A stretch of DNA of 64,000 nucleotides, from NCBI RefSeq assembly GCF_012910805.1, contig NZ_WTVK01000016.1, forward strand, positions 1 to 64,000, written 5' to 3'. Under the pieces are notes generated by a model that worked only from the letters and a program-made list of their open reading frames with translations, had not been told where the DNA came from and ran no database searches. Shown piece by piece: positions 1 through 64,000 of this stretch (position 1 is the stretch's first letter; each line of letters opens with the position of its first letter). The stretch comes from Aromatoleum evansii (GTDB lineage Bacteria; Pseudomonadota; Gammaproteobacteria; Burkholderiales; Rhodocyclaceae). A program made the translations under genes and the position numbers.

Positions 1-98
1 GGGAAACCCCCGGGAAACCCCGGTCAAAACCCCGGAAAATCCCGTCCAACCCCCGGAAAAGTTCCGGGAAAACCCCGGACAAACCCCGGAAAATGCCT
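1..98. repeat. Irregular GC/A-block tandem repeat at the window edge
   Basis: About nine copies of a degenerate unit, roughly CCCCGGAAAA with variants such as CCCCGGTCAAAA and CCCCGGACAAA, one after another, alternating C/G blocks with A blocks. The tract begins at or before base 1, so its full length is unknown. Spacing varies between about 10 and 22 bases, which does not fit a CRISPR array. On the minus strand one frame reads it as repeated Phe-Pro-Gly, but there is no sign of a real gene there. Function unknown. Confidence 0.6.
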
Positions 99-103
99 TT
101 CCG

Positions 104-367
104 ATGTTGCCCGACTGGTCCGGCCCGCTGCGCTTCCTGTACTGGCGTCTGCGCATGGCGCGGGGCGTGTCGCGCCCCAGCCCGCGCACCTGGCATCGTC
201 GGATCGCGGCCGAAAAAAAACGCCTGCTGGATGCAGGCGTCGATTTTTTCGAGCTTCACGCGGTGTGCGTGATCCTACGACGTTCGGAGTATTCCGTTGC
301 TGCCAAGCAGGCGCGTGATTTTCTCGCCAAGCGTGCGCAGCTGCCGCGCAAGCCAGAACCGCCATAA
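104..367 (+). CDS. Small hypothetical protein (87 aa)
   Basis: An 87-residue basic, Arg-rich reading frame with a plausible soluble helical composition (it contains RRIAAEKKRLLDAGVDFFEL). It starts with ATG right after the GC-rich repeat tract and stops just before the AT-rich control region of the ParD-like gene. No clear Shine-Dalgarno sequence precedes the start and I do not recognise the family. It could be a real small gene or a chance frame in GC-rich DNA; the amino-acid mix (helix formers, Trp and Tyr pairs near the start) slightly favours a real protein. Confidence 0.4.
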   Translation: MLPDWSGPLRFLYWRLRMARGVSRPSPRTWHRRIAAEKKRLLDAGVDFFELHAVCVILRRSEYSVAAKQARDFLAKRAQLPRKPEPP

Positions 368-448
368 TTGGTATTATGTAAACCACGACCGATAACACCA
401 TAAATGGTAATATACGGACCATATACACAACGTACATGAGGCCGCCCC
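366..448 (+). promoter_or_regulatory. AT-rich palindromic control region upstream of the ParD-like/map pair
   Basis: This stretch is sharply richer in A+T than its surroundings. It holds a perfect 12-bp palindrome ACCATAAATGGT (397-408), an overlapping inverted repeat TGGT...ACCA (405-421), and two related blocks TGGTATTATG (369-378) and TGGTAATATA (405-414). A GAGG Shine-Dalgarno (438-441) lies 7 bases before the GTG start at 449. Type II antitoxins of the ribbon-helix-helix kind usually bind such palindromes to repress their own operon, so an autoregulatory operator is the likely reading. The binding itself is inferred. Confidence 0.55.
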
Positions 449-682
449 GTGGGAATCGTCAAGATCTCCGAGCAGATGCATGAGGCCCTGCGCCGGACCA
501 GCGGCGCGCTCAGTCGCTCCATCAACAGCCAGGCGGAGCATTGGCTGCGCGTCGGAATGCTCGCGGAGCTCAATCCCACGCTGAGCTACCGCGAAATCTG
601 CCAGCTGCTGATCCGGGAAGAGGAGGCGCACGACGCGTCCGGAGCACCCTCCCCGCTGACGAATCTTGGCAGGGCGGCTTGA
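449..682 (+). CDS. ParD-like antitoxin-family protein
   Basis: A 77-residue protein starting at GTG. Its N-terminal half (VKISEQMHEALRRTSGALSR followed by SINSQAEHWLRVGM) has the look of a ribbon-helix-helix DNA-binding segment of the ParD-like family (DUF3423 type), and the C-terminal part (NPTLSYREICQLLIREEEA) is an acidic helix like those that bind a partner. Its stop TGA (680-682) shares one base with the ATG of the methionine aminopeptidase gene, so the two are translationally coupled. No ParE/RelE-like toxin is present; the toxin position is taken by the aminopeptidase. Likely role: DNA-binding autoregulator of the pair. The family assignment is by motif only. Confidence 0.7.
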   Translation: MGIVKISEQMHEALRRTSGALSRSINSQAEHWLRVGMLAELNPTLSYREICQLLIREEEAHDASGAPSPLTNLGRAA

Positions 683-1509
683 TGGCAAAGACGCAGCAGG
701 TTCCGATCCGCTCGCAGGCGGAAATCGAAATGGCACGTCGAGCCGGTGCACTGGCCGCCGACGTCCTCCGCATGATCGGAGAGCACGTCCGGCCGGGCGT
801 GACCACCGACGAGCTCGATCGCATCTGCCACGACTACATCGTCAACGTCCAACGGGCCATCCCGGCGAATATCGGCTATCACGGCTATCCGAAGACGATC
901 TGCGCCTCGGCGAATCATGTCGTGTGCCACGGCATCCCGTCCGCGAAGCGCCTGACCAGCGGAGACATCCTCAACATCGATGTGGCCGTGGTGAAGGACG
1001 GCTGGTACGGTGACAGCAGCCGCATGTACTTTGTCGGCAAGCCCGGCGTCCTCGCCCGGCGACTCGTGCGGACCACCTATGAAGCCATGCGCGCGGGCAT
1101 CCTCGCCGTCCGTCCCGGCGCGACGCTCGGTGATATCGGATACGCCATCCAGAGCGTCGCCCATCGCGAAGGCTTTACCGTCGTTCGCGAATATTGCGGG
1201 CACGGCATCGGCGACGTCTATCACGACGAGCCGCAAGTCCTCCACTACGGCCGTCCCGGAGCCGGCCTCACGCTGGAGCCCGGCATGGTGTTCACAATCG
1301 AGCCGATGATCAACGCGGGGCGCCCGGAAACCCGCGAACTGAGTGACGGGTGGACCGTGGTGACCAAGGATCATTCGCTGTCGGCACAGTGGGAACACAT
1401 GGTCGCGGTCACCGCTGAGGGATTCGAGATCCTTACCCCTTGGCCGGATGGATGCGGGGACTATCCGGCGATCCAGGCCGGCGCAGCGATGCCGGCACAG
1501 GCGCTTTGA
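682..1509 (+). CDS. map: Type I methionine aminopeptidase
   Basis: A cytosolic dinuclear-metal enzyme that removes the initiator methionine from nascent proteins. The 275-residue product carries the five metal ligands of the type I family: D100 (NIDVAV), D111 (YGDSS), H174 (GHGIG), E207 (IEPM) and E238 (QWEHMV), plus substrate-side H83 (VCHG). The length is that of the bacterial type I enzyme with a short C-terminal tail. The start overlaps the ParD-like stop by one base (TGATG). Because the essential housekeeping map usually sits beside rpsB, this copy, paired with an antitoxin-like regulator, is probably a second, regulated paralogue; that is inference. Confidence 0.95.
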   Translation: MAKTQQVPIRSQAEIEMARRAGALAADVLRMIGEHVRPGVTTDELDRICHDYIVNVQRAIPANIGYHGYPKTICASANHVVCHGIPSAKRLTSGDILNIDVAVVKDGWYGDSSRMYFVGKPGVLARRLVRTTYEAMRAGILAVRPGATLGDIGYAIQSVAHREGFTVVREYCGHGIGDVYHDEPQVLHYGRPGAGLTLEPGMVFTIEPMINAGRPETRELSDGWTVVTKDHSLSAQWEHMVAVTAEGFEILTPWPDGCGDYPAIQAGAAMPAQAL

Positions 1510-1551
1510 GCGCAAGGGCACGCGCGCCCTCTTCCGCACGGCTCCCGCCGA

Positions 1552-2097
1552 TCAGAAGATCCACGGAATGAAGCGGCGCGTGCCCTGCATGTAGTCGATG
1601 TAGGCCTGGCCGAAATAGGCGATGCATTCCCTTTCATCGGCCAGCGCGGTCAGCAGCACGCAGGCGCTACCGAAAAGGGCGAGCGCGAAGGCGGGCCAAC
1701 TGGGGGCGCGGAAGAACATGCCCCAGTCCAGCGCGAGCAGCGCGCTGTACATCGGGTGGCGGATGAGGCCGAAGATGCCCTGCGTGACGAGCTCGGAAGT
1801 CTTTTCCCAGCTGTAGAGCGAGCCGTCGTCGCGCTGGGTCGGGTCGCGCTTGCCCTCGCGACGCAGCGCGATGAAGCCGAAGACCAGCGGGAGCAGGCTT
1901 AACTGCAGGAGGGTTTCGGACAGCAGTTGATCACCTGCCGGCTCGCGATTGAGTAACGTCAGCGCGAGGATGGTCTCCCACGCGAAGAAGCGGTAGAAGC
2001 CGTGGCTGCCGGGATTGCGCAGCGGCTTGCGCGACAGCCACAGCAGGCCGGCGGTGCCGGTCAGCAGCAGCGGCAGATTGGAGATCGGCAGGCTCAT
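1552..2097 (-). CDS. Isoprenylcysteine carboxyl methyltransferase-like membrane protein
   Basis: A 181-residue integral membrane protein with four or five hydrophobic segments. It has the C-terminal signature of the ICMT/PEMT-like methyltransferases: LIRHPMYSALL (SAM-binding loop region) and ERECIAYFGQAYIDYMQGTRR with the acidic/aromatic tail. Such enzymes methylate lipids or membrane-bound carboxylates using S-adenosylmethionine. Here it lies 33 bases downstream of a ketosynthase and an acyl carrier protein on the same strand, so its substrate may be a fatty product of that pair. The substrate cannot be read from the sequence. Confidence 0.8.
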   Translation of the reverse strand: MSLPISNLPLLLTGTAGLLWLSRKPLRNPGSHGFYRFFAWETILALTLLNREPAGDQLLSETLLQLSLLPLVFGFIALRREGKRDPTQRDDGSLYSWEKTSELVTQGIFGLIRHPMYSALLALDWGMFFRAPSWPAFALALFGSACVLLTALADERECIAYFGQAYIDYMQGTRRFIPWIF

Positions 2098-2130
2098 CGG
2101 CGTTTCCGCGTGACGACGGCTCTTCCGGCC

Positions 2131-3384
2131 TTATTGGCGGACGGCGCGGAAAACGAGCACGGCGTTGCTGCCGCCGAAGGCGAATGAATTGGAGAGTGCC
2201 GCTCGCGGCGCGGCTCCGTGGCGGGCGGCCGTCAGGTGTTCGACTCCGGTGCAGGCTGGGTCGAGATTGCCGGCAAGGTTGATGGTGGGCGGCAGAGCGT
2301 CGTCGCGCAGCGCGAGTACCGAGGCGATCGCCTCGATGGCGCCCGCTGCGCCGAGCAGGTGGCCGTGCATGGACTTGGTCGCGCTCACCGGCAGCGTTTC
2401 CGCCCGCTTCCCGAACACGGACTTGAGCGCAGCGATCTCGACCGGATCGCCCTCGGCGGTAGCCGTGCCATGGGCATTGACGTAGTCGACATCGCCGGCG
2501 GCCAAACGAGCATCGGCAAGCGCGGCCTGCATGGCACGGACCTGACCGGCCACTTCGGGACGCACGAGGTGGCTGTGGTCGCAGCTTGCCCCGTAGCCGA
2601 CGATTTCCCCGTGTATGTTTGCACCGCGGTCCAGCGCGTGATCCCAGTCCTCGAGAACCAGCGCCGCTCCGCCTTCGCCGAGAACCAGGCCGCGGCGATC
2701 GCCGGCGAAGGGACGGCAGGCGGAGGGTGAGGTTTCTGCGTTGCCGGGCGCCATGACACGCAGGGCTTCCCATGCGCGCGCGACGCCATAGGCTTGCGGC
2801 ACGTCTGAGCCACCGGTGACCATGACCGTCGCTTCTCCCGAGCGCACGCGCCGGAAGGCTTCGCCGATGGCAACGGCCGACGATGCGCAGGCGACGGTGT
2901 GGCTCGTGCTTGCGCCCCCCAATCCGAGCTGGATCGAGATATGGGCATTGGCGGCGTTGTTCATGCCGAGCAGCACGGAGAGCGGCGACAGGCGTTCGCG
3001 CCCCCGCTGCCACAGCTCGCGATAGCCCTTTTCATAGGCGAGCGTGCCGCCGAGCGCGGTGCCCCAGGATACGCCCCAGTCGTCGCGCGATTCCTCACCG
3101 GCGCTGCGCGGCAGGCCGGCGGAGTCCCACGCGTCGAAGGCTGCCGCCATGCCGAGTTGTGCGAAGCGGTCCATCATCGCGGCCAGCGGCTTGCCGAGCA
3201 CGGCATCGGCATCGAACGCCGGACATGCGACAAAGGGAATCGAAAGCGGGCGCGGCTGATCGTCGGTTAGAAGATGGCGGATCGCCGTTTCCCCGGCGCA
3301 CAGCCGCTTGAAGAAATTCGCCAGATCGCCGCCGTACGGGCTGACCAGTCCCAGTCCCGTGATCGCAACCCGACGCCGGACCAT
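2131..3384 (-). CDS. Beta-ketoacyl-ACP synthase (KAS II/FabF-like)
   Basis: A 417-residue condensing enzyme that elongates acyl-ACP with malonyl-ACP. The thiolase-fold triad is complete: nucleophile C166 (TVACASS), H305 (NAHGTAT) and H342 in KSMHGHLLGAAG with K337. The N-terminus RRVAITGLGLVSPYG is typical of FabF-type enzymes. ATG at 3384 lies 3 bases after the ACP stop, so the two are co-translated. It is not in the usual fabD-fabG-acpP-fabF block, so it is more likely a specialised synthase of a secondary lipid pathway than the housekeeping FabF. No reductase or dehydratase is found beside it. Confidence 0.88.
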   Translation of the reverse strand: MVRRRVAITGLGLVSPYGGDLANFFKRLCAGETAIRHLLTDDQPRPLSIPFVACPAFDADAVLGKPLAAMMDRFAQLGMAAAFDAWDSAGLPRSAGEESRDDWGVSWGTALGGTLAYEKGYRELWQRGRERLSPLSVLLGMNNAANAHISIQLGLGGASTSHTVACASSAVAIGEAFRRVRSGEATVMVTGGSDVPQAYGVARAWEALRVMAPGNAETSPSACRPFAGDRRGLVLGEGGAALVLEDWDHALDRGANIHGEIVGYGASCDHSHLVRPEVAGQVRAMQAALADARLAAGDVDYVNAHGTATAEGDPVEIAALKSVFGKRAETLPVSATKSMHGHLLGAAGAIEAIASVLALRDDALPPTINLAGNLDPACTGVEHLTAARHGAAPRAALSNSFAFGGSNAVLVFRAVRQ

Positions 3385-3387
3385 GGC

Positions 3388-3630
3388 TCAGTGCACGCCG
3401 CCGGCTGCGATCAGGCCGTCCATGGCTGTCACCATGTCGCCGACGCTTTTCGGGTTCTCGAGATCGCTCGGGACCTTGATTCCGAAGCGGTCTTCGAAGG
3501 CGAACATCAGCTCGAGCATCATCAGCGAGTCGACACCGAGGTCCACCAACAGCGCATCCGGAACGACCTTCTCGGACGCCACGCCCAGGCGCTCGTCGAG
3601 AAATTCGCGAATAAGTGCAATTGAATTCAT
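3388..3630 (-). CDS. Acyl carrier protein
   Basis: An 80-residue acidic four-helix protein with the phosphopantetheine attachment serine S35 in LGVDSLMMLELM. It carries growing acyl chains as thioesters for the ketosynthase encoded directly downstream. It differs from the usual AcpP sequence (DSLDTVEL motif replaced by DSLMMLEL), which fits a dedicated ACP. It leads the minus-strand cassette ACP-ketosynthase-methyltransferase and diverges from the PAP2-type phosphatase gene; the 93-base gap between them should hold both promoters. Confidence 0.9.
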   Translation of the reverse strand: MNSIALIREFLDERLGVASEKVVPDALLVDLGVDSLMMLELMFAFEDRFGIKVPSDLENPKSVGDMVTAMDGLIAAGGVH

Positions 3631-3723
3631 AGGGCGCGAATTCTATATGAAATCAAATGTTTCACCATAGATGGCACGGTCGATCCCGGCGCGCTGGCGG
3701 ATGTTTGGTACTATCCGCCGGCC

Positions 3724-4419
3724 ATGACGACCCTCTCCGCCACGCCGCTGGATGCGGCACCCCGCTCCGCCTGGTTTCGCCAGCTGGCTAGCCGTTTCGC
3801 GACACTCTGGCCGCTCAAGGCAGCGGGAACCATGATCTTCATGGTGTTGTTCTTCTGGGGGTATTTTACGGTTTTGCGCGATCCGCTCACTGCACCGACG
3901 ATGATGCCGCGCGTTGCCGCGGATGCATGGATCCCCTTTTCCGCGGCCGCATTTCCGATTTACGCAAGCCTGTGGGTGTACGTGTCGCTGCCGCCCGCCT
4001 TCATCGGCAGCCTGCGGCCGCTGCTCTGGTTCGGCGTGTGGATCTCCGCCCTGTGCGGGTTCTGCCTCGGTATTTACTGGGTGCTTCCCACCGCGGTGCC
4101 ACCGGCCGGAATCGACTGGTCCGACTATCCGCAGCTCGCATTCATCAAGAATGTGGACGCAGCCGGCAACGCCTGTCCATCGCTGCATGTCGCATCGTCG
4201 GTATTCACCGCGCTATGGCTGGAACGGATCGGGCGATCGGTGGGCGCGCCGACGCTGCTGCGCTGGGGAAATGCCCTGCTCTGCGTGGCAATCCTGTGGT
4301 CGACGATCGCCACCCGCCAGCATGTAGTGCTCGACCTCATTGCCGGCATCGCGGTCGGGCTGGCCTTCGCGCTGCCATCGCTTCGGCACATCTCACGGCT
4401 GGCGCCGAACGGGCTTTGA
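3724..4419 (+). CDS. PAP2-superfamily membrane phosphatase/phosphotransferase
   Basis: A 231-residue membrane protein with about six transmembrane segments. It shows the second and third PAP2 motifs: CPSLHVASS (catalytic histidine in the SLHVASS box) and STIATRQHVVLDLIAGI (histidine nucleophile plus aspartate). The first KX6RP motif is not evident, as in the inositol-phosphoceramide-synthase-like (Aur1-type) branch. These enzymes remove phosphate from, or transfer head groups onto, lipids at the outer face of the inner membrane. It diverges from the ACP/ketosynthase cassette, so a shared lipid pathway is plausible. It ends 28 bases from the convergent acetyltransferase gene. Confidence 0.82.
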   Translation: MTTLSATPLDAAPRSAWFRQLASRFATLWPLKAAGTMIFMVLFFWGYFTVLRDPLTAPTMMPRVAADAWIPFSAAAFPIYASLWVYVSLPPAFIGSLRPLLWFGVWISALCGFCLGIYWVLPTAVPPAGIDWSDYPQLAFIKNVDAAGNACPSLHVASSVFTALWLERIGRSVGAPTLLRWGNALLCVAILWSTIATRQHVVLDLIAGIAVGLAFALPSLRHISRLAPNGL

Positions 4420-4447
4420 GCGTGCGCCAGTTCGGCGCAAGCTCCGC

Positions 4448-4954
4448 TCAGGCAGCGCCGGGCGGGGGATTTTCGATTGGTTTCTGCCAGAACAGCGCAG
4501 TCCCGACGCTCGCATCCAGCGTGTAATCGCTGAATCCGAATTTCGCATACGCCGCCCGTGCGGCGTCGTTGCCGCTGAGCACCTCCAGGGTGATCTTGCA
4601 GCATCCGCGCTCCCTCGCGGCCGCCTCGACCGCCGCCAGCAGCAGCTGGCTCACTCCGCGTCCGCGGCACTCCGCGAGGACGACGAAATCGTGGATGTTG
4701 ATCAGCGGCCTGGCGGCGAAGGTCGAGAGGGTCTCGAAGCAATTCGCCAATCCCACTGCGACGCCGTCCGCTAAGGCGATCAGGCTGAACGCGTGTGGCT
4801 GGCGGGCAAGCGCCCCCACGACCCTTTCCTTGACCTCTGCGGGCAATGCCTCGCCTCCGCCCATTGGGTCTCGCGCGTAGGCGTCGAGCAACTCAGTGAT
4901 CGCATGAGCATGGACGGGGTTGTGATAGTCGGCACGAATGACTTCGATGGGCAC
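4448..4954 (-). CDS. GNAT-family N-acetyltransferase
   Basis: A 168-residue acetyl-CoA-dependent acetyltransferase. The acetyl-CoA loop is the segment VLAECRGRGVSQLLLAAVE (motif A, R/Q-x-x-G-x-G/A variant CRGRGVSQ), followed by KITLEVLSGNDAARAAYAKFGF (motif B with the usual N-x-x-A-x-x-x-Y-x-x-x-GF signature). The start is GTG at 4954; no better ATG lies nearby. The acceptor substrate is unknown. The gene stands alone, convergent to the PAP2 gene. Confidence 0.85.
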   Translation of the reverse strand: MPIEVIRADYHNPVHAHAITELLDAYARDPMGGGEALPAEVKERVVGALARQPHAFSLIALADGVAVGLANCFETLSTFAARPLINIHDFVVLAECRGRGVSQLLLAAVEAAARERGCCKITLEVLSGNDAARAAYAKFGFSDYTLDASVGTALFWQKPIENPPPGAA

Positions 4955-5225
4955 GTCGATATTCCGGGACGTTCGGGTCAGGGAGCGACATCATACCTCG
5001 ATCGTCGAGCCTCGCCCTGCGAATGGCGCCGAGGTGATGTCTGCGCGCCAGTGGTCTATGTAGCAGTGCAGCAAATGCGGGTGCGGGTACCCAATGCGAT
5101 TTCAGGGGGACACAACCGACTGGATGCCTGGCGATTGATATCGGTTTTCGAGTTCCCTCTGAAACTGGCTTGCCCGCCCGCTTACGGCGATATGCGGGGA
5201 TAAACCTTGCTATAGGTATGGTTTT
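4955..5225. other. Intergenic stretch without a recognisable gene
   Basis: About 270 bases between the GTG start of the acetyltransferase (minus) and the ompW control region (plus). Short open frames exist on both strands but none has a credible start, ribosome site or protein-like composition. It must contain the acetyltransferase promoter; I see no clear structure. Confidence 0.5.
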
Positions 5226-5241
5226 TTTGACATTCGTCAAA
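5226..5241 (+). promoter_or_regulatory. FNR/Anr/DNR-type binding palindrome upstream of ompW
   Basis: TTTGACATTCGTCAAA is a perfect 16-bp palindrome of the form TTGAC-N4-GTCAA, one base per arm away from the FNR consensus TTGAT-N4-ATCAA. A possible -10 (CATAAC, 5268-5273) lies downstream at a spacing near that of class II activation. ompW in other proteobacteria is induced under low oxygen through FNR. Anaerobic control here is inference from the site. Confidence 0.6.
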
Positions 5242-5335
5242 TGTAAGCGAAATTTTTGTGCGACGCACATAACCGGCACTGAAGAGTGGGTACTATGCCC
5301 CACAGTTCATTCGCGTCATGCAAGAGGAGTAGCTC

Positions 5336-6013
5336 ATGAAAAAATCGCTCGTCATCGCATCCCTGCTCGCCCTGGGCGCCGCAAGTCCGTTCGCGCACGC
5401 CTACAAGGCGGGCGACTTCGTTGTCCGTGCAGGTGCGGCGACAGTAAGTCCGGAAATGGGGGGCTCCGATGTCTCATCGAGTGCCACCGGGAAGATCGCC
5501 GGCTCGAATGCCACGGTGAGCGACAACACGCAGCTCGGCCTGACGTTCGGTTACATGCTGACCGACCACGTAGGCGTTGAACTGCTCGCTGCCACGCCCT
5601 TCAAGCACAGCGTCAGCGTCAAGGGGCTGCCCGCAGGTCTCAACGGCAAGCTCGCCACCATCGAGCAACTGCCGCCGACCGTTACGCTGCAATACTTTCC
5701 GATGGACTCCAGCTCGAAATGGCAGCCGTACGTGGGTGCCGGCATCAATTACACGGCCTTCTTCAATGAAGATCTGACGGATGCCCGCAAGGCTCAAGGA
5801 TTTTCCCATCTCGATCGCGAGGATTCCTGGGGTCTCGCCCTGCAAGCCGGCATCGACTACATGCTCACGGACAAAGTCGTGTTGAACGCGGCTGTTTGGC
5901 GTATCGGTATCGACAGCCATGCCACCGCGCGGCATCCTGTGCTCGGCAAGGTCAAGGTTAGTGTCGAGATCGATCCGTGGGTGTACATGGTCGGCGTCGG
6001 CTACAAGTTCTGA
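5336..6013 (+). CDS. ompW: OmpW-family outer membrane protein
   Basis: A 225-residue protein with a clear Sec signal peptide ([22 protein letters not shown]) and mature start [17 protein letters not shown]. It forms an eight-stranded outer-membrane barrel with a narrow hydrophobic channel. Family hallmarks seen are [42 protein letters not shown] and a C-terminal aromatic strand ending in YKF, which is the signal for the BAM complex. AGGAG lies 7 bases before the ATG. It is monocistronic: an FNR-type palindrome stands upstream and a strong hairpin downstream. OmpW porins are linked to uptake of small hydrophobic compounds and stress adaptation. Confidence 0.93.
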
Positions 6014-6036
6014 TTCCGGTAACGCCCGGCGCCGAC

Positions 6037-6067
6037 AACGGCGGCCTGCGGGCCGCCGTTTGCATTT
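6037..6067 (+). terminator. Rho-independent-type terminator after ompW
   Basis: A perfect 10-bp GC-rich stem AACGGCGGCC / GGCCGCCGTT with loop TGCG, followed by TGCATTTC. The U-tract is weak, but the position 24 bases after the ompW stop supports termination. Confidence 0.7.
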
Positions 6068-6163
6068 CGGGATCGCGCAGGCGTTGTCTCGCGCGGCCAT
6101 GCGCGCGGCGCGATCCGATCGAGGTATACTTGTCGGTTTCCCAGAATCGCCCGGAGCCTCGCC

Positions 6164-7268
6164 ATGGAAGCCGAACGCATCAACGCCATCTCCCAGAAAC
6201 TCGACGACCTGCAGGCCCGCGGTCGCGAACTTCGGAGGTATCTTTGACTACGACGAAAAGGCGTCGAAGCTCGAAGAAGTAACCCGTGCGCTGGAAGATC
6301 CGGCGGTCTGGAATAATGCCGAGAAGGCTCAGGAGCTCGGCAAGGAAAAGCGTCAACTCGAGGATGTTGTCGTCAATCTGCGCGACATCGAACAATCCTC
6401 CATCGACCTCAAGGATCTTTTCGAACTCGCTCAGGCCGAGGACGACGAGGACACCCTGACCGCGGTTGAAGCCGATCTCTCCCCGCTCGAGGGGAAGGTG
6501 CATGCGCTCGAATTCCGCCGGATGTTCTCCAATCCGATGGACCCGAATCCCTGCTTCATTGAAATCCAGGCCGGCGCCGGCGGAACCGAGGCCCAGGACT
6601 GGGCGGGCATGCTCGAACGCATGTACCTGCGCTACTGCGAGCGCAAGGGCTTCAATGTCGAGCTGATGGAGGAATCCGAAGGCGAAGTCGCGGGCATCAA
6701 GGGCGCCACGATCAAGGTCAGCGGTGAATACGCCTACGGTTTCCTGCGTACCGAGACGGGCATCCACCGCCTCGTGCGCAAGAGCCCGTTCGACTCCAAC
6801 GCGCGCCGCCACACCAGCTTCTCGTCGGTGTTCGTGTATCCGGAGGTCGACGACTCGATCGAGATCGAGATCAATCCGGCCGATCTGCGCATCGACACCT
6901 ACCGCGCGTCCGGCGCCGGTGGCCAGCACATCAACAAGACCGACTCCGCGGTGCGCATCACGCACGAGCCGACCGGCGTCGTCGTGCAGTGCCAGAACGA
7001 CCGATCGCAGCACAAAAACAAGGCCGAAGCGATGTCCATGCTGAAGGCCCGCCTGTACGAGCTGGAACTGCGCAAGCGCCAGTCGGAACAGCAGAAGCTG
7101 GAGGACTCCAAGAGCGACATCGGCTGGGGCCACCAGATTCGCTCCTACGTGCTCGATCAGTCCCGTATCAAGGACCTGCGCACCAACTACGAAGTCGGCA
7201 ACACCCAGGCCGTGCTGGACGGCGACCTGGACGACTTCATCGCGGCGAGCCTCAAGCAGGGTGTCTGA
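6164..7268 (+). CDS. prfB: Peptide chain release factor 2, expressed through a +1 programmed frameshift
   Basis: RF2 recognises UGA and UAA stop codons and triggers peptide release. Translation starts at ATG 6164 and meets an in-frame TGA at codon 28 (6245-6247); the rest lies in the +1 frame from 6246. The joined product is 367 residues, close to E. coli RF2 (365). In the joined numbering the anticodon-like SPF tripeptide is 207-209 (KSPFDSN) and the catalytic GGQ is 252-254 ([11 protein letters not shown]). Residue 248, just before, is Ala, as in most bacteria rather than the Thr of E. coli K-12. The frameshift lets RF2 level regulate its own synthesis: scarce RF2 makes the ribosome pause and shift. 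This is not a pseudogene. Confidence 0.96.
6233..6248 (+). promoter_or_regulatory. RF2 programmed +1 frameshift site
   Basis: The site reads CGGAGG-TAT-CTT-TGA-C. An internal Shine-Dalgarno-like CGGAGG (6233-6238) sits 3 bases upstream of the slippery CTT codon (6242-6244), which is followed by the in-frame stop TGA and a C, the weakest stop context. Spacing and sequence match the well-studied E. coli prfB element. The tRNA on CUU slips one base forward to UUU, and decoding continues with GAC. Confidence 0.96.
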
Positions 7269-7289
7269 GCGCCCCGCCCGCGCGCACGC

Positions 7290-8597
7290 ATGACGCCCGA
7301 GCTCGCCGATTTCCTCGCCCCCGGCGTTGCCGCGGACGACGTGCCCGAACTCGCGCCGCTCGCCGCGGCGCGACCGCTGATCGACGCGTTCATCACCCTG
7401 TTCCGCGGCTCCGAGGCGGAGGTCATGCTGCGCCTGCTGGTGCTGCGCGAGATCGGCCAGGAAGCGGAATCGCCGCGCTGGTCGCCCGACGCCCTGCGCT
7501 CACGCTTCACCTACCTCGACCCGGTAAAGCTCGAAACCGTCCTGAAGCGCCTGCGCGACAACCAGCTTCTCGCCTACGCCGACGACGGCAATTACCACCT
7601 CTCGGACCTCGGCCGCAACGCCGTGGCGGCCATCGCCATGCTGCTGCGCTTCTCGGCCGAAGAGGACGCGGAGTTGGGCTTCCTCACCGCCCAGCTCGCC
7701 GGCCTGCAGGCCGTGGGCAGCATTACGCCCGAAGCGCTCGGCCACCTGCTGTCCAAGCTCAACGATCTCACCTGGCACTTCGAGGAGGCGATCGCCTCCG
7801 GTTCGGAATTCCAGATCCTCGGTGCGCGCCGCCGACTTTCCGCCAACGAGCGCTGGCTCGCGCGCGGCACGGAGATCCTCAAAGGCCTGCTGGCCGACCC
7901 CGAAGTCGATTTCGAGATCGCACGCATCGCACAGCGCATCGGTCTTGCCCAGTCCCGGCTCGCACGCACCGACGCGAGCTTCCAGCGCGCGCTCAACAAG
8001 ATCGAGGCGCAGCGCGTCACGCTTGGCGCATCAGGGATTTCCTCGTCCGACGTGGCTGCATGGCTGCGCGGGCTCGACGCATCAGCCTTCGCGGCTTTCG
8101 CGGAGGGGGCGCTCCTCGTCGTACCCGAGCTGCCCCTGCTCGCAGGCGGCCACGAGCTGATCGACCGCGCCGAAGGCGTGCTCTCCGACGAGATCCGTGC
8201 CCGCGAAACCGACACCGCACTGCCGCCCCCTGACGCCGCCGCGGTGAACACTGCCCCCGAGCAGGACGATCTCGCCCTGCTCGAGCATTTTGCCCGGCGC
8301 CTCGACACCCTGCCCGATTCCGCCCCATTGCACTCCGTGGTGGCCGGCGGCGGCTTTGCGCCCGCCTCCTATCGCCTGTCGCTGCTGGCCCTGCTCGCAG
8401 ACGGCGAGTCCGCGGGGCCTGCCGACGGCCCGATCGGCGAATTCATGCGCCTCCCCGTGGACATCCACTTCGGCGATACGCTCGTTCCGGTCGGCGAGGA
8501 CGAAATCGCCGCCATCTCCGAAGGCAGGGTGATCCCACGCCCGACCGCCTCCGCAGCAGCGGAGCCCGCGAACGCGCGCCCCCTCATGGACGCCTGA
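7290..8597 (+). CDS. mksF: Condensin subunit MksF (kleisin)
   Basis: A 435-residue protein and the first gene of a three-gene SMC-like condensin operon. The N-terminal about 120 residues read as a winged-helix segment (KLETVLKRLRDNQLLAYADDGNYHLSDLG is split across this part), followed by long helical stretches and an Ala/Pro-rich C-terminal region, as in MukF/MksF kleisins that bridge the two SMC heads. Its TGA shares a base with the ATG of mksE. Identification depends mainly on the unmistakable SMC-type ATPase two genes downstream and on size and order; sequence identity of kleisins is low, so this call is less secure than mksB. It starts 21 bases after prfB, without a clear ribosome site. 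Confidence 0.75.
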   Translation: MTPELADFLAPGVAADDVPELAPLAAARPLIDAFITLFRGSEAEVMLRLLVLREIGQEAESPRWSPDALRSRFTYLDPVKLETVLKRLRDNQLLAYADDGNYHLSDLGRNAVAAIAMLLRFSAEEDAELGFLTAQLAGLQAVGSITPEALGHLLSKLNDLTWHFEEAIASGSEFQILGARRRLSANERWLARGTEILKGLLADPEVDFEIARIAQRIGLAQSRLARTDASFQRALNKIEAQRVTLGASGISSSDVAAWLRGLDASAFAAFAEGALLVVPELPLLAGGHELIDRAEGVLSDEIRARETDTALPPPDAAAVNTAPEQDDLALLEHFARRLDTLPDSAPLHSVVAGGGFAPASYRLSLLALLADGESAGPADGPIGEFMRLPVDIHFGDTLVPVGEDEIAAISEGRVIPRPTASAAAEPANARPLMDA

Positions 8598-9313
8598 TGG
8601 AACACGAACTCAAGACCCTCACCGCGCGCCTGCTCGCGCATCGCTGGCTGCCGCGCAACGACCGGCTGGTGCGCCGCGCGCTGGTCGACGAGACCTTCCG
8701 CGTCGAACTCGACCACCGCCTCGCGGCCGTCGGCCTGCAGCTCCAGGACAACCCTTACGCCGGGCACGTCGCCGCCGTGCTGACCCCGGAGATGTTCGAA
8801 CCGGTGTTCGGCGCCCGGCGCGAGTACGCGGCAAGCAACGTGGGCCTCACGCGCGACGAGATCGCACTGCTCGTCGTCATCTGGTCGCTCATCATCCTGC
8901 CCAAGCGCGAGCGCCAGGTGACCCGGCGGGAGCTCGCCGACGATGGCCAGGGCGACATGTTCGGTGCCGACAAGCCGGTCGTCCACGGCGAAACGGTTTC
9001 CAGCGGACTCTCGGAAGCCTCCCTCATCACCGACTTCGGCCAGTTGCTCGGCGGCAAGACCAAGGTCAAGAACTTCATGCTCGGCAAACTCGCCCGCCTG
9101 GGCTTCATCGAGCGGCGCAACGGCGTCCTGTACGAAGGCCCCCTGCTCGACGTCGCGCTCGACTATCGCGTGCTTGCCGACCGCATCATCCACGGCACGC
9201 TCGCCGATGTGCTCAAGAACGCAGGACATCCGGTCCCCGAAGCCAACGCCTTCGAAGCGGCCGAAGTCCTGCCCGACATCGACGAGGACGACGAAGAAGA
9301 GGAAAACGCCTGA
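8597..9313 (+). CDS. mksE: Condensin subunit MksE
   Basis: A 238-residue protein of the MukE/MksE (KITE) type that binds the kleisin and modulates the SMC ATPase. It is mostly helical with winged-helix-like segments (VKNFMLGKLARLGFIERRNG, LYEGPLLDVALDYRVLADRI) and ends in a strongly acidic tail of Asp/Glu. One-base TGATG overlaps with both neighbours (mksF before, mksB after) indicate stoichiometric, coupled translation. Family placement comes from order, size and domain pattern. Confidence 0.75.
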   Translation: MEHELKTLTARLLAHRWLPRNDRLVRRALVDETFRVELDHRLAAVGLQLQDNPYAGHVAAVLTPEMFEPVFGARREYAASNVGLTRDEIALLVVIWSLIILPKRERQVTRRELADDGQGDMFGADKPVVHGETVSSGLSEASLITDFGQLLGGKTKVKNFMLGKLARLGFIERRNGVLYEGPLLDVALDYRVLADRIIHGTLADVLKNAGHPVPEANAFEAAEVLPDIDEDDEEEENA

Positions 9314-12105
9314 TGTTCCACATCAAGCAACTGGAACTTGTCCACTGGGACTACTGGCGCCGATTCACGCTGCCGCTCGACGCACAGATCATCACCATTG
9401 TCGGCCCCAACGGCTCGGGCAAGACCACCCTGCTTGACGCCCTGCGCACCCTGTTCGCGCTGCGCTGTTCCGGCAAGCGCGACTTCCGCCGCTACGTGCG
9501 CCGTGCCGAACGCAGCTTCGCCTGGATCCGCGCCGTTGTCGCCAACAAGCCGGGCGCGACCGGCCGCCGGCCGTTCTTCCCCTGCCTGCACGACGAAGTC
9601 ACCCTCGCCTGCCGCATCCGTCGCGCCGGCGGCGAATGGACACGCGATTACGCCATCATCGATGGCGACCAGCCGATCGAGGTCCTGGAGCAGACCGAAG
9701 ACTGGGTCGGACTGCGCGACTACCAGAATCGCCTCGCCTGGGGCGGGCTCACGCCTGCAATCGCCAAAGTCCTCGCCCTCGAGCAGGGCGACACCGACAA
9801 GCTGTGCGAGTACTCCCCGCGCGCGCTGCTCGAACTCGTGTTCGACGTCTTCGGCGACAAGGAAGTGCTCGACAACTACCAGGCCGCACGCGAGGAACAG
9901 AAGAGCGCCGAGCGCGAGCTCGCCGACCTCGGCCTGGACCTCGACCGTCTGCGCGCCCAGGCCGAGGGGCGGCGCCTCGAGGCAGACAACTACCTGCAGT
10001 GGAAGCAGCTCGCGGACGAGACACACGCGCTCGAAGCGGAGATCGTCCCGCGCCTGGAAGCGGCCGAGCTTGCGCGCGAGGTCGCCGCGGAACGTAATGA
10101 ACTCGCTCGCCAGCGTGGCGAATACGCGCTCAAGCAAGCCGAGCGCCGCGCCGCGCGCCAGCGCCTGGACGAGGTCCAGGCCGAAAAGACCGAGGCGGAG
10201 GGCCGCCGCAGCAGCCTTCGCGCCGAGCATGACGCGGCGGCAGCGGCACACCTGCTGGCGCACGACAAGGTGCGCGACTTCGAGAAGCTCGTCACCGAGC
10301 GCGACAACCTGCGCGCCCAGCTCGCCGCGGAGCACGGCGCGGACGCCGTTGCGCTCGAGGCGCAGCACGAGGCAGCCGAAGCCGCGCTGCGCGAGCTGAA
10401 AGCACGGGAACGCACCCTCGTCGCGGAGTTCGAGGACAAGACCACTTCACTGCGTAACGCCAGGAGCCGCTCGGGGCCGCCGTCCGATCCCGAGGTTGCC
10501 CGTTTCCGCACGCTGCTCGACGCCGAAGGGATCCGCCACAGCGGGCTGGCCGAGATCGTCGAAGTCACCGACGCCGCATGGCAGGCCGCGCTCGAAGCCG
10601 TGTTGCGTCCCTACCGCCACGTGATCCTGCTCGAGCGCGAGTCCGACCGCCATGCCGCCTGGGCGCTCGGCGAACGCGAGCGCTTCCGCCATTTCGTCGT
10701 CCCGGAGCGCGAGGAGGCACCGCCAGCGGTTTCCCGCAGCCTCGCCGAAGTCGTGCGCTTCTCGGCCCCTGTCCCGCGCTGGCTTGCGGATCTGCTCAAC
10801 CGCATTCGACGCGTCGACAGCGTCGAAGCCGCCCGCGACCTGCCGCGCGAAATCGAATGGATCACCCGCGACGGCTACCACCGCGAACGCCGCGGCGCCC
10901 GCCACCTGGGCCGCCCCGCCGAGTTCCATTTCGGCGAACTCGCCCGCCAGGCGCGCATCGCACAACTCGCGGACGACATCGCCGGACTCGATCGCCAACT
11001 CCAGCACCTGCGCCCCCGGGTTGCCAGCGCCGCCGACGAACTCACCACCCTGCGCCAGCGCCTGCTCGGCCTGCAATCCGCACAACTGCTCGCCGCCAAG
11101 GCCGAAAGCTACGCCGAGGCCGAAGCCGCGCTCCCGTCCGCCCGCGCGGCGTTAACGGCCGCCATTGCGCGATGCGCCGACACGCAGGGGGCGCTGGACG
11201 AACTCGCCGGTCGCATCAACGGCGTCGTGATCGAAATCGACCGCCGCAACCGCGAACTGCGCGCCATCGACGGCCGCATCACCGAACTCGAAACCGGTGC
11301 TGCACCGCGCCGCCACACCCAGGCGCAGCGCATCCAGCGCCTGCGATCCGTGCGACGCGGCATGCCGGCACACTGGCGCGACCCCGCCGAGATCGCGCTG
11401 CTGGCCGAGCGCTACGAAAACGCCGCCGCCGCGAGGCGCGAGCGGGATCGCCTGCGTGCGCGCCTCGACGAGGGGGACTGGGTCAAGGACCCGACCGTCA
11501 TCACCCTGTCGGATCGGCTCAAGGCGGACGTCGCCCAGCGCGAACGCGACTACCTCGAACGCCAGGGCTACTGCGCGACTGCGCGCCGGCTCACCGAAGA
11601 GGCACGCTCCGCGTACATCGCCAAGCTGCGTGCCACCGTGCGCCAGTACGGCAAGAACCTCAAGGCGCTCGGCGAACTTGCTGGCGTCGGGGTGGACTGC
11701 CCCACGCCAGCCTTGGGCGACGACGACCTCTCGCTCGGGCAGGCCGGGCTTGAAGTTCGCTTTGACTTCGACCGCAAGGGCGCGGTCGGCCTCAACGACG
11801 GCGAAGCCTCGGGCGGCCAGCAGGTCATGAAGTCCCTGATCCTGTTGATCGCGCTGCTGATGGACGACGCCCGCCCCGGCGGCTTCGTCTTCATCGACGA
11901 GCCTTTCGCCCACCTCGACGTCGCCAACATCGACCGCGTCGGCACCTTCCTCCGCGCCACGCGCGCCCAGTACCTGATCACCACGCCGGTCACCCACAAC
12001 GCCAACGTCTTCGCGCCGGCCCAGCTGACGCTGGTCACGCGCAAGAAGAAACCTGGCGAGGACTGGGCGCCGACCATCGGTGTGCTGACACGCGCGCTCG
12101 CGTAA
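9313..12105 (+). CDS. mksB: Condensin ATPase MksB (SMC-like)
   Basis: A 930-residue SMC-type ATPase. Walker A is GPNGSGKT at residues 31-38, the ABC signature is the segment EASGGQQVMKSL near residue 830, and Walker B is FVFIDEPFAHLD near residue 860. Two long coiled coils rich in Arg, Glu and Ala (about 190-400 and 540-780) flank a central hinge-like region (about 400-540). Mks complexes compact or organise DNA; some also carry a fourth nuclease/topoprim subunit (MksG/JetD) and act against plasmids. No such gene follows here: the next gene is a LysE transporter. This favours the chromosome-organising form. Confidence 0.9.
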   Translation: MFHIKQLELVHWDYWRRFTLPLDAQIITIVGPNGSGKTTLLDALRTLFALRCSGKRDFRRYVRRAERSFAWIRAVVANKPGATGRRPFFPCLHDEVTLACRIRRAGGEWTRDYAIIDGDQPIEVLEQTEDWVGLRDYQNRLAWGGLTPAIAKVLALEQGDTDKLCEYSPRALLELVFDVFGDKEVLDNYQAAREEQKSAERELADLGLDLDRLRAQAEGRRLEADNYLQWKQLADETHALEAEIVPRLEAAELAREVAAERNELARQRGEYALKQAERRAARQRLDEVQAEKTEAEGRRSSLRAEHDAAAAAHLLAHDKVRDFEKLVTERDNLRAQLAAEHGADAVALEAQHEAAEAALRELKARERTLVAEFEDKTTSLRNARSRSGPPSDPEVARFRTLLDAEGIRHSGLAEIVEVTDAAWQAALEAVLRPYRHVILLERESDRHAAWALGERERFRHFVVPEREEAPPAVSRSLAEVVRFSAPVPRWLADLLNRIRRVDSVEAARDLPREIEWITRDGYHRERRGARHLGRPAEFHFGELARQARIAQLADDIAGLDRQLQHLRPRVASAADELTTLRQRLLGLQSAQLLAAKAESYAEAEAALPSARAALTAAIARCADTQGALDELAGRINGVVIEIDRRNRELRAIDGRITELETGAAPRRHTQAQRIQRLRSVRRGMPAHWRDPAEIALLAERYENAAAARRERDRLRARLDEGDWVKDPTVITLSDRLKADVAQRERDYLERQGYCATARRLTEEARSAYIAKLRATVRQYGKNLKALGELAGVGVDCPTPALGDDDLSLGQAGLEVRFDFDRKGAVGLNDGEASGGQQVMKSLILLIALLMDDARPGGFVFIDEPFAHLDVANIDRVGTFLRATRAQYLITTPVTHNANVFAPAQLTLVTRKKKPGEDWAPTIGVLTRALA

Positions 12106-12135
12106 ATTCTGGGATATTCTTGACAGCTGAGGCCG

Positions 12136-12175
12136 GGTCGCCCGCTGCGTCGATGACCGTCGGCAGCAGGCGACC
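12136..12175. repeat. Imperfect inverted repeat after mksB
   Basis: Arms GGTCGCCCGCTGC (12136-12148) and GCAGCAGGCGACC (12163-12175) pair at 12 of 13 positions around a 14-base loop, about 30 bases after the mksB stop. No U-run follows on the plus strand. It may end the mks transcript (a Rho-type or 3'-protective hairpin), or be an operator for the transporter gene downstream. Confidence 0.45.
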
Positions 12176-12244
12176 GTCAGGAAAAATCTTGGTGCACCGC
12201 AAGACTTGCCGCCTCTACGACCTTGATACCCTCGCGCACCGATC

Positions 12245-12877
12245 ATGTTCGAACATTTCCACTGGCTGCCCTTCCTCTTCGCCATCACCGCTCTGACCAT
12301 GTCACCCGGGCTCGATTCACTGCTGGTCATGCGTAATGCGGCCCGCGGCGGAATGCGCGACGGACTGCTCACCAGCTTCGGCATCTGCCTCGGACTGTTC
12401 GCCCACGCCACCGTCTCCGCCCTCGGACTGTCCGTCATTCTGCTCGGCTCGGCGACGCTGTTTGCGGCAATGAAGATCGCCGGCGCGGCCTACCTTGTCT
12501 GGTTGGGAATCCAGAGCCTGCGCTCCGCGTGGCACGCGCAGGGCATGCGGATCACGGTGCAAGGTGCGAGGGTCGTTCCGGCGACAACCTCCCTGCGCGA
12601 GGGGCTTTTGTCGAATGTGCTGAACCCGAAACCGATCATCTTTTACATGGCCTTCCTGCCGCAGTTCATCGATCCCGCCCACTCGGCGCTCATCCAGTCG
12701 CTCGCGATGGCCGCGATCCACTTCACGATCGCAATGCTCTGGCAGGGACTGCTGGCCCTGACGGTAAACCGTGCCCGCAGCCTCCTCGAGCGCCCTCGCG
12801 TAAGCCGGATCATGGATGGCGTCACCGGGATGCTCCTCCTGGGATTCGGGGCCAAACTCGCGGCGACGCAGAACTGA
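12245..12877 (+). CDS. LysE/RhtB-family amino-acid exporter
   Basis: A 210-residue inner-membrane protein with six hydrophobic segments. The N-terminus FLFAITALTMSPGLDSLLVM is the conserved LysE-family motif (normally PGP, here PGL), followed by GLLTSFGICLGLFAHATVSALG and the NPKPIIFYMAFLPQFID signature. Members export lysine, homoserine, threonine or related compounds by proton exchange. Substrate not deducible. It stands alone; the next gene converges on it. Confidence 0.88.
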   Translation: MFEHFHWLPFLFAITALTMSPGLDSLLVMRNAARGGMRDGLLTSFGICLGLFAHATVSALGLSVILLGSATLFAAMKIAGAAYLVWLGIQSLRSAWHAQGMRITVQGARVVPATTSLREGLLSNVLNPKPIIFYMAFLPQFIDPAHSALIQSLAMAAIHFTIAMLWQGLLALTVNRARSLLERPRVSRIMDGVTGMLLLGFGAKLAATQN

Positions 12878-13101
12878 AACAACGCCAGCCGCCTTGCGCG
12901 GTGCCCGCGGCGATCTAAGCGGCGTCCTCACAGCAGGTGGCCCGCCAACTGGCGCGCCTGGTGAAGTCGCTCACGGGACAAGACTTTGCCGTCCAGCGCG
13001 GCGCGGGACACGGAGTCGTCCCCTCGCGCCGTGATACCACGCTTTACATTCACTAGGTGCGTAACTGACGAAGCACCCTCACCGCCCGACCCGGTCACCT
13101 T

Positions 13102-14202
13102 TTACTGGCTGCGCCCGACCGACGCCGCGTACACGGATCGCAGCCGGGCGGACAACCAGTACTGCACCGCATCGCCGCAGCTCCCGACCGAGCGCGCGAA
13201 GAACGCATTCCAGAAACTCGCCAGCCGGCGCTCGACCAGCACGTGGATCGCATACGCCACAAGCAACACCGCCATTGCGATCAGTGAATACGCGATCGCA
13301 CGGTTCCCGTCGTTCGCGAAGCGCGATAGCAGCATGTAGCCGAAATGCGCGTGAATCAGGTATATCGGGTAGGTGAGGCCACCTGCGAGCCTCGACGCGG
13401 GAAGCCTGAGCGCGAGCCCCTTCCTCGAGGTCAGGAACACGAAGAAGAGAAACTGGCCGAGCACGACCGCAGCGATCGTCAGCGCCGAGAATTCGACGCC
13501 TTTGTTAGCGGTCAACCCTGCTGCCTTGCCAGCCGAAAAGGAGACACACAGCACCAGACTGACCAGCAAGGCTGCGAGCGAAAATCGGCCCTTCTCCTCC
13601 ATCCGCAGTGCGAACAAAGCCCCGGCGGCAAAATAGGCGTAATAGGCCGACGCATACGGCAAGCTCTCCATGCCAATGGCACGCATGAGCAGGATATAGA
13701 AGGGCCACAGCACCAGAGCATGGTGGAGCTTCGACTGAACGCCCGCGGCCAGCATCAGGAACACGGCAAAATAGAAGCCCCATTCGTACTGCAAGGTCCA
13801 ATACACGCCGTCGACGAAAGGCTGCCCGAACAGCTTCGGAAGCATGGTCAGATTTACCAGGACTTGCGGCCACGTCACCGACATCTTCTCGCCGCCCCAG
13901 TGCGCCGCGAAAGCGGTCGTGAAGAGCACAGCAACCCAGAAGGCCGGGAACAGGCGTACCGCCCGGACGCTCAGGAATTGCCCGGCTGTCTTGTTCTTCG
14001 CCGAAAAGAAGATCACGAAACCGCTGATCATGAAGAAGAACTCGACACCGAGAAATCCATACTTCGCGAAGGCGACCAGTTCGGGTATGTGGCTGATCGA
14101 CGTGACCTTGCCGTTACTGATTCCGTTGAAGAAGTAGTGGTAGGCAACGACGGCCAGTCCACCGCCGAAGCGCCCATAGTCGAGCAGTTCCAGTCTTTTC
14201 AT
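13102..14202 (-). CDS. Acyltransferase 3 family membrane protein (OafA-like)
   Basis: A 366-residue protein with about ten transmembrane helices. The N-terminal LLDYGRFGGGLAVVAYHYFF holds the catalytic-type H22, and the RxxR-like FLSVRAVRLFPAFW follows helix 2-3, as in the acyltransferase-3 family. These enzymes transfer acyl groups (often acetyl) to sugars of O-antigen, exopolysaccharide or peptidoglycan. It is about 15 kb from the Eps locus and stands alone, so a link to that polysaccharide is only possible. Similar proteins are often mobile and scattered in beta-proteobacterial genomes. Confidence 0.87.
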   Translation of the reverse strand: MKRLELLDYGRFGGGLAVVAYHYFFNGISNGKVTSISHIPELVAFAKYGFLGVEFFFMISGFVIFFSAKNKTAGQFLSVRAVRLFPAFWVAVLFTTAFAAHWGGEKMSVTWPQVLVNLTMLPKLFGQPFVDGVYWTLQYEWGFYFAVFLMLAAGVQSKLHHALVLWPFYILLMRAIGMESLPYASAYYAYFAAGALFALRMEEKGRFSLAALLVSLVLCVSFSAGKAAGLTANKGVEFSALTIAAVVLGQFLFFVFLTSRKGLALRLPASRLAGGLTYPIYLIHAHFGYMLLSRFANDGNRAIAYSLIAMAVLLVAYAIHVLVERRLASFWNAFFARSVGSCGDAVQYWLSARLRSVYAASVGRSQ

Positions 14203-14460
14203 CCCTTGGCTCCAGCCTGCGGGCGCGAACTCGCGATCGGGACCACGCCGGATTCAACCGCTTCACGCCCTTCCTCGTTCCGAACCTAACAGAAAAGGAA
14301 AGGAGCCCCGGCCGTCGGGCGTTGCAAGGTTTTGCAGCCGTTCGTCGGAATCTGGTCAGGGATGTCAGTGATCGCGCGCAATGCCCGATCGGCAATTTCG
14401 TCGCGATGAATCAACCACTCACAATTCGGTTCGCATCAGGCGGCATGGAACGTGGATCTG
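14203..14460. other. Intergenic stretch without a gene
   Basis: Lies between the acyltransferase start (minus) and the guaA terminator. It should hold the acyltransferase promoter, reading leftward. I see no reading frame with a credible start and no clear RNA structure. Confidence 0.5.
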
Positions 14461-14465
14461 AAAAG

Positions 14466-14495
14466 AAAAACCCCCTGCACTTGCAGAGGGTTTTT
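14466..14495 (-). terminator. Terminator downstream of guaA
   Basis: An interrupted hairpin: AAAAACCC...CTGC (left) pairs with GCAG...GGGTTTTT (right) around the loop ACTT, with one mismatched position. Both strands carry a run of T after the stem, so it can act in either direction. It lies about 50 bases past the guaA stop. Confidence 0.85.
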
Positions 14496-14544
14496 CGCGG
14501 ACCACCGTTGAGAGTTGTTGGCGCTTTGCAAACGCCGGGGCTCT

Positions 14545-16110
14545 TCACTCCCACTCGATCGTTGCCGGCGGCTTCCCCGAGATGTCGTAGACCACGCGGT
14601 TGATGCCCCGCACTTCGTTGATGATGCGGTTCGACACCTTGCCGAGCAGGCTGTGCGGCAGCTCCGCCCAGTGCGCCGTCATGAAATCCTGCGTCTCCAC
14701 GGCGCGCAGCGCAACCACGTACTCGTAGGTCCGGCCATCGCCCATCACGCCGACGCTCTTCACCGGCAGGAAGACCGCGAACGCCTGGCTGGTCTTGTCG
14801 TACCAGTCCGCCGCACGCAGCTCGTCGATGAAGATCGCATCGGCGCGGCGCAGCAGGTCGGCGAACTCCTTTTTCACCTCGCCCAGGATGCGCACGCCGA
14901 GCCCCGGGCCGGGGAAAGGATGGCGATATACCATGTCGTGCGGCAACCCCAAGGCGATTCCGAGTTCGCGCACCTCGTCCTTGAACAGTTCGCGCAGCGG
15001 CTCGAGCAGCTTCAGCTTGAGCGTCTCGGGCAGCCCACCGACGTTGTGGTGGCTCTTGATGGTGTGCGCCTTGCCCGTCTTGGAGCCGGCAGATTCGATC
15101 ACGTCGGGATAGATCGTGCCCTGTGCCAGCCATTTCGCGTTGGGCAGCTTCTTCGCCTCGGCCTGGAAGACCTCGACGAACTCGCGACCGATGATCTTGC
15201 GCTTGGCTTCCGGATCGGACACGCCCTTGAGATGCCCCATGAACTGCTCGGTCGCATCGACGTGGATGACTTTCACGCCGAGGCTGCGGGCGAAAGTCTG
15301 CATGACCTGCTCTGCTTCGTTCAGGCGCAGCAGGCCGTTGTCCACGAACACGCAGGTAAGCTGATCTCCGATCGCGCGATGCAGCAGCGCGGCGACGACG
15401 GACGAATCGACGCCGCCCGACAGGCCGAGGATGACCTCCTCGTTGCCCACCTGGGCGCGCACCCTTTCGATCGCCTCGTTGACGTAGTCCGGCATGTTCC
15501 AGTCGTGACCGCAGCCGCAGATCTCGTGCACGAAGCGGGCGATCATCTCCTTGCCCTTGATCGTGTGCGTGACCTCGGGGTGGAACTGCACCGCGTAGAA
15601 CTTGCGCGTTTCGTCGGCCATCGCTGCGACCGGGCAGGACTCGGTGCTGGCGATCACCTTGAAGCCCGGCGGCAGTTCGGTGACCTTGTCCCCATGGCTC
15701 ATCCACACGTCCAGGAGCCCGTGCCCTTCGTCGTTGGTACTGTCCTGAATGCCGCGGAACAGCTCGGAATGGCCGCGTGCTCGGATCTCGGCGTAGCCGA
15801 ATTCGCGCTTACCGGAGCTCTCGACCTTGCCGCCGAGCTGCTGCGCCATGGTCTGCATGCCGTAACAGATCCCCAGCACGGGCACGCCGAGTTCGAACAC
15901 GGCTTGCGGCGCCTTCCATTCCAGCGCCTCATACACCGAGTTCGGTCCGCCCGAGAGAATGACGCCGGCCGGTGCGAACTCGCGCACGAAATCATCGGAA
16001 ACGTCGAAGGGATGGAGTTCGCAATACACCTGCTGTTCGCGCACGCGACGGGCGATGAGCTGGGTGACCTGGGAACCGAAATCGAGGATGAGGATTTTCT
16101 GGTGAGCCAT
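14545..16110 (-). CDS. guaA: GMP synthase (glutamine-hydrolysing)
   Basis: A 521-residue cytosolic enzyme that converts XMP to GMP with ATP and glutamine. The N-terminal class I amidotransferase carries the nucleophile C82 (VLGICYGMQ) and QFHPEVTHT (catalytic His and Glu); the central ATP-pyrophosphatase has the PP-loop [10 protein letters not shown]; the C-terminal dimerisation domain ends ...PPATIEWE. Full family length. It lies downstream of guaB on the same strand, 69 bases apart with a terminator hairpin between, so part of its expression is read-through. Confidence 0.98.
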
Positions 16111-16130
16111 GGCAACGGTCTCGGGCTACG

Positions 16131-16161
16131 AAAAAAGGAAAGGCGGCCCGGATGGGCCGCC
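16131..16161 (-). terminator. Terminator/attenuator between guaB and guaA
   Basis: A perfect 8-bp GC stem GGCGGCCC / GGGCCGCC (16142-16161) with a 4-base loop, extended by one or two A-T pairs. On the minus strand it is followed by TTTCCTTTTTT. The spacing to guaA is short, so it probably reduces rather than abolishes read-through into guaA. Confidence 0.85.
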
Positions 16162-16179
16162 TTCGGGGTCGGGATCGGA

Positions 16180-17706
<1,527 letters not shown>

Positions 17707-17723
17707 TCAATGGAGCCCTTTCG

Positions 17724-18272
17724 ATGCGTCGTCTTAGCCTGCTCGTACTGAGCCTGACCCTCGCTCTGCCCGCTACCGCACAGGTGTATCAGTGGCGCGA
17801 CGCGCAGGGGCGCATCAACTATTCGGATACGCCACCCCCGACCGGCGCGGCGAAGACGGTCAAGCCGAGCAGCCGCCCCAAAGCGGCTGCGGCCGATGAG
17901 TCCGTGCCGGATGAATCCGGCGAGGGGGTGTCGCAGAATCCGGCGGCGGACGGCGCTGCGGGCGAAGCGGGCAAGCAGGCCAAGGAAAAGGCCGATCCGT
18001 CCAAACCCAAGACCATGGCAGAAAAGGAAGCCGAGTTCCGTCAGCGCAAGGTGGCCGCGGCCGAGGCCGAAGCGAAGGCGGAAAAGGATCGCCAGAGGGC
18101 TGCGGAAGTCGCGCGCTACTGCGACCAGGCGCGCAGCCAGATCGCCGGACTGAAGAACAGCCGCCGCGTCTCGCGCTTCAACAGCGAAGGCCAGCGCGAG
18201 CTGATGGACGATACGGCACGCACGGCCGAGATCGAGCGTTCGCAGCGCTACATCGACGAGAACTGCAAGTAA
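17724..18272 (+). CDS. DUF4124-domain exported protein
   Basis: A 182-residue protein with a Sec signal (MRRLSLLVLSLTLALPATA) followed directly by the DUF4124 core QVYQWRDAQGRINYSDTPPP, which is common in beta- and gammaproteobacterial envelope proteins. The rest is a charged, Lys/Ala/Glu-rich coiled-coil-like stretch (about residues 75-135) and a C-terminal segment with two cysteines. GGAG lies 9 bases before the ATG. Probably periplasmic; the function of the family is not known. Confidence 0.88.
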   Translation: MRRLSLLVLSLTLALPATAQVYQWRDAQGRINYSDTPPPTGAAKTVKPSSRPKAAAADESVPDESGEGVSQNPAADGAAGEAGKQAKEKADPSKPKTMAEKEAEFRQRKVAAAEAEAKAEKDRQRAAEVARYCDQARSQIAGLKNSRRVSRFNSEGQRELMDDTARTAEIERSQRYIDENCK

Positions 18273-18302
18273 GCGCCGCGCCCGGATGCGTCCGGGAGGC
18301 GC
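18273..18302. terminator. Bidirectional hairpin between the convergent DUF4124 gene and rnfH
   Basis: The core stem CCCGGA / TCCGGG (18281-18296, loop TGCG) is extended by GCGCC / GGCGC across a small internal bulge. It lies directly after the DUF4124 stop and 10 bases from the rnfH stop. There is no long U-tract. Confidence 0.6.
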
Positions 18303-18311
18303 CCATGGCCC

Positions 18312-18632
18312 TTACTCCTCGGCCGGGCCGCCACCCTTTTTCATTACCTTGCCTTCCTCGGCGCGCTTCTTTCGCACCGCTTTCGGATCCGCGATGAGCG
18401 GCCGGTAGATTTCCACCCGATCGCGGTCGCGCAGCGCCGTATCCAGGCGCGTGAGTTTGGCGAACACGCCGACCTTGTTGCGGCCGTCGAGCTCGATGTC
18501 GGGGTGCTTCACGAGGATTCCGGACGCTTCGATCGCATCGCGCACCGTCGCCCCTTCGGCGACGCGGACCTTGATCAGCTCCTGCTTGGAAGGCAGTGCG
18601 TAGGAAACTTCGACGTCGATGAATGCGGCCAT
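18312..18632 (-). CDS. rnfH: RnfH-family ubiquitin-like protein
   Basis: A 106-residue protein of the RnfH (UPF0125) family, a beta-grasp fold of unknown function often encoded next to ratA and smpB. Recognisable are [34 protein letters not shown] and [20 protein letters not shown], the last being the family signature. Two starts are possible: ATG 18638 overlaps the ratA stop (ATGA) but has no ribosome-site spacing, while ATG 18632 has GAAGGG 6 bases upstream and is preferred. Translationally coupled to ratA either way. Confidence 0.93.
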
Positions 18633-18634
18633 TG

Positions 18635-19072
18635 TCATCCCTTCGGGTGCACCTGCTGCGCGCGCTTGATGAACGATTCCACGAAGGTGTTCGCGATGTG
18701 GCTGAACACCGGGCCGAGCACCTTCTCGAGCAGCTTGCTGGAAAACTGGTAGTGCAGGTTGAATTCGACCTTGCACGCGGTATCGCCGAGGGCGGTGAAG
18801 CGCCACAGGCCGTCCAGATGCGTGAACGGGCCTTCGCGCAGCCCGATCTTCATCTCCCGTGGATATTCCTTCGCGTTCTCGGTCGTGAAATTCGCCTTGA
18901 TGCCGTGATAGCTGATGTGCAGCGTCGCAACCGTCCTGCTGTCGGTGCGTTCCTGCACCTCCGCGCCTCCGCACCACGGGAGGAATTGCGGATAGTCTTC
19001 GCAGCGGTCGACGAGCTCGAACATCTGCGCGGGAGTGAACTCGATCAGAACCTGCTTTCTGACTTCTGCCAT
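18635..19072 (-). CDS. ratA: RatA-type START/polyketide-cyclase-like protein
   Basis: A 145-residue protein of the Coq10/RatA family: a hydrophobic-pocket fold with the signature [14 protein letters not shown] and the conserved end [21 protein letters not shown]. coli RatA was described as blocking 70S ribosome formation, but the family also includes the ubiquinone-binding Coq10, so the role here could be quinone handling. It starts 114 bases from the divergent smpB and overlaps rnfH; this gene group is conserved in proteobacteria. Confidence 0.92.
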
Positions 19073-19186
19073 GTGCGTGTGGGACCGGCGCTTAGCCGAA
19101 CTGCTAAAATGCGCGATTCTACCGCAACGCACCGCCAACGGCCGCTTCCCGAGAAGCGACCGCGCGGCACAGGATCCCGGAACCCC

Positions 19187-19633
19187 ATGAGCATCATCGA
19201 CAATCGCAAGGCCTATCATGACTACTTCATCGAAGAGAAGTACGAGGCCGGGCTCGTGCTCGAAGGCTGGGAAGTCAAGGCGATCCGGGCAGGCCGCGCG
19301 AACATCAAGGAAGCCTACGTGATCATCCGCAACGGGGAGATCTTCATCCTCGGCATGCACATCACGGCGCTCCCCGCTGCGTCATCGCACATCAAACCGG
19401 ACCCGGTGCGCACGCGCAAGCTGCTTCTCCACGGCAACGAGATCTCCAAGCTCATCGGCAAGGTCGAACGCGCGGGCTACGCGCTCGTGCCGCTCGACCT
19501 GCACTACACCAAGGGCCGCATCAAGGCGCTCATCGGCCTGGCGAAGGGCAAGAAGCAGTACGACAAGCGCGAGGACGCCAAGCAGCGCGACTGGGAGCGC
19601 GACAAGGCGCGCCTGATGAAGGTCAAAGTCTGA
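19187..19633 (+). CDS. smpB: SsrA-binding protein SmpB
   Basis: A 148-residue RNA-binding protein that delivers tmRNA to stalled ribosomes for trans-translation. Family motifs: [39 protein letters not shown] and [15 protein letters not shown], with the basic C-terminal tail [19 protein letters not shown] that reaches into the empty mRNA channel. I chose ATG 19187 because it matches the family N-terminus. No ssrA (tmRNA) gene was seen in this window. It ends 16 bases from the convergent selO. Confidence 0.98.
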
Positions 19634-19649
19634 CGCGACGGCCAACGGC

Positions 19650-21209
19650 CTACGAGCTGCATGACAGCATCGAGCAGCCCGCGCGGTTGCGCGCCCAGTC
19701 CGGGCGGCGCGCCGCGAAACGCTCGCGACCGGGCTGTTCGTCGTAGGGGCGGCGCATCACGTCGAGCAACTCGGACACGAGGGAATCGTCGCCCTGCTCC
19801 GCCGCGTCGATCGCTTCCTGTGCCAGGTAATTGCGCAGCACGAAGCGCGGGTTGACCGCGTTCATGCGTGCTTGCCGCAGCTCGGCGGGCAATCCCTCGG
19901 CGCGCAGCCGCGCACTGTAGCGCCCCAGCCACGCTGCGAACGCCGCCTCGTGTTCGCGGCGCTTGTCATCCGAATAGAAGGCTTCAACCAGCGGATCCAT
20001 CGTCGGCGCCTCCGGGTCGATGCGGGCGAGTTCGCGGAACAGTATCGTCATGTCGACTTCGGCCGCGGTCATGAGCTCGTGCAGGGTTTCGACGAGCTCG
20101 TCGTCCTCGTCACGCAGCGCCTCGAAGCCCAGCTTCGCGGCCAACATGCGACGGCTTTCCGTTTCGTACACGGTCGCGTAGCGTGACAGGGCGTCCTGCA
20201 GCGGCTCGACGGCACCGAAGGCGGGATACAGCGCGTTTGCCAGCTGGAGCAGGTTCCATTGCGCGACGTGGGGCTGGTTGCCGAAGCGGTATCGGCGCCC
20301 CTGTGCATCGGTCGTGTTCGGCGTCCATGCCGGGTCGAAATTGTCGATCCACCCGTAGGGACCGTAGTCGATCGTCAGCCCGAGGATCGACATGTTGTCG
20401 GTGTTCATCACGCCATGCACGAACCCCACTCGCATCCAGTGGGCGACGAGCCGCGCAGTGCGCTCGCACACCGAGTGGAACCATGCCACCCGGCGCGCCG
20501 CCGTGTTGCCCGTGATCTCGGGAAGATCGCGTGCAATCGTGAAGTCGATCAATTGTTGCAGCACGTCCTGATCGCCGCGTGCGGTAAATATCTCGAAATT
20601 CCCGAAGCGGATGAACGAGGGAGCCACGCGGCAGACGACCGCTCCCGGCTCCGCCTGTGGACGTCCGTCGTAGAACATGTCACGGATCACGGCCTCGCCC
20701 GTGGCAACGATGCTCAGGGCACGCGTGGTGGGGATGCCCAGGTGGTGCATCGCCTCGCTGCACAGGAACTCGCGGATCGATGAACGCAGCACCGCACGTC
20801 CGTCCGCGCGGCGCGAGTATGGCGTCGGCCCGGCTCCCTTCAGCTGGAGCTCCCATCGCTCCCCGTCCGGATTGACGGTTTCTCCGAGCGTGATCGCACG
20901 CCCGTCACCCAGCTGCCCCGCCCAGTTGCCGAACTGGTGGCCGCCGTAGCATGCGGCGTAGGGCTCCATTCCGGGAAGGAGGGCGTTCCCGGCGAAGACC
21001 TGGGCAAACTCCGGCGAGCGAATGTCTGCCTCGTCGAATCCGACCAGCCGCGCAACCTCGGGTGACCACGCAACCAGGCGCGGGGCGGTGACCGGCGTCG
21101 GCATCACGCGCGAATAGCAGGCGCCATGCACCTGACGGACATGTAGCGACTCTTCGGGATCGCCCGGCAGTTCGCGCACGAAGCGATTGTCGAAAACGAG
21201 TTTTTTCAT
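19650..21209 (-). CDS. selO: Protein adenylyltransferase SelO (YdiU family)
   Basis: A 519-residue pseudokinase-fold enzyme that transfers AMP from ATP to Ser, Thr or Tyr of redox-related proteins. The family core is intact: [55 protein letters not shown] and the metal-binding region [19 protein letters not shown]. The C-terminus ends with two cysteines (GCSMLSCSS), resembling the Cys-rich end of bacterial homologues; the stop is TAG, so no selenocysteine is implied. ATG 21209 ([11 protein letters not shown]) is preferred over an in-frame ATG 33 bases upstream. Neither has a good ribosome site. Confidence 0.93.
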
Positions 21210-21291
21210 TGTGCGGTGATGATTGGGGTTGGGGCTGCCCATCTGAGACGGCCGTCACGGCGCTTTGGTTCGCGGGCGCCCTCCCCCGCGT

Positions 21292-22707
21292 TCAGGACCG
21301 GCGGGGGTCGAAGGCATCGCGCACGACATCGGCGAACAGGTTAGCCGACAGCACAAGCACGAACATGAAGGCGAAGGCGGCCATCAGCGACCACCACACC
21401 ATGGGTTCGCGCGCGAGCTCCGCGCGTGCCATGTTGATCATCGTGCCGAAGCTGATCGTGGTCGGATCCACGCCGATCCCGACATAGGAAAGAACTGCTT
21501 CGGCCAGCACGAGACCGGAAAAATCCATCACCAGGGCGATCAGCACGATGTGCATCACGTTGGGCAGCACGTGGCGTCGCAGGATGGCGGGTGTGCCGAC
21601 CCCGAAGGCCCGGGCCGCCTGGACGTATTCGAGCTCGCGCAGCTTCAGCGTCTCACCGCGCAGCAGCCGGCACAAGCCCGTCCAGCTCGTGATGCCGAGG
21701 ATCAGGCACAAGGCCAGGAGTCGCGCATCGGCTCGCTCGGCGGCGGTCGAAAACCATTGCGGGTGGGTGTCGATCACCACCTGCATCATCAGCACCGCCG
21801 CGGCGATCAGCAGTACGCCGGGAATCGCGTTCAGGACCGTGTAGACGTACTGGATCACATCGTCCACCCAGCCGCCGAGATACCCCGCGATGATGCCCAG
21901 CGCGACGGCAAACGGCAGCATCACGAGGGTCGTCAGCGTCCCGATGATCAGTGCGGTGCGCACGCTCTTGAGCGACAGGTACAGCACATCCTGCCCGACC
22001 TTGTCGGTGCCGAACACGTGGTAATACGGCGCGAGCTTGATCGCGAGAATCGATACGACCAGGACGCCGCCAAGCGTCACCAGTGCGGATCGCCACGCCA
22101 GAACCGTTTCGCCTCGCCACACGGCGCGCGCCGCCTCGCGCATCCCGTTTCCGCGCCGCCGCGCCAGGATCACGACAAGGATCGCCGCGACCGCGACCCA
22201 GAGCTCCAATGCCCCCGCAAGCCCGGTCGCGAGCCGTGTTGCGAGATCCGCATCGCGCTCGCCGATGTCCTCACCGAGATGAGCCCCACCCCATGCCAGT
22301 CGCGGATAGATACGCGCCTGCCCGCCTCCTGGAAGCTCGACCGTCTCGCGCGCATACAGCTCGGTCGCGAACGGCGCCGAATAGGTCTTCTCGACGCGCG
22401 TGCGCAAGGGGGCGAGCAGCATGTCCAGCGCACTCAGCACCTCCGACGAATAGGCGATCGGCGCATTCGCAGGCGCGCCCTCGGTCGTCGGCAGTTGCTG
22501 CCGGAAATGGAGGCTGTCGACCAGCCCGATCACCAGGAAAGCAAGCAGTATCACCGCAGCAGCCATGCCGCTCGGCCGACTCCCGACCCTGCGCCACGCG
22601 GCACGCAGCGGCGCCTCCCTGCGAACATGGACGATCGTGACGACCCCTATCCCGAGCAGCAGGAAGAACAGCGCATCGGTCCACAGCAGAACAGGCAGGA
22701 ATCCCAT
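21292..22707 (-). CDS. Peptide-type ABC transporter permease (YejE/OppC-like)
   Basis: A 471-residue inner-membrane permease. The C-terminal about 250 residues carry the binding-protein-dependent transport signature (SLKSVRTALIIGTLTTL..., then EYVQAARAFGVGTPAILRRH, the EAA loop that docks on the ATPase). The N-terminal part holds two extra hydrophobic segments and a roughly 100-residue periplasmic insertion (about 65-165), typical of YejE-like subunits. It follows the first permease by 3 bases and completes a substrate-binding protein/permease/permease operon. The ATPase gene that normally follows is absent. Confidence 0.9.
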   Translation of the reverse strand: MGFLPVLLWTDALFFLLLGIGVVTIVHVRREAPLRAAWRRVGSRPSGMAAAVILLAFLVIGLVDSLHFRQQLPTTEGAPANAPIAYSSEVLSALDMLLAPLRTRVEKTYSAPFATELYARETVELPGGGQARIYPRLAWGGAHLGEDIGERDADLATRLATGLAGALELWVAVAAILVVILARRRGNGMREAARAVWRGETVLAWRSALVTLGGVLVVSILAIKLAPYYHVFGTDKVGQDVLYLSLKSVRTALIIGTLTTLVMLPFAVALGIIAGYLGGWVDDVIQYVYTVLNAIPGVLLIAAAVLMMQVVIDTHPQWFSTAAERADARLLALCLILGITSWTGLCRLLRGETLKLRELEYVQAARAFGVGTPAILRRHVLPNVMHIVLIALVMDFSGLVLAEAVLSYVGIGVDPTTISFGTMINMARAELAREPMVWWSLMAAFAFMFVLVLSANLFADVVRDAFDPRRS

Positions 22708-22710
22708 CGC

Positions 22711-23688
22711 CTACTCCAGCCTCACGCGCGGATCGACCAGCGTATAGGAAATGTCGGTCAGGATCAGGCCCACGATGTATAGCACCGAACCGATGAACAC
22801 CATCGCCCGGACCACGGCGAAATCCTGCGCGTTGATCGCGTCGATGGTGTAGCTGCCCAGCCCCGGGATGCCGAAAAACGACTCCACCAGCAGGCTGCCC
22901 ATGAACAGCAGCGGTATCACCACGACGACGCCGGTAAGGATCGGGATCATCGCGTTCTTCAGCACATGCCGGAAAAGTACTACGCGCTCCGACAAGCCCT
23001 TCGCCCGCGCCGTCCGCACGTAGTCGCGCGAGATCTCCTCGAGGAAGATCGTCCGGTACCAGCGCGCACTCGACCCCACCCCGGCGATCACGCTGATCGC
23101 CACCGGCAGCACCAGGAAGCGCGTGGCGTCGAGACCCGGGGCGTAGCCCGAGATCGGTACCAGTGCCCACAGTTTGGAAACGAGCCACTGTCCGCCGATG
23201 ATGTAAAAAAGGCTCGAGATCGACATCATCGCCACACATAGCACGACGCCCCAGAAATCCAGATAGCTCGCGCGGAAGAACACCAGGATCAGCGCCAGCG
23301 AGACCGACGCGACCAGGCCCAGCACGAAGGTCGGCAAGGCCAGTGCGAGCGAGGGCCCCATGCGGTCGCGGATCTCCTGCGCGATGTCTCGTCCGTCGTC
23401 CGCGCGTCCGAAGTCGAAGCTGAACATCTTCAGCGACTTCTGAAAGAAGATCGTGTCCATGACCTGAGCACTCCCGTGCACCGCGCCATTGAAGAACAGC
23501 GGCCGATCGTATCCCCGCTCGGCTTTCCAGCGTTCGATGGCCTCGGGCGTCACGCGCTTCACGCCGAGCTGCATGCGCGCCATGTCGTCGGGCGAATTGA
23601 CGACGAAGAACAGACCGAAGGTGACGAGATTGACGCCGATCAGGATGGGCAGCGCGTACAGCAGCCGGCGCAGCACGTAAGCGAACAT
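22711..23688 (-). CDS. Peptide-type ABC transporter permease (YejB/DppB-like)
   Basis: A 325-residue inner-membrane permease with six hydrophobic segments. It begins MFAYVLRRLLYALPILIGVN, the standard N-terminal signature of DppB/YejB subunits, and has the EAA loop RDYVRTARAKGLSERVVLFRH before PGLGSYTIDAINAQDFAVVRA. Its ATG (23688) shares a base with the TGA of the binding-protein gene. Together with the downstream permease it forms the membrane channel for short peptides or similar ligands. Confidence 0.92.
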   Translation of the reverse strand: MFAYVLRRLLYALPILIGVNLVTFGLFFVVNSPDDMARMQLGVKRVTPEAIERWKAERGYDRPLFFNGAVHGSAQVMDTIFFQKSLKMFSFDFGRADDGRDIAQEIRDRMGPSLALALPTFVLGLVASVSLALILVFFRASYLDFWGVVLCVAMMSISSLFYIIGGQWLVSKLWALVPISGYAPGLDATRFLVLPVAISVIAGVGSSARWYRTIFLEEISRDYVRTARAKGLSERVVLFRHVLKNAMIPILTGVVVVIPLLFMGSLLVESFFGIPGLGSYTIDAINAQDFAVVRAMVFIGSVLYIVGLILTDISYTLVDPRVRLE

Positions 23689-25859
23689 CAGCGGCCGCCT
23701 CCCAATGCCGTCGCACGTTCGCGCCGTCGGTAATGGACGAAGGCCGGCGCGATCGCGGCAAGCGCGAGCAGGCCGACCACCACCAAGGGCCACACCACCG
23801 GCCGATTCCATTCGGCACGTGCGGCCGAGCGCCGCTCGAGGTCGATGCGCTGGTACTTGAGCGTATTGCGCACCATGCTCCCCGTCTTGCGATTCATCAC
23901 CCAGCCGTGCTGCAGCGAGTACGCCTTCGGGTGGAAACCGAAAATCCACGGCGCATCGTGCTGCAGAATCGCAACCATGCGATCGATGACCACCTGCCGC
24001 TCGGCACCGTCCGGCATGCTCTTCATCCTCTCGAACAAACGGTCGTACTCGGGATTCACATAGTTGGCCGAGTTCTGGCCCGACTCCTTCACCTTTGCCT
24101 GCGCACCGTGCAACAGGAAGAGCATGTTCTCCGGATCCGGATAGTCGGCGTTCCAGCCGAAGAAGAACAGCTGCGCGTTGCCCTCGCGGATCTTGTCCTG
24201 GAAGCGGTTATAGTCGGTCGCGCGCACCACGAACTGCACACCGAGCTCGCGGAACTGCTTGGCCAGCCAGTCGGAGCGCGACTTGTCGCCCAGGCCGCCC
24301 GGCGTCGTGTCCAGATTCAGGATCAGCGGCTCCCCGGTCTTCGCATCGCGCCCGTCGGGATAGCCCGCCTCGGCCAGCAGGCGGCGCGCCACCTCCTTGC
24401 TGCGCCGTACCGCCCGCCCGTCACGCCATTCGTACACCACCGGATTGATGCCCGCCTCGCCGTCGCGTGCGCCGAAGATACCCGGAGGAATCGGATGCAT
24501 CGCCGTCACGCCGCGCCCATTCAGGAAGATCGACACGAACTCGTCCATGTCCAGCGCGACGGAGATCGCCTGGCGCAACTTGCGTGCCCGCGCCTGTCCC
24601 TCCGCATCGGCGCCGCCTCCGACCACGCTGTCGAGCATGTTGAAACCGAGGTAGAAGATCGAAGGCGACACCGACGTCAGCAACTCGATCCCTTGCGCGC
24701 GCATCTCGTCCGACAGCGACACCTCCCCCTGGCTCGTCATCGTCACGGCCTGATCAAAATTGTCCGACGAGACGCCGGAAGCGTCGTAATAGCCCTGCAG
24801 GAACTTGTTCCAGTACGGAATACCTTCCCGCTCGCGGGTGAACACGACCTTGTCGATGAAAGGCATCGACTTGCCGCAATCCGCAAGCAGTCCGGCTTCC
24901 TGGTCGCCCGGTTCGCCCTCGCACGGGAAGCTCTCGCCGCGGAAATTCGGATTCCGAGCGAGCACCATGCGCGCGTTCGGATTGTTTTCCGACAGCATGT
25001 ACGGCCCGGTCCCGATCGGCCACCAATCAAGTGTCAGGTTGCGTTCCGCCATGCCCGGCTGTCCGTAGAAACGATCCGCCTCGGGCGGAACCGGCGCGAA
25101 AAACGGCATCGACAGCCAATACAGAAACTGCGGATAGGCGCCCTTCAGCGTGATCCGGTAGGTGTAGCGATCGACGATCTCGATGCCGGGGATGGCGTGA
25201 CGTTCCAGATCGAGCGCATCCGAACTTCGCGATACCTCTTCGGCCAGCGTCTTCTGCAAGGTCTTGAGGCCCGGAAGATACTCCGCGATCAGCTCGAAAA
25301 TCGGCGAGTGCAGGCGCGGATGTGCGAGCCGCTTGATCTGGTGGACGAAATCGCCCGCCTCCAGCTCGCGCGTGCCGGCCTCGGCAAAGTCGGCAAGGCT
25401 GCGTACGCTCTGCAGATCGGCTGCGGACAGGCTCGCATAGCGCAGAGAGCCGTCTGCCTCCCGGGCAAGCGCCGGGTGCGGCTGATACAGGATGCCCGGC
25501 CGGATCCGGATCTCATACACGCTCCTGGCAACCTGCGACGCAGGGGCGTTCTCCGGCAGCTCGCGCCCCGACTCGTCGTAGCGCCGCACGAGCGGCATGG
25601 TCGCCGCGCTGCCCGGAACCAGCGTGTACGGCCGCTTCAGGTAGTGATACTGGAGCGGCGGCTCATAGATCTGATACAGGAAGGTCGCCTCATCTTCACT
25701 GTACGACTGCACCGGATCGAGGTGCTTGGGACGGTCCGTGAATGCCGAGTACATGATATTGCGTCCCTGCTCCGACGCCGGATAGGGGTCGTTCCACACC
25801 GGCCCGCAAGCAGCGAGCAAGGCGAAAAACACCAGCAGGAGCGGGAAACGGCGCAACAT
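23688..25859 (-). CDS. Peptide-type ABC transporter substrate-binding lipoprotein
   Basis: A 723-residue periplasmic binding protein of solute-binding family 5 (OppA/DppA type). The N-terminus MLRRFPLLLVFFALLAACG is a lipoprotein signal with lipobox LAAC and lipidation at C18. Family motifs include VFTREREGIPYWNKF, FYLGFNMLDS, LRQAISVALDMDEFV and FFFGWNADYPDPENMLFLL. The protein is longer than a usual OppA (about 540 residues), and a hydrophobic segment near the C-terminus (PVVWPLVVVGLLALAAIAPA) may anchor it a second time. That C-terminal helix is unusual for a binding protein. First gene of the operon. Confidence 0.9.
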   Translation of the reverse strand: MLRRFPLLLVFFALLAACGPVWNDPYPASEQGRNIMYSAFTDRPKHLDPVQSYSEDEATFLYQIYEPPLQYHYLKRPYTLVPGSAATMPLVRRYDESGRELPENAPASQVARSVYEIRIRPGILYQPHPALAREADGSLRYASLSAADLQSVRSLADFAEAGTRELEAGDFVHQIKRLAHPRLHSPIFELIAEYLPGLKTLQKTLAEEVSRSSDALDLERHAIPGIEIVDRYTYRITLKGAYPQFLYWLSMPFFAPVPPEADRFYGQPGMAERNLTLDWWPIGTGPYMLSENNPNARMVLARNPNFRGESFPCEGEPGDQEAGLLADCGKSMPFIDKVVFTREREGIPYWNKFLQGYYDASGVSSDNFDQAVTMTSQGEVSLSDEMRAQGIELLTSVSPSIFYLGFNMLDSVVGGGADAEGQARARKLRQAISVALDMDEFVSIFLNGRGVTAMHPIPPGIFGARDGEAGINPVVYEWRDGRAVRRSKEVARRLLAEAGYPDGRDAKTGEPLILNLDTTPGGLGDKSRSDWLAKQFRELGVQFVVRATDYNRFQDKIREGNAQLFFFGWNADYPDPENMLFLLHGAQAKVKESGQNSANYVNPEYDRLFERMKSMPDGAERQVVIDRMVAILQHDAPWIFGFHPKAYSLQHGWVMNRKTGSMVRNTLKYQRIDLERRSAARAEWNRPVVWPLVVVGLLALAAIAPAFVHYRRRERATALGGGR

Positions 25860-25987
25860 GGCGAGCGATTCTACCTGCAAGCCAGCGCGCTTCGTGCCAC
25901 AAAGCGATGCGATCGAAATTGCGCACGTCGACCATCGGCGCCCATCAGCTATAATCCGCCGACCATCAAGAAGGAGCATTACCGAAA

Positions 25988-26779
25988 ATGGGCTTTCTCG
26001 CCGGAAAACGCATTCTGATCACCGGACTGCTCAGCAATCGCTCGATTTCGTACGGCATCGCCAAAGCCATGCACCGTGAAGGCGCTGAACTCGCCTTCAC
26101 GTACCAGAACGAACGCTTCCAGGACCGTGTAGCCAAGATGGCTGCCGAGTTCGGTTCGGACCTCATCTTCCCGTGCGACGTTCAGAACGACGAGGAAATC
26201 ACGGCGCTGTTCGATCAACTGGCGCAGAAATGGGATGGCCTTGACGGCCTAGTCCATTCAATCGCCTTTGCGCCTGGCGACGCCCTGGAAGGCGACTTCC
26301 TCGAGGGCTTCTCGCGCGAAGCGTTCCGCATTTCCCAGGAAATCAGCGCCGGCAGCTTCCCGCTGCTCGCCAAGGCCGCACGTCCGATGATGAAGGGTCG
26401 CCGCGGCGCGCTGCTCACGATGTCCTACCTCGGAGCGGTGCGCACCATGCCCAACTACAACATCATGGGCCTGGCCAAGGCGAGCCTCGAGAGCGCAGTG
26501 CGCTATCTCGCCGTCTGCCTCGGCCCGGAAGGCACCCGTGTGAACGCGATCTCGGCTGGCCCGATCAAGACGCTGGCCGCGTCCGGCATCGGCAGCTTCA
26601 GCAAGCTGTTGTCGTTCAACGAGCACAACGCCCCTCTGCGCCGCAACGTCACCATCGAGGAAGTAGGCAACGCCGCAGCCTTCCTCTGTTCCGACCTTGC
26701 AAGCGGCATGACCGGCGAGATCATGTATGTCGATGGCGGTTTCAACACGACCGCGCTCGGCAACTCGGAACAGCCCTGA
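25988..26779 (+). CDS. fabI: Enoyl-ACP reductase (NADH)
   Basis: A 263-residue short-chain-dehydrogenase-type enzyme that reduces trans-2-enoyl-ACP in the last step of each fatty acid elongation round. The substrate-binding residues of the FabI family are present: Y147 (MSYLGAVR), Y157 and K164 ([13 protein letters not shown]). The NAD loop is [16 protein letters not shown]. These match the E. coli triclosan/isoniazid-target type, not FabK or FabV. AAGGAG lies about 12 bases before the ATG. Monocistronic, with a strong terminator shared with the convergent ppiD. Confidence 0.97.
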
Positions 26780-26826
26780 GCTAATCCCTCGTGACGGACC
26801 GCGCAACGCGCGGCCGTCAGTCAAAA

Positions 26827-26866
26827 AAGAACGCCCGATGCTTGCGCATCGGGCGTTCTTTTCTTG
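26827..26866. terminator. Bidirectional terminator between fabI and ppiD
   Basis: A perfect 15-bp stem AAGAACGCCCGATGC / GCATCGGGCGTTCTT (26827-26860) around the loop TTGC, preceded by a run of A (26823-26828) and followed by TTCTT. This works for fabI reading right and for ppiD reading left. Confidence 0.93.
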
Positions 26867-26919
26867 TACGTGCATCAATGGGCACGCAACAGCGTGCCCT
26901 CGCTCGACCCGCTTACTGC

Positions 26920-28818
26920 TTACTGCTGCTGTGGCCGCACCGCAGCCGTATTGATCTGCACCTCATAACGCCCGCGCAGGGACTCGAGGAAGGCGTTGAA
27001 ATCGCGTTCGGCGACCAGACGCCGGTACTGACCTTCCAGCGCCTTCAGGCGAGGATCGTCCTTCGCGATATCGATACGATTCACGCTTTCGATACGGAAG
27101 ACCGAGTATCCGCCGCCTTGCGTCGGCGCCCCCGCATAGGCCGGCAGCTTCGTGCTCGGCGCGCCGAATACCGCCGAAATCGCCGCCTGAGGCAGCTCGG
27201 GCTTGGCCCGTTGAACGGTGCGCACGGCGCTCCATTCACCCGCCACCGACTCCCCCTTCTGCAACGCGGCAAGCGCAGCTTCGCCGCGCTCTGCTGCAAG
27301 CTTCGTCGCCTGCTCCGTCTTCAGCTGCTGTTCGATCGCGTCCTTGACCTGCTCGAACGGCGTCCGTTGAGCCGGCTGGTGCTCGACAACGCGGGCCGAC
27401 ACCAGCGTACCGCGCGACACCTCGACGGCCTCGACGTTACGCCCCTTGGTCACAGCCTCGTCCGCGAACAGGCTGTTCAGCAGTTTCTCGTTCGTATAAT
27501 CGCCCACCGCGCCGCCCACGCGCTCGATCCAGTCGGTGGTGCGAATCTGCAGTTTGAGCGCATCCGCGACCGGCTTCAGGCTGTCCGACTGCTCATACAC
27601 GGTGTTCGAAAACACTTCCGCCTGCTCGGCGAACTTCTTGCTCGCCTCCTGACGCTTGAGCTCTTCGACGATCTCGCCCTTCACCTCGTCGAACGGGCGC
27701 GCGTGTGCCGCCTTGATGTCAGTGACCTCAATGATGTGGAAACCGAAATCCGAGCGCACCACCTCGCTGACTTGGCCCTTGCCGAGGCCGTAGACTGCAT
27801 CCTCGAACGGCTTCACCATTGCCCCGCGCCCGAAGAAACCGAGGTCGCCGCCACGCGACGCGGACCCCGGATCCTGCGACTCCGCCTTGGCAATCTCGGC
27901 AAAGCGCTTCGGATCCGCACGCAACTGCTTCAGGATCCCGTCAGCCCTTTCCTTCGCCTTCGCCACTTCATCGGCAGAAGCGTCTGCAGCCGCCGAAATC
28001 AGAATATGGCGCGCACTGCGTTCTTCCGGCTGGCTGAAACGCTCCGCGTTCGCCTCATAAAACTTGCGCGCCGCTTCGTCCGACACGCTGACTTGGCCGA
28101 GCACCGCATCCTGGTTGAAGACGACATACTCGGCCCGCAACCGCGCAGGCCGCTCGAAGCGCGACCCGTTCGCATCGTAGTATTGCCGGGCAGCGTCATC
28201 GGCGAGCTTCACCTCGGCGGCGAAGCGGCTGACGGGGAACTGGAGTTCGCTGACCTTACGCTCCTCGAGCTGTGCCATCAGGAAGCGCCTGATCGATTCG
28301 CGCGAAGTGAAGGCCGAATCGCCGACGGCCTGCGCCACCTGCTGCATCCGCAAGTCCTGTGCGAGCCGCGACTCGAACATCGCCGGCGTCATGCCCTGAG
28401 CCCGCACCGCCGCCTCGTAACGCTCGATCGAAAAACGTCCGTCCTGCTGGAACGCATCGACGCCTGCGATCACCTGCTGCAACTGCTGCGGCGCCACGAT
28501 GAGCCGGTTTTCCGCCGCGTGCAGCGCCAGCAGACGCTGGTTCACGAGGTTTTCCACGACCGAACGACGGATCGGCTCCGAATCGAGCAACGCCCGATCG
28601 ACCTCGCCCCCCATCGACTCGCGCAGCCGGTCCTGCTGCTCGCGCAGCGCCTGATCGAACTCGGCGCTCGAAATCTTCGACTTGCCGACCGTAGCAACGT
28701 CGGTCCCGCCCGGGCCATCCTGGAAATACGAATCCAGCCCGAAGAAAGCGAAGGGGACGATCAGCAGCGCAAGGATGATCTGCGCCACGCGTTTGTTGTT
28801 GCGAACTGATTCGAGCAT
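26920..28818 (-). CDS. ppiD: Periplasmic folding chaperone PpiD (SurA-N/parvulin)
   Basis: A 632-residue inner-membrane-anchored chaperone that helps proteins leaving the Sec translocon. A single transmembrane helix (about 13-30, AQIILALLIVPFAFFGLDSYF region) follows a short cytoplasmic start. Then comes a SurA-like N-domain (about 40-200), the parvulin domain (about 265-365: RSARHILISAAADAS, RGGDLGFFGRGAMVKPFE, VRSDFGFHIIEV), and a second, degenerate parvulin-like part to the C-terminus. Full family length. It lies directly after the Eps region, separated from it by a GC hairpin, and is probably transcribed from its own promoter. Confidence 0.94.
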   Translation of the reverse strand: MLESVRNNKRVAQIILALLIVPFAFFGLDSYFQDGPGGTDVATVGKSKISSAEFDQALREQQDRLRESMGGEVDRALLDSEPIRRSVVENLVNQRLLALHAAENRLIVAPQQLQQVIAGVDAFQQDGRFSIERYEAAVRAQGMTPAMFESRLAQDLRMQQVAQAVGDSAFTSRESIRRFLMAQLEERKVSELQFPVSRFAAEVKLADDAARQYYDANGSRFERPARLRAEYVVFNQDAVLGQVSVSDEAARKFYEANAERFSQPEERSARHILISAAADASADEVAKAKERADGILKQLRADPKRFAEIAKAESQDPGSASRGGDLGFFGRGAMVKPFEDAVYGLGKGQVSEVVRSDFGFHIIEVTDIKAAHARPFDEVKGEIVEELKRQEASKKFAEQAEVFSNTVYEQSDSLKPVADALKLQIRTTDWIERVGGAVGDYTNEKLLNSLFADEAVTKGRNVEAVEVSRGTLVSARVVEHQPAQRTPFEQVKDAIEQQLKTEQATKLAAERGEAALAALQKGESVAGEWSAVRTVQRAKPELPQAAISAVFGAPSTKLPAYAGAPTQGGGYSVFRIESVNRIDIAKDDPRLKALEGQYRRLVAERDFNAFLESLRGRYEVQINTAAVRPQQQ

Positions 28819-28947
28819 CGTCTAGTTCCGTGAAATCCCAGAAGAAGGGTCAGGCAGCAAAAGCCGCGGACATAAGGGCGGGATTATCGCATTGCATCGC
28901 CCGGCTGGCCAAACCTTCGCGGCCAACGAGCCCAAGCCCCCCCGCAG

Positions 28948-28974
28948 GGCGGGAGACGCGCTGCGCGTCCCGCC
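28948..28974 (-). terminator. GC-rich hairpin at the end of the glycosyltransferase operon
   Basis: Arms GGCGGGA-(ga)-CGCG and CGCG-TCCCGCC pair over 11 positions with a 2-base bulge and the 3-base loop CTG. It lies about 26 bases downstream of the last glycosyltransferase stop (minus strand). No U-tract follows, so it may stop transcription weakly or protect the 3' end of the transcript. Confidence 0.5.
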
Positions 28975-28999
28975 AATCCACGCACGGGACGCCCGCCGT

Positions 29000-30154
29000 C
29001 TATCGCAGCGAGCGCGCCTCTTCCGCAAGGCGCCCTGCCAAGGGCGCCGTATCCAGCCACCCCTCCAGCAAGCGCTCGTATTCCCCAAGAATACGGTCCC
29101 AGGTGAACGCTTCCGCGAAACGAGCACGACTCGCCGCCCGCATCGCGCCAAGCCGCTCCTCGGCGCCCAACAACGCGTCAAGGCGCTCGCCGAATTCGTC
29201 CGCCCCAGCGAAATAAGCTGCACCTTCCCCGGCCACCCAGCGGTTGAAACGGTTGTCGTGCGCAATCACCGCGTTACCTGCGCCCAGCGCCTCAACGAGC
29301 GACGGGTTCGTCCCCCCAACCTGGTGACCATGAACGTAAGCGAGACTATGGAAGCGCAAGGCACGTACAACGGGTTTCTCGTAAATCGCCCCAACAAACT
29401 TCACTTCCTCGCTCGCCGCCTCGCGCACTGCCCGATGGTAGGCATTGCCCGCCGCGTCGTAATTACCCAACACCACGAGATCCACCCCGCGCGGACGCGC
29501 AGAAAAGCCCCGCACAATCTCCAGAAGCGAGTTCTCCGGCTCCGGCCGCGCAATCACCGTGAGGAACCGCCCCGGCGTAAGGCCAAGTGCAACGACCGGC
29601 TCCACCGGCGCCGCAGAAACTTCCTCCGCACCATACGCAATCGTCGTGATCTTGTCCGCTGCCACACGCGTGGCGAGATGCGCCTTGATCTGCGGATGGT
29701 CTGCGATCAGGTGGTCCCCCAGCCAGCAACCCGCCCAATCGTTCAACCAGAACCATGTCTTGGCGACCTTGCCCCACTTGGCGCGCGACCACTCGATTCC
29801 GTCCATGTTGATCACATTTCGAATCCCCTTCACCCGCAACACCGCGCCGAAGACCGCAGTGTTGTACCCCAGCGTCAAACATAGATCGCCATACTGCGCC
29901 GCATGGGCCGTTGCCTTCCAATCGAACACAATCGTGCCCTTGGGGCCACTCTGGGCAACCGGAATACGCACCCGCTCGACACCACGCCACGTATCGTTGA
30001 ATACCGGGCCGGAGCCATCTTCTTGGCAATACACCACCACGCGCCATCCACGGTCGACGAGAAAGAGCGCCAGATATTCGGCGAAGGTTTCAAATCCGCC
30101 ATGAGCAGCGGGAACCCCTCTGACCCCAAGAATTCTCAAGCAGCGATGATTCAT
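29000..30154 (-). CDS. Glycosyltransferase, GT4-type with DUF1972 N-domain
   Basis: A 384-residue cytosolic glycosyltransferase. The N-terminal DUF1972 signature RILGVRGVPAAHGGFETFAE is clear, followed by a GT-B fold with the donor-binding region around GGTNPSLVEALGAGNAVI and the helix at the C-terminus. Proteins of this type transfer rhamnose or another sugar in O-antigen and exopolysaccharide loci. The chosen ATG (30154, MNHRCLRILGV) follows the family; an upstream in-frame ATG would add 14 residues. Last gene of the Eps operon, 90 bases after the previous one, with a dyad hairpin between. Confidence 0.9.
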   Translation of the reverse strand: MNHRCLRILGVRGVPAAHGGFETFAEYLALFLVDRGWRVVVYCQEDGSGPVFNDTWRGVERVRIPVAQSGPKGTIVFDWKATAHAAQYGDLCLTLGYNTAVFGAVLRVKGIRNVINMDGIEWSRAKWGKVAKTWFWLNDWAGCWLGDHLIADHPQIKAHLATRVAADKITTIAYGAEEVSAAPVEPVVALGLTPGRFLTVIARPEPENSLLEIVRGFSARPRGVDLVVLGNYDAAGNAYHRAVREAASEEVKFVGAIYEKPVVRALRFHSLAYVHGHQVGGTNPSLVEALGAGNAVIAHDNRFNRWVAGEGAAYFAGADEFGERLDALLGAEERLGAMRAASRARFAEAFTWDRILGEYERLLEGWLDTAPLAGRLAEEARSLR

Positions 30155-30195
30155 TTGTATTACACCCTGCACATGCTGGAAACCACCTTCAAACA

Positions 30196-30222
30196 ATTAA
30201 TGCGGCATTCCGCTGCATTAAT
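30196..30222 (-). repeat. Dyad-symmetric hairpin between two glycosyltransferase genes
   Basis: ATTAATGC (30196-30203) and GCATTAAT (30215-30222) are perfect inverted 8-bp arms, extended inward by GG/CC and GC pairs with a bulged T. It lies in the only sizeable gap inside the Eps operon, just upstream of the last gene. It could be an mRNA-processing hairpin or a site for a dimeric regulator controlling that gene separately. Confidence 0.55.
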
Positions 30223-30244
30223 AGATGCGAAACCCGATTCATAC

Positions 30245-31357
30245 TCAATTGCCGCAATTGCCACCGGAATTTGCGCGCAGTCGCTCTGACAATCGCACAT
30301 GGCGCATTGCGAATCCGCGCGTTGTCAGATCACGATCAGCCATTTGTCGCTGCGCGCAAACCGCGCGCCCCAATGCACCTGATGGATCTTTTGCCGACGC
30401 CTTGATCGCATCTCGCAGCGACTGGGCATCTCCCGGATCAACATAGGTCACAGCATCCGCGGCGAAATAGGCCAGCAAACCACCCGTCAAGGTAGCAACG
30501 ACGGGGACTCCCAAGGCAACCGCTTCAAGAATCGCGGTAATTCCCGAAGCGTGAAGATTTTCCTTCAAGGGCACTACCGCGCAGTCTGCCCATGCATAGG
30601 CCGCCCTCACCTCATCCTGAGTCATGGCTCCAACATGCACGTTGTCTGCGGAGAATCTACGGGGCCAAACCGAGGAACCTACACGCAACTCAAAGTCAGG
30701 CCGCCCGCCAATTGCCTCGAACAAGGTAGACCAGTCACGATGGCGATCATTTCCAAGCGCCAGAACACGAACTGGCCGGGAAGCATCAAATTTCAAATTT
30801 GGTGCCCGTAGCGGGAAACTATCAAGCGAAATGCCGAATAGAACCACTTCGCAAGGCAGTTGGAATCCCAATTCGTCCGCAACCGCCTTGTTATCGGGTG
30901 AGTGAAAAGTCGCCACGGCCGATCGCCCCAGCAAATACCGATAGAGCGATTTCTTCAGATCCGACAAACGCGGCCACACATCAATCAACCAAACCGACTG
31001 CGCGATAACCGGCGGTCCATCCTTTCTGAGCAATGCGCGAAGCGCAGCAATTCCCAGATGCTCATATTCCGTGTGCGTCCAGATTACATCGTAATCGGCG
31101 CCCAGCAAGGCCCGGCGATTATTCCAGGCATGCCGAATATCAAACCCCAGCAAACGTTTGACAACCTTGTCCGCCACCCCCAAAAGCCCACCTGACGTGA
31201 CGGTCGGCCGCGAGAAGGAGACCAGGGCTCCCGCCTCCTCCGCGAAGTGATAACCATACGGGGTCACGTCCGGCGCCTCGCCACGAGCAAATCGCTCCTG
31301 CCAGCGCGCCGCATCGAGCGCCCGCGGAAGCAATACGAAAACGCGCAGTGAACTCAC
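30245..31357 (-). CDS. Glycosyltransferase, family 4 type
   Basis: A 370-residue GT-B-fold glycosyltransferase. Donor-side signature region: NLHASGITAILEAVALGVPVVATLTGGL, corresponding to the E-x7-E motif (E of TAILEAVALG), preceded by WADCAVVPLKE. The N-terminal acceptor half includes YDVIWTHTEYEHLGIAALRA and APNLKFDASRPVRVLALGN. Which sugar it transfers cannot be told. It overlaps the upstream glycosyltransferase stop by 4 bases (ATGA). Its codons and bases look A+T-richer than the genes in the flanks. Confidence 0.88.
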   Translation of the reverse strand: MSSLRVFVLLPRALDAARWQERFARGEAPDVTPYGYHFAEEAGALVSFSRPTVTSGGLLGVADKVVKRLLGFDIRHAWNNRRALLGADYDVIWTHTEYEHLGIAALRALLRKDGPPVIAQSVWLIDVWPRLSDLKKSLYRYLLGRSAVATFHSPDNKAVADELGFQLPCEVVLFGISLDSFPLRAPNLKFDASRPVRVLALGNDRHRDWSTLFEAIGGRPDFELRVGSSVWPRRFSADNVHVGAMTQDEVRAAYAWADCAVVPLKENLHASGITAILEAVALGVPVVATLTGGLLAYFAADAVTYVDPGDAQSLRDAIKASAKDPSGALGRAVCAQRQMADRDLTTRGFAMRHVRLSERLRANSGGNCGN

Positions 31358-32550
31358 GCGCCCCGCTCCGATGGCGCACCCTGCATGGCATAACGATCGG
31401 CAAAGAACCCGCGGTAGGAAGCAACCAGTGCTCTCGCGGACTCCGCCCAGTCAAATTTTTTAATCTGCTCGGCCCCCTCGGTCACCATCGTGGCGGCCAA
31501 CTCCGGATCGCCCAGCACTTTTTCGAGCCCCTGAGCGATACTCGTCACATCCAGCGGATCAACCAGCACCGCAGCGCTGCCAGCCACTTCCGGCATCGAC
31601 GTCGTGTTGCTGGTCACCACCGGCACCCCACTCGCGAGGGCTTCCGCAACTGGCATGCCGAACCCCTCCGCAATCGCGGGAAAGACAAAGGCGCGGGCGT
31701 TTCGCATCAACACCGGCAACATGTCATCCCCAACATTTTCCAAAAAATGAACTCGCCCCTGAACGCCAAAGCGCGTTGCCGCGTCAAGCGCCGCTGCATA
31801 GCCAAAATCACGCTGACCGACGCAAACCAGAGGCGGCGCGCCCTCACCAAGGCGGCCAAAAGCCTCAATCAACCGTGCATGGTTCTTTCGTGGCTCAAGA
31901 CGGCCTACCGTTAACAAATAGCCACCCGCATCCAGGCCAAGCGGCGCAAGCTTTTCCACCCCTTCCCGTCCTGGGAAAAACCTCGCCCTGTCGACGCCGT
32001 TGTACAACACGCGAATGCGCTCAGCTTCAATGCCAAAGCGCGTCGCAATCTCCTTGCGCGAAAACTCGCTGACGCTAAACAGCAAACGCGCAACCCGAGC
32101 TGCCAGCCGGAAAGTCAGCTTCGACTGCAGCGTAAAGAAATGCGGAAAATATTCAGGATGACTTTCAAATAAAACATCATGAATAGTGCACGCACAAGGT
32201 CCGAGCGGAAAAAACGGCAAGCGGTACTGGGTATGCAGCAAATCCAGCTTTTCACGAACTTGCAACCACGGCAATTGCAGTCCAAGACGAATGGGTCCCG
32301 GCCGGTGCGGCATGCGAACCAGGCGCACATTGGGCGCCCCGAATTCAGGATGGGCCGACTTCAACTGCTCAGGATTATCAAGAAACAGGATGAAGTCCAT
32401 CTCCGGAGCCAGCCGTATCGCCTCCCGGAAGATACCCAGAACATGGCTGCGGCTGCCCTGAAAGATCCCGTCAAAAGTATGAAAATCAACCCCAACCTGC
32501 GGCCGACACCAACCTTCCCGCAATCGTGAATAAGCGAAGGCTGCCATCAC
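31354..32550 (-). CDS. Glycosyltransferase, family 4 (GT1 superfamily) type
   Basis: A 398-residue GT-B-fold enzyme close to mannosyltransferases of exopolysaccharide loci. N-terminal: VDFHTFDGIFQGSRSHVLGI. The nucleotide-sugar region is TVGRLEPRKNHARLIEAFGR, then FVFPAIAEGFGMPVAEALASGVPVV carrying the E-x7-E motif. Its start overlaps the stop of the secreted GH99-like gene (ATGA), so it is co-translated. It probably adds one sugar of the repeat unit on the cytoplasmic side. Confidence 0.92.
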   Translation of the reverse strand: MMAAFAYSRLREGWCRPQVGVDFHTFDGIFQGSRSHVLGIFREAIRLAPEMDFILFLDNPEQLKSAHPEFGAPNVRLVRMPHRPGPIRLGLQLPWLQVREKLDLLHTQYRLPFFPLGPCACTIHDVLFESHPEYFPHFFTLQSKLTFRLAARVARLLFSVSEFSRKEIATRFGIEAERIRVLYNGVDRARFFPGREGVEKLAPLGLDAGGYLLTVGRLEPRKNHARLIEAFGRLGEGAPPLVCVGQRDFGYAAALDAATRFGVQGRVHFLENVGDDMLPVLMRNARAFVFPAIAEGFGMPVAEALASGVPVVTSNTTSMPEVAGSAAVLVDPLDVTSIAQGLEKVLGDPELAATMVTEGAEQIKKFDWAESARALVASYRGFFADRYAMQGAPSERGA

Positions 32551-33659
32551 TTGCCACCTCCGAATACCATGTTAATGCGCTTCAAATACTCAAAGCCGTA
32601 TAGCTTTGTAGGCTCCACATAAGATCCTTCGCCATATTCGTTCCAGCAGCAGACCATACCGACCCCCTGAGTTTTTGACGGATTAGCCTTCAATAGCACC
32701 CGCGCCTTCAGCAAATGGCGCTCAAAGCTATCCGGTGTGGATATCGAGTCATCATGACGAGGATCCTTCTTACTCCCACCCCAAGGCCGCTTATCCCAGC
32801 CTGAAGTCATCGGGATGAAATATGGCAAATTGCTGTTTTTGATAATCCAGTTCCACTGCATCTGATACGCGCTATCGAGTTCCTCGAAGCTATGGGAATC
32901 GGGAGTACGCTGGTCTGAATTTCCGGCCAGCCCGAAGTGGTAGTTGTATGCACTCAATGCATCAAACCCCGACTCGGGCGCAAACTTTTGGACCCAATAA
33001 TCGGTGGCCGGCACACTCAACACAAAATAGATACCCGGCAGCCCCGCCGCCTTCGCCTTCTCACGAGCGCGATCAAGCATCTCCGCAACCTTCAGCCCGA
33101 TAATTTTCGCCTGGTCGCGAATAACGTCCGCCGAAAAAACAAACAATACCGGCTTGCCCTGAATCTTCACGTACTCCGGGTTCTGCAGATGGCGGCCGAT
33201 CCAGTAATCCACCAGTGCATCCCACTCCTGGAGGGTACGCGGCTCCTTGGTATGGTTTGCCCACAGCAGCGAATATCGCACACGCGCCCGCTCGGGTGAC
33301 TGAAGATAAGCGCGAACAGAAGTTTCCGGCGCCGGACGCCCTTTTTCCCAATACCAGTCGAAGGTGACGAAATCGATGCCGTAATCAGCCATCCAGCCGA
33401 GTTGGGTATCAAGAACCTGGCGCTGCGCATCGTTATACCAGCCGAGCAGCGGCTCGCGTTCGGGGTAGGCCTTGATCGCAAGCCACGGATCGGGCTCATG
33501 CGATCCCTTGGTGTAAGGCGACCAACCCGGGTAGTAATAAACGCCGATTGTGTAGTCAGCGGCATATGAAGTCTGGCTGCCGATTACGAGAAGAAATGCC
33601 AGCGCAAGGCGTTTGGCCAGATTGCAAAAAGCGTATTTCAAGTCGCGCCTCGAAGACAT
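32547..33659 (-). CDS. Secreted GH99/WbsX-like glycan-active protein
   Basis: A 370-residue protein with a Sec signal (RLALAFLLVIGSQTSYA, cut before ADYTIGVYYYPGW). The mature part shows the GH99-like/WbsX motif: DFVTFDWYWEKG, then a C-terminal CCWNEYGEGSYVEPTKLYGF that carries two glutamates where GH99 endo-mannosidases have their catalytic acids. Most WbsX-type proteins in O-antigen clusters are cytosolic putative glycosyltransferases; the signal peptide places this one in the periplasm, which fits a hydrolase or transglycosidase trimming the exported polymer. It overlaps the flippase-fusion gene by 22 bases. The enzyme type is inferred. Confidence 0.75.
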   Translation of the reverse strand: MSSRRDLKYAFCNLAKRLALAFLLVIGSQTSYAADYTIGVYYYPGWSPYTKGSHEPDPWLAIKAYPEREPLLGWYNDAQRQVLDTQLGWMADYGIDFVTFDWYWEKGRPAPETSVRAYLQSPERARVRYSLLWANHTKEPRTLQEWDALVDYWIGRHLQNPEYVKIQGKPVLFVFSADVIRDQAKIIGLKVAEMLDRAREKAKAAGLPGIYFVLSVPATDYWVQKFAPESGFDALSAYNYHFGLAGNSDQRTPDSHSFEELDSAYQMQWNWIIKNSNLPYFIPMTSGWDKRPWGGSKKDPRHDDSISTPDSFERHLLKARVLLKANPSKTQGVGMVCCWNEYGEGSYVEPTKLYGFEYLKRINMVFGGGK

Positions 33660-36376
33660 TCCATCATGGCTTTGGAAGCCAGCGCCTCAACCAACGGCCG
33701 GCGCGATTCGATCTGCGCGCGTGTCGAGGCGATATCGTCCAGATGTGCGCAAACCTTCCTATACAAAACCTCATCGGAGCAGACCTCCGCCGGTTCCAAC
33801 AGGTGCGACGAACCCAGACAAAAATGTGCAAGTGCACCCGCAAACTTTCCTTGATACTCAATCGCCACGACGGGAACATCTCGCCCAAGTGCCGCAATCA
33901 TCAAATGCATCCGCCCGGTGAGAACGAGGTCGAAAAGTGCGCATACCTGCTTCACATCTACTGCGGTATAAGGTCCAGTCGCCAACAGGACTCGCTCGCG
34001 GGCATGGCTAGGAATTCGGGAAAAAATATCGGCAAGCATGGCGGGATCACTGGCGTGTGGCCGAAAGTCATGAGGTATCAGGACGACGCTGACATCGCGT
34101 TCAGACACTAAACGCCCAATAACCACAGCAGAGGCTTCGGCCGCCTTGTTTCGCTGATCGTGCGTAAGCAATTTCAGCGAATGGGGCGAGAGATTCCAGC
34201 CAATCACGGGACCGGTGCCGCGGTGTCCTTGAACCAGCCAATTTTTTACATTTACCTCAAGCTCGCTACTCTTCGCCGGTTCCAGCAAGTACGCCAAGTC
34301 AGCCATCAACTGGACATGCTCACCGACAAGTTTGACCAAGCGGTCGCGCGAGACGCTATCGCGACATAGCAACTTCACACTGCTCGGTAGTTTCTTGAAC
34401 GCCGCAGCCGTGGCCGGGTCAGGCTGTTCGTTAAAACTGAAGCTGCACAATACCGTTGGCACCCCACGGTTCGCTGCAAAGGCAGCAATCCCCAGACGCA
34501 ACACCGACTCGAAGCGAGAGTAAAATCCATCGAGCACATCTGCGCCCACAACCACGAATCCGCGGGCATTGGCTACCTCTCGGGCGAGTGCCCGTGCTTG
34601 GGCAAAACTACCCCACACAGAATGCGGGAGTAGTTCAATCCCGTCTACTTTCGGCAAAGTAACAGCTGGGCGACACAAAACACGCGCACGTGTAATTCCG
34701 GATTGTCGCAATAGCGTAATCAATCCACCAAAAAGAGCTTGGTCCCCTACTGAGCCAACGATGGAATACGCGTCGCCGAACACGAGAAGAACATCCCCGC
34801 TTCTACGATGCGAGCTATGGAAATCACTACCCGACCCCGAGGCAAAAATCACGAGGTAGGCTTTCGCACGCAGACCGTCCTCGAAACGAATGAGCGCTCT
34901 GAGTACAGGGCCAAAACGAGCAGCTATGCTTGCCGGCAGCCGGGCGCAATGCTTCAGGAGGACTCCGGGCATTAATACGATAATGGATGCGGCGAATAAC
35001 AGAACGCTAACCCCTAGACCTAGCGCCGCAAGTGCCAACTCGGGTAAATATCCTTCCAGAGATTCAAGCAGAACGAGACTTACTAACGCTGCTATGCAAG
35101 CCGCCACAACAGGCTTGGCCACAATACGAAACACTTTCATTGAACCAATACCTAGCTTAAAAAAGACAACTCTTAACATGAACGCCAACACGATCAATTG
35201 GCCGATCAGCAGACTCGCACCCACCCCCGCAGAGCCGAAGGACAGTAATGGAGGAATGGCGCAGAGCGTGACAGCGGTACGGGCAAAACCGATACTCAAC
35301 GCCGCATCCGCCTCCCCAACCGCCTGCAGAATTCCGCCAAACAAAAAAGCAATCGAACGCAGCGCCCCCAACACGCAAAGAATCTGAAACGGCGCGACCG
35401 CCTCATGCCATTGCTCCCCAAACACGGCGGGAACCAGCGCCTCGGCACTGGCGGCAGCCAACAGGAAGGCGGGCATGATGAGTAGAGCAGCCAGCAATAC
35501 CCGATCCTCGAATGCTGCCGCAAGGGACTTGCGGTCATTCTGGCGGCGTGCAAAAACGGATATCGATGACTCCCAGAGCGGTGCTGCCAGCAGTTGGGTG
35601 GCTGATTGTTGCGCCCTTGACGCCAGGGCGTAGTGGCCAAGTGCAACAACACCAAGATAGCGGGCGATAACCAGTTCGAGTACCCGCGTTTCGACCAGAT
35701 CAAGCACCTTGACCAGCGTGATGCGCGATGCAAAGCCGAACAGTTCGCCGAGCGCCTTGCGGTCAAAGACAAGCTGGGGTCGCCATGCTTCGTGGCGCCA
35801 CAATACGGCGGTGCTGACCGCCTGAAAGACCAGTTGCTGCACGACGAAGGTCCAAACGCCAAGCCCGCTTGCGGCGGCAACGATGGCGACAATGCCGCTA
35901 AGCAGGTTGGACAGGGCTGTGCGCCGCGCGAGGGTGCGATAATCCAGCGCACGACGAAGCAGCGCCGACGGCACACTGGACACTGCCATGAAGCCAAAGG
36001 CCGGCGTCAGGGTCATGATGATTGGCTCGACGCCCGGGCTGTCGAACGCCGCGGCAAAGGCGGGGGCTGCAAGCAGGGTGGTCAACGCCAGCGTCGCACC
36101 GATCATCAAGGTGACCCAGAAGGCGCTGCTGCGGTGCGCCTCCGTCAGGGTGTCGCGCTGAACGATGGCGTGCCCGAAGAGTTGCTCGACGAAGATTTCA
36201 CCGAGCGTCAGAAAGATCATGGCGACGGCAAAGGCGCCAAACTCCGCGGGCGTAAGCAGGCGCGCCAGACCAAAAAATACGATGAGGGTGATGCCCCGCG
36301 CGGCCCAGTTCTGGACATAGGCCCATACCGTTGCGGCGGTATCGGAAATCCGTTTTCCGGAATCAGTGTTCGCCAT
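33638..36376 (-). CDS. Fusion protein: Wzx-type oligosaccharide flippase + polysaccharide pyruvyltransferase
   Basis: A single 912-residue reading frame without a break. Residues about 1-480 form a MATE/Wzx-like flippase with about 12 hydrophobic helices (LTPAEFGAFAVAMIFLTLGE at the start, typical of the RfbX/oligosaccharide flippase family). After a short linker, residues about 520-912 form a polysaccharide pyruvyl transferase domain: GDVLLVFGDAYSIVGSVGDQ (GxxGD type), then LTGRMHLMIAALGRDVPVVA. Pyruvyl caps add negative charge to exopolysaccharides. The fusion could couple pyruvylation of a lipid-linked repeat to its flipping. It overlaps both neighbours (14 and 22 bases). A sequencing error joining two genes cannot be excluded, but the frame shows no gap. 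Confidence 0.85.
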   Translation of the reverse strand: MANTDSGKRISDTAATVWAYVQNWAARGITLIVFFGLARLLTPAEFGAFAVAMIFLTLGEIFVEQLFGHAIVQRDTLTEAHRSSAFWVTLMIGATLALTTLLAAPAFAAAFDSPGVEPIIMTLTPAFGFMAVSSVPSALLRRALDYRTLARRTALSNLLSGIVAIVAAASGLGVWTFVVQQLVFQAVSTAVLWRHEAWRPQLVFDRKALGELFGFASRITLVKVLDLVETRVLELVIARYLGVVALGHYALASRAQQSATQLLAAPLWESSISVFARRQNDRKSLAAAFEDRVLLAALLIMPAFLLAAASAEALVPAVFGEQWHEAVAPFQILCVLGALRSIAFLFGGILQAVGEADAALSIGFARTAVTLCAIPPLLSFGSAGVGASLLIGQLIVLAFMLRVVFFKLGIGSMKVFRIVAKPVVAACIAALVSLVLLESLEGYLPELALAALGLGVSVLLFAASIIVLMPGVLLKHCARLPASIAARFGPVLRALIRFEDGLRAKAYLVIFASGSGSDFHSSHRRSGDVLLVFGDAYSIVGSVGDQALFGGLITLLRQSGITRARVLCRPAVTLPKVDGIELLPHSVWGSFAQARALAREVANARGFVVVGADVLDGFYSRFESVLRLGIAAFAANRGVPTVLCSFSFNEQPDPATAAAFKKLPSSVKLLCRDSVSRDRLVKLVGEHVQLMADLAYLLEPAKSSELEVNVKNWLVQGHRGTGPVIGWNLSPHSLKLLTHDQRNKAAEASAVVIGRLVSERDVSVVLIPHDFRPHASDPAMLADIFSRIPSHARERVLLATGPYTAVDVKQVCALFDLVLTGRMHLMIAALGRDVPVVAIEYQGKFAGALAHFCLGSSHLLEPAEVCSDEVLYRKVCAHLDDIASTRAQIESRRPLVEALASKAMMECLRGAT

Positions 36377-37568
36377 GCGATTTCACCATCCGGGAAAAAA
36401 TGTCGGCGATGCGCGCACGCCAGGCTTCAGTTGCGAACTGGCTGCCGGCGTGACTGCGCGCCGCGTCGGCCAAGCGCCCACGCAGGCCGGCATCCTGCAG
36501 GACGCTCACGATCGCATCGGCAAAGGCGGCAGGCTCATCCTCCACCAGCACCTCCTGCCTGTGCCTTGCCCCGGTGCCCTCGGCTCCGATCCGTGTCGCC
36601 ACGACAGCCGAACCGGCCAGCATGGCTTCAACCGTCTTGATTTTTACGCCACCGCCACTGACCAGCGGCACAACCGTAACGCTGTTGTTGGCATAGAACG
36701 TGAAAATGTCCGGCACAAAGCCGGAAAATGAGACGCCCTCGCCGACTCGGGCAACGAACTCCGGCGGCGGATTGCGCCCTGCAACGACAAAGCTGGCATG
36801 TGGAACCCGGGCCAACACCCGAGGCCACACCTGATCGAGAAACCATTGCAACCCTTCTCGATTCGGGCGGTGCCCAAATGCACCGGCAAAGCCAACACGC
36901 ATTGGAACGGGTGCGCTGGCTGGCGGAACGCCTTCGGTCAGTGGCAAGCCCATGGACAGGGTCACACTAGCCGGATTCATGGCGGACAATACATTCGCAT
37001 CCTGTTCGGATAAGGTCAGGACAGCGGAAAACCCGGCGTAATGCCTTGCTTCATAGCGTGCCCAGCAGACCCAGTCGAGCCAAGCCCGTACGCCACCGAT
37101 CCCCCGCACGCGTTGCGCGTGGCGAAATCCGGATAGGGTGTAGGCGTCCTGCACGTCCATGATGCACGGGGTATCGCCGCACAGCGTCACGTATTGCGCC
37201 ATCTGGGGAAACTGGATCCAGACAACATCCGGTTTCAAGCGGGCAAGATGCTCACGCAAGGCGTTCTGCATTGACGCTTGCCAGCACAATGCCGCGAGGT
37301 GAGGCTTGGACAACGAGAGCGAACCGAAAGCCGCTTTTGCGACCCGGATGCGATCGATGATGAGCGGAACTGTCTCGACCCCTTCGCATACCTGAGCCAG
37401 CGCTTGTGTACATTTCTCTTCGATATCGCGGGCCATGACGCCCGAAAAGGAGAGAAATGAAACCGCGTGCTGACTCGCCAAAGCGGCAATCTGACGGAAG
37501 GTGACGACACCACCACCATTGCCTGAATCAAGACCGGAGAGGAATGGTGCGACAACCAGAATCTTCAT
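36363..37568 (-). CDS. Glycosyltransferase, family 4 type
   Basis: A 401-residue GT-B enzyme beginning MKILVVAPFLSGLDSGNGGG, the usual form of exopolysaccharide glycosyltransferases of this family. The donor region is VTVVPLVSGGGVKIKTVEAMLAGSAVVAT, with GVKIKTVEAM as the conserved glycine/lysine-containing loop and E near its end. ATG 37568 overlaps the polymerase stop (ATGA); an in-frame ATG 9 bases upstream is possible. Its stop lies inside the start of the flippase fusion (14-base overlap), so the three genes are co-translated. Confidence 0.9.
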   Translation of the reverse strand: MKILVVAPFLSGLDSGNGGGVVTFRQIAALASQHAVSFLSFSGVMARDIEEKCTQALAQVCEGVETVPLIIDRIRVAKAAFGSLSLSKPHLAALCWQASMQNALREHLARLKPDVVWIQFPQMAQYVTLCGDTPCIMDVQDAYTLSGFRHAQRVRGIGGVRAWLDWVCWARYEARHYAGFSAVLTLSEQDANVLSAMNPASVTLSMGLPLTEGVPPASAPVPMRVGFAGAFGHRPNREGLQWFLDQVWPRVLARVPHASFVVAGRNPPPEFVARVGEGVSFSGFVPDIFTFYANNSVTVVPLVSGGGVKIKTVEAMLAGSAVVATRIGAEGTGARHRQEVLVEDEPAAFADAIVSVLQDAGLRGRLADAARSHAGSQFATEAWRARIADIFSRMVKSHGEH

Positions 37569-38836
37569 CGCTTCCATTCTTTGCGTTCAACTATGGAGAG
37601 GCAAAACCCCAGGAGCAGCAGCACGGATACCAGCGCAGTCTTGTTGAAGGGCCCGGCAATCAACCACGACGTGAGCAAACTGACTGCAACTGCGCCCTGC
37701 ACAATTAGACCGGCAAATCGTTCGTCTGGATCAACCGAGCGCGCGGCGACCGCCCCCCTACGAAACAACCAGCCGAACGAGACGAGGTAAAGGATCAAAC
37801 CCAAAGCTCCCGTCTTTACCAGAACATACAACATGCCGTTATGCAGAACAGGTATGTAACGCATGGGGCCATCACCGAGAAATAGGTATACCCCGAGGTC
37901 AACAAAGTGACCGAACCCTCGCCCTCCTAACCAACGTAGCACTCCGCCATCAACATAGTCTTTGTAGGCTCTGGCCGTCTCGAAGCCACGAAAATTATCA
38001 TTGATGCTCTGTTGGTCACGGTAGTCTGCAATGGTTAGTTCCTGGGCCGAACGGAGCATTTTGCCGGTGAATGTTTTTTTCTCTGCTTCGCTGGCAGGTG
38101 GCAGCGAAGCAGCCAGCGCGCCGAGCAATGCGAGGCCAACGATTACCGCAGCTCCGAGTTTGACGAAACGTGAACCAAGCATCAGGCCTCTAAGTGCAGT
38201 CCAGAAGACCAAGACAACAAGTACCAGAGTACGCGAATATGCCAAGGTTATAGACACCCCGCACAGCAAGAGGACAATCCACCCGAAAATCGGGCGTATG
38301 GCCAACATTTCACGCCAACGCCCAATAGAGGCGATAAGAAATGCGCACGTAAGGCCAACAACGAAATTCCCGTTTCCTGCCAAGGCTCGTACTTCGGTGG
38401 CCGGCAAGCTAAGCAGATTCGGGTTAATAGCAAACTTGGCTAGATGCAAGCTAGCAAGAATGAGGCCGGCTATTACTAAAAGGCGCAAAGCATGCGATAG
38501 CCTTGGTGTTAGAGCGCCAAATGAATACCCGACGAGTATAACGCCAACCGGATTGATGAAATACCAAGCATCTTTTAGATAGGGATAGGGTTCATTGTCG
38601 TACCCAAATGCCATACCAAGGGCAATTATTCCGCTAAAACAGATTAGCAGTACCCATAGAGATTTCGGAAAGCGATTATTCCTCGTACCCCAGACGACTA
38701 ACGCGAGAACCAGAAAATAGGCGTTCATCCCACTGACCAAGGAGATCGGGAGATACGATCCGCCGAGCAGCAGGAAAAATAGCGAATACAGCGGCCAGTC
38801 TGGCGGCTCTGTGCGCATCGGCGGACGGTAATTCAA
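37565..38836 (-). CDS. O-antigen polymerase/ligase-like membrane protein (Wzy/WaaL)
   Basis: A 423-residue protein with about 11 transmembrane segments and a large periplasmic loop (about 250-320: FRGFETARAYKDYVDGGVLR and RGFGHFVDLGVYLFLGDG). The end of that loop, HNGMLYVLVKTGALGLILYL, is typical of the Wzy_C/O-antigen-ligase family. In Eps loci this protein polymerises the lipid-linked repeat units in the periplasm. It is weakly conserved and A+T-rich, as polymerases usually are. It starts 15 bases after the GT2 stop and overlaps the following glycosyltransferase. Confidence 0.85.
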   Translation of the reverse strand: MNYRPPMRTEPPDWPLYSLFFLLLGGSYLPISLVSGMNAYFLVLALVVWGTRNNRFPKSLWVLLICFSGIIALGMAFGYDNEPYPYLKDAWYFINPVGVILVGYSFGALTPRLSHALRLLVIAGLILASLHLAKFAINPNLLSLPATEVRALAGNGNFVVGLTCAFLIASIGRWREMLAIRPIFGWIVLLLCGVSITLAYSRTLVLVVLVFWTALRGLMLGSRFVKLGAAVIVGLALLGALAASLPPASEAEKKTFTGKMLRSAQELTIADYRDQQSINDNFRGFETARAYKDYVDGGVLRWLGGRGFGHFVDLGVYLFLGDGPMRYIPVLHNGMLYVLVKTGALGLILYLVSFGWLFRRGAVAARSVDPDERFAGLIVQGAVAVSLLTSWLIAGPFNKTALVSVLLLLGFCLSIVERKEWKR

Positions 38837-38851
38837 TGCTAAGATACTCCT

Positions 38852-39853
38852 TTAGATCTTATCCGAGGCAGCTGAAACACCGAGCAGGGTCTGTCTAGCA
38901 AACTGCCAACCAACTACCAGAAAGGCTTTGACTTTGTCATTTATCACTTGCCTCTTCTGCTGATTCGCAGATGTGCTCAGGGAGACCGCACAAAGGGCTG
39001 CAGCCCGCATATAGAACACGGCTGCCAGACCAAGTGATGCAGCCCTGGCTACTAATGCATTGTGATGTTTTGCTAGGTAGATCGAGTAGGAGCGACCGGT
39101 TCGTTGCAATGCAGCTTTTCCGATCCACGGCCGACCTGCACCTTCATAGTGGATAACCAATGTCTCTGCAACAAAGGCAATTCCAAATCCGGCGTTACGA
39201 ATACGCAGACAGTAGTCGACGTCCTCGCAGTACATGAAGAACGCTTCGTCGAAGCCGCCAAGGCGCTCCCATATTTCGCGGCGAGTGGCGAGGCAGGCTC
39301 CGGAAACCCAGTCGACTGAGGTATGCGATTGTTCGTAATACGCGGGATCGGTTTCCATTCGCCGGAAGATCGATGGCAAGCGGTGTTTCTTTTCCAATCC
39401 CAACCACGACAGGACAAGACGAATCGGGCGATGGTGAAAGCCCACGGAGAACTGGGTTCGCCCGTCACTGTAGACGAGCCGGGAACCTGCGGCGCCTACT
39501 TGCTCAGCCAGCGCTTGATCGATGAGGGAATCGAGTTGTCTTTCGATGCGCGTGTCGTTATTGAGCAGCAGCAATACTTTTCCGCGAGCGCTGCGCGCTG
39601 CGAGGTTGTTGCCCCCGGTAAAACCTGTGTTTTCCAACGACTCGATGTAGCGAATGTCCGAGCGCGCCTGCAGGAAGGCTTGACTACCATCGCTCGAGGC
39701 ATTATCCACTACTACGACTTCGTACGAATAACGGCTGAATGCGGTCCTGATGGATTCAAGGCATTCGTCAAGAAAACGGAGACCGTTGTAATTGACGATC
39801 AGCACAGAAACATCAGGATTTTTTTTCTCGCTTGGCCCGACCGGATTCATCAT
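38852..39853 (-). CDS. Glycosyltransferase, family 2 (rhamnosyltransferase-like)
   Basis: A 333-residue GT-A fold enzyme: VSVLIVNYNGLRFLDECLES with the nucleotide-binding start, VVVDNASSDGS and LLLLNNDTRI (the DxD-like position), then GFDEAFFMYCEDVDYCLR, the acceptor-side acidic motif of the family. Similar proteins often add rhamnose. The start (MMNPVG) overlaps the epsI stop by 4 bases. A hydrophobic segment near the C-terminus suggests membrane attachment. Confidence 0.9.
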   Translation of the reverse strand: MMNPVGPSEKKNPDVSVLIVNYNGLRFLDECLESIRTAFSRYSYEVVVVDNASSDGSQAFLQARSDIRYIESLENTGFTGGNNLAARSARGKVLLLLNNDTRIERQLDSLIDQALAEQVGAAGSRLVYSDGRTQFSVGFHHRPIRLVLSWLGLEKKHRLPSIFRRMETDPAYYEQSHTSVDWVSGACLATRREIWERLGGFDEAFFMYCEDVDYCLRIRNAGFGIAFVAETLVIHYEGAGRPWIGKAALQRTGRSYSIYLAKHHNALVARAASLGLAAVFYMRAAALCAVSLSTSANQQKRQVINDKVKAFLVVGWQFARQTLLGVSAASDKI

Positions 39854-40584
39854 CGTATGCTTCCAACTTCTTCGGGACTGACCGGGCCGATCAGGAACCC
39901 ACGTGTATTCGTGTCTACGGTTGTGAGCAGGTCTACGACAAAGCGCTCCTGGAGGTGGTATGCAGCTTCGTTGTCACCAGATATTGACGAAACCCGAAAC
40001 AGGATGCCATCGGGTATCCAGCCCTTGAAGCCGTGCATTAGCCTGGCAAGACGTTGATCGTTACCGGATGCCACGATGTAGTCACCGACTCGCATCCAGT
40101 AGGAGATCGGTTCGTGTCGGCTATTTGTCTGAGCGATCAAACGCTGAATGGGAAATTGGCTCTCGCGTTCTGCTAGCTTTATTGATGACTTGCCGACGGT
40201 TTCAAGTGAAAACCCTTGAGCGAAATAGCAAACTTCCGGCCTATGTAATTCGACATCACCACTCTGCATTTCCCCATAAGCAATCGATAACATGACGCGC
40301 TGCCCCTGCGCATTGACGTAGGTGCGGGTCAGGGTCTGAGAATAGAGTGCATCCAGCAAGCCTTTCTGCTGCGGAGCGACGACACTTTGCATACCCCCGC
40401 TATCCAAATGCCAGTCGCCGAATGAGACTGGAATTGCGCTTTCCAGCCTGAGATTCTTGTTCAAGGCTGCCATCGGGTTCCGCGGTGCCAACGCCCACGC
40501 CGACAGCGATGCACAGAACATTAGCGTGCATGCCACGATGCTGCTGCGACGCATTTTTGCCCCTTTGCCAGAATTGCTGGTCAT
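39850..40584 (-). CDS. epsI: Exosortase-associated protein EpsI
   Basis: A 244-residue protein with an N-terminal membrane/signal segment (MRRSSIVACTLMFCASLSAWA) and a periplasmic domain of the EpsI family (FGDWHLDSGGMQSVVAPQQ..., ELHRPEVCYFAQGFSLE, QTNSRHEPISYWMRVGDY). In other Eps loci EpsI is encoded next to, or fused with, the exosortase; its exact role in the pathway is not settled. Its ATG overlaps the xrtB stop (ATGA), so the two are co-produced. Confidence 0.9.
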   Translation of the reverse strand: MTSNSGKGAKMRRSSIVACTLMFCASLSAWALAPRNPMAALNKNLRLESAIPVSFGDWHLDSGGMQSVVAPQQKGLLDALYSQTLTRTYVNAQGQRVMLSIAYGEMQSGDVELHRPEVCYFAQGFSLETVGKSSIKLAERESQFPIQRLIAQTNSRHEPISYWMRVGDYIVASGNDQRLARLMHGFKGWIPDGILFRVSSISGDNEAAYHLQERFVVDLLTTVDTNTRGFLIGPVSPEEVGSIR

Positions 40585-41486
40585 ACGCGCCTCCGCCCCG
40601 ACTGTGCAGCGCGCAAGATGGTATCCATACCGATAATGAGTAATAGAGCACTCGCAAACAGCACCATCCCCGCAAACCCATGCATGAAGCCCTGCCCCGC
40701 CGCATCACCGTAGTAGTACGTCACCAGCGTCAGCACGATCACGCGAATCACGTTCGCCGCAAACGAAATCGGCACGATCAGGATGGCGAGAATCGTGTTG
40801 CGCAACGCAGACGCGGATTGCGTGAGCTTGAGGTACAGCAGCCCGAGCGCTTCGAGCGTAAACAGGGTTTGCAGGCCGGCGCAGGCATCGGCGACGAGGA
40901 GCTTGTATTGCCCGATCTGGAGGATGACGCCGCTGCGGGCAATGGGGTAGCCGAGTGAATAGAGCACGTTTTCCGCGACCACAGAGACGGCGATCTTCAT
41001 GGGCATGGTGATGGCGTCCACCACCGCACCGGGCAGCGGGATCATGAAGAGCATGAAGAACAGCGCGAACCACTGCGCCTTGACCGCCTGCCCCCCCCGC
41101 TGGATGAGGAGCACGGCGATGAGCACCCACACCAGCGAGCCGATCTCGAAGATGAGGATGTCTTGCGAGCGGCCGAGTACTAAGAGCAGCAGGCCGACGA
41201 TGAGGATGGGCCAGCCGGCGACGGAGGATGGCCCGCCGGAGCTGCGAGCTAGCATGGCGGGCCACTGGCGGTACAGCAACCACAGCGACAGGCCGAGCAC
41301 GATGGGCCCGTGCGCCTGTTCGGGTGTGCTCCAGATGGTGCGGAAGAGGTCGATGAAGCTGGGAACGTAGAGGAAGCACAGGCCCGCCAGCACGATGAGC
41401 CACGGCGCGAGCGGTTCCGCCTCCAGCCCGCCCGGCGGTGCCGGCGCGAGTTGTTCCATGGTTGCGGCGCGCGCCGGCGGTGTCAT
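40581..41486 (-). CDS. xrtB: Exosortase B (PEP-CTERM sorting transpeptidase/protease)
   Basis: A 301-residue membrane protease with eight or so transmembrane helices. The exosortase triad is complete: C202 (ADACAGLQTLF), R248 (AANVIRVIVL) and H269 (GFMHGFAGMVLF). It recognises the PEP-CTERM tail of exported proteins and cleaves at the VPEP site in the membrane. The start is ATG 41486, with AGGG 7 bases before it and 10 bases after the epsG stop; a second in-frame ATG 27 bases downstream is possible. Two PEP-CTERM substrates are encoded nearby (45793-46140, 46380-47063). Confidence 0.93.
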   Translation of the reverse strand: MTPPARAATMEQLAPAPPGGLEAEPLAPWLIVLAGLCFLYVPSFIDLFRTIWSTPEQAHGPIVLGLSLWLLYRQWPAMLARSSGGPSSVAGWPILIVGLLLLVLGRSQDILIFEIGSLVWVLIAVLLIQRGGQAVKAQWFALFFMLFMIPLPGAVVDAITMPMKIAVSVVAENVLYSLGYPIARSGVILQIGQYKLLVADACAGLQTLFTLEALGLLYLKLTQSASALRNTILAILIVPISFAANVIRVIVLTLVTYYYGDAAGQGFMHGFAGMVLFASALLLIIGMDTILRAAQSGRRRV

Positions 41487-41496
41487 CGGCGTGCCC

Positions 41497-42369
41497 TCAG
41501 CCCGCGTCGTTGAGGACGCTGCCGACCACCGTGATGCCGGCCTGGTGGAACTCGCCCGCGAGCTTGCGCAGTGCGGCCGTTCGCGTGAGGTGCGGGCGCG
41601 CGACGAGCAGCGTGCCGCCCACACGTGCGCCGACGGTGAAGGTGTCCGCGCTGCTGCTGGCGGCAGGGGTGTCGATGAGGATGACGTCGTAGTCCTCGGC
41701 GTATTGCTTGAGGAGCGCCGCGAAGGCCGGGCGGGAGATCAGTTCCTGCGGGTTGGGCGGCGTGGCGCCGGCGGGCAGCACAGACAGATCGACGAGTGCC
41801 GACACGCGACGTACGATCTCCGCATCGCCACGGCCGGAGAGCGCCGCCGAGAGGCCCATGCGGTTATCGACGCCGAAGAGCACGTGCTGGCGCGGGTTGC
41901 GCATGTTGGCGTCAATGATGAGGGTGCGCTCTCCGAGCTGGGAGAACACCACGCCAAGATTGGCGACGACCCACGAACGCCCTTCCCCGCGTGCGGGGCT
42001 CGCCACCGCGAGGCAGCGCCGACCGGCTTCGGGATCGAACCAGCGCAGCATGAGCTGGCTGCGCAGCGCACGCAGCGCCTCGACCTGCGGATCGAAGGGA
42101 TCGTAGGCGGCGACGACCTCTTCGGCTACGCCACTTTCGCCGCGCTGCAGGTACGGGTAGTCGAACTGCCGCGAGAGCGCGTACTGTATGTCACCCTCAT
42201 TGACGAGGCCGAGCTGGCGCGCGGCGTCGCCGAAACGCAGGCCGCCTTCGCGTTGCAGGCGCAGGATCTTCTCGGCGTCTTCGGGTTTCAGGCGGCCGGC
42301 GTCGATGAGAATGGCGCCGATGGAGCGTTCGCCGTGGGCGAGTTCCTTGGTGCTGATGGGGGCGTTCAT
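41497..42369 (-). CDS. epsG: Chain-length-determinant-associated tyrosine kinase-like protein EpsG
   Basis: A 290-residue P-loop protein that acts with EpsF to control polymer length and export. The Walker-A region reads SPARGEGRSWVVANLG, with Arg in the place of the usual Lys (GEGKS in most BY-kinases). The A' motif is TLIIDANMRNPRQH and Walker B is DVILIDTPA. No C-terminal tyrosine cluster is present, so it may lack the usual autophosphorylation tail. The N-terminal 80 residues resemble a GspE-N/EpsG-type domain (ERSIGAILIDAGRLKPEDAE). The start is ATG 42369; an earlier in-frame ATG would give 19 unconserved residues. Confidence 0.88.
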   Translation of the reverse strand: MNAPISTKELAHGERSIGAILIDAGRLKPEDAEKILRLQREGGLRFGDAARQLGLVNEGDIQYALSRQFDYPYLQRGESGVAEEVVAAYDPFDPQVEALRALRSQLMLRWFDPEAGRRCLAVASPARGEGRSWVVANLGVVFSQLGERTLIIDANMRNPRQHVLFGVDNRMGLSAALSGRGDAEIVRRVSALVDLSVLPAGATPPNPQELISRPAFAALLKQYAEDYDVILIDTPAASSSADTFTVGARVGGTLLVARPHLTRTAALRKLAGEFHQAGITVVGSVLNDAG

Positions 42370-42380
42370 GGACGGAGATC

Positions 42381-43724
42381 TCAGGCGCGGGAGGGGATGA
42401 TGCCCAGCAGCGGCGCGGCGGAGCATTGTTCGATGTCTTCGACGCCGCGTACGCGCTGGTCGACGAGTTCGAGCAGCAGCGCCGAGCCGAGGCCGAGCAA
42501 TGTGCCAAGGAAGACGGCGAGAGCAAGGTTGAGTGCTGTGCGCGGGCTGGAGTGCTGCAGGGGCGACGTCGCCGGGGCGAGCACGGCGATGTTGGTCTGC
42601 TGGGTGCGGCTCTCCAGGCTGGTCTGCGTCAGGCGCTGGGCGACGAGGTCGTATGCGCGCTGCGCGGATTCGACGTCGCGCTGGAGAACGGCGATCTGGT
42701 CACGCCGTTCGCGCAGTTGCAGTACGCGTTTCTTTTGGGCATCGAGCGCTGCGCGCAGATCGGCTTCGCGCGCGAGGTTGGAGCGGGTGGCACTGCCGAT
42801 CGAGCTGGCGATGCGTTGCGTTTCGGCGCCGATCCTCTCCCGCAGGGAGCGGATTTCGGCCTCGATGCGGGTGTAGTCGGGGTGGTTCTTGCCGACGCGC
42901 GAGGCGAGTTGCTCACGCGTGGCTTCCTGGCGCGCGAGTTCGGCTTTCAGGCCCTGGATGAGCCCGCTTTGTAGGACTTCCGGCATGGTGTCGGCCGCAC
43001 CGGCCTGCCCCTGGCGGGAGCGCGTTTCCATGCGCTGACCCTCGGCTGCGACGAGCTGAGTGGAGAGTTCGGCCAGGCGGGTGGTTTCCACGTCGAGGCG
43101 ACCGTCGCTCGGGACGATGCCGTGCTGGAGCTGGTAGTCGGAAAGACGTTTCTGGGCCGCTTCGACCTTCTCGCGCAGGGGCACGCTTTGTTCGTCGAAC
43201 CAGCGTGCGTACTGGCGAGCCGGTTCGACCTTGAGTTCGAGGTTCACTTCGATGTAGGCCTGCGCAAAGGCGTTGGCGACCGCTGCGGCGAACTGGGGGT
43301 CGGAGCCCGTGAAGGCGATGGTGATGACATTGCTCTCGCGTGAGGGCTTGACGCCGAGCTTCTTTTGCAGCGCCTCGGCCAGCCAGACGCGCAACTCGCC
43401 GTTTCCGTCAGCTTCGGCCTGCCATTGCTCGCGCACGGCGGGCACTTCATCGAGCTTGAGCATCGCAACGACACGCTCGGCGACCCGGTTGGAATTGATG
43501 ATGTCGACCTGGGTGGCCATATAGCCCGCCATCATCTGCGGGGGCAGGATGGCGCCGGCAATAGGGTCGGCCGACTTGGCATCGATGACCAGGACTGTCT
43601 CGGCGGTGTATTGGCGCGGAAGCAGCACGCTGACCAGCAGCGTGGTTGCGACCACCGTGCCAAGCACGCAGGCCACGACCAGCCAGCGGGCGCGCAGGAT
43701 GAGGAGAAACTGGTGGAAGGTCAT
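42381..43724 (-). CDS. epsF: Chain-length determinant protein EpsF (Wzz-type polysaccharide co-polymerase)
   Basis: A 447-residue inner-membrane protein with two transmembrane helices (about 13-33, and about 410-430) and a long periplasmic coiled-coil arm between (about 170-370). The N-terminal MTFHQFLLILRARWL and the PAPATSP-like end before the second helix (VLAPATSPLQHSSPRTALN) are hallmarks of Wzz/EpsF proteins. It forms the ring that sets polymer length and links the polymerase with the export channel EpsE. It starts 63 bases after epsE and is followed by epsG after 11 bases. Confidence 0.92.
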   Translation of the reverse strand: MTFHQFLLILRARWLVVACVLGTVVATTLLVSVLLPRQYTAETVLVIDAKSADPIAGAILPPQMMAGYMATQVDIINSNRVAERVVAMLKLDEVPAVREQWQAEADGNGELRVWLAEALQKKLGVKPSRESNVITIAFTGSDPQFAAAVANAFAQAYIEVNLELKVEPARQYARWFDEQSVPLREKVEAAQKRLSDYQLQHGIVPSDGRLDVETTRLAELSTQLVAAEGQRMETRSRQGQAGAADTMPEVLQSGLIQGLKAELARQEATREQLASRVGKNHPDYTRIEAEIRSLRERIGAETQRIASSIGSATRSNLAREADLRAALDAQKKRVLQLRERRDQIAVLQRDVESAQRAYDLVAQRLTQTSLESRTQQTNIAVLAPATSPLQHSSPRTALNLALAVFLGTLLGLGSALLLELVDQRVRGVEDIEQCSAAPLLGIIPSRA

Positions 43725-43787
43725 TACGGCGCGTTCCGGAAATTGCGGGGGTGATACAAACGGGGTCAGGGGAGCGACGATGTCCCG

Positions 43788-44624
43788 TCAGAAAAGGCTT
43801 TCGCGCACAAAAATCACGTCGTCGGCGCGAAGGAGATCTTCCAGTGCCGGCTCGATGACGGACAGCCGTCCTTCGGTGTCGCGCCGTTGAATCTGGAGGC
43901 CGCGAACGGTGCCGCGCTGATTGATGCCGCCGCCGGTGGCGAGCGCCTGCATGACACTCATGTTCCGCTCCAGCCGGAATGCTCCGGGACGCTGCACTTC
44001 GCCGTAGATGTAGAACGTGGGCGCACGATGCACATAGAGGATGTCGCCGCCGGCCAACGGGATATCGTTCTCGGTGCCCTTCAGGAACAGCGCGGGAATA
44101 TCGATTTCGCGACGTATCGACTTGCCGTCGCGTAGGCCGATGAGCACAACGGTGTCCGCGCCGTTGGGGGCGATCCCACCGGCGCTTGCGAGCATGTCGG
44201 AGAGGCGCAGGTTGGAGGTTTCCAACGGATAGCGGCCGGGGCGCCCGACGAGGCCGATTACGGAGACCTGGTTGCCGCGCATCTGGACGGGCAGGATGCT
44301 GACCTGGGGTTGCAGTACGAAGCCCCCATCGCGCAGGAGGCGTTCGATGAGCCGTTCGGCAGTGCCCGCGGTCTGGCTGCCGACGGGGACACCGCCGAGC
44401 AGCGGGAAAGTAATTTGTCCGCCTTCCGAAATTCGCGCTTCGGTCGTGAGATCCGGATTCTGATAGACGGTGATGCGGACCACATCCCCCGGCCCCAGAA
44501 CATAATCCGCCGTCCCCGGGCGGCTGATGTCGGCAACATCGGCCCGCGCCGGCGAAACAATGCCGAACGCGAACAGCAGCGACAGGATGATCAGGAGAAT
44601 GGCTGTAAAGGAACGGTGGCTCAT
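43788..44624 (-). CDS. epsE: Polysaccharide export outer-membrane protein EpsE (Wza-like)
   Basis: A 278-residue exported protein with a Sec signal (TAILLIILSLLFAFGIVSPARA), a Poly_export domain (YVLGPGDVVRITVYQNPDLT) and two SLBB domains (VSVIGLVGRPGRYPL and FYIYGEVQRPGAFRL). It lacks a lipobox, unlike classical Wza. It forms the periplasmic and outer-membrane passage for the polymer. I chose ATG 44624; a GTG start overlapping the epsD stop (44684) would add 20 residues before the signal peptide. It lies directly downstream of epsD. Confidence 0.9.
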   Translation of the reverse strand: MSHRSFTAILLIILSLLFAFGIVSPARADVADISRPGTADYVLGPGDVVRITVYQNPDLTTEARISEGGQITFPLLGGVPVGSQTAGTAERLIERLLRDGGFVLQPQVSILPVQMRGNQVSVIGLVGRPGRYPLETSNLRLSDMLASAGGIAPNGADTVVLIGLRDGKSIRREIDIPALFLKGTENDIPLAGGDILYVHRAPTFYIYGEVQRPGAFRLERNMSVMQALATGGGINQRGTVRGLQIQRRDTEGRLSVIEPALEDLLRADDVIFVRESLF

Positions 44625-44680
44625 GCGTTTGCGGATATTCCGGTTCAGTGTGGCAGGGAAAGCGTATGTGGCGTGCTGGA

Positions 44681-45613
44681 TCACTTCAGGCCGCCGGCCC
44701 CTTTGTCGAGCGTGGCCTGGCTGAGGGCGGCGCCCGATGCAATCGCGGGCCCAGCCACGGCCGTTGCGCCATTGGCTAGCGGGGAGGCGAAATCGCCTAC
44801 GTACTGGATGCTGGTGCGGTCCCGCAGACGACCGAGTTCCTCCCGCGCAAGCGCCTGCTTTTTGAGATTGGTGAGGTAACGCTCGATGAACGGCGCAGCA
44901 CCAACCGCGTCGATCGGCTGTTCGCGGGAGGCGGCGATCTGGATGACTGCCACGACGCCGGCTGAGGCCAGCAGCCCGATCTCACCGTCTTTCATCTTTG
45001 CCAGCTGCTTGACCAGATCGAGCGGCAGTTCCTCGGCCGGTTTGAGTGCGGAGTCGGCCTTGAAGCTCAGATTCTCGCGCCGAAGCCAGGCAACGATATC
45101 GTCCAGGCTCGCCGCCTTGTCGGCCGCGGCGCGCAGGTCCGCTTCGCGTCCGGCGGGCACTGCGACACGCAACTCGCGCAGCGCATAGATGCGACGTTTG
45201 CTGAATAGCTCCGGATTGTCCCGATAGAAGGCTTCGACCTCGCTGGTCTGCGGTTCGGCGACCTGTGCAGCGATGCGCTCGACGTAGGCGCGCGCAACGA
45301 CTTCGCGCCGCGCGGCATCGAGTGCGGCCATCACCGTGGGATCACGATCGATTTTCTGCTCTTCGGCTTGAGCGACGAGCAGTTCCTGATCTATGAGCCG
45401 TTCGAGGATCGCGCCGCTGGCTTGCTTCACTTGCTCGCCAGCTATCCCCCCGAGCCGTGCGAGCTCCGCGTTGACCTGATGCACGGTGATTTCATACGAA
45501 CCGACCCGGGCAGCGACCTGTGACGCGATCGGAGTGTCGGACTTGGCGCCGCAGCCTGCCAGAGCGAGGGCGAGTAGCGGCATGCCAAGCGATGTACGAA
45601 ATTGTTTCATCAT
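44681..45613 (-). CDS. epsD: EpsD-family peptidyl-prolyl isomerase-like lipoprotein
   Basis: A 310-residue lipoprotein: the signal MPLLALALAGC carries the lipobox LAGC, with lipidation at C21. The mature part is a SurA-like helical domain with a PpiC-type core (QASGAILERLIDQELLVAQA), as in the EpsD family. It is the first gene of the Eps operon and probably helps fold outer-membrane components such as EpsE or EpsL. AGGATGG lies 8-10 bases before the start. The C-terminal part ends in an Ala-rich stretch. Confidence 0.88.
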   Translation of the reverse strand: MMKQFRTSLGMPLLALALAGCGAKSDTPIASQVAARVGSYEITVHQVNAELARLGGIAGEQVKQASGAILERLIDQELLVAQAEEQKIDRDPTVMAALDAARREVVARAYVERIAAQVAEPQTSEVEAFYRDNPELFSKRRIYALRELRVAVPAGREADLRAAADKAASLDDIVAWLRRENLSFKADSALKPAEELPLDLVKQLAKMKDGEIGLLASAGVVAVIQIAASREQPIDAVGAAPFIERYLTNLKKQALAREELGRLRDRTSIQYVGDFASPLANGATAVAGPAIASGAALSQATLDKGAGGLK

Positions 45614-45792
45614 GAAAAATCCATCCTGCAGGACTACAAGTCAAATCTACAATGCCAATGTGTTACTTGCATGGCCGGCAGCAGCACGTCTTTGCGATGC
45701 ATCCGACTCTCTCCACAAACAGCAAGACACGCCTGCAACCCGAGACCGGGGGCAGGCGCCGAGGAACATCGCAGGGGTGCGTTCGGGGTCGC

Positions 45793-46140
45793 CTAGCGGC
45801 GCAGGCGTCGCCGCGCAACCACGCCGACCATGCCAAGGCCGACTAGAAGCATCAGTGCGGCATCGGGTTCGGGGACGCTAGGTACGAACTGAGGGTTTCC
45901 GCCGGCCGCTATCGCGACGAACTGTCCGCCACTCGCGAGCGCGAGCTCGCTCACAAGACCGCCTACTCCGCGGGCTTCCACATCGCCAGCACGAAAGGTG
46001 GAAACGATGCCTCCGCCATTTTGATTCAGGACGGCATTGAACGATGTGCCCGCATCACTGGGATTTCCGCTCTGCCCCGCCAGGGCCGCTCCGGCCATAC
46101 AAATTCCGACGAGACCTGTTCCCAGGAATTTCAACTTCAT
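45793..46140 (-). CDS. Short PEP-CTERM sorting-signal protein
   Basis: A 115-residue exported protein. The Sec signal (MKLKFLGTGLVGICMAGAALA) is followed by an Asn/Gly-rich mature part of only about 65 residues. It ends in a PEP-CTERM tail: VPEP (89-92), a hydrophobic helix (ALMLLVGLGMVGVVARRR) and a basic end. It is a probable substrate of XrtB, encoded 4.3 kb downstream. Such small secreted proteins are thought to act in floc or biofilm matrix. No enzyme motif is visible. Confidence 0.88.
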   Translation of the reverse strand: MKLKFLGTGLVGICMAGAALAGQSGNPSDAGTSFNAVLNQNGGGIVSTFRAGDVEARGVGGLVSELALASGGQFVAIAAGGNPQFVPSVPEPDAALMLLVGLGMVGVVARRRLRR

Positions 46141-46200
46141 TCATGCCCCCCATTCTGATCACGTACATCCGAGAGATGCAACAAGCCCCCACGTCGCTAT

Positions 46201-46230
46201 CCGGACAGCACCGTAAAGGATGCCGTCCGG
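46201..46230. repeat. Inverted repeat upstream of the short PEP-CTERM gene
   Basis: CCGGACAGCA (46201-46210) and TGCCGTCCGG (46221-46230) pair at 9 of 10 positions around the 10-base centre CCGTAAAGGA. It lies about 60 bases upstream of the short PEP-CTERM start. On the plus strand an AT-rich stretch with several T follows, so it could instead be the terminator of the second PEP-CTERM gene; the position favours an operator or 5'-leader hairpin. Not resolved. Confidence 0.45.
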
Positions 46231-46379
46231 ATAACATGATTTTACATATTTGTTAGGCGTATGTATTTACGCTACGCAACTTTCATGCTTTGAAATGACA
46301 TAGATCAAACGCGCGAGTTTCGACGCAGCTGGGACGAAGCGGACTACGCCCTGTCCGACCCTGACCTTGCGGAACATGA

Positions 46380-47063
46380 TCAGCGGGATGCGGCACGGCG
46401 ACGTGCCGCCATCCCTACCATGCCAAGGCCCGTCAGAAGCATGAGATAGGCTTCCGGTTCAGGTACCGGCGGGACTTGCGCGACGCCGAATGTGATCTGT
46501 GCCGTGTCGAGACTGGCCTTCACGAACGAGGAGCCCGCCGCGTTGGCGAACAGGGTTGAGTCCAGGGTGATGTCAAGGAGACTGCTCGACAGGCCCGCGG
46601 CAGTGAATCCGTCGCCGCTGGAGCGCCAGGATCCGGCCGAAAGAAACGGCGATCCGGCAAAGCTCCCTGCCCCGCCAAGGGTTGTGAGGCCTCCGTTGTC
46701 GAGCGCGGCAACGTTCAACACCGATGCGATGCCAAAGGATGCGTCGGAACCAGCGATGGTGTAGCTGCCGCCTTCGAAAAGGCTTACCGAGTCGAGCCGG
46801 TAGCCGTCAGCGGCGACGACCTGAAAATCCAGGACAGCGTCAAGCAAGGCTGGCCGGCCTCCGCCCGATCCAACGGAGAACCCCGAAGGGCTGAAGGACA
46901 ACAGGTTGCCGATAAGAGTCGGCGTGCCGAAGAGCGAGTTGAGTGTGTCGTCGTACGAAACAGAAAAGCCGTTTCCGACGAGACTGACTGTGGCTGCGCC
47001 GGCGCTGGCTGATACAACGGCTCCCGCGATGGCCGCGGCGAGCAGTTTGAGTTTCAATGTCAT
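46380..47063 (-). CDS. PEP-CTERM sorting-signal protein (227 aa)
   Basis: A 227-residue exported protein with a Sec signal (MTLKLKLLAAAIAGAVVSASAGA) and a Gly/Ser-rich, beta-rich body without cysteines. It ends VPPVPEPEAYLMLLTGLGMV followed by an Arg-rich end: the PEP motif, hydrophobic helix and basic tail recognised by exosortase. ATG 47063 has GAGG 9 bases upstream; the longer in-frame start would put 40 residues before the signal and is rejected. Probably matrix-associated after processing by XrtB. Confidence 0.9.
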   Translation of the reverse strand: MTLKLKLLAAAIAGAVVSASAGAATVSLVGNGFSVSYDDTLNSLFGTPTLIGNLLSFSPSGFSVGSGGGRPALLDAVLDFQVVAADGYRLDSVSLFEGGSYTIAGSDASFGIASVLNVAALDNGGLTTLGGAGSFAGSPFLSAGSWRSSGDGFTAAGLSSSLLDITLDSTLFANAAGSSFVKASLDTAQITFGVAQVPPVPEPEAYLMLLTGLGMVGMAARRRAASR

Positions 47064-47215
47064 GCAGAGTGCCTCGATGAGCGTGAATTGATCGTGGTGA
47101 AGCCCCATCCATGGGAAGACGGTGCTAGCGGCGCTCGCACCGGCGGGCACTGATTGAGCCCGCTTGTTGCGACCGTTCCGCACGCTTCAGCATCCCATTC
47201 GGCATTTTTGCATAT

Positions 47216-47231
47216 TGCATACAAACGGCCA
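47216..47231 (-). promoter_or_regulatory. Candidate sigma-54 (-24/-12) promoter upstream of the 227-aa PEP-CTERM gene
   Basis: On the minus strand the site reads TGGCCGTTTGTATGCA: GG and GC exactly 10 bases apart with TGGC and TGCA boxes, matching the -24/-12 form TGGCACG-N4-TTGCA at 8 of 12 non-N positions. It lies about 150 bases upstream of the ATG. PEP-CTERM genes in related bacteria are reported to depend on RpoN and the PrsK/PrsR system, which makes the site credible. The match is imperfect and untested. Confidence 0.4.
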
Positions 47232-47252
47232 TCTGGCATAAGTGATAGGTTT

Positions 47253-48536
47253 TCAGAATGCGAGCTTCGCCGACATGAATAGACTGGCAGCACGGTATCC
47301 GGGATACGCATCGGATGACGAACGACGTTCGTTGCGCGCCCCCAGCTGGAGCGAGAGGTTCCTGGCCGGCGACCATTCCAGTGCGAGGGCGCGTGCCTGC
47401 GTGCGGTCATCGCGATCCGGCGCGACAATACCGAAGGGATCACCGCCGTAATCGCGCTTGAGCCATTCGAGCCGCCCACGCAGACGTAGCTTGTTACCGA
47501 TCTGCCATACGGGGTCGACCGATACCGCACGCGTGATGACGAAGTTGTCGGCCACATCCTCGCGTGCGCCCATCTCGCGGCGCGCGGTCATGCCCAGCGC
47601 GAGCTTTCCCGTCGGGTTCCAGTCGAAAGTGACGCGACCGGTCAAGCCGTTGAAGTCCTTGTCGCCCGCATGAGGGTATTGGCGCGCGGTGTAGCCGACT
47701 TGACCGCTCACCCGACTATGGCCGGTCACGCCCCAGTCGGCGCGCAGGAGCAGGTCGCGCTGCGTGTAGCCTGTGACCGTTGTGAGTGTTTCATTGCGTT
47801 CGGGATAGCGGCCCTCCGCATCGCGGCCTACCAGCGCCAGCGTGCTACCGGCCAAGGATCGATACTGCACGAGGGCTTCGACGGCATCTTCGATGTACTC
47901 GGATCCGGCGGATTCCCGGTCGTCGAATCGGCTGTCCATCCGAGCCCACCCGGCTCCGAACGACCACTGTGGATGCATCAGGTAGCGCGCATCGGCGCGG
48001 TACTGGCGGAAGGTGTTGATGCTACGTACGGTGCCGATGCGATCGGAGAAGCTGCGCAAGCGTTCGTCCTGCCGGGCGGAAATTGTGCCGCTCCACTGGT
48101 TGCCGAGAATCCACTGCCAGGCGGCGCCGAAATTGTGTGCAGTGAAATCGAGGTGGTCGAACTCGAGATAGTCGCTCCGGGTCAGGGCAAAGTCTGCTGT
48201 CAGCCGTTGCCGGCTGTAGGTGCGACCCAGCTGTGCCGCGAGTGTGGTGACGCTGAGCCGGTCGTCCCGTGGACGACGCGATCCTTCGATCTCCGGGCGC
48301 GCACCATCAGCCACGCGGAAGAGGTTGTCCTCCCAGACGAGATCCTGGCTGACGGAGATCGTTAGCGGGTCATTTTCAGACGCAGCAACGGGAAGTGTTC
48401 CTGTTCCCGCGATCACCAGAAAGCTGAACAAAATCCTCGCATAAGCATTCGCTTGCGCCGATGCGTAAACATGCTGAAGACATGTTTGTGACGGTATGTT
48501 GCGACATGTACGTCTGCTACGCGATGTGTTATGCAT
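47253..48536 (-). CDS. epsL: Exopolysaccharide outer-membrane beta-barrel EpsL
   Basis: A 427-residue protein of the EpsL family found with exosortase-B Eps loci. After a long N-terminal stretch and a hydrophobic segment (ILFSFLVIAGTGTLPVAAS) the mature protein is a beta-barrel rich in alternating strands (QDLVWEDNLFRVADG, WSGTISARQDERLR, SGQVGYTARQYPHAGDKD), ending in the aromatic-terminal SLFMSAKLAF recognised by BAM. It likely forms the outer-membrane exit of the polymer. The start is uncertain: the ATG 48536 gives 34 residues before the signal segment and lacks a ribosome site. It diverges from epsB. Confidence 0.82.
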   Translation of the reverse strand: MHNTSRSRRTCRNIPSQTCLQHVYASAQANAYARILFSFLVIAGTGTLPVAASENDPLTISVSQDLVWEDNLFRVADGARPEIEGSRRPRDDRLSVTTLAAQLGRTYSRQRLTADFALTRSDYLEFDHLDFTAHNFGAAWQWILGNQWSGTISARQDERLRSFSDRIGTVRSINTFRQYRADARYLMHPQWSFGAGWARMDSRFDDRESAGSEYIEDAVEALVQYRSLAGSTLALVGRDAEGRYPERNETLTTVTGYTQRDLLLRADWGVTGHSRVSGQVGYTARQYPHAGDKDFNGLTGRVTFDWNPTGKLALGMTARREMGAREDVADNFVITRAVSVDPVWQIGNKLRLRGRLEWLKRDYGGDPFGIVAPDRDDRTQARALALEWSPARNLSLQLGARNERRSSSDAYPGYRAASLFMSAKLAF

Positions 48537-48592
48537 GGTTTGTGAATGTCAATGCGGTATGCTTATCGAAAATTTTAGCCGCTCCTTTTATC

Positions 48593-49987
48593 ATGTTTGC
48601 ATCAAGCTACAAACAGGGCACCTTCTGGCGGGGCAGTTTATCGGCTGCACGCGCCATCGAGTCCTTTCTCGATCCGGTTGCAGCAACAGCCCTGCTGTTT
48701 GCCGTCGCGACCGTGTGTGGAGAGCGATTCGGCCCCCCCTACGTGATCGTGGGACTTATTTCCTTCTCGCTGACCTTCCCAGGCGATTTCTGCCTTCGCG
48801 ATACCACGCGGAGGATGGTCCGAAAAACCTTGACTTCATGGCTGTTGATCGCTGCCGTATTGTTGGCATTCGGCCACGCGAGCGGATACGTGCATTACTT
48901 CGCCGAGGAGGTCGTCTTTGTGTGGCTGGCCAGCCTCCCGCTGGCGTGGCTGGTGACTCGCTGCGCTGCACGCCTGTTGCTGTCGCAGATGATGTCGAGC
49001 GAGCTCCGCCAACGGCGCGCGGTGGTTGTCGGTTGCAACGAAACGGGCTTACGTCTGGCAGGGGAGCTTGCGCACGATCCGTTCAACGGAATTTCATTTG
49101 CGGGCTTCTTCGATGACCGGGGCCGCGAACGCCTCGATGGAATCGGCGATAGCCCGCTGCTTGGCCGGATCGGTGAGCTGGCCCAGTTCGTGAAGCAGCA
49201 TGCGGTAGACCATATCTACGTGGCACTGCCGATGGCGAGCCAGCCGCGCATCCTGCGGTTGCTGGATGACCTGAAGGACACCACAGCGTCCATCTACTTT
49301 GCGCCTGACATCTTCCTGACGGATCTGATCCAAGGGCGTGTCGATCACGTTGGCGGCATGCCGGTGGTGGCCGTATGCGAGACGCCTTTCACGGGATTCG
49401 ACGGCTTCGCGAAGCGCGTGTCCGACATTTTCCTGTCACTACTGATCCTCGCGTTGATCGCTCCGGTGATGATAGCCGTCGCCATCGCGGTGAAACTGAG
49501 CTCGCCCGGGCCGATCATCTTCAGGCAACGGCGTTACGGACTCGATGGCAAGGAGATTGTCGTTTACAAGTTTCGCTCGATGACGAGCTGCGACGACGGC
49601 AGTGAGGTGAAGCAGGCCACGCGCGGTGACCAGCGGATCACGCGCGTTGGCGCGATCCTTCGCAAGACGTCGCTCGATGAACTGCCGCAATTCATCAATG
49701 TGCTGCAGGGACGGATGAGCATCGTCGGGCCGCGGCCCCATGCAGTGGCGCACAACGAGACTTACCGCAAGCTGATCAAGGGCTACATGGTGCGGCACAA
49801 GGTGAAGCCCGGGATCACCGGGTGGGCGCAGGTGTGCGGCTACCGCGGCGAGACGGACACGATCGAAAAGATGGAAGGACGCATCGAGTACGATCTCGAG
49901 TACTTGCGCACCTGGTCGCTGTCGCTCGACCTGTGGATCATCGTGAAGACGGTGCTGCTGGTGGTGCGTGACCGCAACGCGTATTGA
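48593..49987 (+). CDS. epsB: Undecaprenyl-phosphate glucose phosphotransferase EpsB (WcaJ-like)
   Basis: A 464-residue inner-membrane sugar-1-phosphate transferase that starts the repeat unit on undecaprenyl phosphate. N-terminal helices (about 15-110) are followed by a CoA-binding-like domain (about 135-260), then the catalytic C-terminus: [54 protein letters not shown] and [18 protein letters not shown] chose ATG 48593 (MFASSYKQG), because the upstream open frame is Cys-rich and unlike the family. It reads away from all other Eps genes, and its own promoter must lie in the roughly 56-base gap to epsL or overlap its 5' end. Confidence 0.93.
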
Positions 49988-50005
49988 GGCCGTGCGTTCG
50001 GGGTT

Positions 50006-50034
50006 GCTGCGGAAGGAGGCCCCCCTTCCGCAGC
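50006..50034. terminator. Hairpin between the convergent epsB and clpB
   Basis: A perfect 11-bp stem GCTGCGGAAGG / CCTTCCGCAGC (50006-50034) around a 7-base loop, 18 bases after the epsB stop and 18 bases from the clpB stop. It can act in both directions but lacks a U-tract. Confidence 0.65.
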
Positions 50035-50051
50035 GATGATGCAGAAGGGAG

Positions 50052-52631
<2,580 letters not shown>

Positions 52632-52667
52632 GTCGACCATCCTTTGTCCGATTGGGGTTGACCTGTG

Positions 52668-52702
52668 ATATGGGGGTCGCACCACGCAATTCAACCTTCA
52701 AG
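52668..52702 (-). promoter_or_regulatory. Sigma-32 (heat-shock) promoter of clpB
   Basis: On the minus strand, a -10 box CCCCCATAT (52676-52668) is preceded by GTTGAAT (52695-52689) at a 12-base gap, and by CTTGAAG (52702-52696) a little farther off; the first gives the better sigma-32 spacing (TTGAA-N13-CCCCAT). It lies 37 bases from the clpB ATG. Because clpB is a known heat-shock gene, this site is very likely functional. Confidence 0.8.
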
Positions 52703-52910
52703 CCATCGGGATACGTTCCCATTATGGGCGATGGCGCTGAGCCTGAACCCAAATTCGGCACCTTGCACTTGCTGCATTGCAGCATCCATGTTCAAATAGC
52801 TTCGATAAACTTTCACTGGTACTGCGGCCTTTCGCCAACGTGCTATGTTGAAAGAATTCATGAGGGGCATCGAAGCCTCGAAAATTTTTCAGCGCACGTG
52901 GAGGAAGAAC

Positions 52911-53414
52911 ATGGCGACCAAGCAGGATCAGTTCAACGAAATCCAAAAGAAGAACTTCGAAGCGGCCATGCGCCTCGCGCAGATGTCGATCGAGAACTCG
53001 CAGCGCATCATGGAGCTGCAGGTTGCGACCGCCAAGAGCCTCTTCGAAGAGGGCGTGCAGAACGCGAAGGCGCTCTCCTCCGCCAAGGATCCCAAGGAAG
53101 TTCTGGAGCTGCGTTCGCACTACACCCAGAGCGCCACCGAGAAGATGCTCGCCTGCGCCCGCGAAATGGCGGAACTGGCCAGCCGTACCCAGGCCGAGGT
53201 CGGCAAACTGGTGGGCGAGCAGCTGTCGACCGGCAGCAAGGATGTGTTCGAATCGATGCAGAAGATGTTCACGGGCATGCCGATCACCGACCAGAACGCC
53301 ATGTCCGCGATCCAGAATGCGATGGACACGACGCGCGCTGCCTTCGAACAGATGAGCCGCGCCTCGGCCGAGGCCTTCCAGATGTTCACCCAGCAAGGCA
53401 AGGGCAAGAAGTAA
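52911..53414 (+). CDS. phaP: Phasin family protein
   Basis: A 167-residue, cysteine-poor (one Cys), amphipathic helical protein with the phasin core (FNEIQKKNFEAAMRLAQMSI, then IMELQVATAKSLFEEGVQNA). Phasins coat polyhydroxyalkanoate granules and limit their size. It starts at ATG 52911, with a perfect GGAGG 7 bases upstream; the longer in-frame start (52845) is rejected. No PHA synthase gene is in the window, so the granule role comes from family knowledge. Ends with a strong hairpin. Confidence 0.9.
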   Translation: MATKQDQFNEIQKKNFEAAMRLAQMSIENSQRIMELQVATAKSLFEEGVQNAKALSSAKDPKEVLELRSHYTQSATEKMLACAREMAELASRTQAEVGKLVGEQLSTGSKDVFESMQKMFTGMPITDQNAMSAIQNAMDTTRAAFEQMSRASAEAFQMFTQQGKGKK

Positions 53415-53433
53415 TCCGGCCTGCTTGATGCAG

Positions 53434-53460
53434 AACGGCGCCCGAGGGCGCCGTTTTCAT
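53434..53460 (+). terminator. Terminator after the phasin gene
   Basis: AACGGCGCCC / GGGCGCCGTT form a 9- or 10-bp stem (53434-53455) followed by TTTTCATTTC, 20 bases after the phasin stop. Confidence 0.88.
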
Positions 53461-53483
53461 TTCAGGGTGGCGAGGCCGACCGC

Positions 53484-53945
53484 CTAGCGGCCGCCCTGCT
53501 CCCAGCGCGCGGCGGCGGAGTCGTCGCTGTCACGGGCGTCGACCCAGCGCGCCCCTTCTGGAGTCTCTTCGAGTTTCCAGAACGGCGCGCGCGTCTTCAG
53601 GTAGTCCATGATGAATTCGCATGCTGCGAAGGCCTCGCCGCGGTGGGCGCCGGCGACGCCGACGAAGACGATGCGGTCGCCGGGTTCCAGTCGCCCGAAA
53701 CGATGGATCACCCTGACACCATACAGCGACCAGCGCGCAGACGCCTGCTCGACGATCTCCTCCAGGGATTTCTCGGTCATTCCCGGATAATGCTCGAGCG
53801 TCATCGCGGCGACGTTGGAACCACCGCTCACGTCACGCACCAGGCCAAGGAAGGTCGCTACCGCACCGACCTCGTTGCGCCCCGCCGACAGGGCCGCGAT
53901 CTCCGCCGCGACGTCGAAGTCTTCCGCTTGCACGCTCACCGTCAT
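53484..53945 (-). CDS. moaE: Molybdopterin synthase catalytic subunit MoaE
   Basis: A 153-residue protein that inserts two dithiolene sulfurs into precursor Z, using MoaD thiocarboxylate, to make molybdopterin. The family signature VGVAGAHRGEAFAACEFIMD and the catalytic lysines K117 and K124 (YLKTRAPFWKLEET) are present. It starts 3 bases after the moaD stop. Last gene of the zapE-dinG-...-moaE run. Confidence 0.95.
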   Translation of the reverse strand: MTVSVQAEDFDVAAEIAALSAGRNEVGAVATFLGLVRDVSGGSNVAAMTLEHYPGMTEKSLEEIVEQASARWSLYGVRVIHRFGRLEPGDRIVFVGVAGAHRGEAFAACEFIMDYLKTRAPFWKLEETPEGARWVDARDSDDSAAARWEQGGR

Positions 53946-53948
53946 GAC

Positions 53949-54203
53949 TCAGCCTCCGGTGACCGGGGGAAAGAAGGCGATCTCGTCGCCCGGCAAGACG
54001 GGATCGGCCGGTGCCGCCATGCGCTGATTGCGCGCGGCGCGGACGTTGCGCCCTTCGCCCAGGGCCTTCCACTTTTCGCCGCGCTCGGCGAGAAAGGAGC
54101 GCAGTTCGCCGACGGTCGATACGCCGGACGGGAGGACGAAGCTCTCCTCGGTGCAGCCGAGTGCTTCCTTGAGCGATGCGAAATACAGGATCTTGACGGT
54201 CAT
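53949..54203 (-). CDS. moaD: Molybdopterin synthase sulfur-carrier subunit MoaD
   Basis: An 84-residue ubiquitin-fold protein whose C-terminal Gly-Gly (FFPPVTGG) is adenylated by MoeB and converted to a thiocarboxylate. It inserts its tail into the MoaE active site. The MoaD core VKILYFASLKEALG and PADPVLPGDEIAFFPPV is clear. It sits 4 bases after moeA. Confidence 0.95.
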   Translation of the reverse strand: MTVKILYFASLKEALGCTEESFVLPSGVSTVGELRSFLAERGEKWKALGEGRNVRAARNQRMAAPADPVLPGDEIAFFPPVTGG

Positions 54204-54207
54204 GGTG

Positions 54208-55413
54208 TCAGCAAAGGAGTTCGCCGTAGGGCAGGAAGCGGATCATCTCACCTTTTCGGACGGGCGTTTCGGCAGGCACGTCTGCGAGCCCCTCGGCCCA
54301 CACGATGGATGACAAGGCTGCTGCGCCCTGGTTGCCGTGGATCTCCACGCCACCCGAATCGTTGATGCGCGCGCGCAGGAATTCGCGTCTCCGGTCGGGG
54401 CGCGGCCAATCGAAGTCGGCGCGCAGTGTGAGTGCCTTGGGAAGTACCGACGCAGCCCCCTGCGTCGCGAGGACGAAGGGGCGCACCATCAACAGGAAGG
54501 TGACGAAGCTGGACACGGGATTGCCCGGCAGGCCGATGAAGGCCGCGGCGCCCACGTGGCCGTAGGCAAGCGGCTTGCCCGGCTTCATCGCAATCTTCCA
54601 AAGCTCCAGCGCCCCCTCGGCCTGGACTGCAGGTTTTACGTGATCCTCCTCGCCGACCGATACGCCGCCGCTGGTGAGGATCAGGTCGTGCCCTTGCGCA
54701 GCCTGGCGCAGCACGGCACGCGTTGCATCCAGCTGGTCGGGAACGATGCCGAAATCGGTCACGGCGCAACCCAGCTGTTCGAGCAGCACCCGCAGCTGAA
54801 AGCGGTTTGAGTTGTAAACGCCGCCGGGGGGCAAGGCTTCGCCGGGCATGACGAGCTCGTCGCCGGTGGAAAACAGCGCAACCCGCATCCGGCGCAAGAC
54901 GGCCAGCTGGGCGATGCCGACCGATGCGGCAAGTCCGATCTCCTGGGCGCGCATGCGGGTCGCCGCAGGCAGGACCACGTCACCCGCCGCGATTTCGCTG
55001 CCCGCGGCGCGCATGGCCTCTGCGGCGCGCGGGACATGGTTGATGATCACCTCGTCGCCGGCATGCTCGCACAGCTCCTGCATCACCACGGCGTCCGCGC
55101 CGGGCGGCAAGGGCGCGCCGGTAAAGATGCGTGCGGCGGTGCCGGGCTGCAGCGTGGTGCCTACGCTGCCCGCGGGTATGCGTTGAGATATCGGAAGGCG
55201 CGTTCCCGCGGCGGTCACGTCGCAGGTGCGCATCGCGTAGCCGTCCATCATCGAAGTGTCGAGCGCGGGCACCGCGATCGGTGAACGAACGTCGGCCGCA
55301 AGCACGCGCCCGTGGGCCACCAACGTGTCGACCATCTCCAGGTCGCGGATTGGCCGGGCTTTGGCCAGCAGGCTCGAACGCGCTTCGTCGAACGGCAGCA
55401 TGTCAGGATTCAT
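54208..55413 (-). CDS. moeA: Molybdopterin molybdenumtransferase MoeA
   Basis: A 401-residue enzyme that inserts molybdate into adenylated molybdopterin. Family motifs: VPALDTSMMDGYAMR, RIFTGAPLPPGADAVVMQE, LFSTGDELVMPGE, LTSGGVSVGEEDHV and GLPGNPVSSFVTF. The start MNPDMLPFDEARSS (55413) lies 11 bases inside the end of mobB, so the two are co-translated. A longer in-frame upstream start overlapping mobB is rejected because that part is Ser/Arg-rich and unlike the family. Confidence 0.95.
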   Translation of the reverse strand: MNPDMLPFDEARSSLLAKARPIRDLEMVDTLVAHGRVLAADVRSPIAVPALDTSMMDGYAMRTCDVTAAGTRLPISQRIPAGSVGTTLQPGTAARIFTGAPLPPGADAVVMQELCEHAGDEVIINHVPRAAEAMRAAGSEIAAGDVVLPAATRMRAQEIGLAASVGIAQLAVLRRMRVALFSTGDELVMPGEALPPGGVYNSNRFQLRVLLEQLGCAVTDFGIVPDQLDATRAVLRQAAQGHDLILTSGGVSVGEEDHVKPAVQAEGALELWKIAMKPGKPLAYGHVGAAAFIGLPGNPVSSFVTFLLMVRPFVLATQGAASVLPKALTLRADFDWPRPDRRREFLRARINDSGGVEIHGNQGAAALSSIVWAEGLADVPAETPVRKGEMIRFLPYGELLC

Positions 55414-55903
55414 GACGGGACGAGTAGTCGAGGATGAATTGGACGATCTTGTCCGGCTCGTTGAGCGGCAGGAGGGGCAAGGGGCTAACCAGCGGGACGT
55501 CTGCCGCGACCGCGACGACGTGTGGATTCTCTTGCCACAGGGGGGGCTTGCCATGCGCCGGACGATGGACCTCGACCTTCGGCACCGGCGCAGCCTTGAA
55601 GCCCTCTATCAGGACTACGTCGCACGGCGACAAGACGCGCAGCTGCTCTTCCAGCGTCGGCTCTGGCGCCCCTCTGAGCTCATGCATCAACACCCAACGG
55701 TCGTTCGACAGCATCAGGACCTGGCTCGCCCCTGCCTCCCGGTGACGATACGAGTCCTTGCCGGGCTTGTCGAGATCGAACCCGTGATGGGCGTGCTTGA
55801 TCACCGACACGGACAGCCCCCGTGCGTTGAAGCCGGGAATCAGCTTTTCGATCAGGGTGGTCTTGCCGGAGCCGGACCAGCCGGCGATACCGAATACGAT
55901 CAT
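55403..55903 (-). CDS. mobB: Molybdopterin-guanine dinucleotide biosynthesis adaptor MobB
   Basis: A 166-residue P-loop GTPase-type protein that assists MobA in forming the guanine-dinucleotide cofactor. Walker A is GWSGSGKTTL (about 8-17); further motifs are VIKHAHHGFDLDKPGKDSYR and DVVLIEGFKAAPVPKVEV. The start MIVFGIAGWSG (55903) matches the family. It follows the ATP-grasp-like gene by 38 bases and overlaps moeA by 11. No mobA is in this window. Confidence 0.95.
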   Translation of the reverse strand: MIVFGIAGWSGSGKTTLIEKLIPGFNARGLSVSVIKHAHHGFDLDKPGKDSYRHREAGASQVLMLSNDRWVLMHELRGAPEPTLEEQLRVLSPCDVVLIEGFKAAPVPKVEVHRPAHGKPPLWQENPHVVAVAADVPLVSPLPLLPLNEPDKIVQFILDYSSRHES

Positions 55904-55941
55904 CGTGTTGGTGTCTTCGATGGGGGAACGGGAAGAATAAC

Positions 55942-57276
55942 TCAAGCGTCGCGCTGAACGCACGGCAAGGCAACGACCGTTGCAAAACCGCCCCCGGGCG
56001 TACGGAAGTTGGTGGTCTGCCCCCGGTACAGGCGTGCTGCGGCCAACTGGACCGCGCCACGATAGGCATAGACCCGAAGGTCCATCTTGAGGTCAGTGGC
56101 CACGCCCTCGACGGAGAGGCGACGTGCGCTCGGGGGAACCAGCGCCTGGGCGATGTAATCGCCTGCGAGGATGTTCGCGAAAACGCTGCGGGTCAGCTTG
56201 TCGCCGCGGTATGCGGCCCTGCTCCCGTATCCCGTTGCCGGCTTGAAGAACAGGTCACGCCGGTTCTTCCACAAGGAGTCGCCATCCTCCGCCCGTACCC
56301 GCACGGTGCGCGGGATTCCTTGCACGAGGACGCCACGCGTGGCGGCGTCGACACCCAGCGTCTGCAGGAACTGGTCGTCGCACAGCAGCGCCAGATTGCC
56401 CTTGTCGGCATACAGGGCGTGCGCACGCGGGTGCGGCGTGATCAACGCTGCCTGCGACTTCCAGGCCGCTGCGAGGGCGGCCGACTCGGGTTCGTCGAGG
56501 CTGAAGTCGGTGAGTCGGTTGTACACGAGGTCCACTTCTTCGCCGTCGAGCAGGAGTCGCCCGTCGACGAACTGTAGTGCGGCTGGATCGCAGATCCACG
56601 CCTTCAATCCATGGCGCTCGAACAATCGCTGGAAGAGCAGGAACTCGGGCAGGAGATACTGGCTCTGCGGCTCGCGATCGACGATCGCGACGGTTCGCAG
56701 GGGCGCGTCGCCGCGGACGGACCTCCACTCGGAGACGAACATCTCGAAAAAGGCTCGTTCGGGATCCCCCGGGCTGCGCACCGCGAGGGGCGCTACTTCC
56801 GCGCAGCACGCGCGCTGGGCGCGCGCGAGCGCGACGTTGAGCAATCCGCCGCCGGCATTGGTGTTGATTTCGATGAGGCGCGGGCCGTCTGTGCCGAGGT
56901 GGAAATCGAAGCCGAGAAACACCCCGCTGGCGGCACAGGGAATGCGCGCGCTGGCGGGTGCGTGCGCCAGCGCGGCGGACTGCCAGCCTGCGGAGTTGAC
57001 TACGTGATCCACTGCTTCGACGAGTGCAGCCGCGGCGTCGAGGTGCCGCTCGGCGACGAATGCGACCGAATCCGCGAACAGGTGGGGCCGCGTTGCGTTG
57101 ATCGTCGCGAGCAATGCGCCGTCGCGCGGATCGCGTTCGAGTTCCGCCTTCAAACGTGCATGATCCAGCGAAACGCATTGGCAACCGCGATTCATGCGTT
57201 CGACGATGTCCTCGCAATCGCCCTCTGCGATCGCCCGGATCAGCGGATCTGTTGCAAGTGCCGATGGCGCGGTCAT
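55942..57276 (-). CDS. ATP-grasp-like protein of unknown function
   Basis: A 444-residue soluble protein that I cannot assign with confidence. Motifs resemble glutathionylspermidine-synthase/ATP-grasp ligases: PRLIEINTNAGGG (about 131-143, acidic and Asn metal-binding type), DLVYNRLTDFSL, FFKPATGYGSRAAYRGD (glycine-rich loop with Lys and Arg) and DYIAQALVPPSARR. The N-terminal residues 1-60 are Cys-containing (RGCQCVSLDHARL). Encoded between dinG and mobB, 24 and 38 bases from its neighbours, so co-transcribed with molybdenum-cofactor genes. It may ligate an amino acid or amine to an unknown acid; the link to molybdenum cofactor is only positional. Confidence 0.6.
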   Translation of the reverse strand: MTAPSALATDPLIRAIAEGDCEDIVERMNRGCQCVSLDHARLKAELERDPRDGALLATINATRPHLFADSVAFVAERHLDAAAALVEAVDHVVNSAGWQSAALAHAPASARIPCAASGVFLGFDFHLGTDGPRLIEINTNAGGGLLNVALARAQRACCAEVAPLAVRSPGDPERAFFEMFVSEWRSVRGDAPLRTVAIVDREPQSQYLLPEFLLFQRLFERHGLKAWICDPAALQFVDGRLLLDGEEVDLVYNRLTDFSLDEPESAALAAAWKSQAALITPHPRAHALYADKGNLALLCDDQFLQTLGVDAATRGVLVQGIPRTVRVRAEDGDSLWKNRRDLFFKPATGYGSRAAYRGDKLTRSVFANILAGDYIAQALVPPSARRLSVEGVATDLKMDLRVYAYRGAVQLAAARLYRGQTTNFRTPGGGFATVVALPCVQRDA

Positions 57277-57300
57277 TGGCGCTCCGTGATGAGTGGCAAA

Positions 57301-59256
57301 TCAGGCCCCGCGAGGAGGCGGGAGTTGCTTCAGGAATGCAATGGCCTCCGCTTCGGCGCGCGTGCGTCGCATCGGCGGCAAACTCCGCCAGACGATCTTG
57401 CCGTACTGCTTTTCGATCATCCGCGGATCGCAGATGCACAGCACGCCGAGATCGCGCTCGCTGCGGATCAGGCGCCCTGCCCCCTGTTTCATGTTGATCA
57501 CGGCACGCGGCAACTGGTAGTGCATGAACGGATTGTGCCCGCTCTTCTGCAGATGCTCCACCCTCGCTGCAAGCACGGGGTCGTCAGGCGGAGCAAAGGG
57601 CAGCTTGTCGATGACCACCACCGACAAGGCGTCACCGGGTACATCGACGCCCTCCCAGAAGCTCTGGCTTGCCACGAGCACCGCGTTCCCCATGCGCCTG
57701 AAGCGATCGAGGAGCTCGGAGCGCGATCCTTCGCCCTGCAGCAACAGCGGCAATTCCTCCCCCGCGCGCTGGAGCCCCTCCGAGATCAGCGCGTGGATGC
57801 GCTTCATGGCGCGCAGTGAGGTGCAAAGCACGAAAGTACGCCCGCGCGCGGCGCGAATCAGGGGCAAGGCGACGCGCGCGACGGCCTCGGCATAGTCGGG
57901 GTGGTTCGGATCGGGCATCGCGGCCGGCGCATAGAGCAGCGCTTGCTTGGCGTAGTCGAAGGGGCTCCCCCAAACGGCCGTGACAGGCGGCGGGTCGATC
58001 CAGCTCAAGCCCATCTCGTTGCAGTAGTGGGTGAAGTTCTGCCCCACAGCCAGCGTCGCCGAGGTGAAGATCCACGCCCGCGGATGGCTCTCGAGCTGGC
58101 GCCGGAAGACGCCCGAGACATGCAGCGGGGTCGCATTGAGCGCAGCGGACTGCTGGAACACCTCGACCCAGCGGACGAATTCACCCGCGTCCGGCGAGCG
58201 CCAGCGGACCAGCCGCTCGCCGACCTCGGCCGTGCGGCGCAGGCAGTTCGCGAGCCCTTCGCTGCGCTCTGCCTGGGTTTCGAGTACTGCCGCGATGGCA
58301 TCGATCTCGGCATCAAGCGCGTCAAGGCTCTTGTCGAAATCCGGCAGTGCAGCCGCCTGTGCCGCAGACAGCCGTGCGGGTTCGCTTCCGAACGCCAGCC
58401 GGAAATCGCGCGCCGCCTTTTCGAGCGCGCGCGTGGCGTCAATGAGTTCCCGGCAGTCGCGCGCGCCGGCGAGCGTCTCTGAACGGGTGTCGCGCGCGAG
58501 TTCGAGTATCTGCGCCGTCGACACGCTCTCACCGAAGAACAGGCTGGCCGTTTCGGGAAGCTGGTGGGCCTCGTCGAAAATCACTGCGTTGCAGGACGGC
58601 AGCAGCTCCCCCATCCCCTCGTCGCGCAACATCACATCGGCGAAGAAAAGGTGGTGATTCACGACCACCACGTCGGCATCCATCGCCGCGCGCCGCGCTG
58701 CCAGCACGAAGCATTCCTTCACATCGGGGCATTCCTGCCCCAGACAGTTGTCCCGCGTGGAAGTGGCGGCAAACCAGGCGGGCGAATCCTCGCGCACTTC
58801 GCTGCATTCGGCCTTGTCGCCGCTTTGCGTGATCTTGGCGAAGCGCGCGATGGTGCGCAGGTCCGCTGCGTCCTGCGCAGTGAGAAATCGCCCGTCGCGC
58901 TCGTTACGCGCCAAGTGGTAGGGACACACGTAGTTCGCACGCCCCTTGAGCAGCGCGATCGTGACGGGGGTCTTCAGCGCAGCCCGGATGGTCGGAAGGT
59001 CGCGATTGAACAGCTGGTCCTGCAGCGTCTTCGTCCCCGTGGAAAGGATCACCTTTCCGCCGGACAGGAGGGCCGGCACGAGATAGGCAAATGTCTTCCC
59101 CGTACCCGTGCCGGCTTCGGCCACCAGGACGCGATTCTCCCGCAGCGCATCGGCAATGAGGCTGGCCATCTCGAATTGCTGCGGTCGCGGACGAAACGAT
59201 GGTATCGCCTCGGCGAGCGGCCCCTCGGGCGAAAAGGCATTTTCGAGATCGATCAT
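57301..59256 (-). CDS. ATP-dependent DNA helicase, DinG/YoaA (XPD-like) family
   Basis: A 651-residue iron-sulfur superfamily-2 helicase. Walker A is GTGTGKT (49-55) and the DEAH box is AVIFDEAHQLPE. Cysteines of the iron-sulfur site lie between them (NYVCPYHL, then DNCLGQECPDVKECFV). The C-terminal motifs include LVASQSFWEGVDVPG and QGAGRLIRSERDLGVL (motif VI with arginines). YoaA/DinG helicases resolve R-loops and unusual DNA structures and aid repair. It lies 37 bases after zapE and 24 before the ATP-grasp gene. Confidence 0.92.
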   Translation of the reverse strand: MIDLENAFSPEGPLAEAIPSFRPRPQQFEMASLIADALRENRVLVAEAGTGTGKTFAYLVPALLSGGKVILSTGTKTLQDQLFNRDLPTIRAALKTPVTIALLKGRANYVCPYHLARNERDGRFLTAQDAADLRTIARFAKITQSGDKAECSEVREDSPAWFAATSTRDNCLGQECPDVKECFVLAARRAAMDADVVVVNHHLFFADVMLRDEGMGELLPSCNAVIFDEAHQLPETASLFFGESVSTAQILELARDTRSETLAGARDCRELIDATRALEKAARDFRLAFGSEPARLSAAQAAALPDFDKSLDALDAEIDAIAAVLETQAERSEGLANCLRRTAEVGERLVRWRSPDAGEFVRWVEVFQQSAALNATPLHVSGVFRRQLESHPRAWIFTSATLAVGQNFTHYCNEMGLSWIDPPPVTAVWGSPFDYAKQALLYAPAAMPDPNHPDYAEAVARVALPLIRAARGRTFVLCTSLRAMKRIHALISEGLQRAGEELPLLLQGEGSRSELLDRFRRMGNAVLVASQSFWEGVDVPGDALSVVVIDKLPFAPPDDPVLAARVEHLQKSGHNPFMHYQLPRAVINMKQGAGRLIRSERDLGVLCICDPRMIEKQYGKIVWRSLPPMRRTRAEAEAIAFLKQLPPPRGA

Positions 59257-59293
59257 CGCAGACCCGAGGCTCCCAGCTTGGCCAATCTCGGGC

Positions 59294-60406
59294 TCAATCT
59301 ACGCGGTGGCCCTGCGCGAGGTATTCCCGGCTGCGCATCTCGATCAGCCGGCTTACCGTGCGGACGAATTCGTGTGCGTTATGCCCCTGCGTGTAGAGCT
59401 CGGCGGCGTCCACCTCGGCGCTGGCGATGAGTTTCACCCGGTGGTCGTACAAGACGTCGACAAGCCAGGTGAACCGGCGCGCCTCAGAGGCGCTACCCGC
59501 GCTCATTCGCGGGATACCGGACAGGATCAGGGTATGGTGCTCCCGCGCGATCTCCAGGTAATCGTTCTGCGAGCGCGGGCCGCCGCAAAGCGTCGCAAAG
59601 TCGAACCAGATCACGCCGGTCGCATGCCCAAGCACCGGCAGCTTGCGTTCGAACAGGTCGATCTCTCCGGCAGCGGGTTCACTTGCCGCCAGATGATAGA
59701 AGTCCTCGCGCATCTTGCGCTCCGCCGTGCCGTCTGCCGGGACGAGGTAGATCTCCATCTGCTCCAGGGTCCGCAGGCGGTAATCGGTGCCGTGGTCCAC
59801 TTCGAAGACGTCGAAGCGCCGTTTGATCATCTCGATCGTCGGCAGGAAGTTGATGCGCTGCAGTCCGTTCGGATACAAGCCGTCGGGCGGGTAGTTCGAG
59901 GTCATCACGAAAATGACGCCGCGTGCGAATAGCGCTTCGAGCAGGCGCCCAAGAATCATCGCATCGGCGATGTCGGACACGTGAAATTCGTCGAAGCACA
60001 ACAGCCGCGTTTCCTTGGCCACGCGGTCTGCCACCCGCTGCAGGGGATCCGGCTCGTTGTTGAACTTCCTCAGATCGTTCTGCACTTCCTGCATGAAGGC
60101 ATGGAAATGCACCCGCCGCTTGCGCTGGTACGGAACCGAGTCGTAGAAGCAATCCATCAGGAAGCTCTTGCCGCGTCCCACGCCTCCCCAGAAATACACG
60201 CTGCGGGGCATCTGTGGCCGGGTGAAGAGCTTGCGCAGGGTACCGCGCCGCGCAGCCTTGAAATCCAGAAGATCCGAATAGAGCGCCTGCAGGCGCTGTG
60301 CAGCCGAGCGCTGCTCCGGGTCCGACTTGTAGCCACGAGCGGCGAGTTGGGCCTCGTAGGCCTCGAGCATCCCGTACTGCGGGACATTCAGGACGCGATG
60401 GGGCAT
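59294..60406 (-). CDS. zapE: Cell division protein ZapE (AFG1-like ATPase)
   Basis: A 370-residue AAA+-like ATPase that modulates Z-ring assembly in stressed cells. Walker A is GGVGRGKS (74-81), Walker B is RLLCFDEFHVSDIADAM, and the AFG1 motif YFWGGVGRGKSFLMDCFYDS is complete, as is FVMTSNYPPDGLYPNGLQR. First gene of the minus-strand run zapE to moaE, directly after the lpdA terminator. Matches the family length. Confidence 0.95.
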   Translation of the reverse strand: MPHRVLNVPQYGMLEAYEAQLAARGYKSDPEQRSAAQRLQALYSDLLDFKAARRGTLRKLFTRPQMPRSVYFWGGVGRGKSFLMDCFYDSVPYQRKRRVHFHAFMQEVQNDLRKFNNEPDPLQRVADRVAKETRLLCFDEFHVSDIADAMILGRLLEALFARGVIFVMTSNYPPDGLYPNGLQRINFLPTIEMIKRRFDVFEVDHGTDYRLRTLEQMEIYLVPADGTAERKMREDFYHLAASEPAAGEIDLFERKLPVLGHATGVIWFDFATLCGGPRSQNDYLEIAREHHTLILSGIPRMSAGSASEARRFTWLVDVLYDHRVKLIASAEVDAAELYTQGHNAHEFVRTVSRLIEMRSREYLAQGHRVD

Positions 60407-60429
60407 GGAATCTTCTTGAAACCGTAAAG

Positions 60430-60469
60430 CGAAAAAACGAGGGTGGTCCGGGATTATCCCGCACCACCC
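60430..60469 (-). terminator. Terminator of the sucA-sucB-lpdA operon
   Basis: On the minus strand, GGGTGGT-g-CGGGA / TCCCG-g-ACCACCC form a 12-bp stem with one mismatch around a 3-base loop (60441-60469), followed by TCGTTTTTTCG. It lies 26 bases after the lpdA stop and before zapE. Confidence 0.9.
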
Positions 60470-60494
60470 CGCGAGCGACCAGCCGGAAGGCCGA

Positions 60495-61925
60495 TCAGAA
60501 GTGCAGCGGACGCTTATCCACCGCGAGGGCCGCCTCGTGCACCACTTCCGAGAGGGTCGGGTGGGCGTGGCAGATGCGAGCCAGGTCTTCTGATGCGGCT
60601 CCGAACTCCATCGCGACGACGGCTTCCGAGATCAGCTCGGATGCGTTGGCGCCGATGATGTGCACGCCGAGGATGCGGTCGGTCGTGGCGCAGGCCAGCA
60701 TCTTGACGAAACCCGTGGGGTCGCCGGAGCCGAGCGCGCGGCCGTTGGCCATGAACGGGATCTTGCCGGCCCGGTAGGCGACGCCTTCGGCCTTGAGCTG
60801 CTGTTCCGTCTTGCCCACCCAGGCGATCTCGGGCGAGGTGTAGATCACGCCCGGAACCATGTCGAGGTTGCAGTGCCCGGCCTGCCCCGCGATGATTTCT
60901 GCGACCATGACGGCCTCTTCCATCGCCTTGTGCGCGAGCATCGGACCGCGGACGACGTCGCCGACCGCGTAGACATTCGGCAGATTCGACTTGCAGTGCC
61001 CGTCGACGACGATCTGGCCGCGTTCATTCACGTTCAGGCCGATTGCCGCGGCATTCAAACCGTCGGTATTCGGGACGCGGCCGACGGACACGATCAGGCG
61101 ATCGCACTCCAGCTTGGCCTCCTTGCCGTCCTTGTCGGTGTAGGCGACGGACACGCCCTTCTTGGTGACCTTCGTGTCGCCGATGGTCACACCCGTCTCG
61201 ATCGCAAGACCCTGCTTCTTGAAGACCTTGAGTGCTTCCTTGGCAACGTCGAGGTCGGCAAAGCCCATGAAATCGGGCAGCGCTTCTAGCACGGTCACTT
61301 CGGAGCCCAGACGACGCCATACCGAACCCATTTCCAGGCCGATCACGCCGGCACCGATGACGCCGAGCTTCTTCGGCACCGAATCGAAGTCCAGCGCGCC
61401 GACGTTGTCGCAGACGATCTTGTTGTCGACCGGAATGCCGGGCAGATGACGGGGCTTGGAGCCGGTCGCAATGATGACGTGCTTGGCTTCGACCGTCTCG
61501 TTGCCGACCTTGACCACGTAACCGCCCGCACCAGCGCTTTCGAAGCTGCCATGGCCGGCCAGGAAGGTCACCTTGTTCTTCTTGAACAGGCCCTTGATGC
61601 CCTGCGTCAGCTGGTCGACGACCTTGTTCTTGCGACCGATCATCGTCGGCACGTCGATGCTCACGCCACCGCTCACCTTGATGCCCTGGCCCTCGAACGA
61701 GTGCTCGGCCTCCTCGAAGAGGTGCGAGGTGTGCAGCAGCGCCTTCGACGGGATGCACCCAACGTTGAGGCAGGTGCCGCCAAGACGCGGTTCGCCCTTC
61801 GGATCGGCATACGGGTTGGACTCCGCGCACGCCGTCTTGAAACCCAGTTGTGCGGCACGAATCGCCGCCACATACCCGCCAGGGCCGCCGCCGATGACGA
61901 GTACGTCGAATTGCTTGTCAGCCAT
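60495..61925 (-). CDS. lpdA: Dihydrolipoyl dehydrogenase (E3)
   Basis: A 476-residue flavoprotein that reoxidises the dihydrolipoyl group of E2, passing electrons through FAD to NAD. Seen are the N-terminal FAD fingerprint [13 protein letters not shown], redox-active C52 and C57 ([16 protein letters not shown]), the NAD-binding [13 protein letters not shown] and the base motif [10 protein letters not shown]. The start is ambiguous between ATG 61928 and 61925; GGGAG lies 6 bases before the second. Third gene of the 2-oxoglutarate dehydrogenase operon, separated from sucB by a strong hairpin. Confidence 0.97.
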
Positions 61926-61940
61926 CATTCACTCCCGAAA

Positions 61941-61993
61941 AAGGAAAAGCGTGGCGCTTCGCCGGACGGAAAGGTCCGGCGAAGCGCCACGCA
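61941..61993 (-). terminator. 19-bp perfect hairpin between sucB and lpdA
   Basis: Two 19-base arms (61950-61968 and 61975-61993, GCGTGGCGCTTCGCCGGAC and its exact complement) pair around the loop GGAAAG. On the minus strand they are followed by TTTTCCTTTTT and then immediately by the lpdA ribosome site (GGGAG). The form is that of an intercistronic terminator or RNA-processing hairpin that would lower E3 expression relative to E1/E2. Confidence 0.85.
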
Positions 61994-62002
61994 GCATGTC
62001 GA

Positions 62003-63202
62003 TTACACGTCGAGGATCAGGCGAGCCGGATCTTCCAGCGCTTCCTTCATCGTCACCAGGCCGAGGACCGCTTCGCGGCCGTCGATGATGCGGTGATCGT
62101 ACGACATGGCCAGGTAGTTGATCGGACGGATCACGATCTGGCCGTTCTCGACGACCGGACGATCCTTGGTCGCATGGATGCCGAGGATGGCCGACTGCGG
62201 CGGGTTGATGATCGGCGTCGACAGCATCGAGCCGAACACGCCGCCGTTGGAGATCGAGAACGTGCCGCCGGAGAGTTCCTCGAGCGACAGCTTGCCGTCC
62301 TTGGCCTTCTGGCCGAACTCGGCGATCTTCTTCTCGATGTCGGCGATCGACATCTGGTCCGCATCACGCAGGATGGGCACCACCAGGCCGCGCGGCGAAC
62401 CGACCGCGATGCCGATGTCGATGTAGCCGTGGTAGATGATGTCCGTACCATCGACCGACGCGTTCAGGATGGGGAATTTCTTCAGTGCGGCGACTGCGGC
62501 CTTCACGAAGAAGCCCATGAAGCCGAGACGGACGCCGTGCGCCTTCTCGAACTTGTCGCCGTACTGCTTGCGCAGCGCCATGACCGGGGCCATGTTCACT
62601 TCGTTGAACGTCGTCAGGATCGCGTTTTCGTTCTTCGACTGGATCAGGCGTTCGGCGATGCGTGCACGCAGGCGGGTCATCGGCACGCGCTCTTCCGGAC
62701 GATCGCCGGTCAGCGTGAGCGAGGCAGGTGCTGCGGCGGGTGCTGCGGCCGGACGCGGCTGGGCGGCAACCGCATCTTCCTTGGTGACGCGTCCGCCACG
62801 ACCGGAGCCGGCGACGTCGGCGGCGGCGATTCCCTTCTCCTCGAGAATCTTGCGCGCGGCCGGGCTGGCGGCGCCGGATGCAGCGGCCGAGGGGGCTGCA
62901 GCAGCGGGCGCCGCCGCAGGAGCAGCTGCCGCCGCGGGCGCAGCGGCACCGGCGGAAGCCTTCGCCTCGGTGTCGATCTGGGCGATCAGCTCGCCCGAGG
63001 TCACGTTGTCGCCGTTCGCCTTGATGATCTTGACCAGCACGCCATCGGCGGGAGCCGGGGTCTCGAGAACGACCTTGTCGGTCTCGATGTCGATCAGGTT
63101 CTCGTCACGCGACACCGCGTCGCCTTCCTTCTTGTGCCACGAAACCAGGGTGGCTTCCGAAACCGATTCCGACAGTTGCGGAACTTTCACTTCAATCAGC
63201 AT
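62003..63202 (-). CDS. sucB: 2-Oxoglutarate dehydrogenase E2, dihydrolipoamide succinyltransferase
   Basis: A 399-residue core subunit of the TCA-cycle 2-oxoglutarate dehydrogenase complex. The lipoyl domain (1-77) carries K43 in [11 protein letters not shown] very Ala/Pro-rich linker (about 78-110) and a peripheral-subunit-binding domain ([20 protein letters not shown]) follow. The C-terminal catalytic domain has SYDHRIIDG with the active-site His and Asp. Lies 33 bases downstream of sucA and upstream of lpdA. The succinyl rather than acetyl specificity follows from the sequence and operon. Confidence 0.97.
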
Positions 63203-63235
63203 GTAGTCTTCTCCCGAAGTTCGAGCTCTTGCTTA

Positions 63236-64000
63236 TTAGTTGGGCGATTGTTGCGTCGTGTCCTGAATGGGACCGAATGCGTTTTCCAGAACAGCCTTCT
63301 GCTGCGCGTTGTGCTTGGCGTAGTAGCCCACGGCAGGCGAAGCCGATGCCGGGCGGCTGACGAGCAGCAGCTTGCGCTTGGTGCCCAGCACGTTGATGAG
63401 ATGCTGACGCGAAGCGAGCCAGTACCACGCACCCTGATTGCGGGGCTCTTCCTGGCACCACACCACTTCCTTCGCGTTCGGGAACTGGTTGATCGCGGCG
63501 GCGAAGGCGTCCGTCGGGAACGGATAGATCTGCTCGATACGAACCAATGCCGTGTCGGTGATCTTGTTCTCGCGACGATGGGCCAGCAGCTCGTAGTAGA
63601 TCTTGCCCTGGCACAGGACCACGCGCTTCACCTTCTTCGGATCCAGCTTCTCGACTTCGGGGATCACGGTCTGGAAGCTGCCGGTGGCGAGTTCGTCCAT
63701 CGTCGAGATCGCTTCCTTGTGACGCAGCAGCGACTTCGGCGTAACGATGATGAGCGGCTTGCGCACCTTGCGCAGCATCTGGCGGCGCAGCAGATGGAAC
63801 ACCTGGGCCGGCGTCGTCGGGACGCAGATCTGCCAGTTGTTCTCGGCTGCGAGGCTCATGAAGCGCTCGGGGCGGCACGACGAATGCTCGGGACCCTGCC
63901 CTTCATAGCCGTGCGGCAGCATCATCACGAGGCCGCTCAGGCGTCCCCACTTCGCTTCGCCGGAGCTGATGAACTGATCGATGACGACCTGCGCGCCGTT
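63236..64000 (-). CDS. sucA: 2-Oxoglutarate dehydrogenase E1, C-terminal part (cut by the window end)
   Basis: The last 254 residues of the thiamine-diphosphate-dependent E1 subunit; its start lies beyond base 64000. The frame stays open through the window edge (…QVVIDQFISSGEAKWGR, then LPHGYEGQGPEHSSCRPERF, the conserved E1 region that binds substrate and cofactor), and RRQMLRKVRKPLIIVTPKSLLRH and AVGYYAKH are the usual C-terminal motifs. It decarboxylates 2-oxoglutarate and hands the succinyl group to E2. First gene of the sucA-sucB-lpdA operon. Confidence 0.96.
   Translation of the reverse strand, partial: NGAQVVIDQFISSGEAKWGRLSGLVMMLPHGYEGQGPEHSSCRPERFMSLAAENNWQICVPTTPAQVFHLLRRQMLRKVRKPLIIVTPKSLLRHKEAISTMDELATGSFQTVIPEVEKLDPKKVKRVVLCQGKIYYELLAHRRENKITDTALVRIEQIYPFPTDAFAAAINQFPNAKEVVWCQEEPRNQGAWYWLASRQHLINVLGTKRKLLLVSRPASASPAVGYYAKHNAQQKAVLENAFGPIQDTTQQSPN

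Follow-up and report, generated by a model that had tools for sequence, protein, structure and literature searches.

Does a single reading frame in an exopolysaccharide locus of Aromatoleum evansii encode both a flippase and the enzyme that decorates its cargo, and what would the union of the two mean for export? The frame lies at 33638..36376 on the minus strand of the 64,000-nucleotide stretch analysed here (the window). Its translation gives 912 codons with an ATG start and no internal stops. The initial annotation had described one uninterrupted frame of 912 codons, and this was borne out, with the strand now added. The two motifs it had pointed to were also present, GSVGDQALFGG at residues 541-551 and GRMHLMIAALG at residues 821-831. 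Three domains exceeded the Pfam cut-offs in the protein (PF13440, PF01943, and PF04230), and no other match was found at E<=0.001. We believe that the 912-aa product is probably bifunctional, a modify-and-flip protein belonging to an exopolysaccharide pathway of the Wzx/Wzy type that is associated with exosortase B.

Locus around the fusion gene

The fusion frame shares 14 nt with the gene directly upstream, which encodes a GT4 glycosyltransferase (36363..37577, minus strand), and 22 nt with the gene directly downstream, which encodes a WbsX/GH99-like protein with an apparent signal peptide (32547..33659, minus strand; PF14307, E 3.5e-25). Because it overlaps both neighbours, it appears to be an internal gene of an operon. 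The same strand carries a Wzy/O-antigen-ligase-like membrane protein (37565..38836), whose match to PF04932 is weak and under the cut-off (E 8.8e-5), and a group made up of EpsI, exosortase B (XrtB), the EpsG kinase, and the EpsF chain-length protein (39850..43724). All five proteins that define an XrtB exopolysaccharide locus were found in the window: XrtB, EpsF, EpsG, EpsI-type B, and EpsL scored 409, 605.7, 363.3, 275.9, and 366.2 bits, respectively, all above the NCBIfam cut-off. The window shares these proteins with XrtB/PEP-CTERM loci and differs from the four other XrtB loci examined by the fused pyruvyltransferase. The probable initiating enzyme is a WcaJ-type undecaprenyl-phosphate glucose phosphotransferase encoded divergently at 48461..49987 on the plus strand (TIGR03023, 524.5 bits against a cut-off of 410.75).

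The two halves and the linker

The N-terminal half (residues 1-475; 34952..36376, minus strand) was assigned to the MOP flippases from its matches to PF13440 (residues 37-327, E 1e-68, 232.2 bits against a cut-off of 23) and PF01943 (residues 18-268, E 2.8e-19, 70 bits against 28.2), the helices of the structure model, and the charge bias. It shares the Polysacc_synt families with the MOP-superfamily flippases WzxE, MurJ, and TuaB, none of which, to our knowledge, has an enzyme domain attached. The full-length model was poor (mean pLDDT 46.5), and its secondary structure gives 14 predicted membrane helices (residues 12-468) instead of the approximately 12 hydrophobic helices counted in the initial annotation. 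MurJ 6nc9 was the best structural match to residues 44-482 in this low-confidence model (Z 14.9, rmsd 6.2, 330 aligned). The sequence suggests that this half translocates an undecaprenyl-PP-linked repeat. The loops on the N-terminal side contain 19 lysines and arginines and the opposite loops 3, and with this bias both termini of the fusion protein are predicted to lie in the cytosol, where PEP is located. WzxE has 12 helices, and its N- and C-terminus are both reported in the cytoplasm (PMC11706664); the earlier placing of the pyruvyl domain in the cytosol agrees with this and with the predicted topology.

The C-terminal half (residues 526-912; 33641..34801, minus strand) was assigned to a polysaccharide pyruvyl transferase domain on the basis of PF04230 (residues 607-842, E 3.9e-17, 63.5 bits against a cut-off of 25.3), the family alignment, and GT-B-type structural matches. 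In the alignment, R672 (34361..34363) is the counterpart of R183 of Escherichia coli WcaK, R822 and H824 of the GRMH motif (R822-M-H824, 33905..33913) are those of R335 and H337, and K844 (33845..33847) is that of K357, all encoded on the minus strand. These positions would in turn correspond to R148, R306, H308, and K328 of CsaB, which are described as its proposed PEP-contact residues (PMC10435577). The same report treats CsaB of Paenibacillus alvei and Pvg1 of Schizosaccharomyces pombe as ketal-pyruvyltransferases, and both are expected to have the four positions in common with the fusion. The four residues were invariant in E. coli WcaK and in all 11 family members of the alignment, four of which are the fusions, and the spacing from H to K is 20 in the fusion, WcaK, and CsaB. 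Homology and these residues suggest that pyruvate is the group added.

The halves are joined by a basic linker (residues 476-525; 34802..34951, minus strand), and residues 468-529 include 9 K+R. The linker is weakly conserved between the window and Rhizobacter: its identity (alignment columns 477-528, about residues 475-526) is 22-28%, against 59-66% for the two domains. Among the Rhizobacter sequences themselves, it is 90-94% identical with a dN/dS of 0.12-0.22, which indicates some constraint on the linker.

Counterparts and separate genes

The search of other genomes that the initial annotation had proposed yielded full-length fusions with the same two domains in three Rhizobacter genomes (L031, L032, and L033; 910-914 codons, identity 59-60%). 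Together with the Pfam matches, these counterparts indicate that flippase and pyruvyltransferase are genuinely fused in one protein. The Rhizobacter fusions sit in a syntenic exopolysaccharide locus. Of the 9 genes that run from EpsI through the DUF1972 glycosyltransferase in the window, 8 were found in L031, the one mapped; Wzy was missing. Purifying selection acts on both halves among Rhizobacter, where pairwise dN/dS was 0.18-0.23 for the flippase and 0.16-0.17 for the pyruvyltransferase; it was stronger on the pyruvyltransferase half in all three pairs.

The fusion seems to be rare. Overlapping samples of 297 genomes of the family, 399 of the order, and 149 related to Rhizobacter gave no additional full-length match; the searches scored the best 2-3 or 6 candidates per genome, with matches listed to E 1e-20 or 1e-30. 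The sampling covers one phylum, and the search that gave the Rhizobacter fusions detects close relatives only. Among the PF04230 matches listed from two overlapping sets of genomes of wider lineages, frames of at least 700 aa and some shorter ones chosen by eye (20 stretches, 22 frames) each had at most one hydrophobic 19-mer peak; by the same rule, the window protein has 8 peaks and the Rhizobacter proteins have 10 each. Two of the 22 frames (L147 and L149) were only 314-316 aa long, and that of L147 ends at an internal stop. No such peak was seen in a PF04230 frame on contig C268 of the same genome (717 aa examined of 1011) or in the single frame that holds both PF04230 matches of genome G714. 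A scan of viral contigs found no relative. No description of a flippase-pyruvyltransferase fusion was found in the accessible part of the literature, with architecture databases and most subscription journals outside its scope.

The two functions had been called normally separate proteins, and so they were in the other genomes sampled and in E. coli wzxC/wcaK. Four other XrtB loci (L068, L184, L186, and L187) have a pyruvyltransferase of the same subfamily as its own gene. Of 60 PF04230 loci, 23 had a flippase frame upstream and 2 had one downstream, in the same orientation; none had one on the opposite strand. In one other genome, the separate flippase and pyruvyltransferase genes are 8 bases apart. 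Since the two are often neighbours in the same order elsewhere, the fusion looks like a collapsed gene pair. The closest flippase found (genome G069, 48% identical) is an unfused protein, 445 aa long, and its cluster also has a WbsX gene. No pyruvyltransferase gene was found within the 14 kb examined there, which indicates that a flippase of this type can work without the partner. A pyruvyltransferase remnant behind it was considered and rejected: the lone weak match (E 0.007, 24%) lies about 3.6 kb off in a stretch unlike such a gene and was put down to chance.

Tethering, gating and other readings

We propose that two ancestrally separate, often neighbouring genes, a flippase followed by a pyruvyltransferase, would have merged into one. 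The flippase half would carry the undecaprenyl-PP-linked repeat unit over the inner membrane, and the C-terminal half, held by the basic linker on the cytosolic side, would move pyruvate from PEP to the lipid-linked repeat before flipping. The C-terminal half most likely decorates the same sugar blocks that the flippase moves. CsaB and WcfO are reported to use lipid-linked precursors and are placed in the cytoplasm (PMC6801904), and the lipid-linked repeat is presumably the substrate here. Tethering would place the decorating enzyme at its substrate's exit from the cytosol and fix enzyme and flippase at 1:1, and some benefit may come from this.

The fusion may do no more than set the stoichiometry or the membrane location, with halves that are independent when split; we give this an even chance. 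It fits the divergence of the linker between the window and Rhizobacter and the recurrence of adjacent separate genes, at 23 of the 60 loci and specifically in G1123/L184, on contig C270 of the same genome, and in E. coli wzxC-wcaK. It fits less well with the fact that the window genome and the three Rhizobacter genomes all retain the fusion, with the purifying selection seen on halves and linker among the latter, or with the absence of ATG for a separate C-terminal product from codons 469-691, in which GTG and TTG codons are present.

The initial annotation suggested that the pyruvyltransferase domain could act as a quality control, with only capped repeats being flipped. In such a coupled gate, the flippase would admit, or be triggered by, pyruvylated repeats alone. 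This is plausible but seems unlikely to us, and simple tethering or fixed stoichiometry fits the data equally well. In PMC6436433, Wzx proteins are described as able to require a specific terminal residue, and an earlier study is cited there as having proposed, without direct confirmation, separate pairs of Wzx according to whether the repeat ends with Glc or with pyruvate. The C-terminal tail of WzxE is reported to lie at the entrance through which the lumen opens to the cytoplasm, with an arginine cluster vital for activity (PMC11706664), and a C-terminal domain could therefore get to this entrance. However, terminal-group specificity of Wzx is possible without any fusion, the closest flippase (G069) has no pyruvyltransferase domain, and a linker of about 50 residues that diverges strongly between the window and Rhizobacter suits a loose tether better than a precisely docked gate. 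It is likewise doubtful that this is the first natural Wzx-type flippase with a built-in decorating enzyme in which pyruvylation hands over or licenses the repeat, coupled to translocation.

Less probable still is that the C-terminal half is another PF04230 or GT-B-type transferase, or a dead structural domain, instead of a pyruvyltransferase. Other activities may occur among PF04230 members, and this half is distant in sequence from characterised enzymes. The NCBIfam models of CsaB and WcaK stayed far under their cut-offs (TIGR03609, 36.5 against 213.1; TIGR04006, 20.7 against 727.1; NF007452, 21.8 against 399), which gives no support for orthology to an assayed enzyme, and PDB sequence searches gave no credible solved relative. 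The enzyme domain modelled alone reached a mean pLDDT of 60.5, and its Foldseek TM-scores were low (about 0.2-0.4). By VIA-align, the best matches were GT-B-type enzymes (Z about 10-11, moderate models), and glycosyltransferases and epimerases were numerous among the structural matches. The solved pyruvyltransferase Pvg1 (5ax7) was absent from the structural matches listed, which is uninformative given the model quality. Against this reading stand the four of four PEP-contact positions kept with the H-to-K spacing of WcaK and CsaB, and the stronger purifying selection on this half in the Rhizobacter pairs. A frameshift or assembly error uniting two genes, which the initial annotation had named as a danger together with separate genes in all relatives, is practically out of the question, since three further genome records, all fused, are open in a single frame across the same point of the linker and differ by at most 4 residues in length.

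For a pyruvyltransferase held at a flippase, the wider interest lies in two matters that are unsettled in general, namely the stage at which exopolysaccharides are pyruvylated, left open for xanthan in PMC6801904, and the means by which complete repeats are recognised by Wzx flippases. A fusion found in nature argues for decoration and flipping at one place. It is a natural test case for the coupling of decoration and export, a single protein in which point changes could separate catalysis from flipping. It also hints at how separate Wzx and pyruvyltransferase pairs may be arranged, and could be a template for the loading of modified repeats in glycoengineering.

MprF resembles the fusion in having an N-terminal membrane flippase, a flexible loop, and, at the C-terminus, a cytosolic enzyme whose lipid product the flippase takes as its substrate (PMC8131360). 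The likeness appears to be one of design only and not of membership: the domains are unrelated, the MprF flippase and GNAT-type synthase domains had no match in the fusion protein at E<=0.001, and the substrate of MprF is a phospholipid, that of the fusion presumably an undecaprenyl-PP-sugar. CsaB and Pvg1 are stand-alone enzymes. In the colanic acid system of E. coli, as in the fusion, the flippase (WzxC) comes first and the pyruvyl transferase (WcaK) directly after it on the same strand, and the PEP residues are common; however, wzxC and wcaK are two genes for two proteins, 275 bases apart, whereas the fusion is one polypeptide.

A flippase-pyruvyltransferase fusion with Rhizobacter counterparts

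The minus strand of the window carries, at 33638-36376, a single open frame of 912 codons without interruption. Three Pfam domains were found above cut-off in its product: PF13440 (residues 37-327, E 1e-68), PF01943 (residues 18-268, E 2.8e-19) and PF04230 (residues 607-842, E 3.9e-17). The gene starts 14 nt within the upstream GT4 gene, and its 3' end shares 22 nt with the downstream WbsX gene. Because it overlaps both neighbours, it has the look of a gene internal to an operon. No ATG occurs between codons 469 and 691, which makes a separate C-terminal product started from an ATG unlikely.

The C-terminal half was used to scan one genome per species in GTDB r220, a search that detects close relatives only. 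Three relatives were obtained, all Rhizobacter (Root1238, SG703 and OV335). In each, both domains lie within one frame (910-914 aa, 59-60% identical to the window protein), and a whole-genome search of these genomes returned the same full-length matches. The initial annotation had described a one-frame fusion and suggested looking for it in other genomes; the 912-codon frame, the Pfam domains and the three full-length Rhizobacter counterparts bear it out. The observation is correct and sound: members of two known families are fused in one gene, as established at the sequence level.

Comparison of the Rhizobacter species with one another gave dN/dS values of 0.18-0.23 (flippase part), 0.16-0.17 (enzyme part) and 0.12-0.22 (linker). 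When the window protein was compared with its Rhizobacter counterparts, identity was 59-66% in the two domains and 22-28% in the linker (alignment columns 477-528). Judged from these values, both domains are maintained by selection, and the linker is constrained over short times and has diverged over longer ones.

Synteny was mapped at one Rhizobacter locus, L031, in a stretch outside which the exosortase gene itself would lie. Around the L031 fusion there are counterparts (53-74% identical) of the window's EpsI, GT2, GT4 and WbsX and of three additional glycosyltransferases, in the same order except for two swapped glycosyltransferase genes behind WbsX. The window Wzy-like protein had no L031 match at E 1e-5, a hint that the repeats may be linked differently there. 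A membrane-protein-like frame (1732-3201) stands in its place.

The fusion is rare in the samples searched, which overlap. In the genus it occurs in 1 of 17 genomes, its own. Among the matches listed, its own genome gave the only full-length match in 297 family and in 399 order genomes, and the three Rhizobacter gave the only ones in 149 genomes drawn as relatives of Root1238. Of 72,556 plasmid records, 345 matched, none over more than 80% of the length. A PF04230 search of 399 order and 398 phylum genomes showed no flippase-like membrane part in the long frames examined (at least 700 aa, plus some shorter ones picked by eye). No description of such a fusion was found in the literature searched.

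Separate gene pairs and the origin of the fusion

The two functions had been said to be normally separate proteins, and they are encoded by separate genes elsewhere in these samples. In genome G1123 (locus L184), close to an XrtB gene, a 443-aa PF04230 protein is encoded behind a flippase, on the same strand and in a different frame, with 8 bases between the flippase stop and the candidate start. E. coli K-12 has wzxC directly 5' of wcaK. Another contig of the window's own genome (L002 1324-3354, minus strand) carries a second, unfused pair, again with the flippase gene first; here 51 bases separate the two genes. A flippase frame lay within 1.5 kb in 25 of 60 PF04230 loci (23 upstream on the same strand, two downstream, none on the other strand); these loci were the best-scoring rather than random, several belonged to a single family, and the detecting profile included some of their flippases.

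In FastTree trees of 82 flippases and 39 enzymes, the four fusions formed one clade (support 0.985 for the flippase half and 1.000 for the enzyme half). These sequences are most simply explained by a single fusion event within this lineage. The closest flippase found, 48% identical and clustered with a WbsX gene, belongs to genome G069 and is a protein of 445 aa that stands alone; no pyruvyltransferase lies beside it in the 14 kb examined. The stand-alone enzymes aligned were just 25-31% identical. Whether G069 lost the enzyme or the fusion line gained it cannot be told apart. The G069 flippase (L064 6475-7812, minus strand) ends after the helix-13 equivalent, without the last helix of the fusion; its C-terminus would be periplasmic if the modelled helix count is right.

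The pyruvyltransferase domain

Eleven relatives, including four fusions, were aligned over the enzyme half. The 37 invariant columns include GxxGDxA, GAD..DG.Y, R-D, H-D-x-R, GRxH and Y..KF. The profile aligned with E. coli WcaK over the N-terminal motif and the C-terminal half, placing R672, R822, H824 and K844 at WcaK R183, R335, H337 and K357. WcaK lacks counterparts of the GAD and HDxR motifs. In CsaB, R148, H308 and K328 are reported as critical for PEP binding, with R306 as an additional docked contact (PMC10435577). We infer that the four fusion residues occupy the same positions as these contacts, because residue order and the H-to-K spacing of 20 agree in all three proteins; the CsaB sequence itself lay outside the alignment. 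The domain models resemble GT-B-type enzymes. Since the fusion falls under the cut-offs of the NCBIfam CsaB and WcaK models, its enzyme half is, by sequence, a distinct subfamily, which four further XrtB loci (L068, L184, L186 and L187) encode as a separate gene.

Sidedness, locus and proposed mechanism

The low-confidence flippase model has 14 helices, where about 12 had been counted, and fits MurJ 6nc9 best (Z 14.9, rmsd 6.2 A, 330 aligned). Its loops hold 19 K+R on the N-terminal side versus 3 on the opposite side; by the positive-inside rule, linker and enzyme are therefore predicted to be cytosolic, which fits the earlier placement of the pyruvyl domain. WzxE is described with both termini cytoplasmic, in agreement with this predicted sidedness, and with a C-terminal arginine cluster beside the entrance that is described as essential to its activity (PMC11706664).

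Most of a Wzx/Wzy-type exopolysaccharide set is encoded in the window: a WcaJ-type initiating enzyme, EpsL, an export protein, EpsF, EpsG, XrtB, EpsI, glycosyltransferases, a weak Wzy candidate and the fusion. Given this set, and given that the pyruvyltransferases CsaB and WcfO are reported to use lipid-linked intermediates (PMC6801904), we propose that, at the cytosolic face, the domain would pyruvylate the undecaprenyl-PP-linked repeat, which the attached flippase would then move. The fusion protein is likely bifunctional. The proposed design resembles that of MprF, in which a flexible loop is described as joining a cytosolic synthase to a flippase (PMC8131360).

That catalysis gates flipping is a plausible hypothesis, because Wzx proteins are reported to require a terminal residue in some cases, and an earlier study quoted in the same source proposed, without direct confirmation, that repeats ending in Glc and in pyruvate have different Wzx pairs (PMC6436433). 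Such a demand by Wzx requires no fusion.

The WbsX/PF14307 protein (32547-33659, minus strand) is also GH99-like (PF16317, below cut-off). Its N-terminus resembles a signal peptide; the protein may therefore be exported and process glycans, instead of being the cytosolic glycosyltransferase of its Pfam name. Its gene also clusters with this flippase in L031 and G069. Two PEP-CTERM proteins (45793-46140 and 46380-47183, minus strand) adjoin the exosortase genes and are probable XrtB substrates. GC in the middle of the polysaccharide locus (about 29500-40500) is 0.51-0.63, below the 0.62-0.69 of its ends, as in exchangeable serotype-like cassettes.
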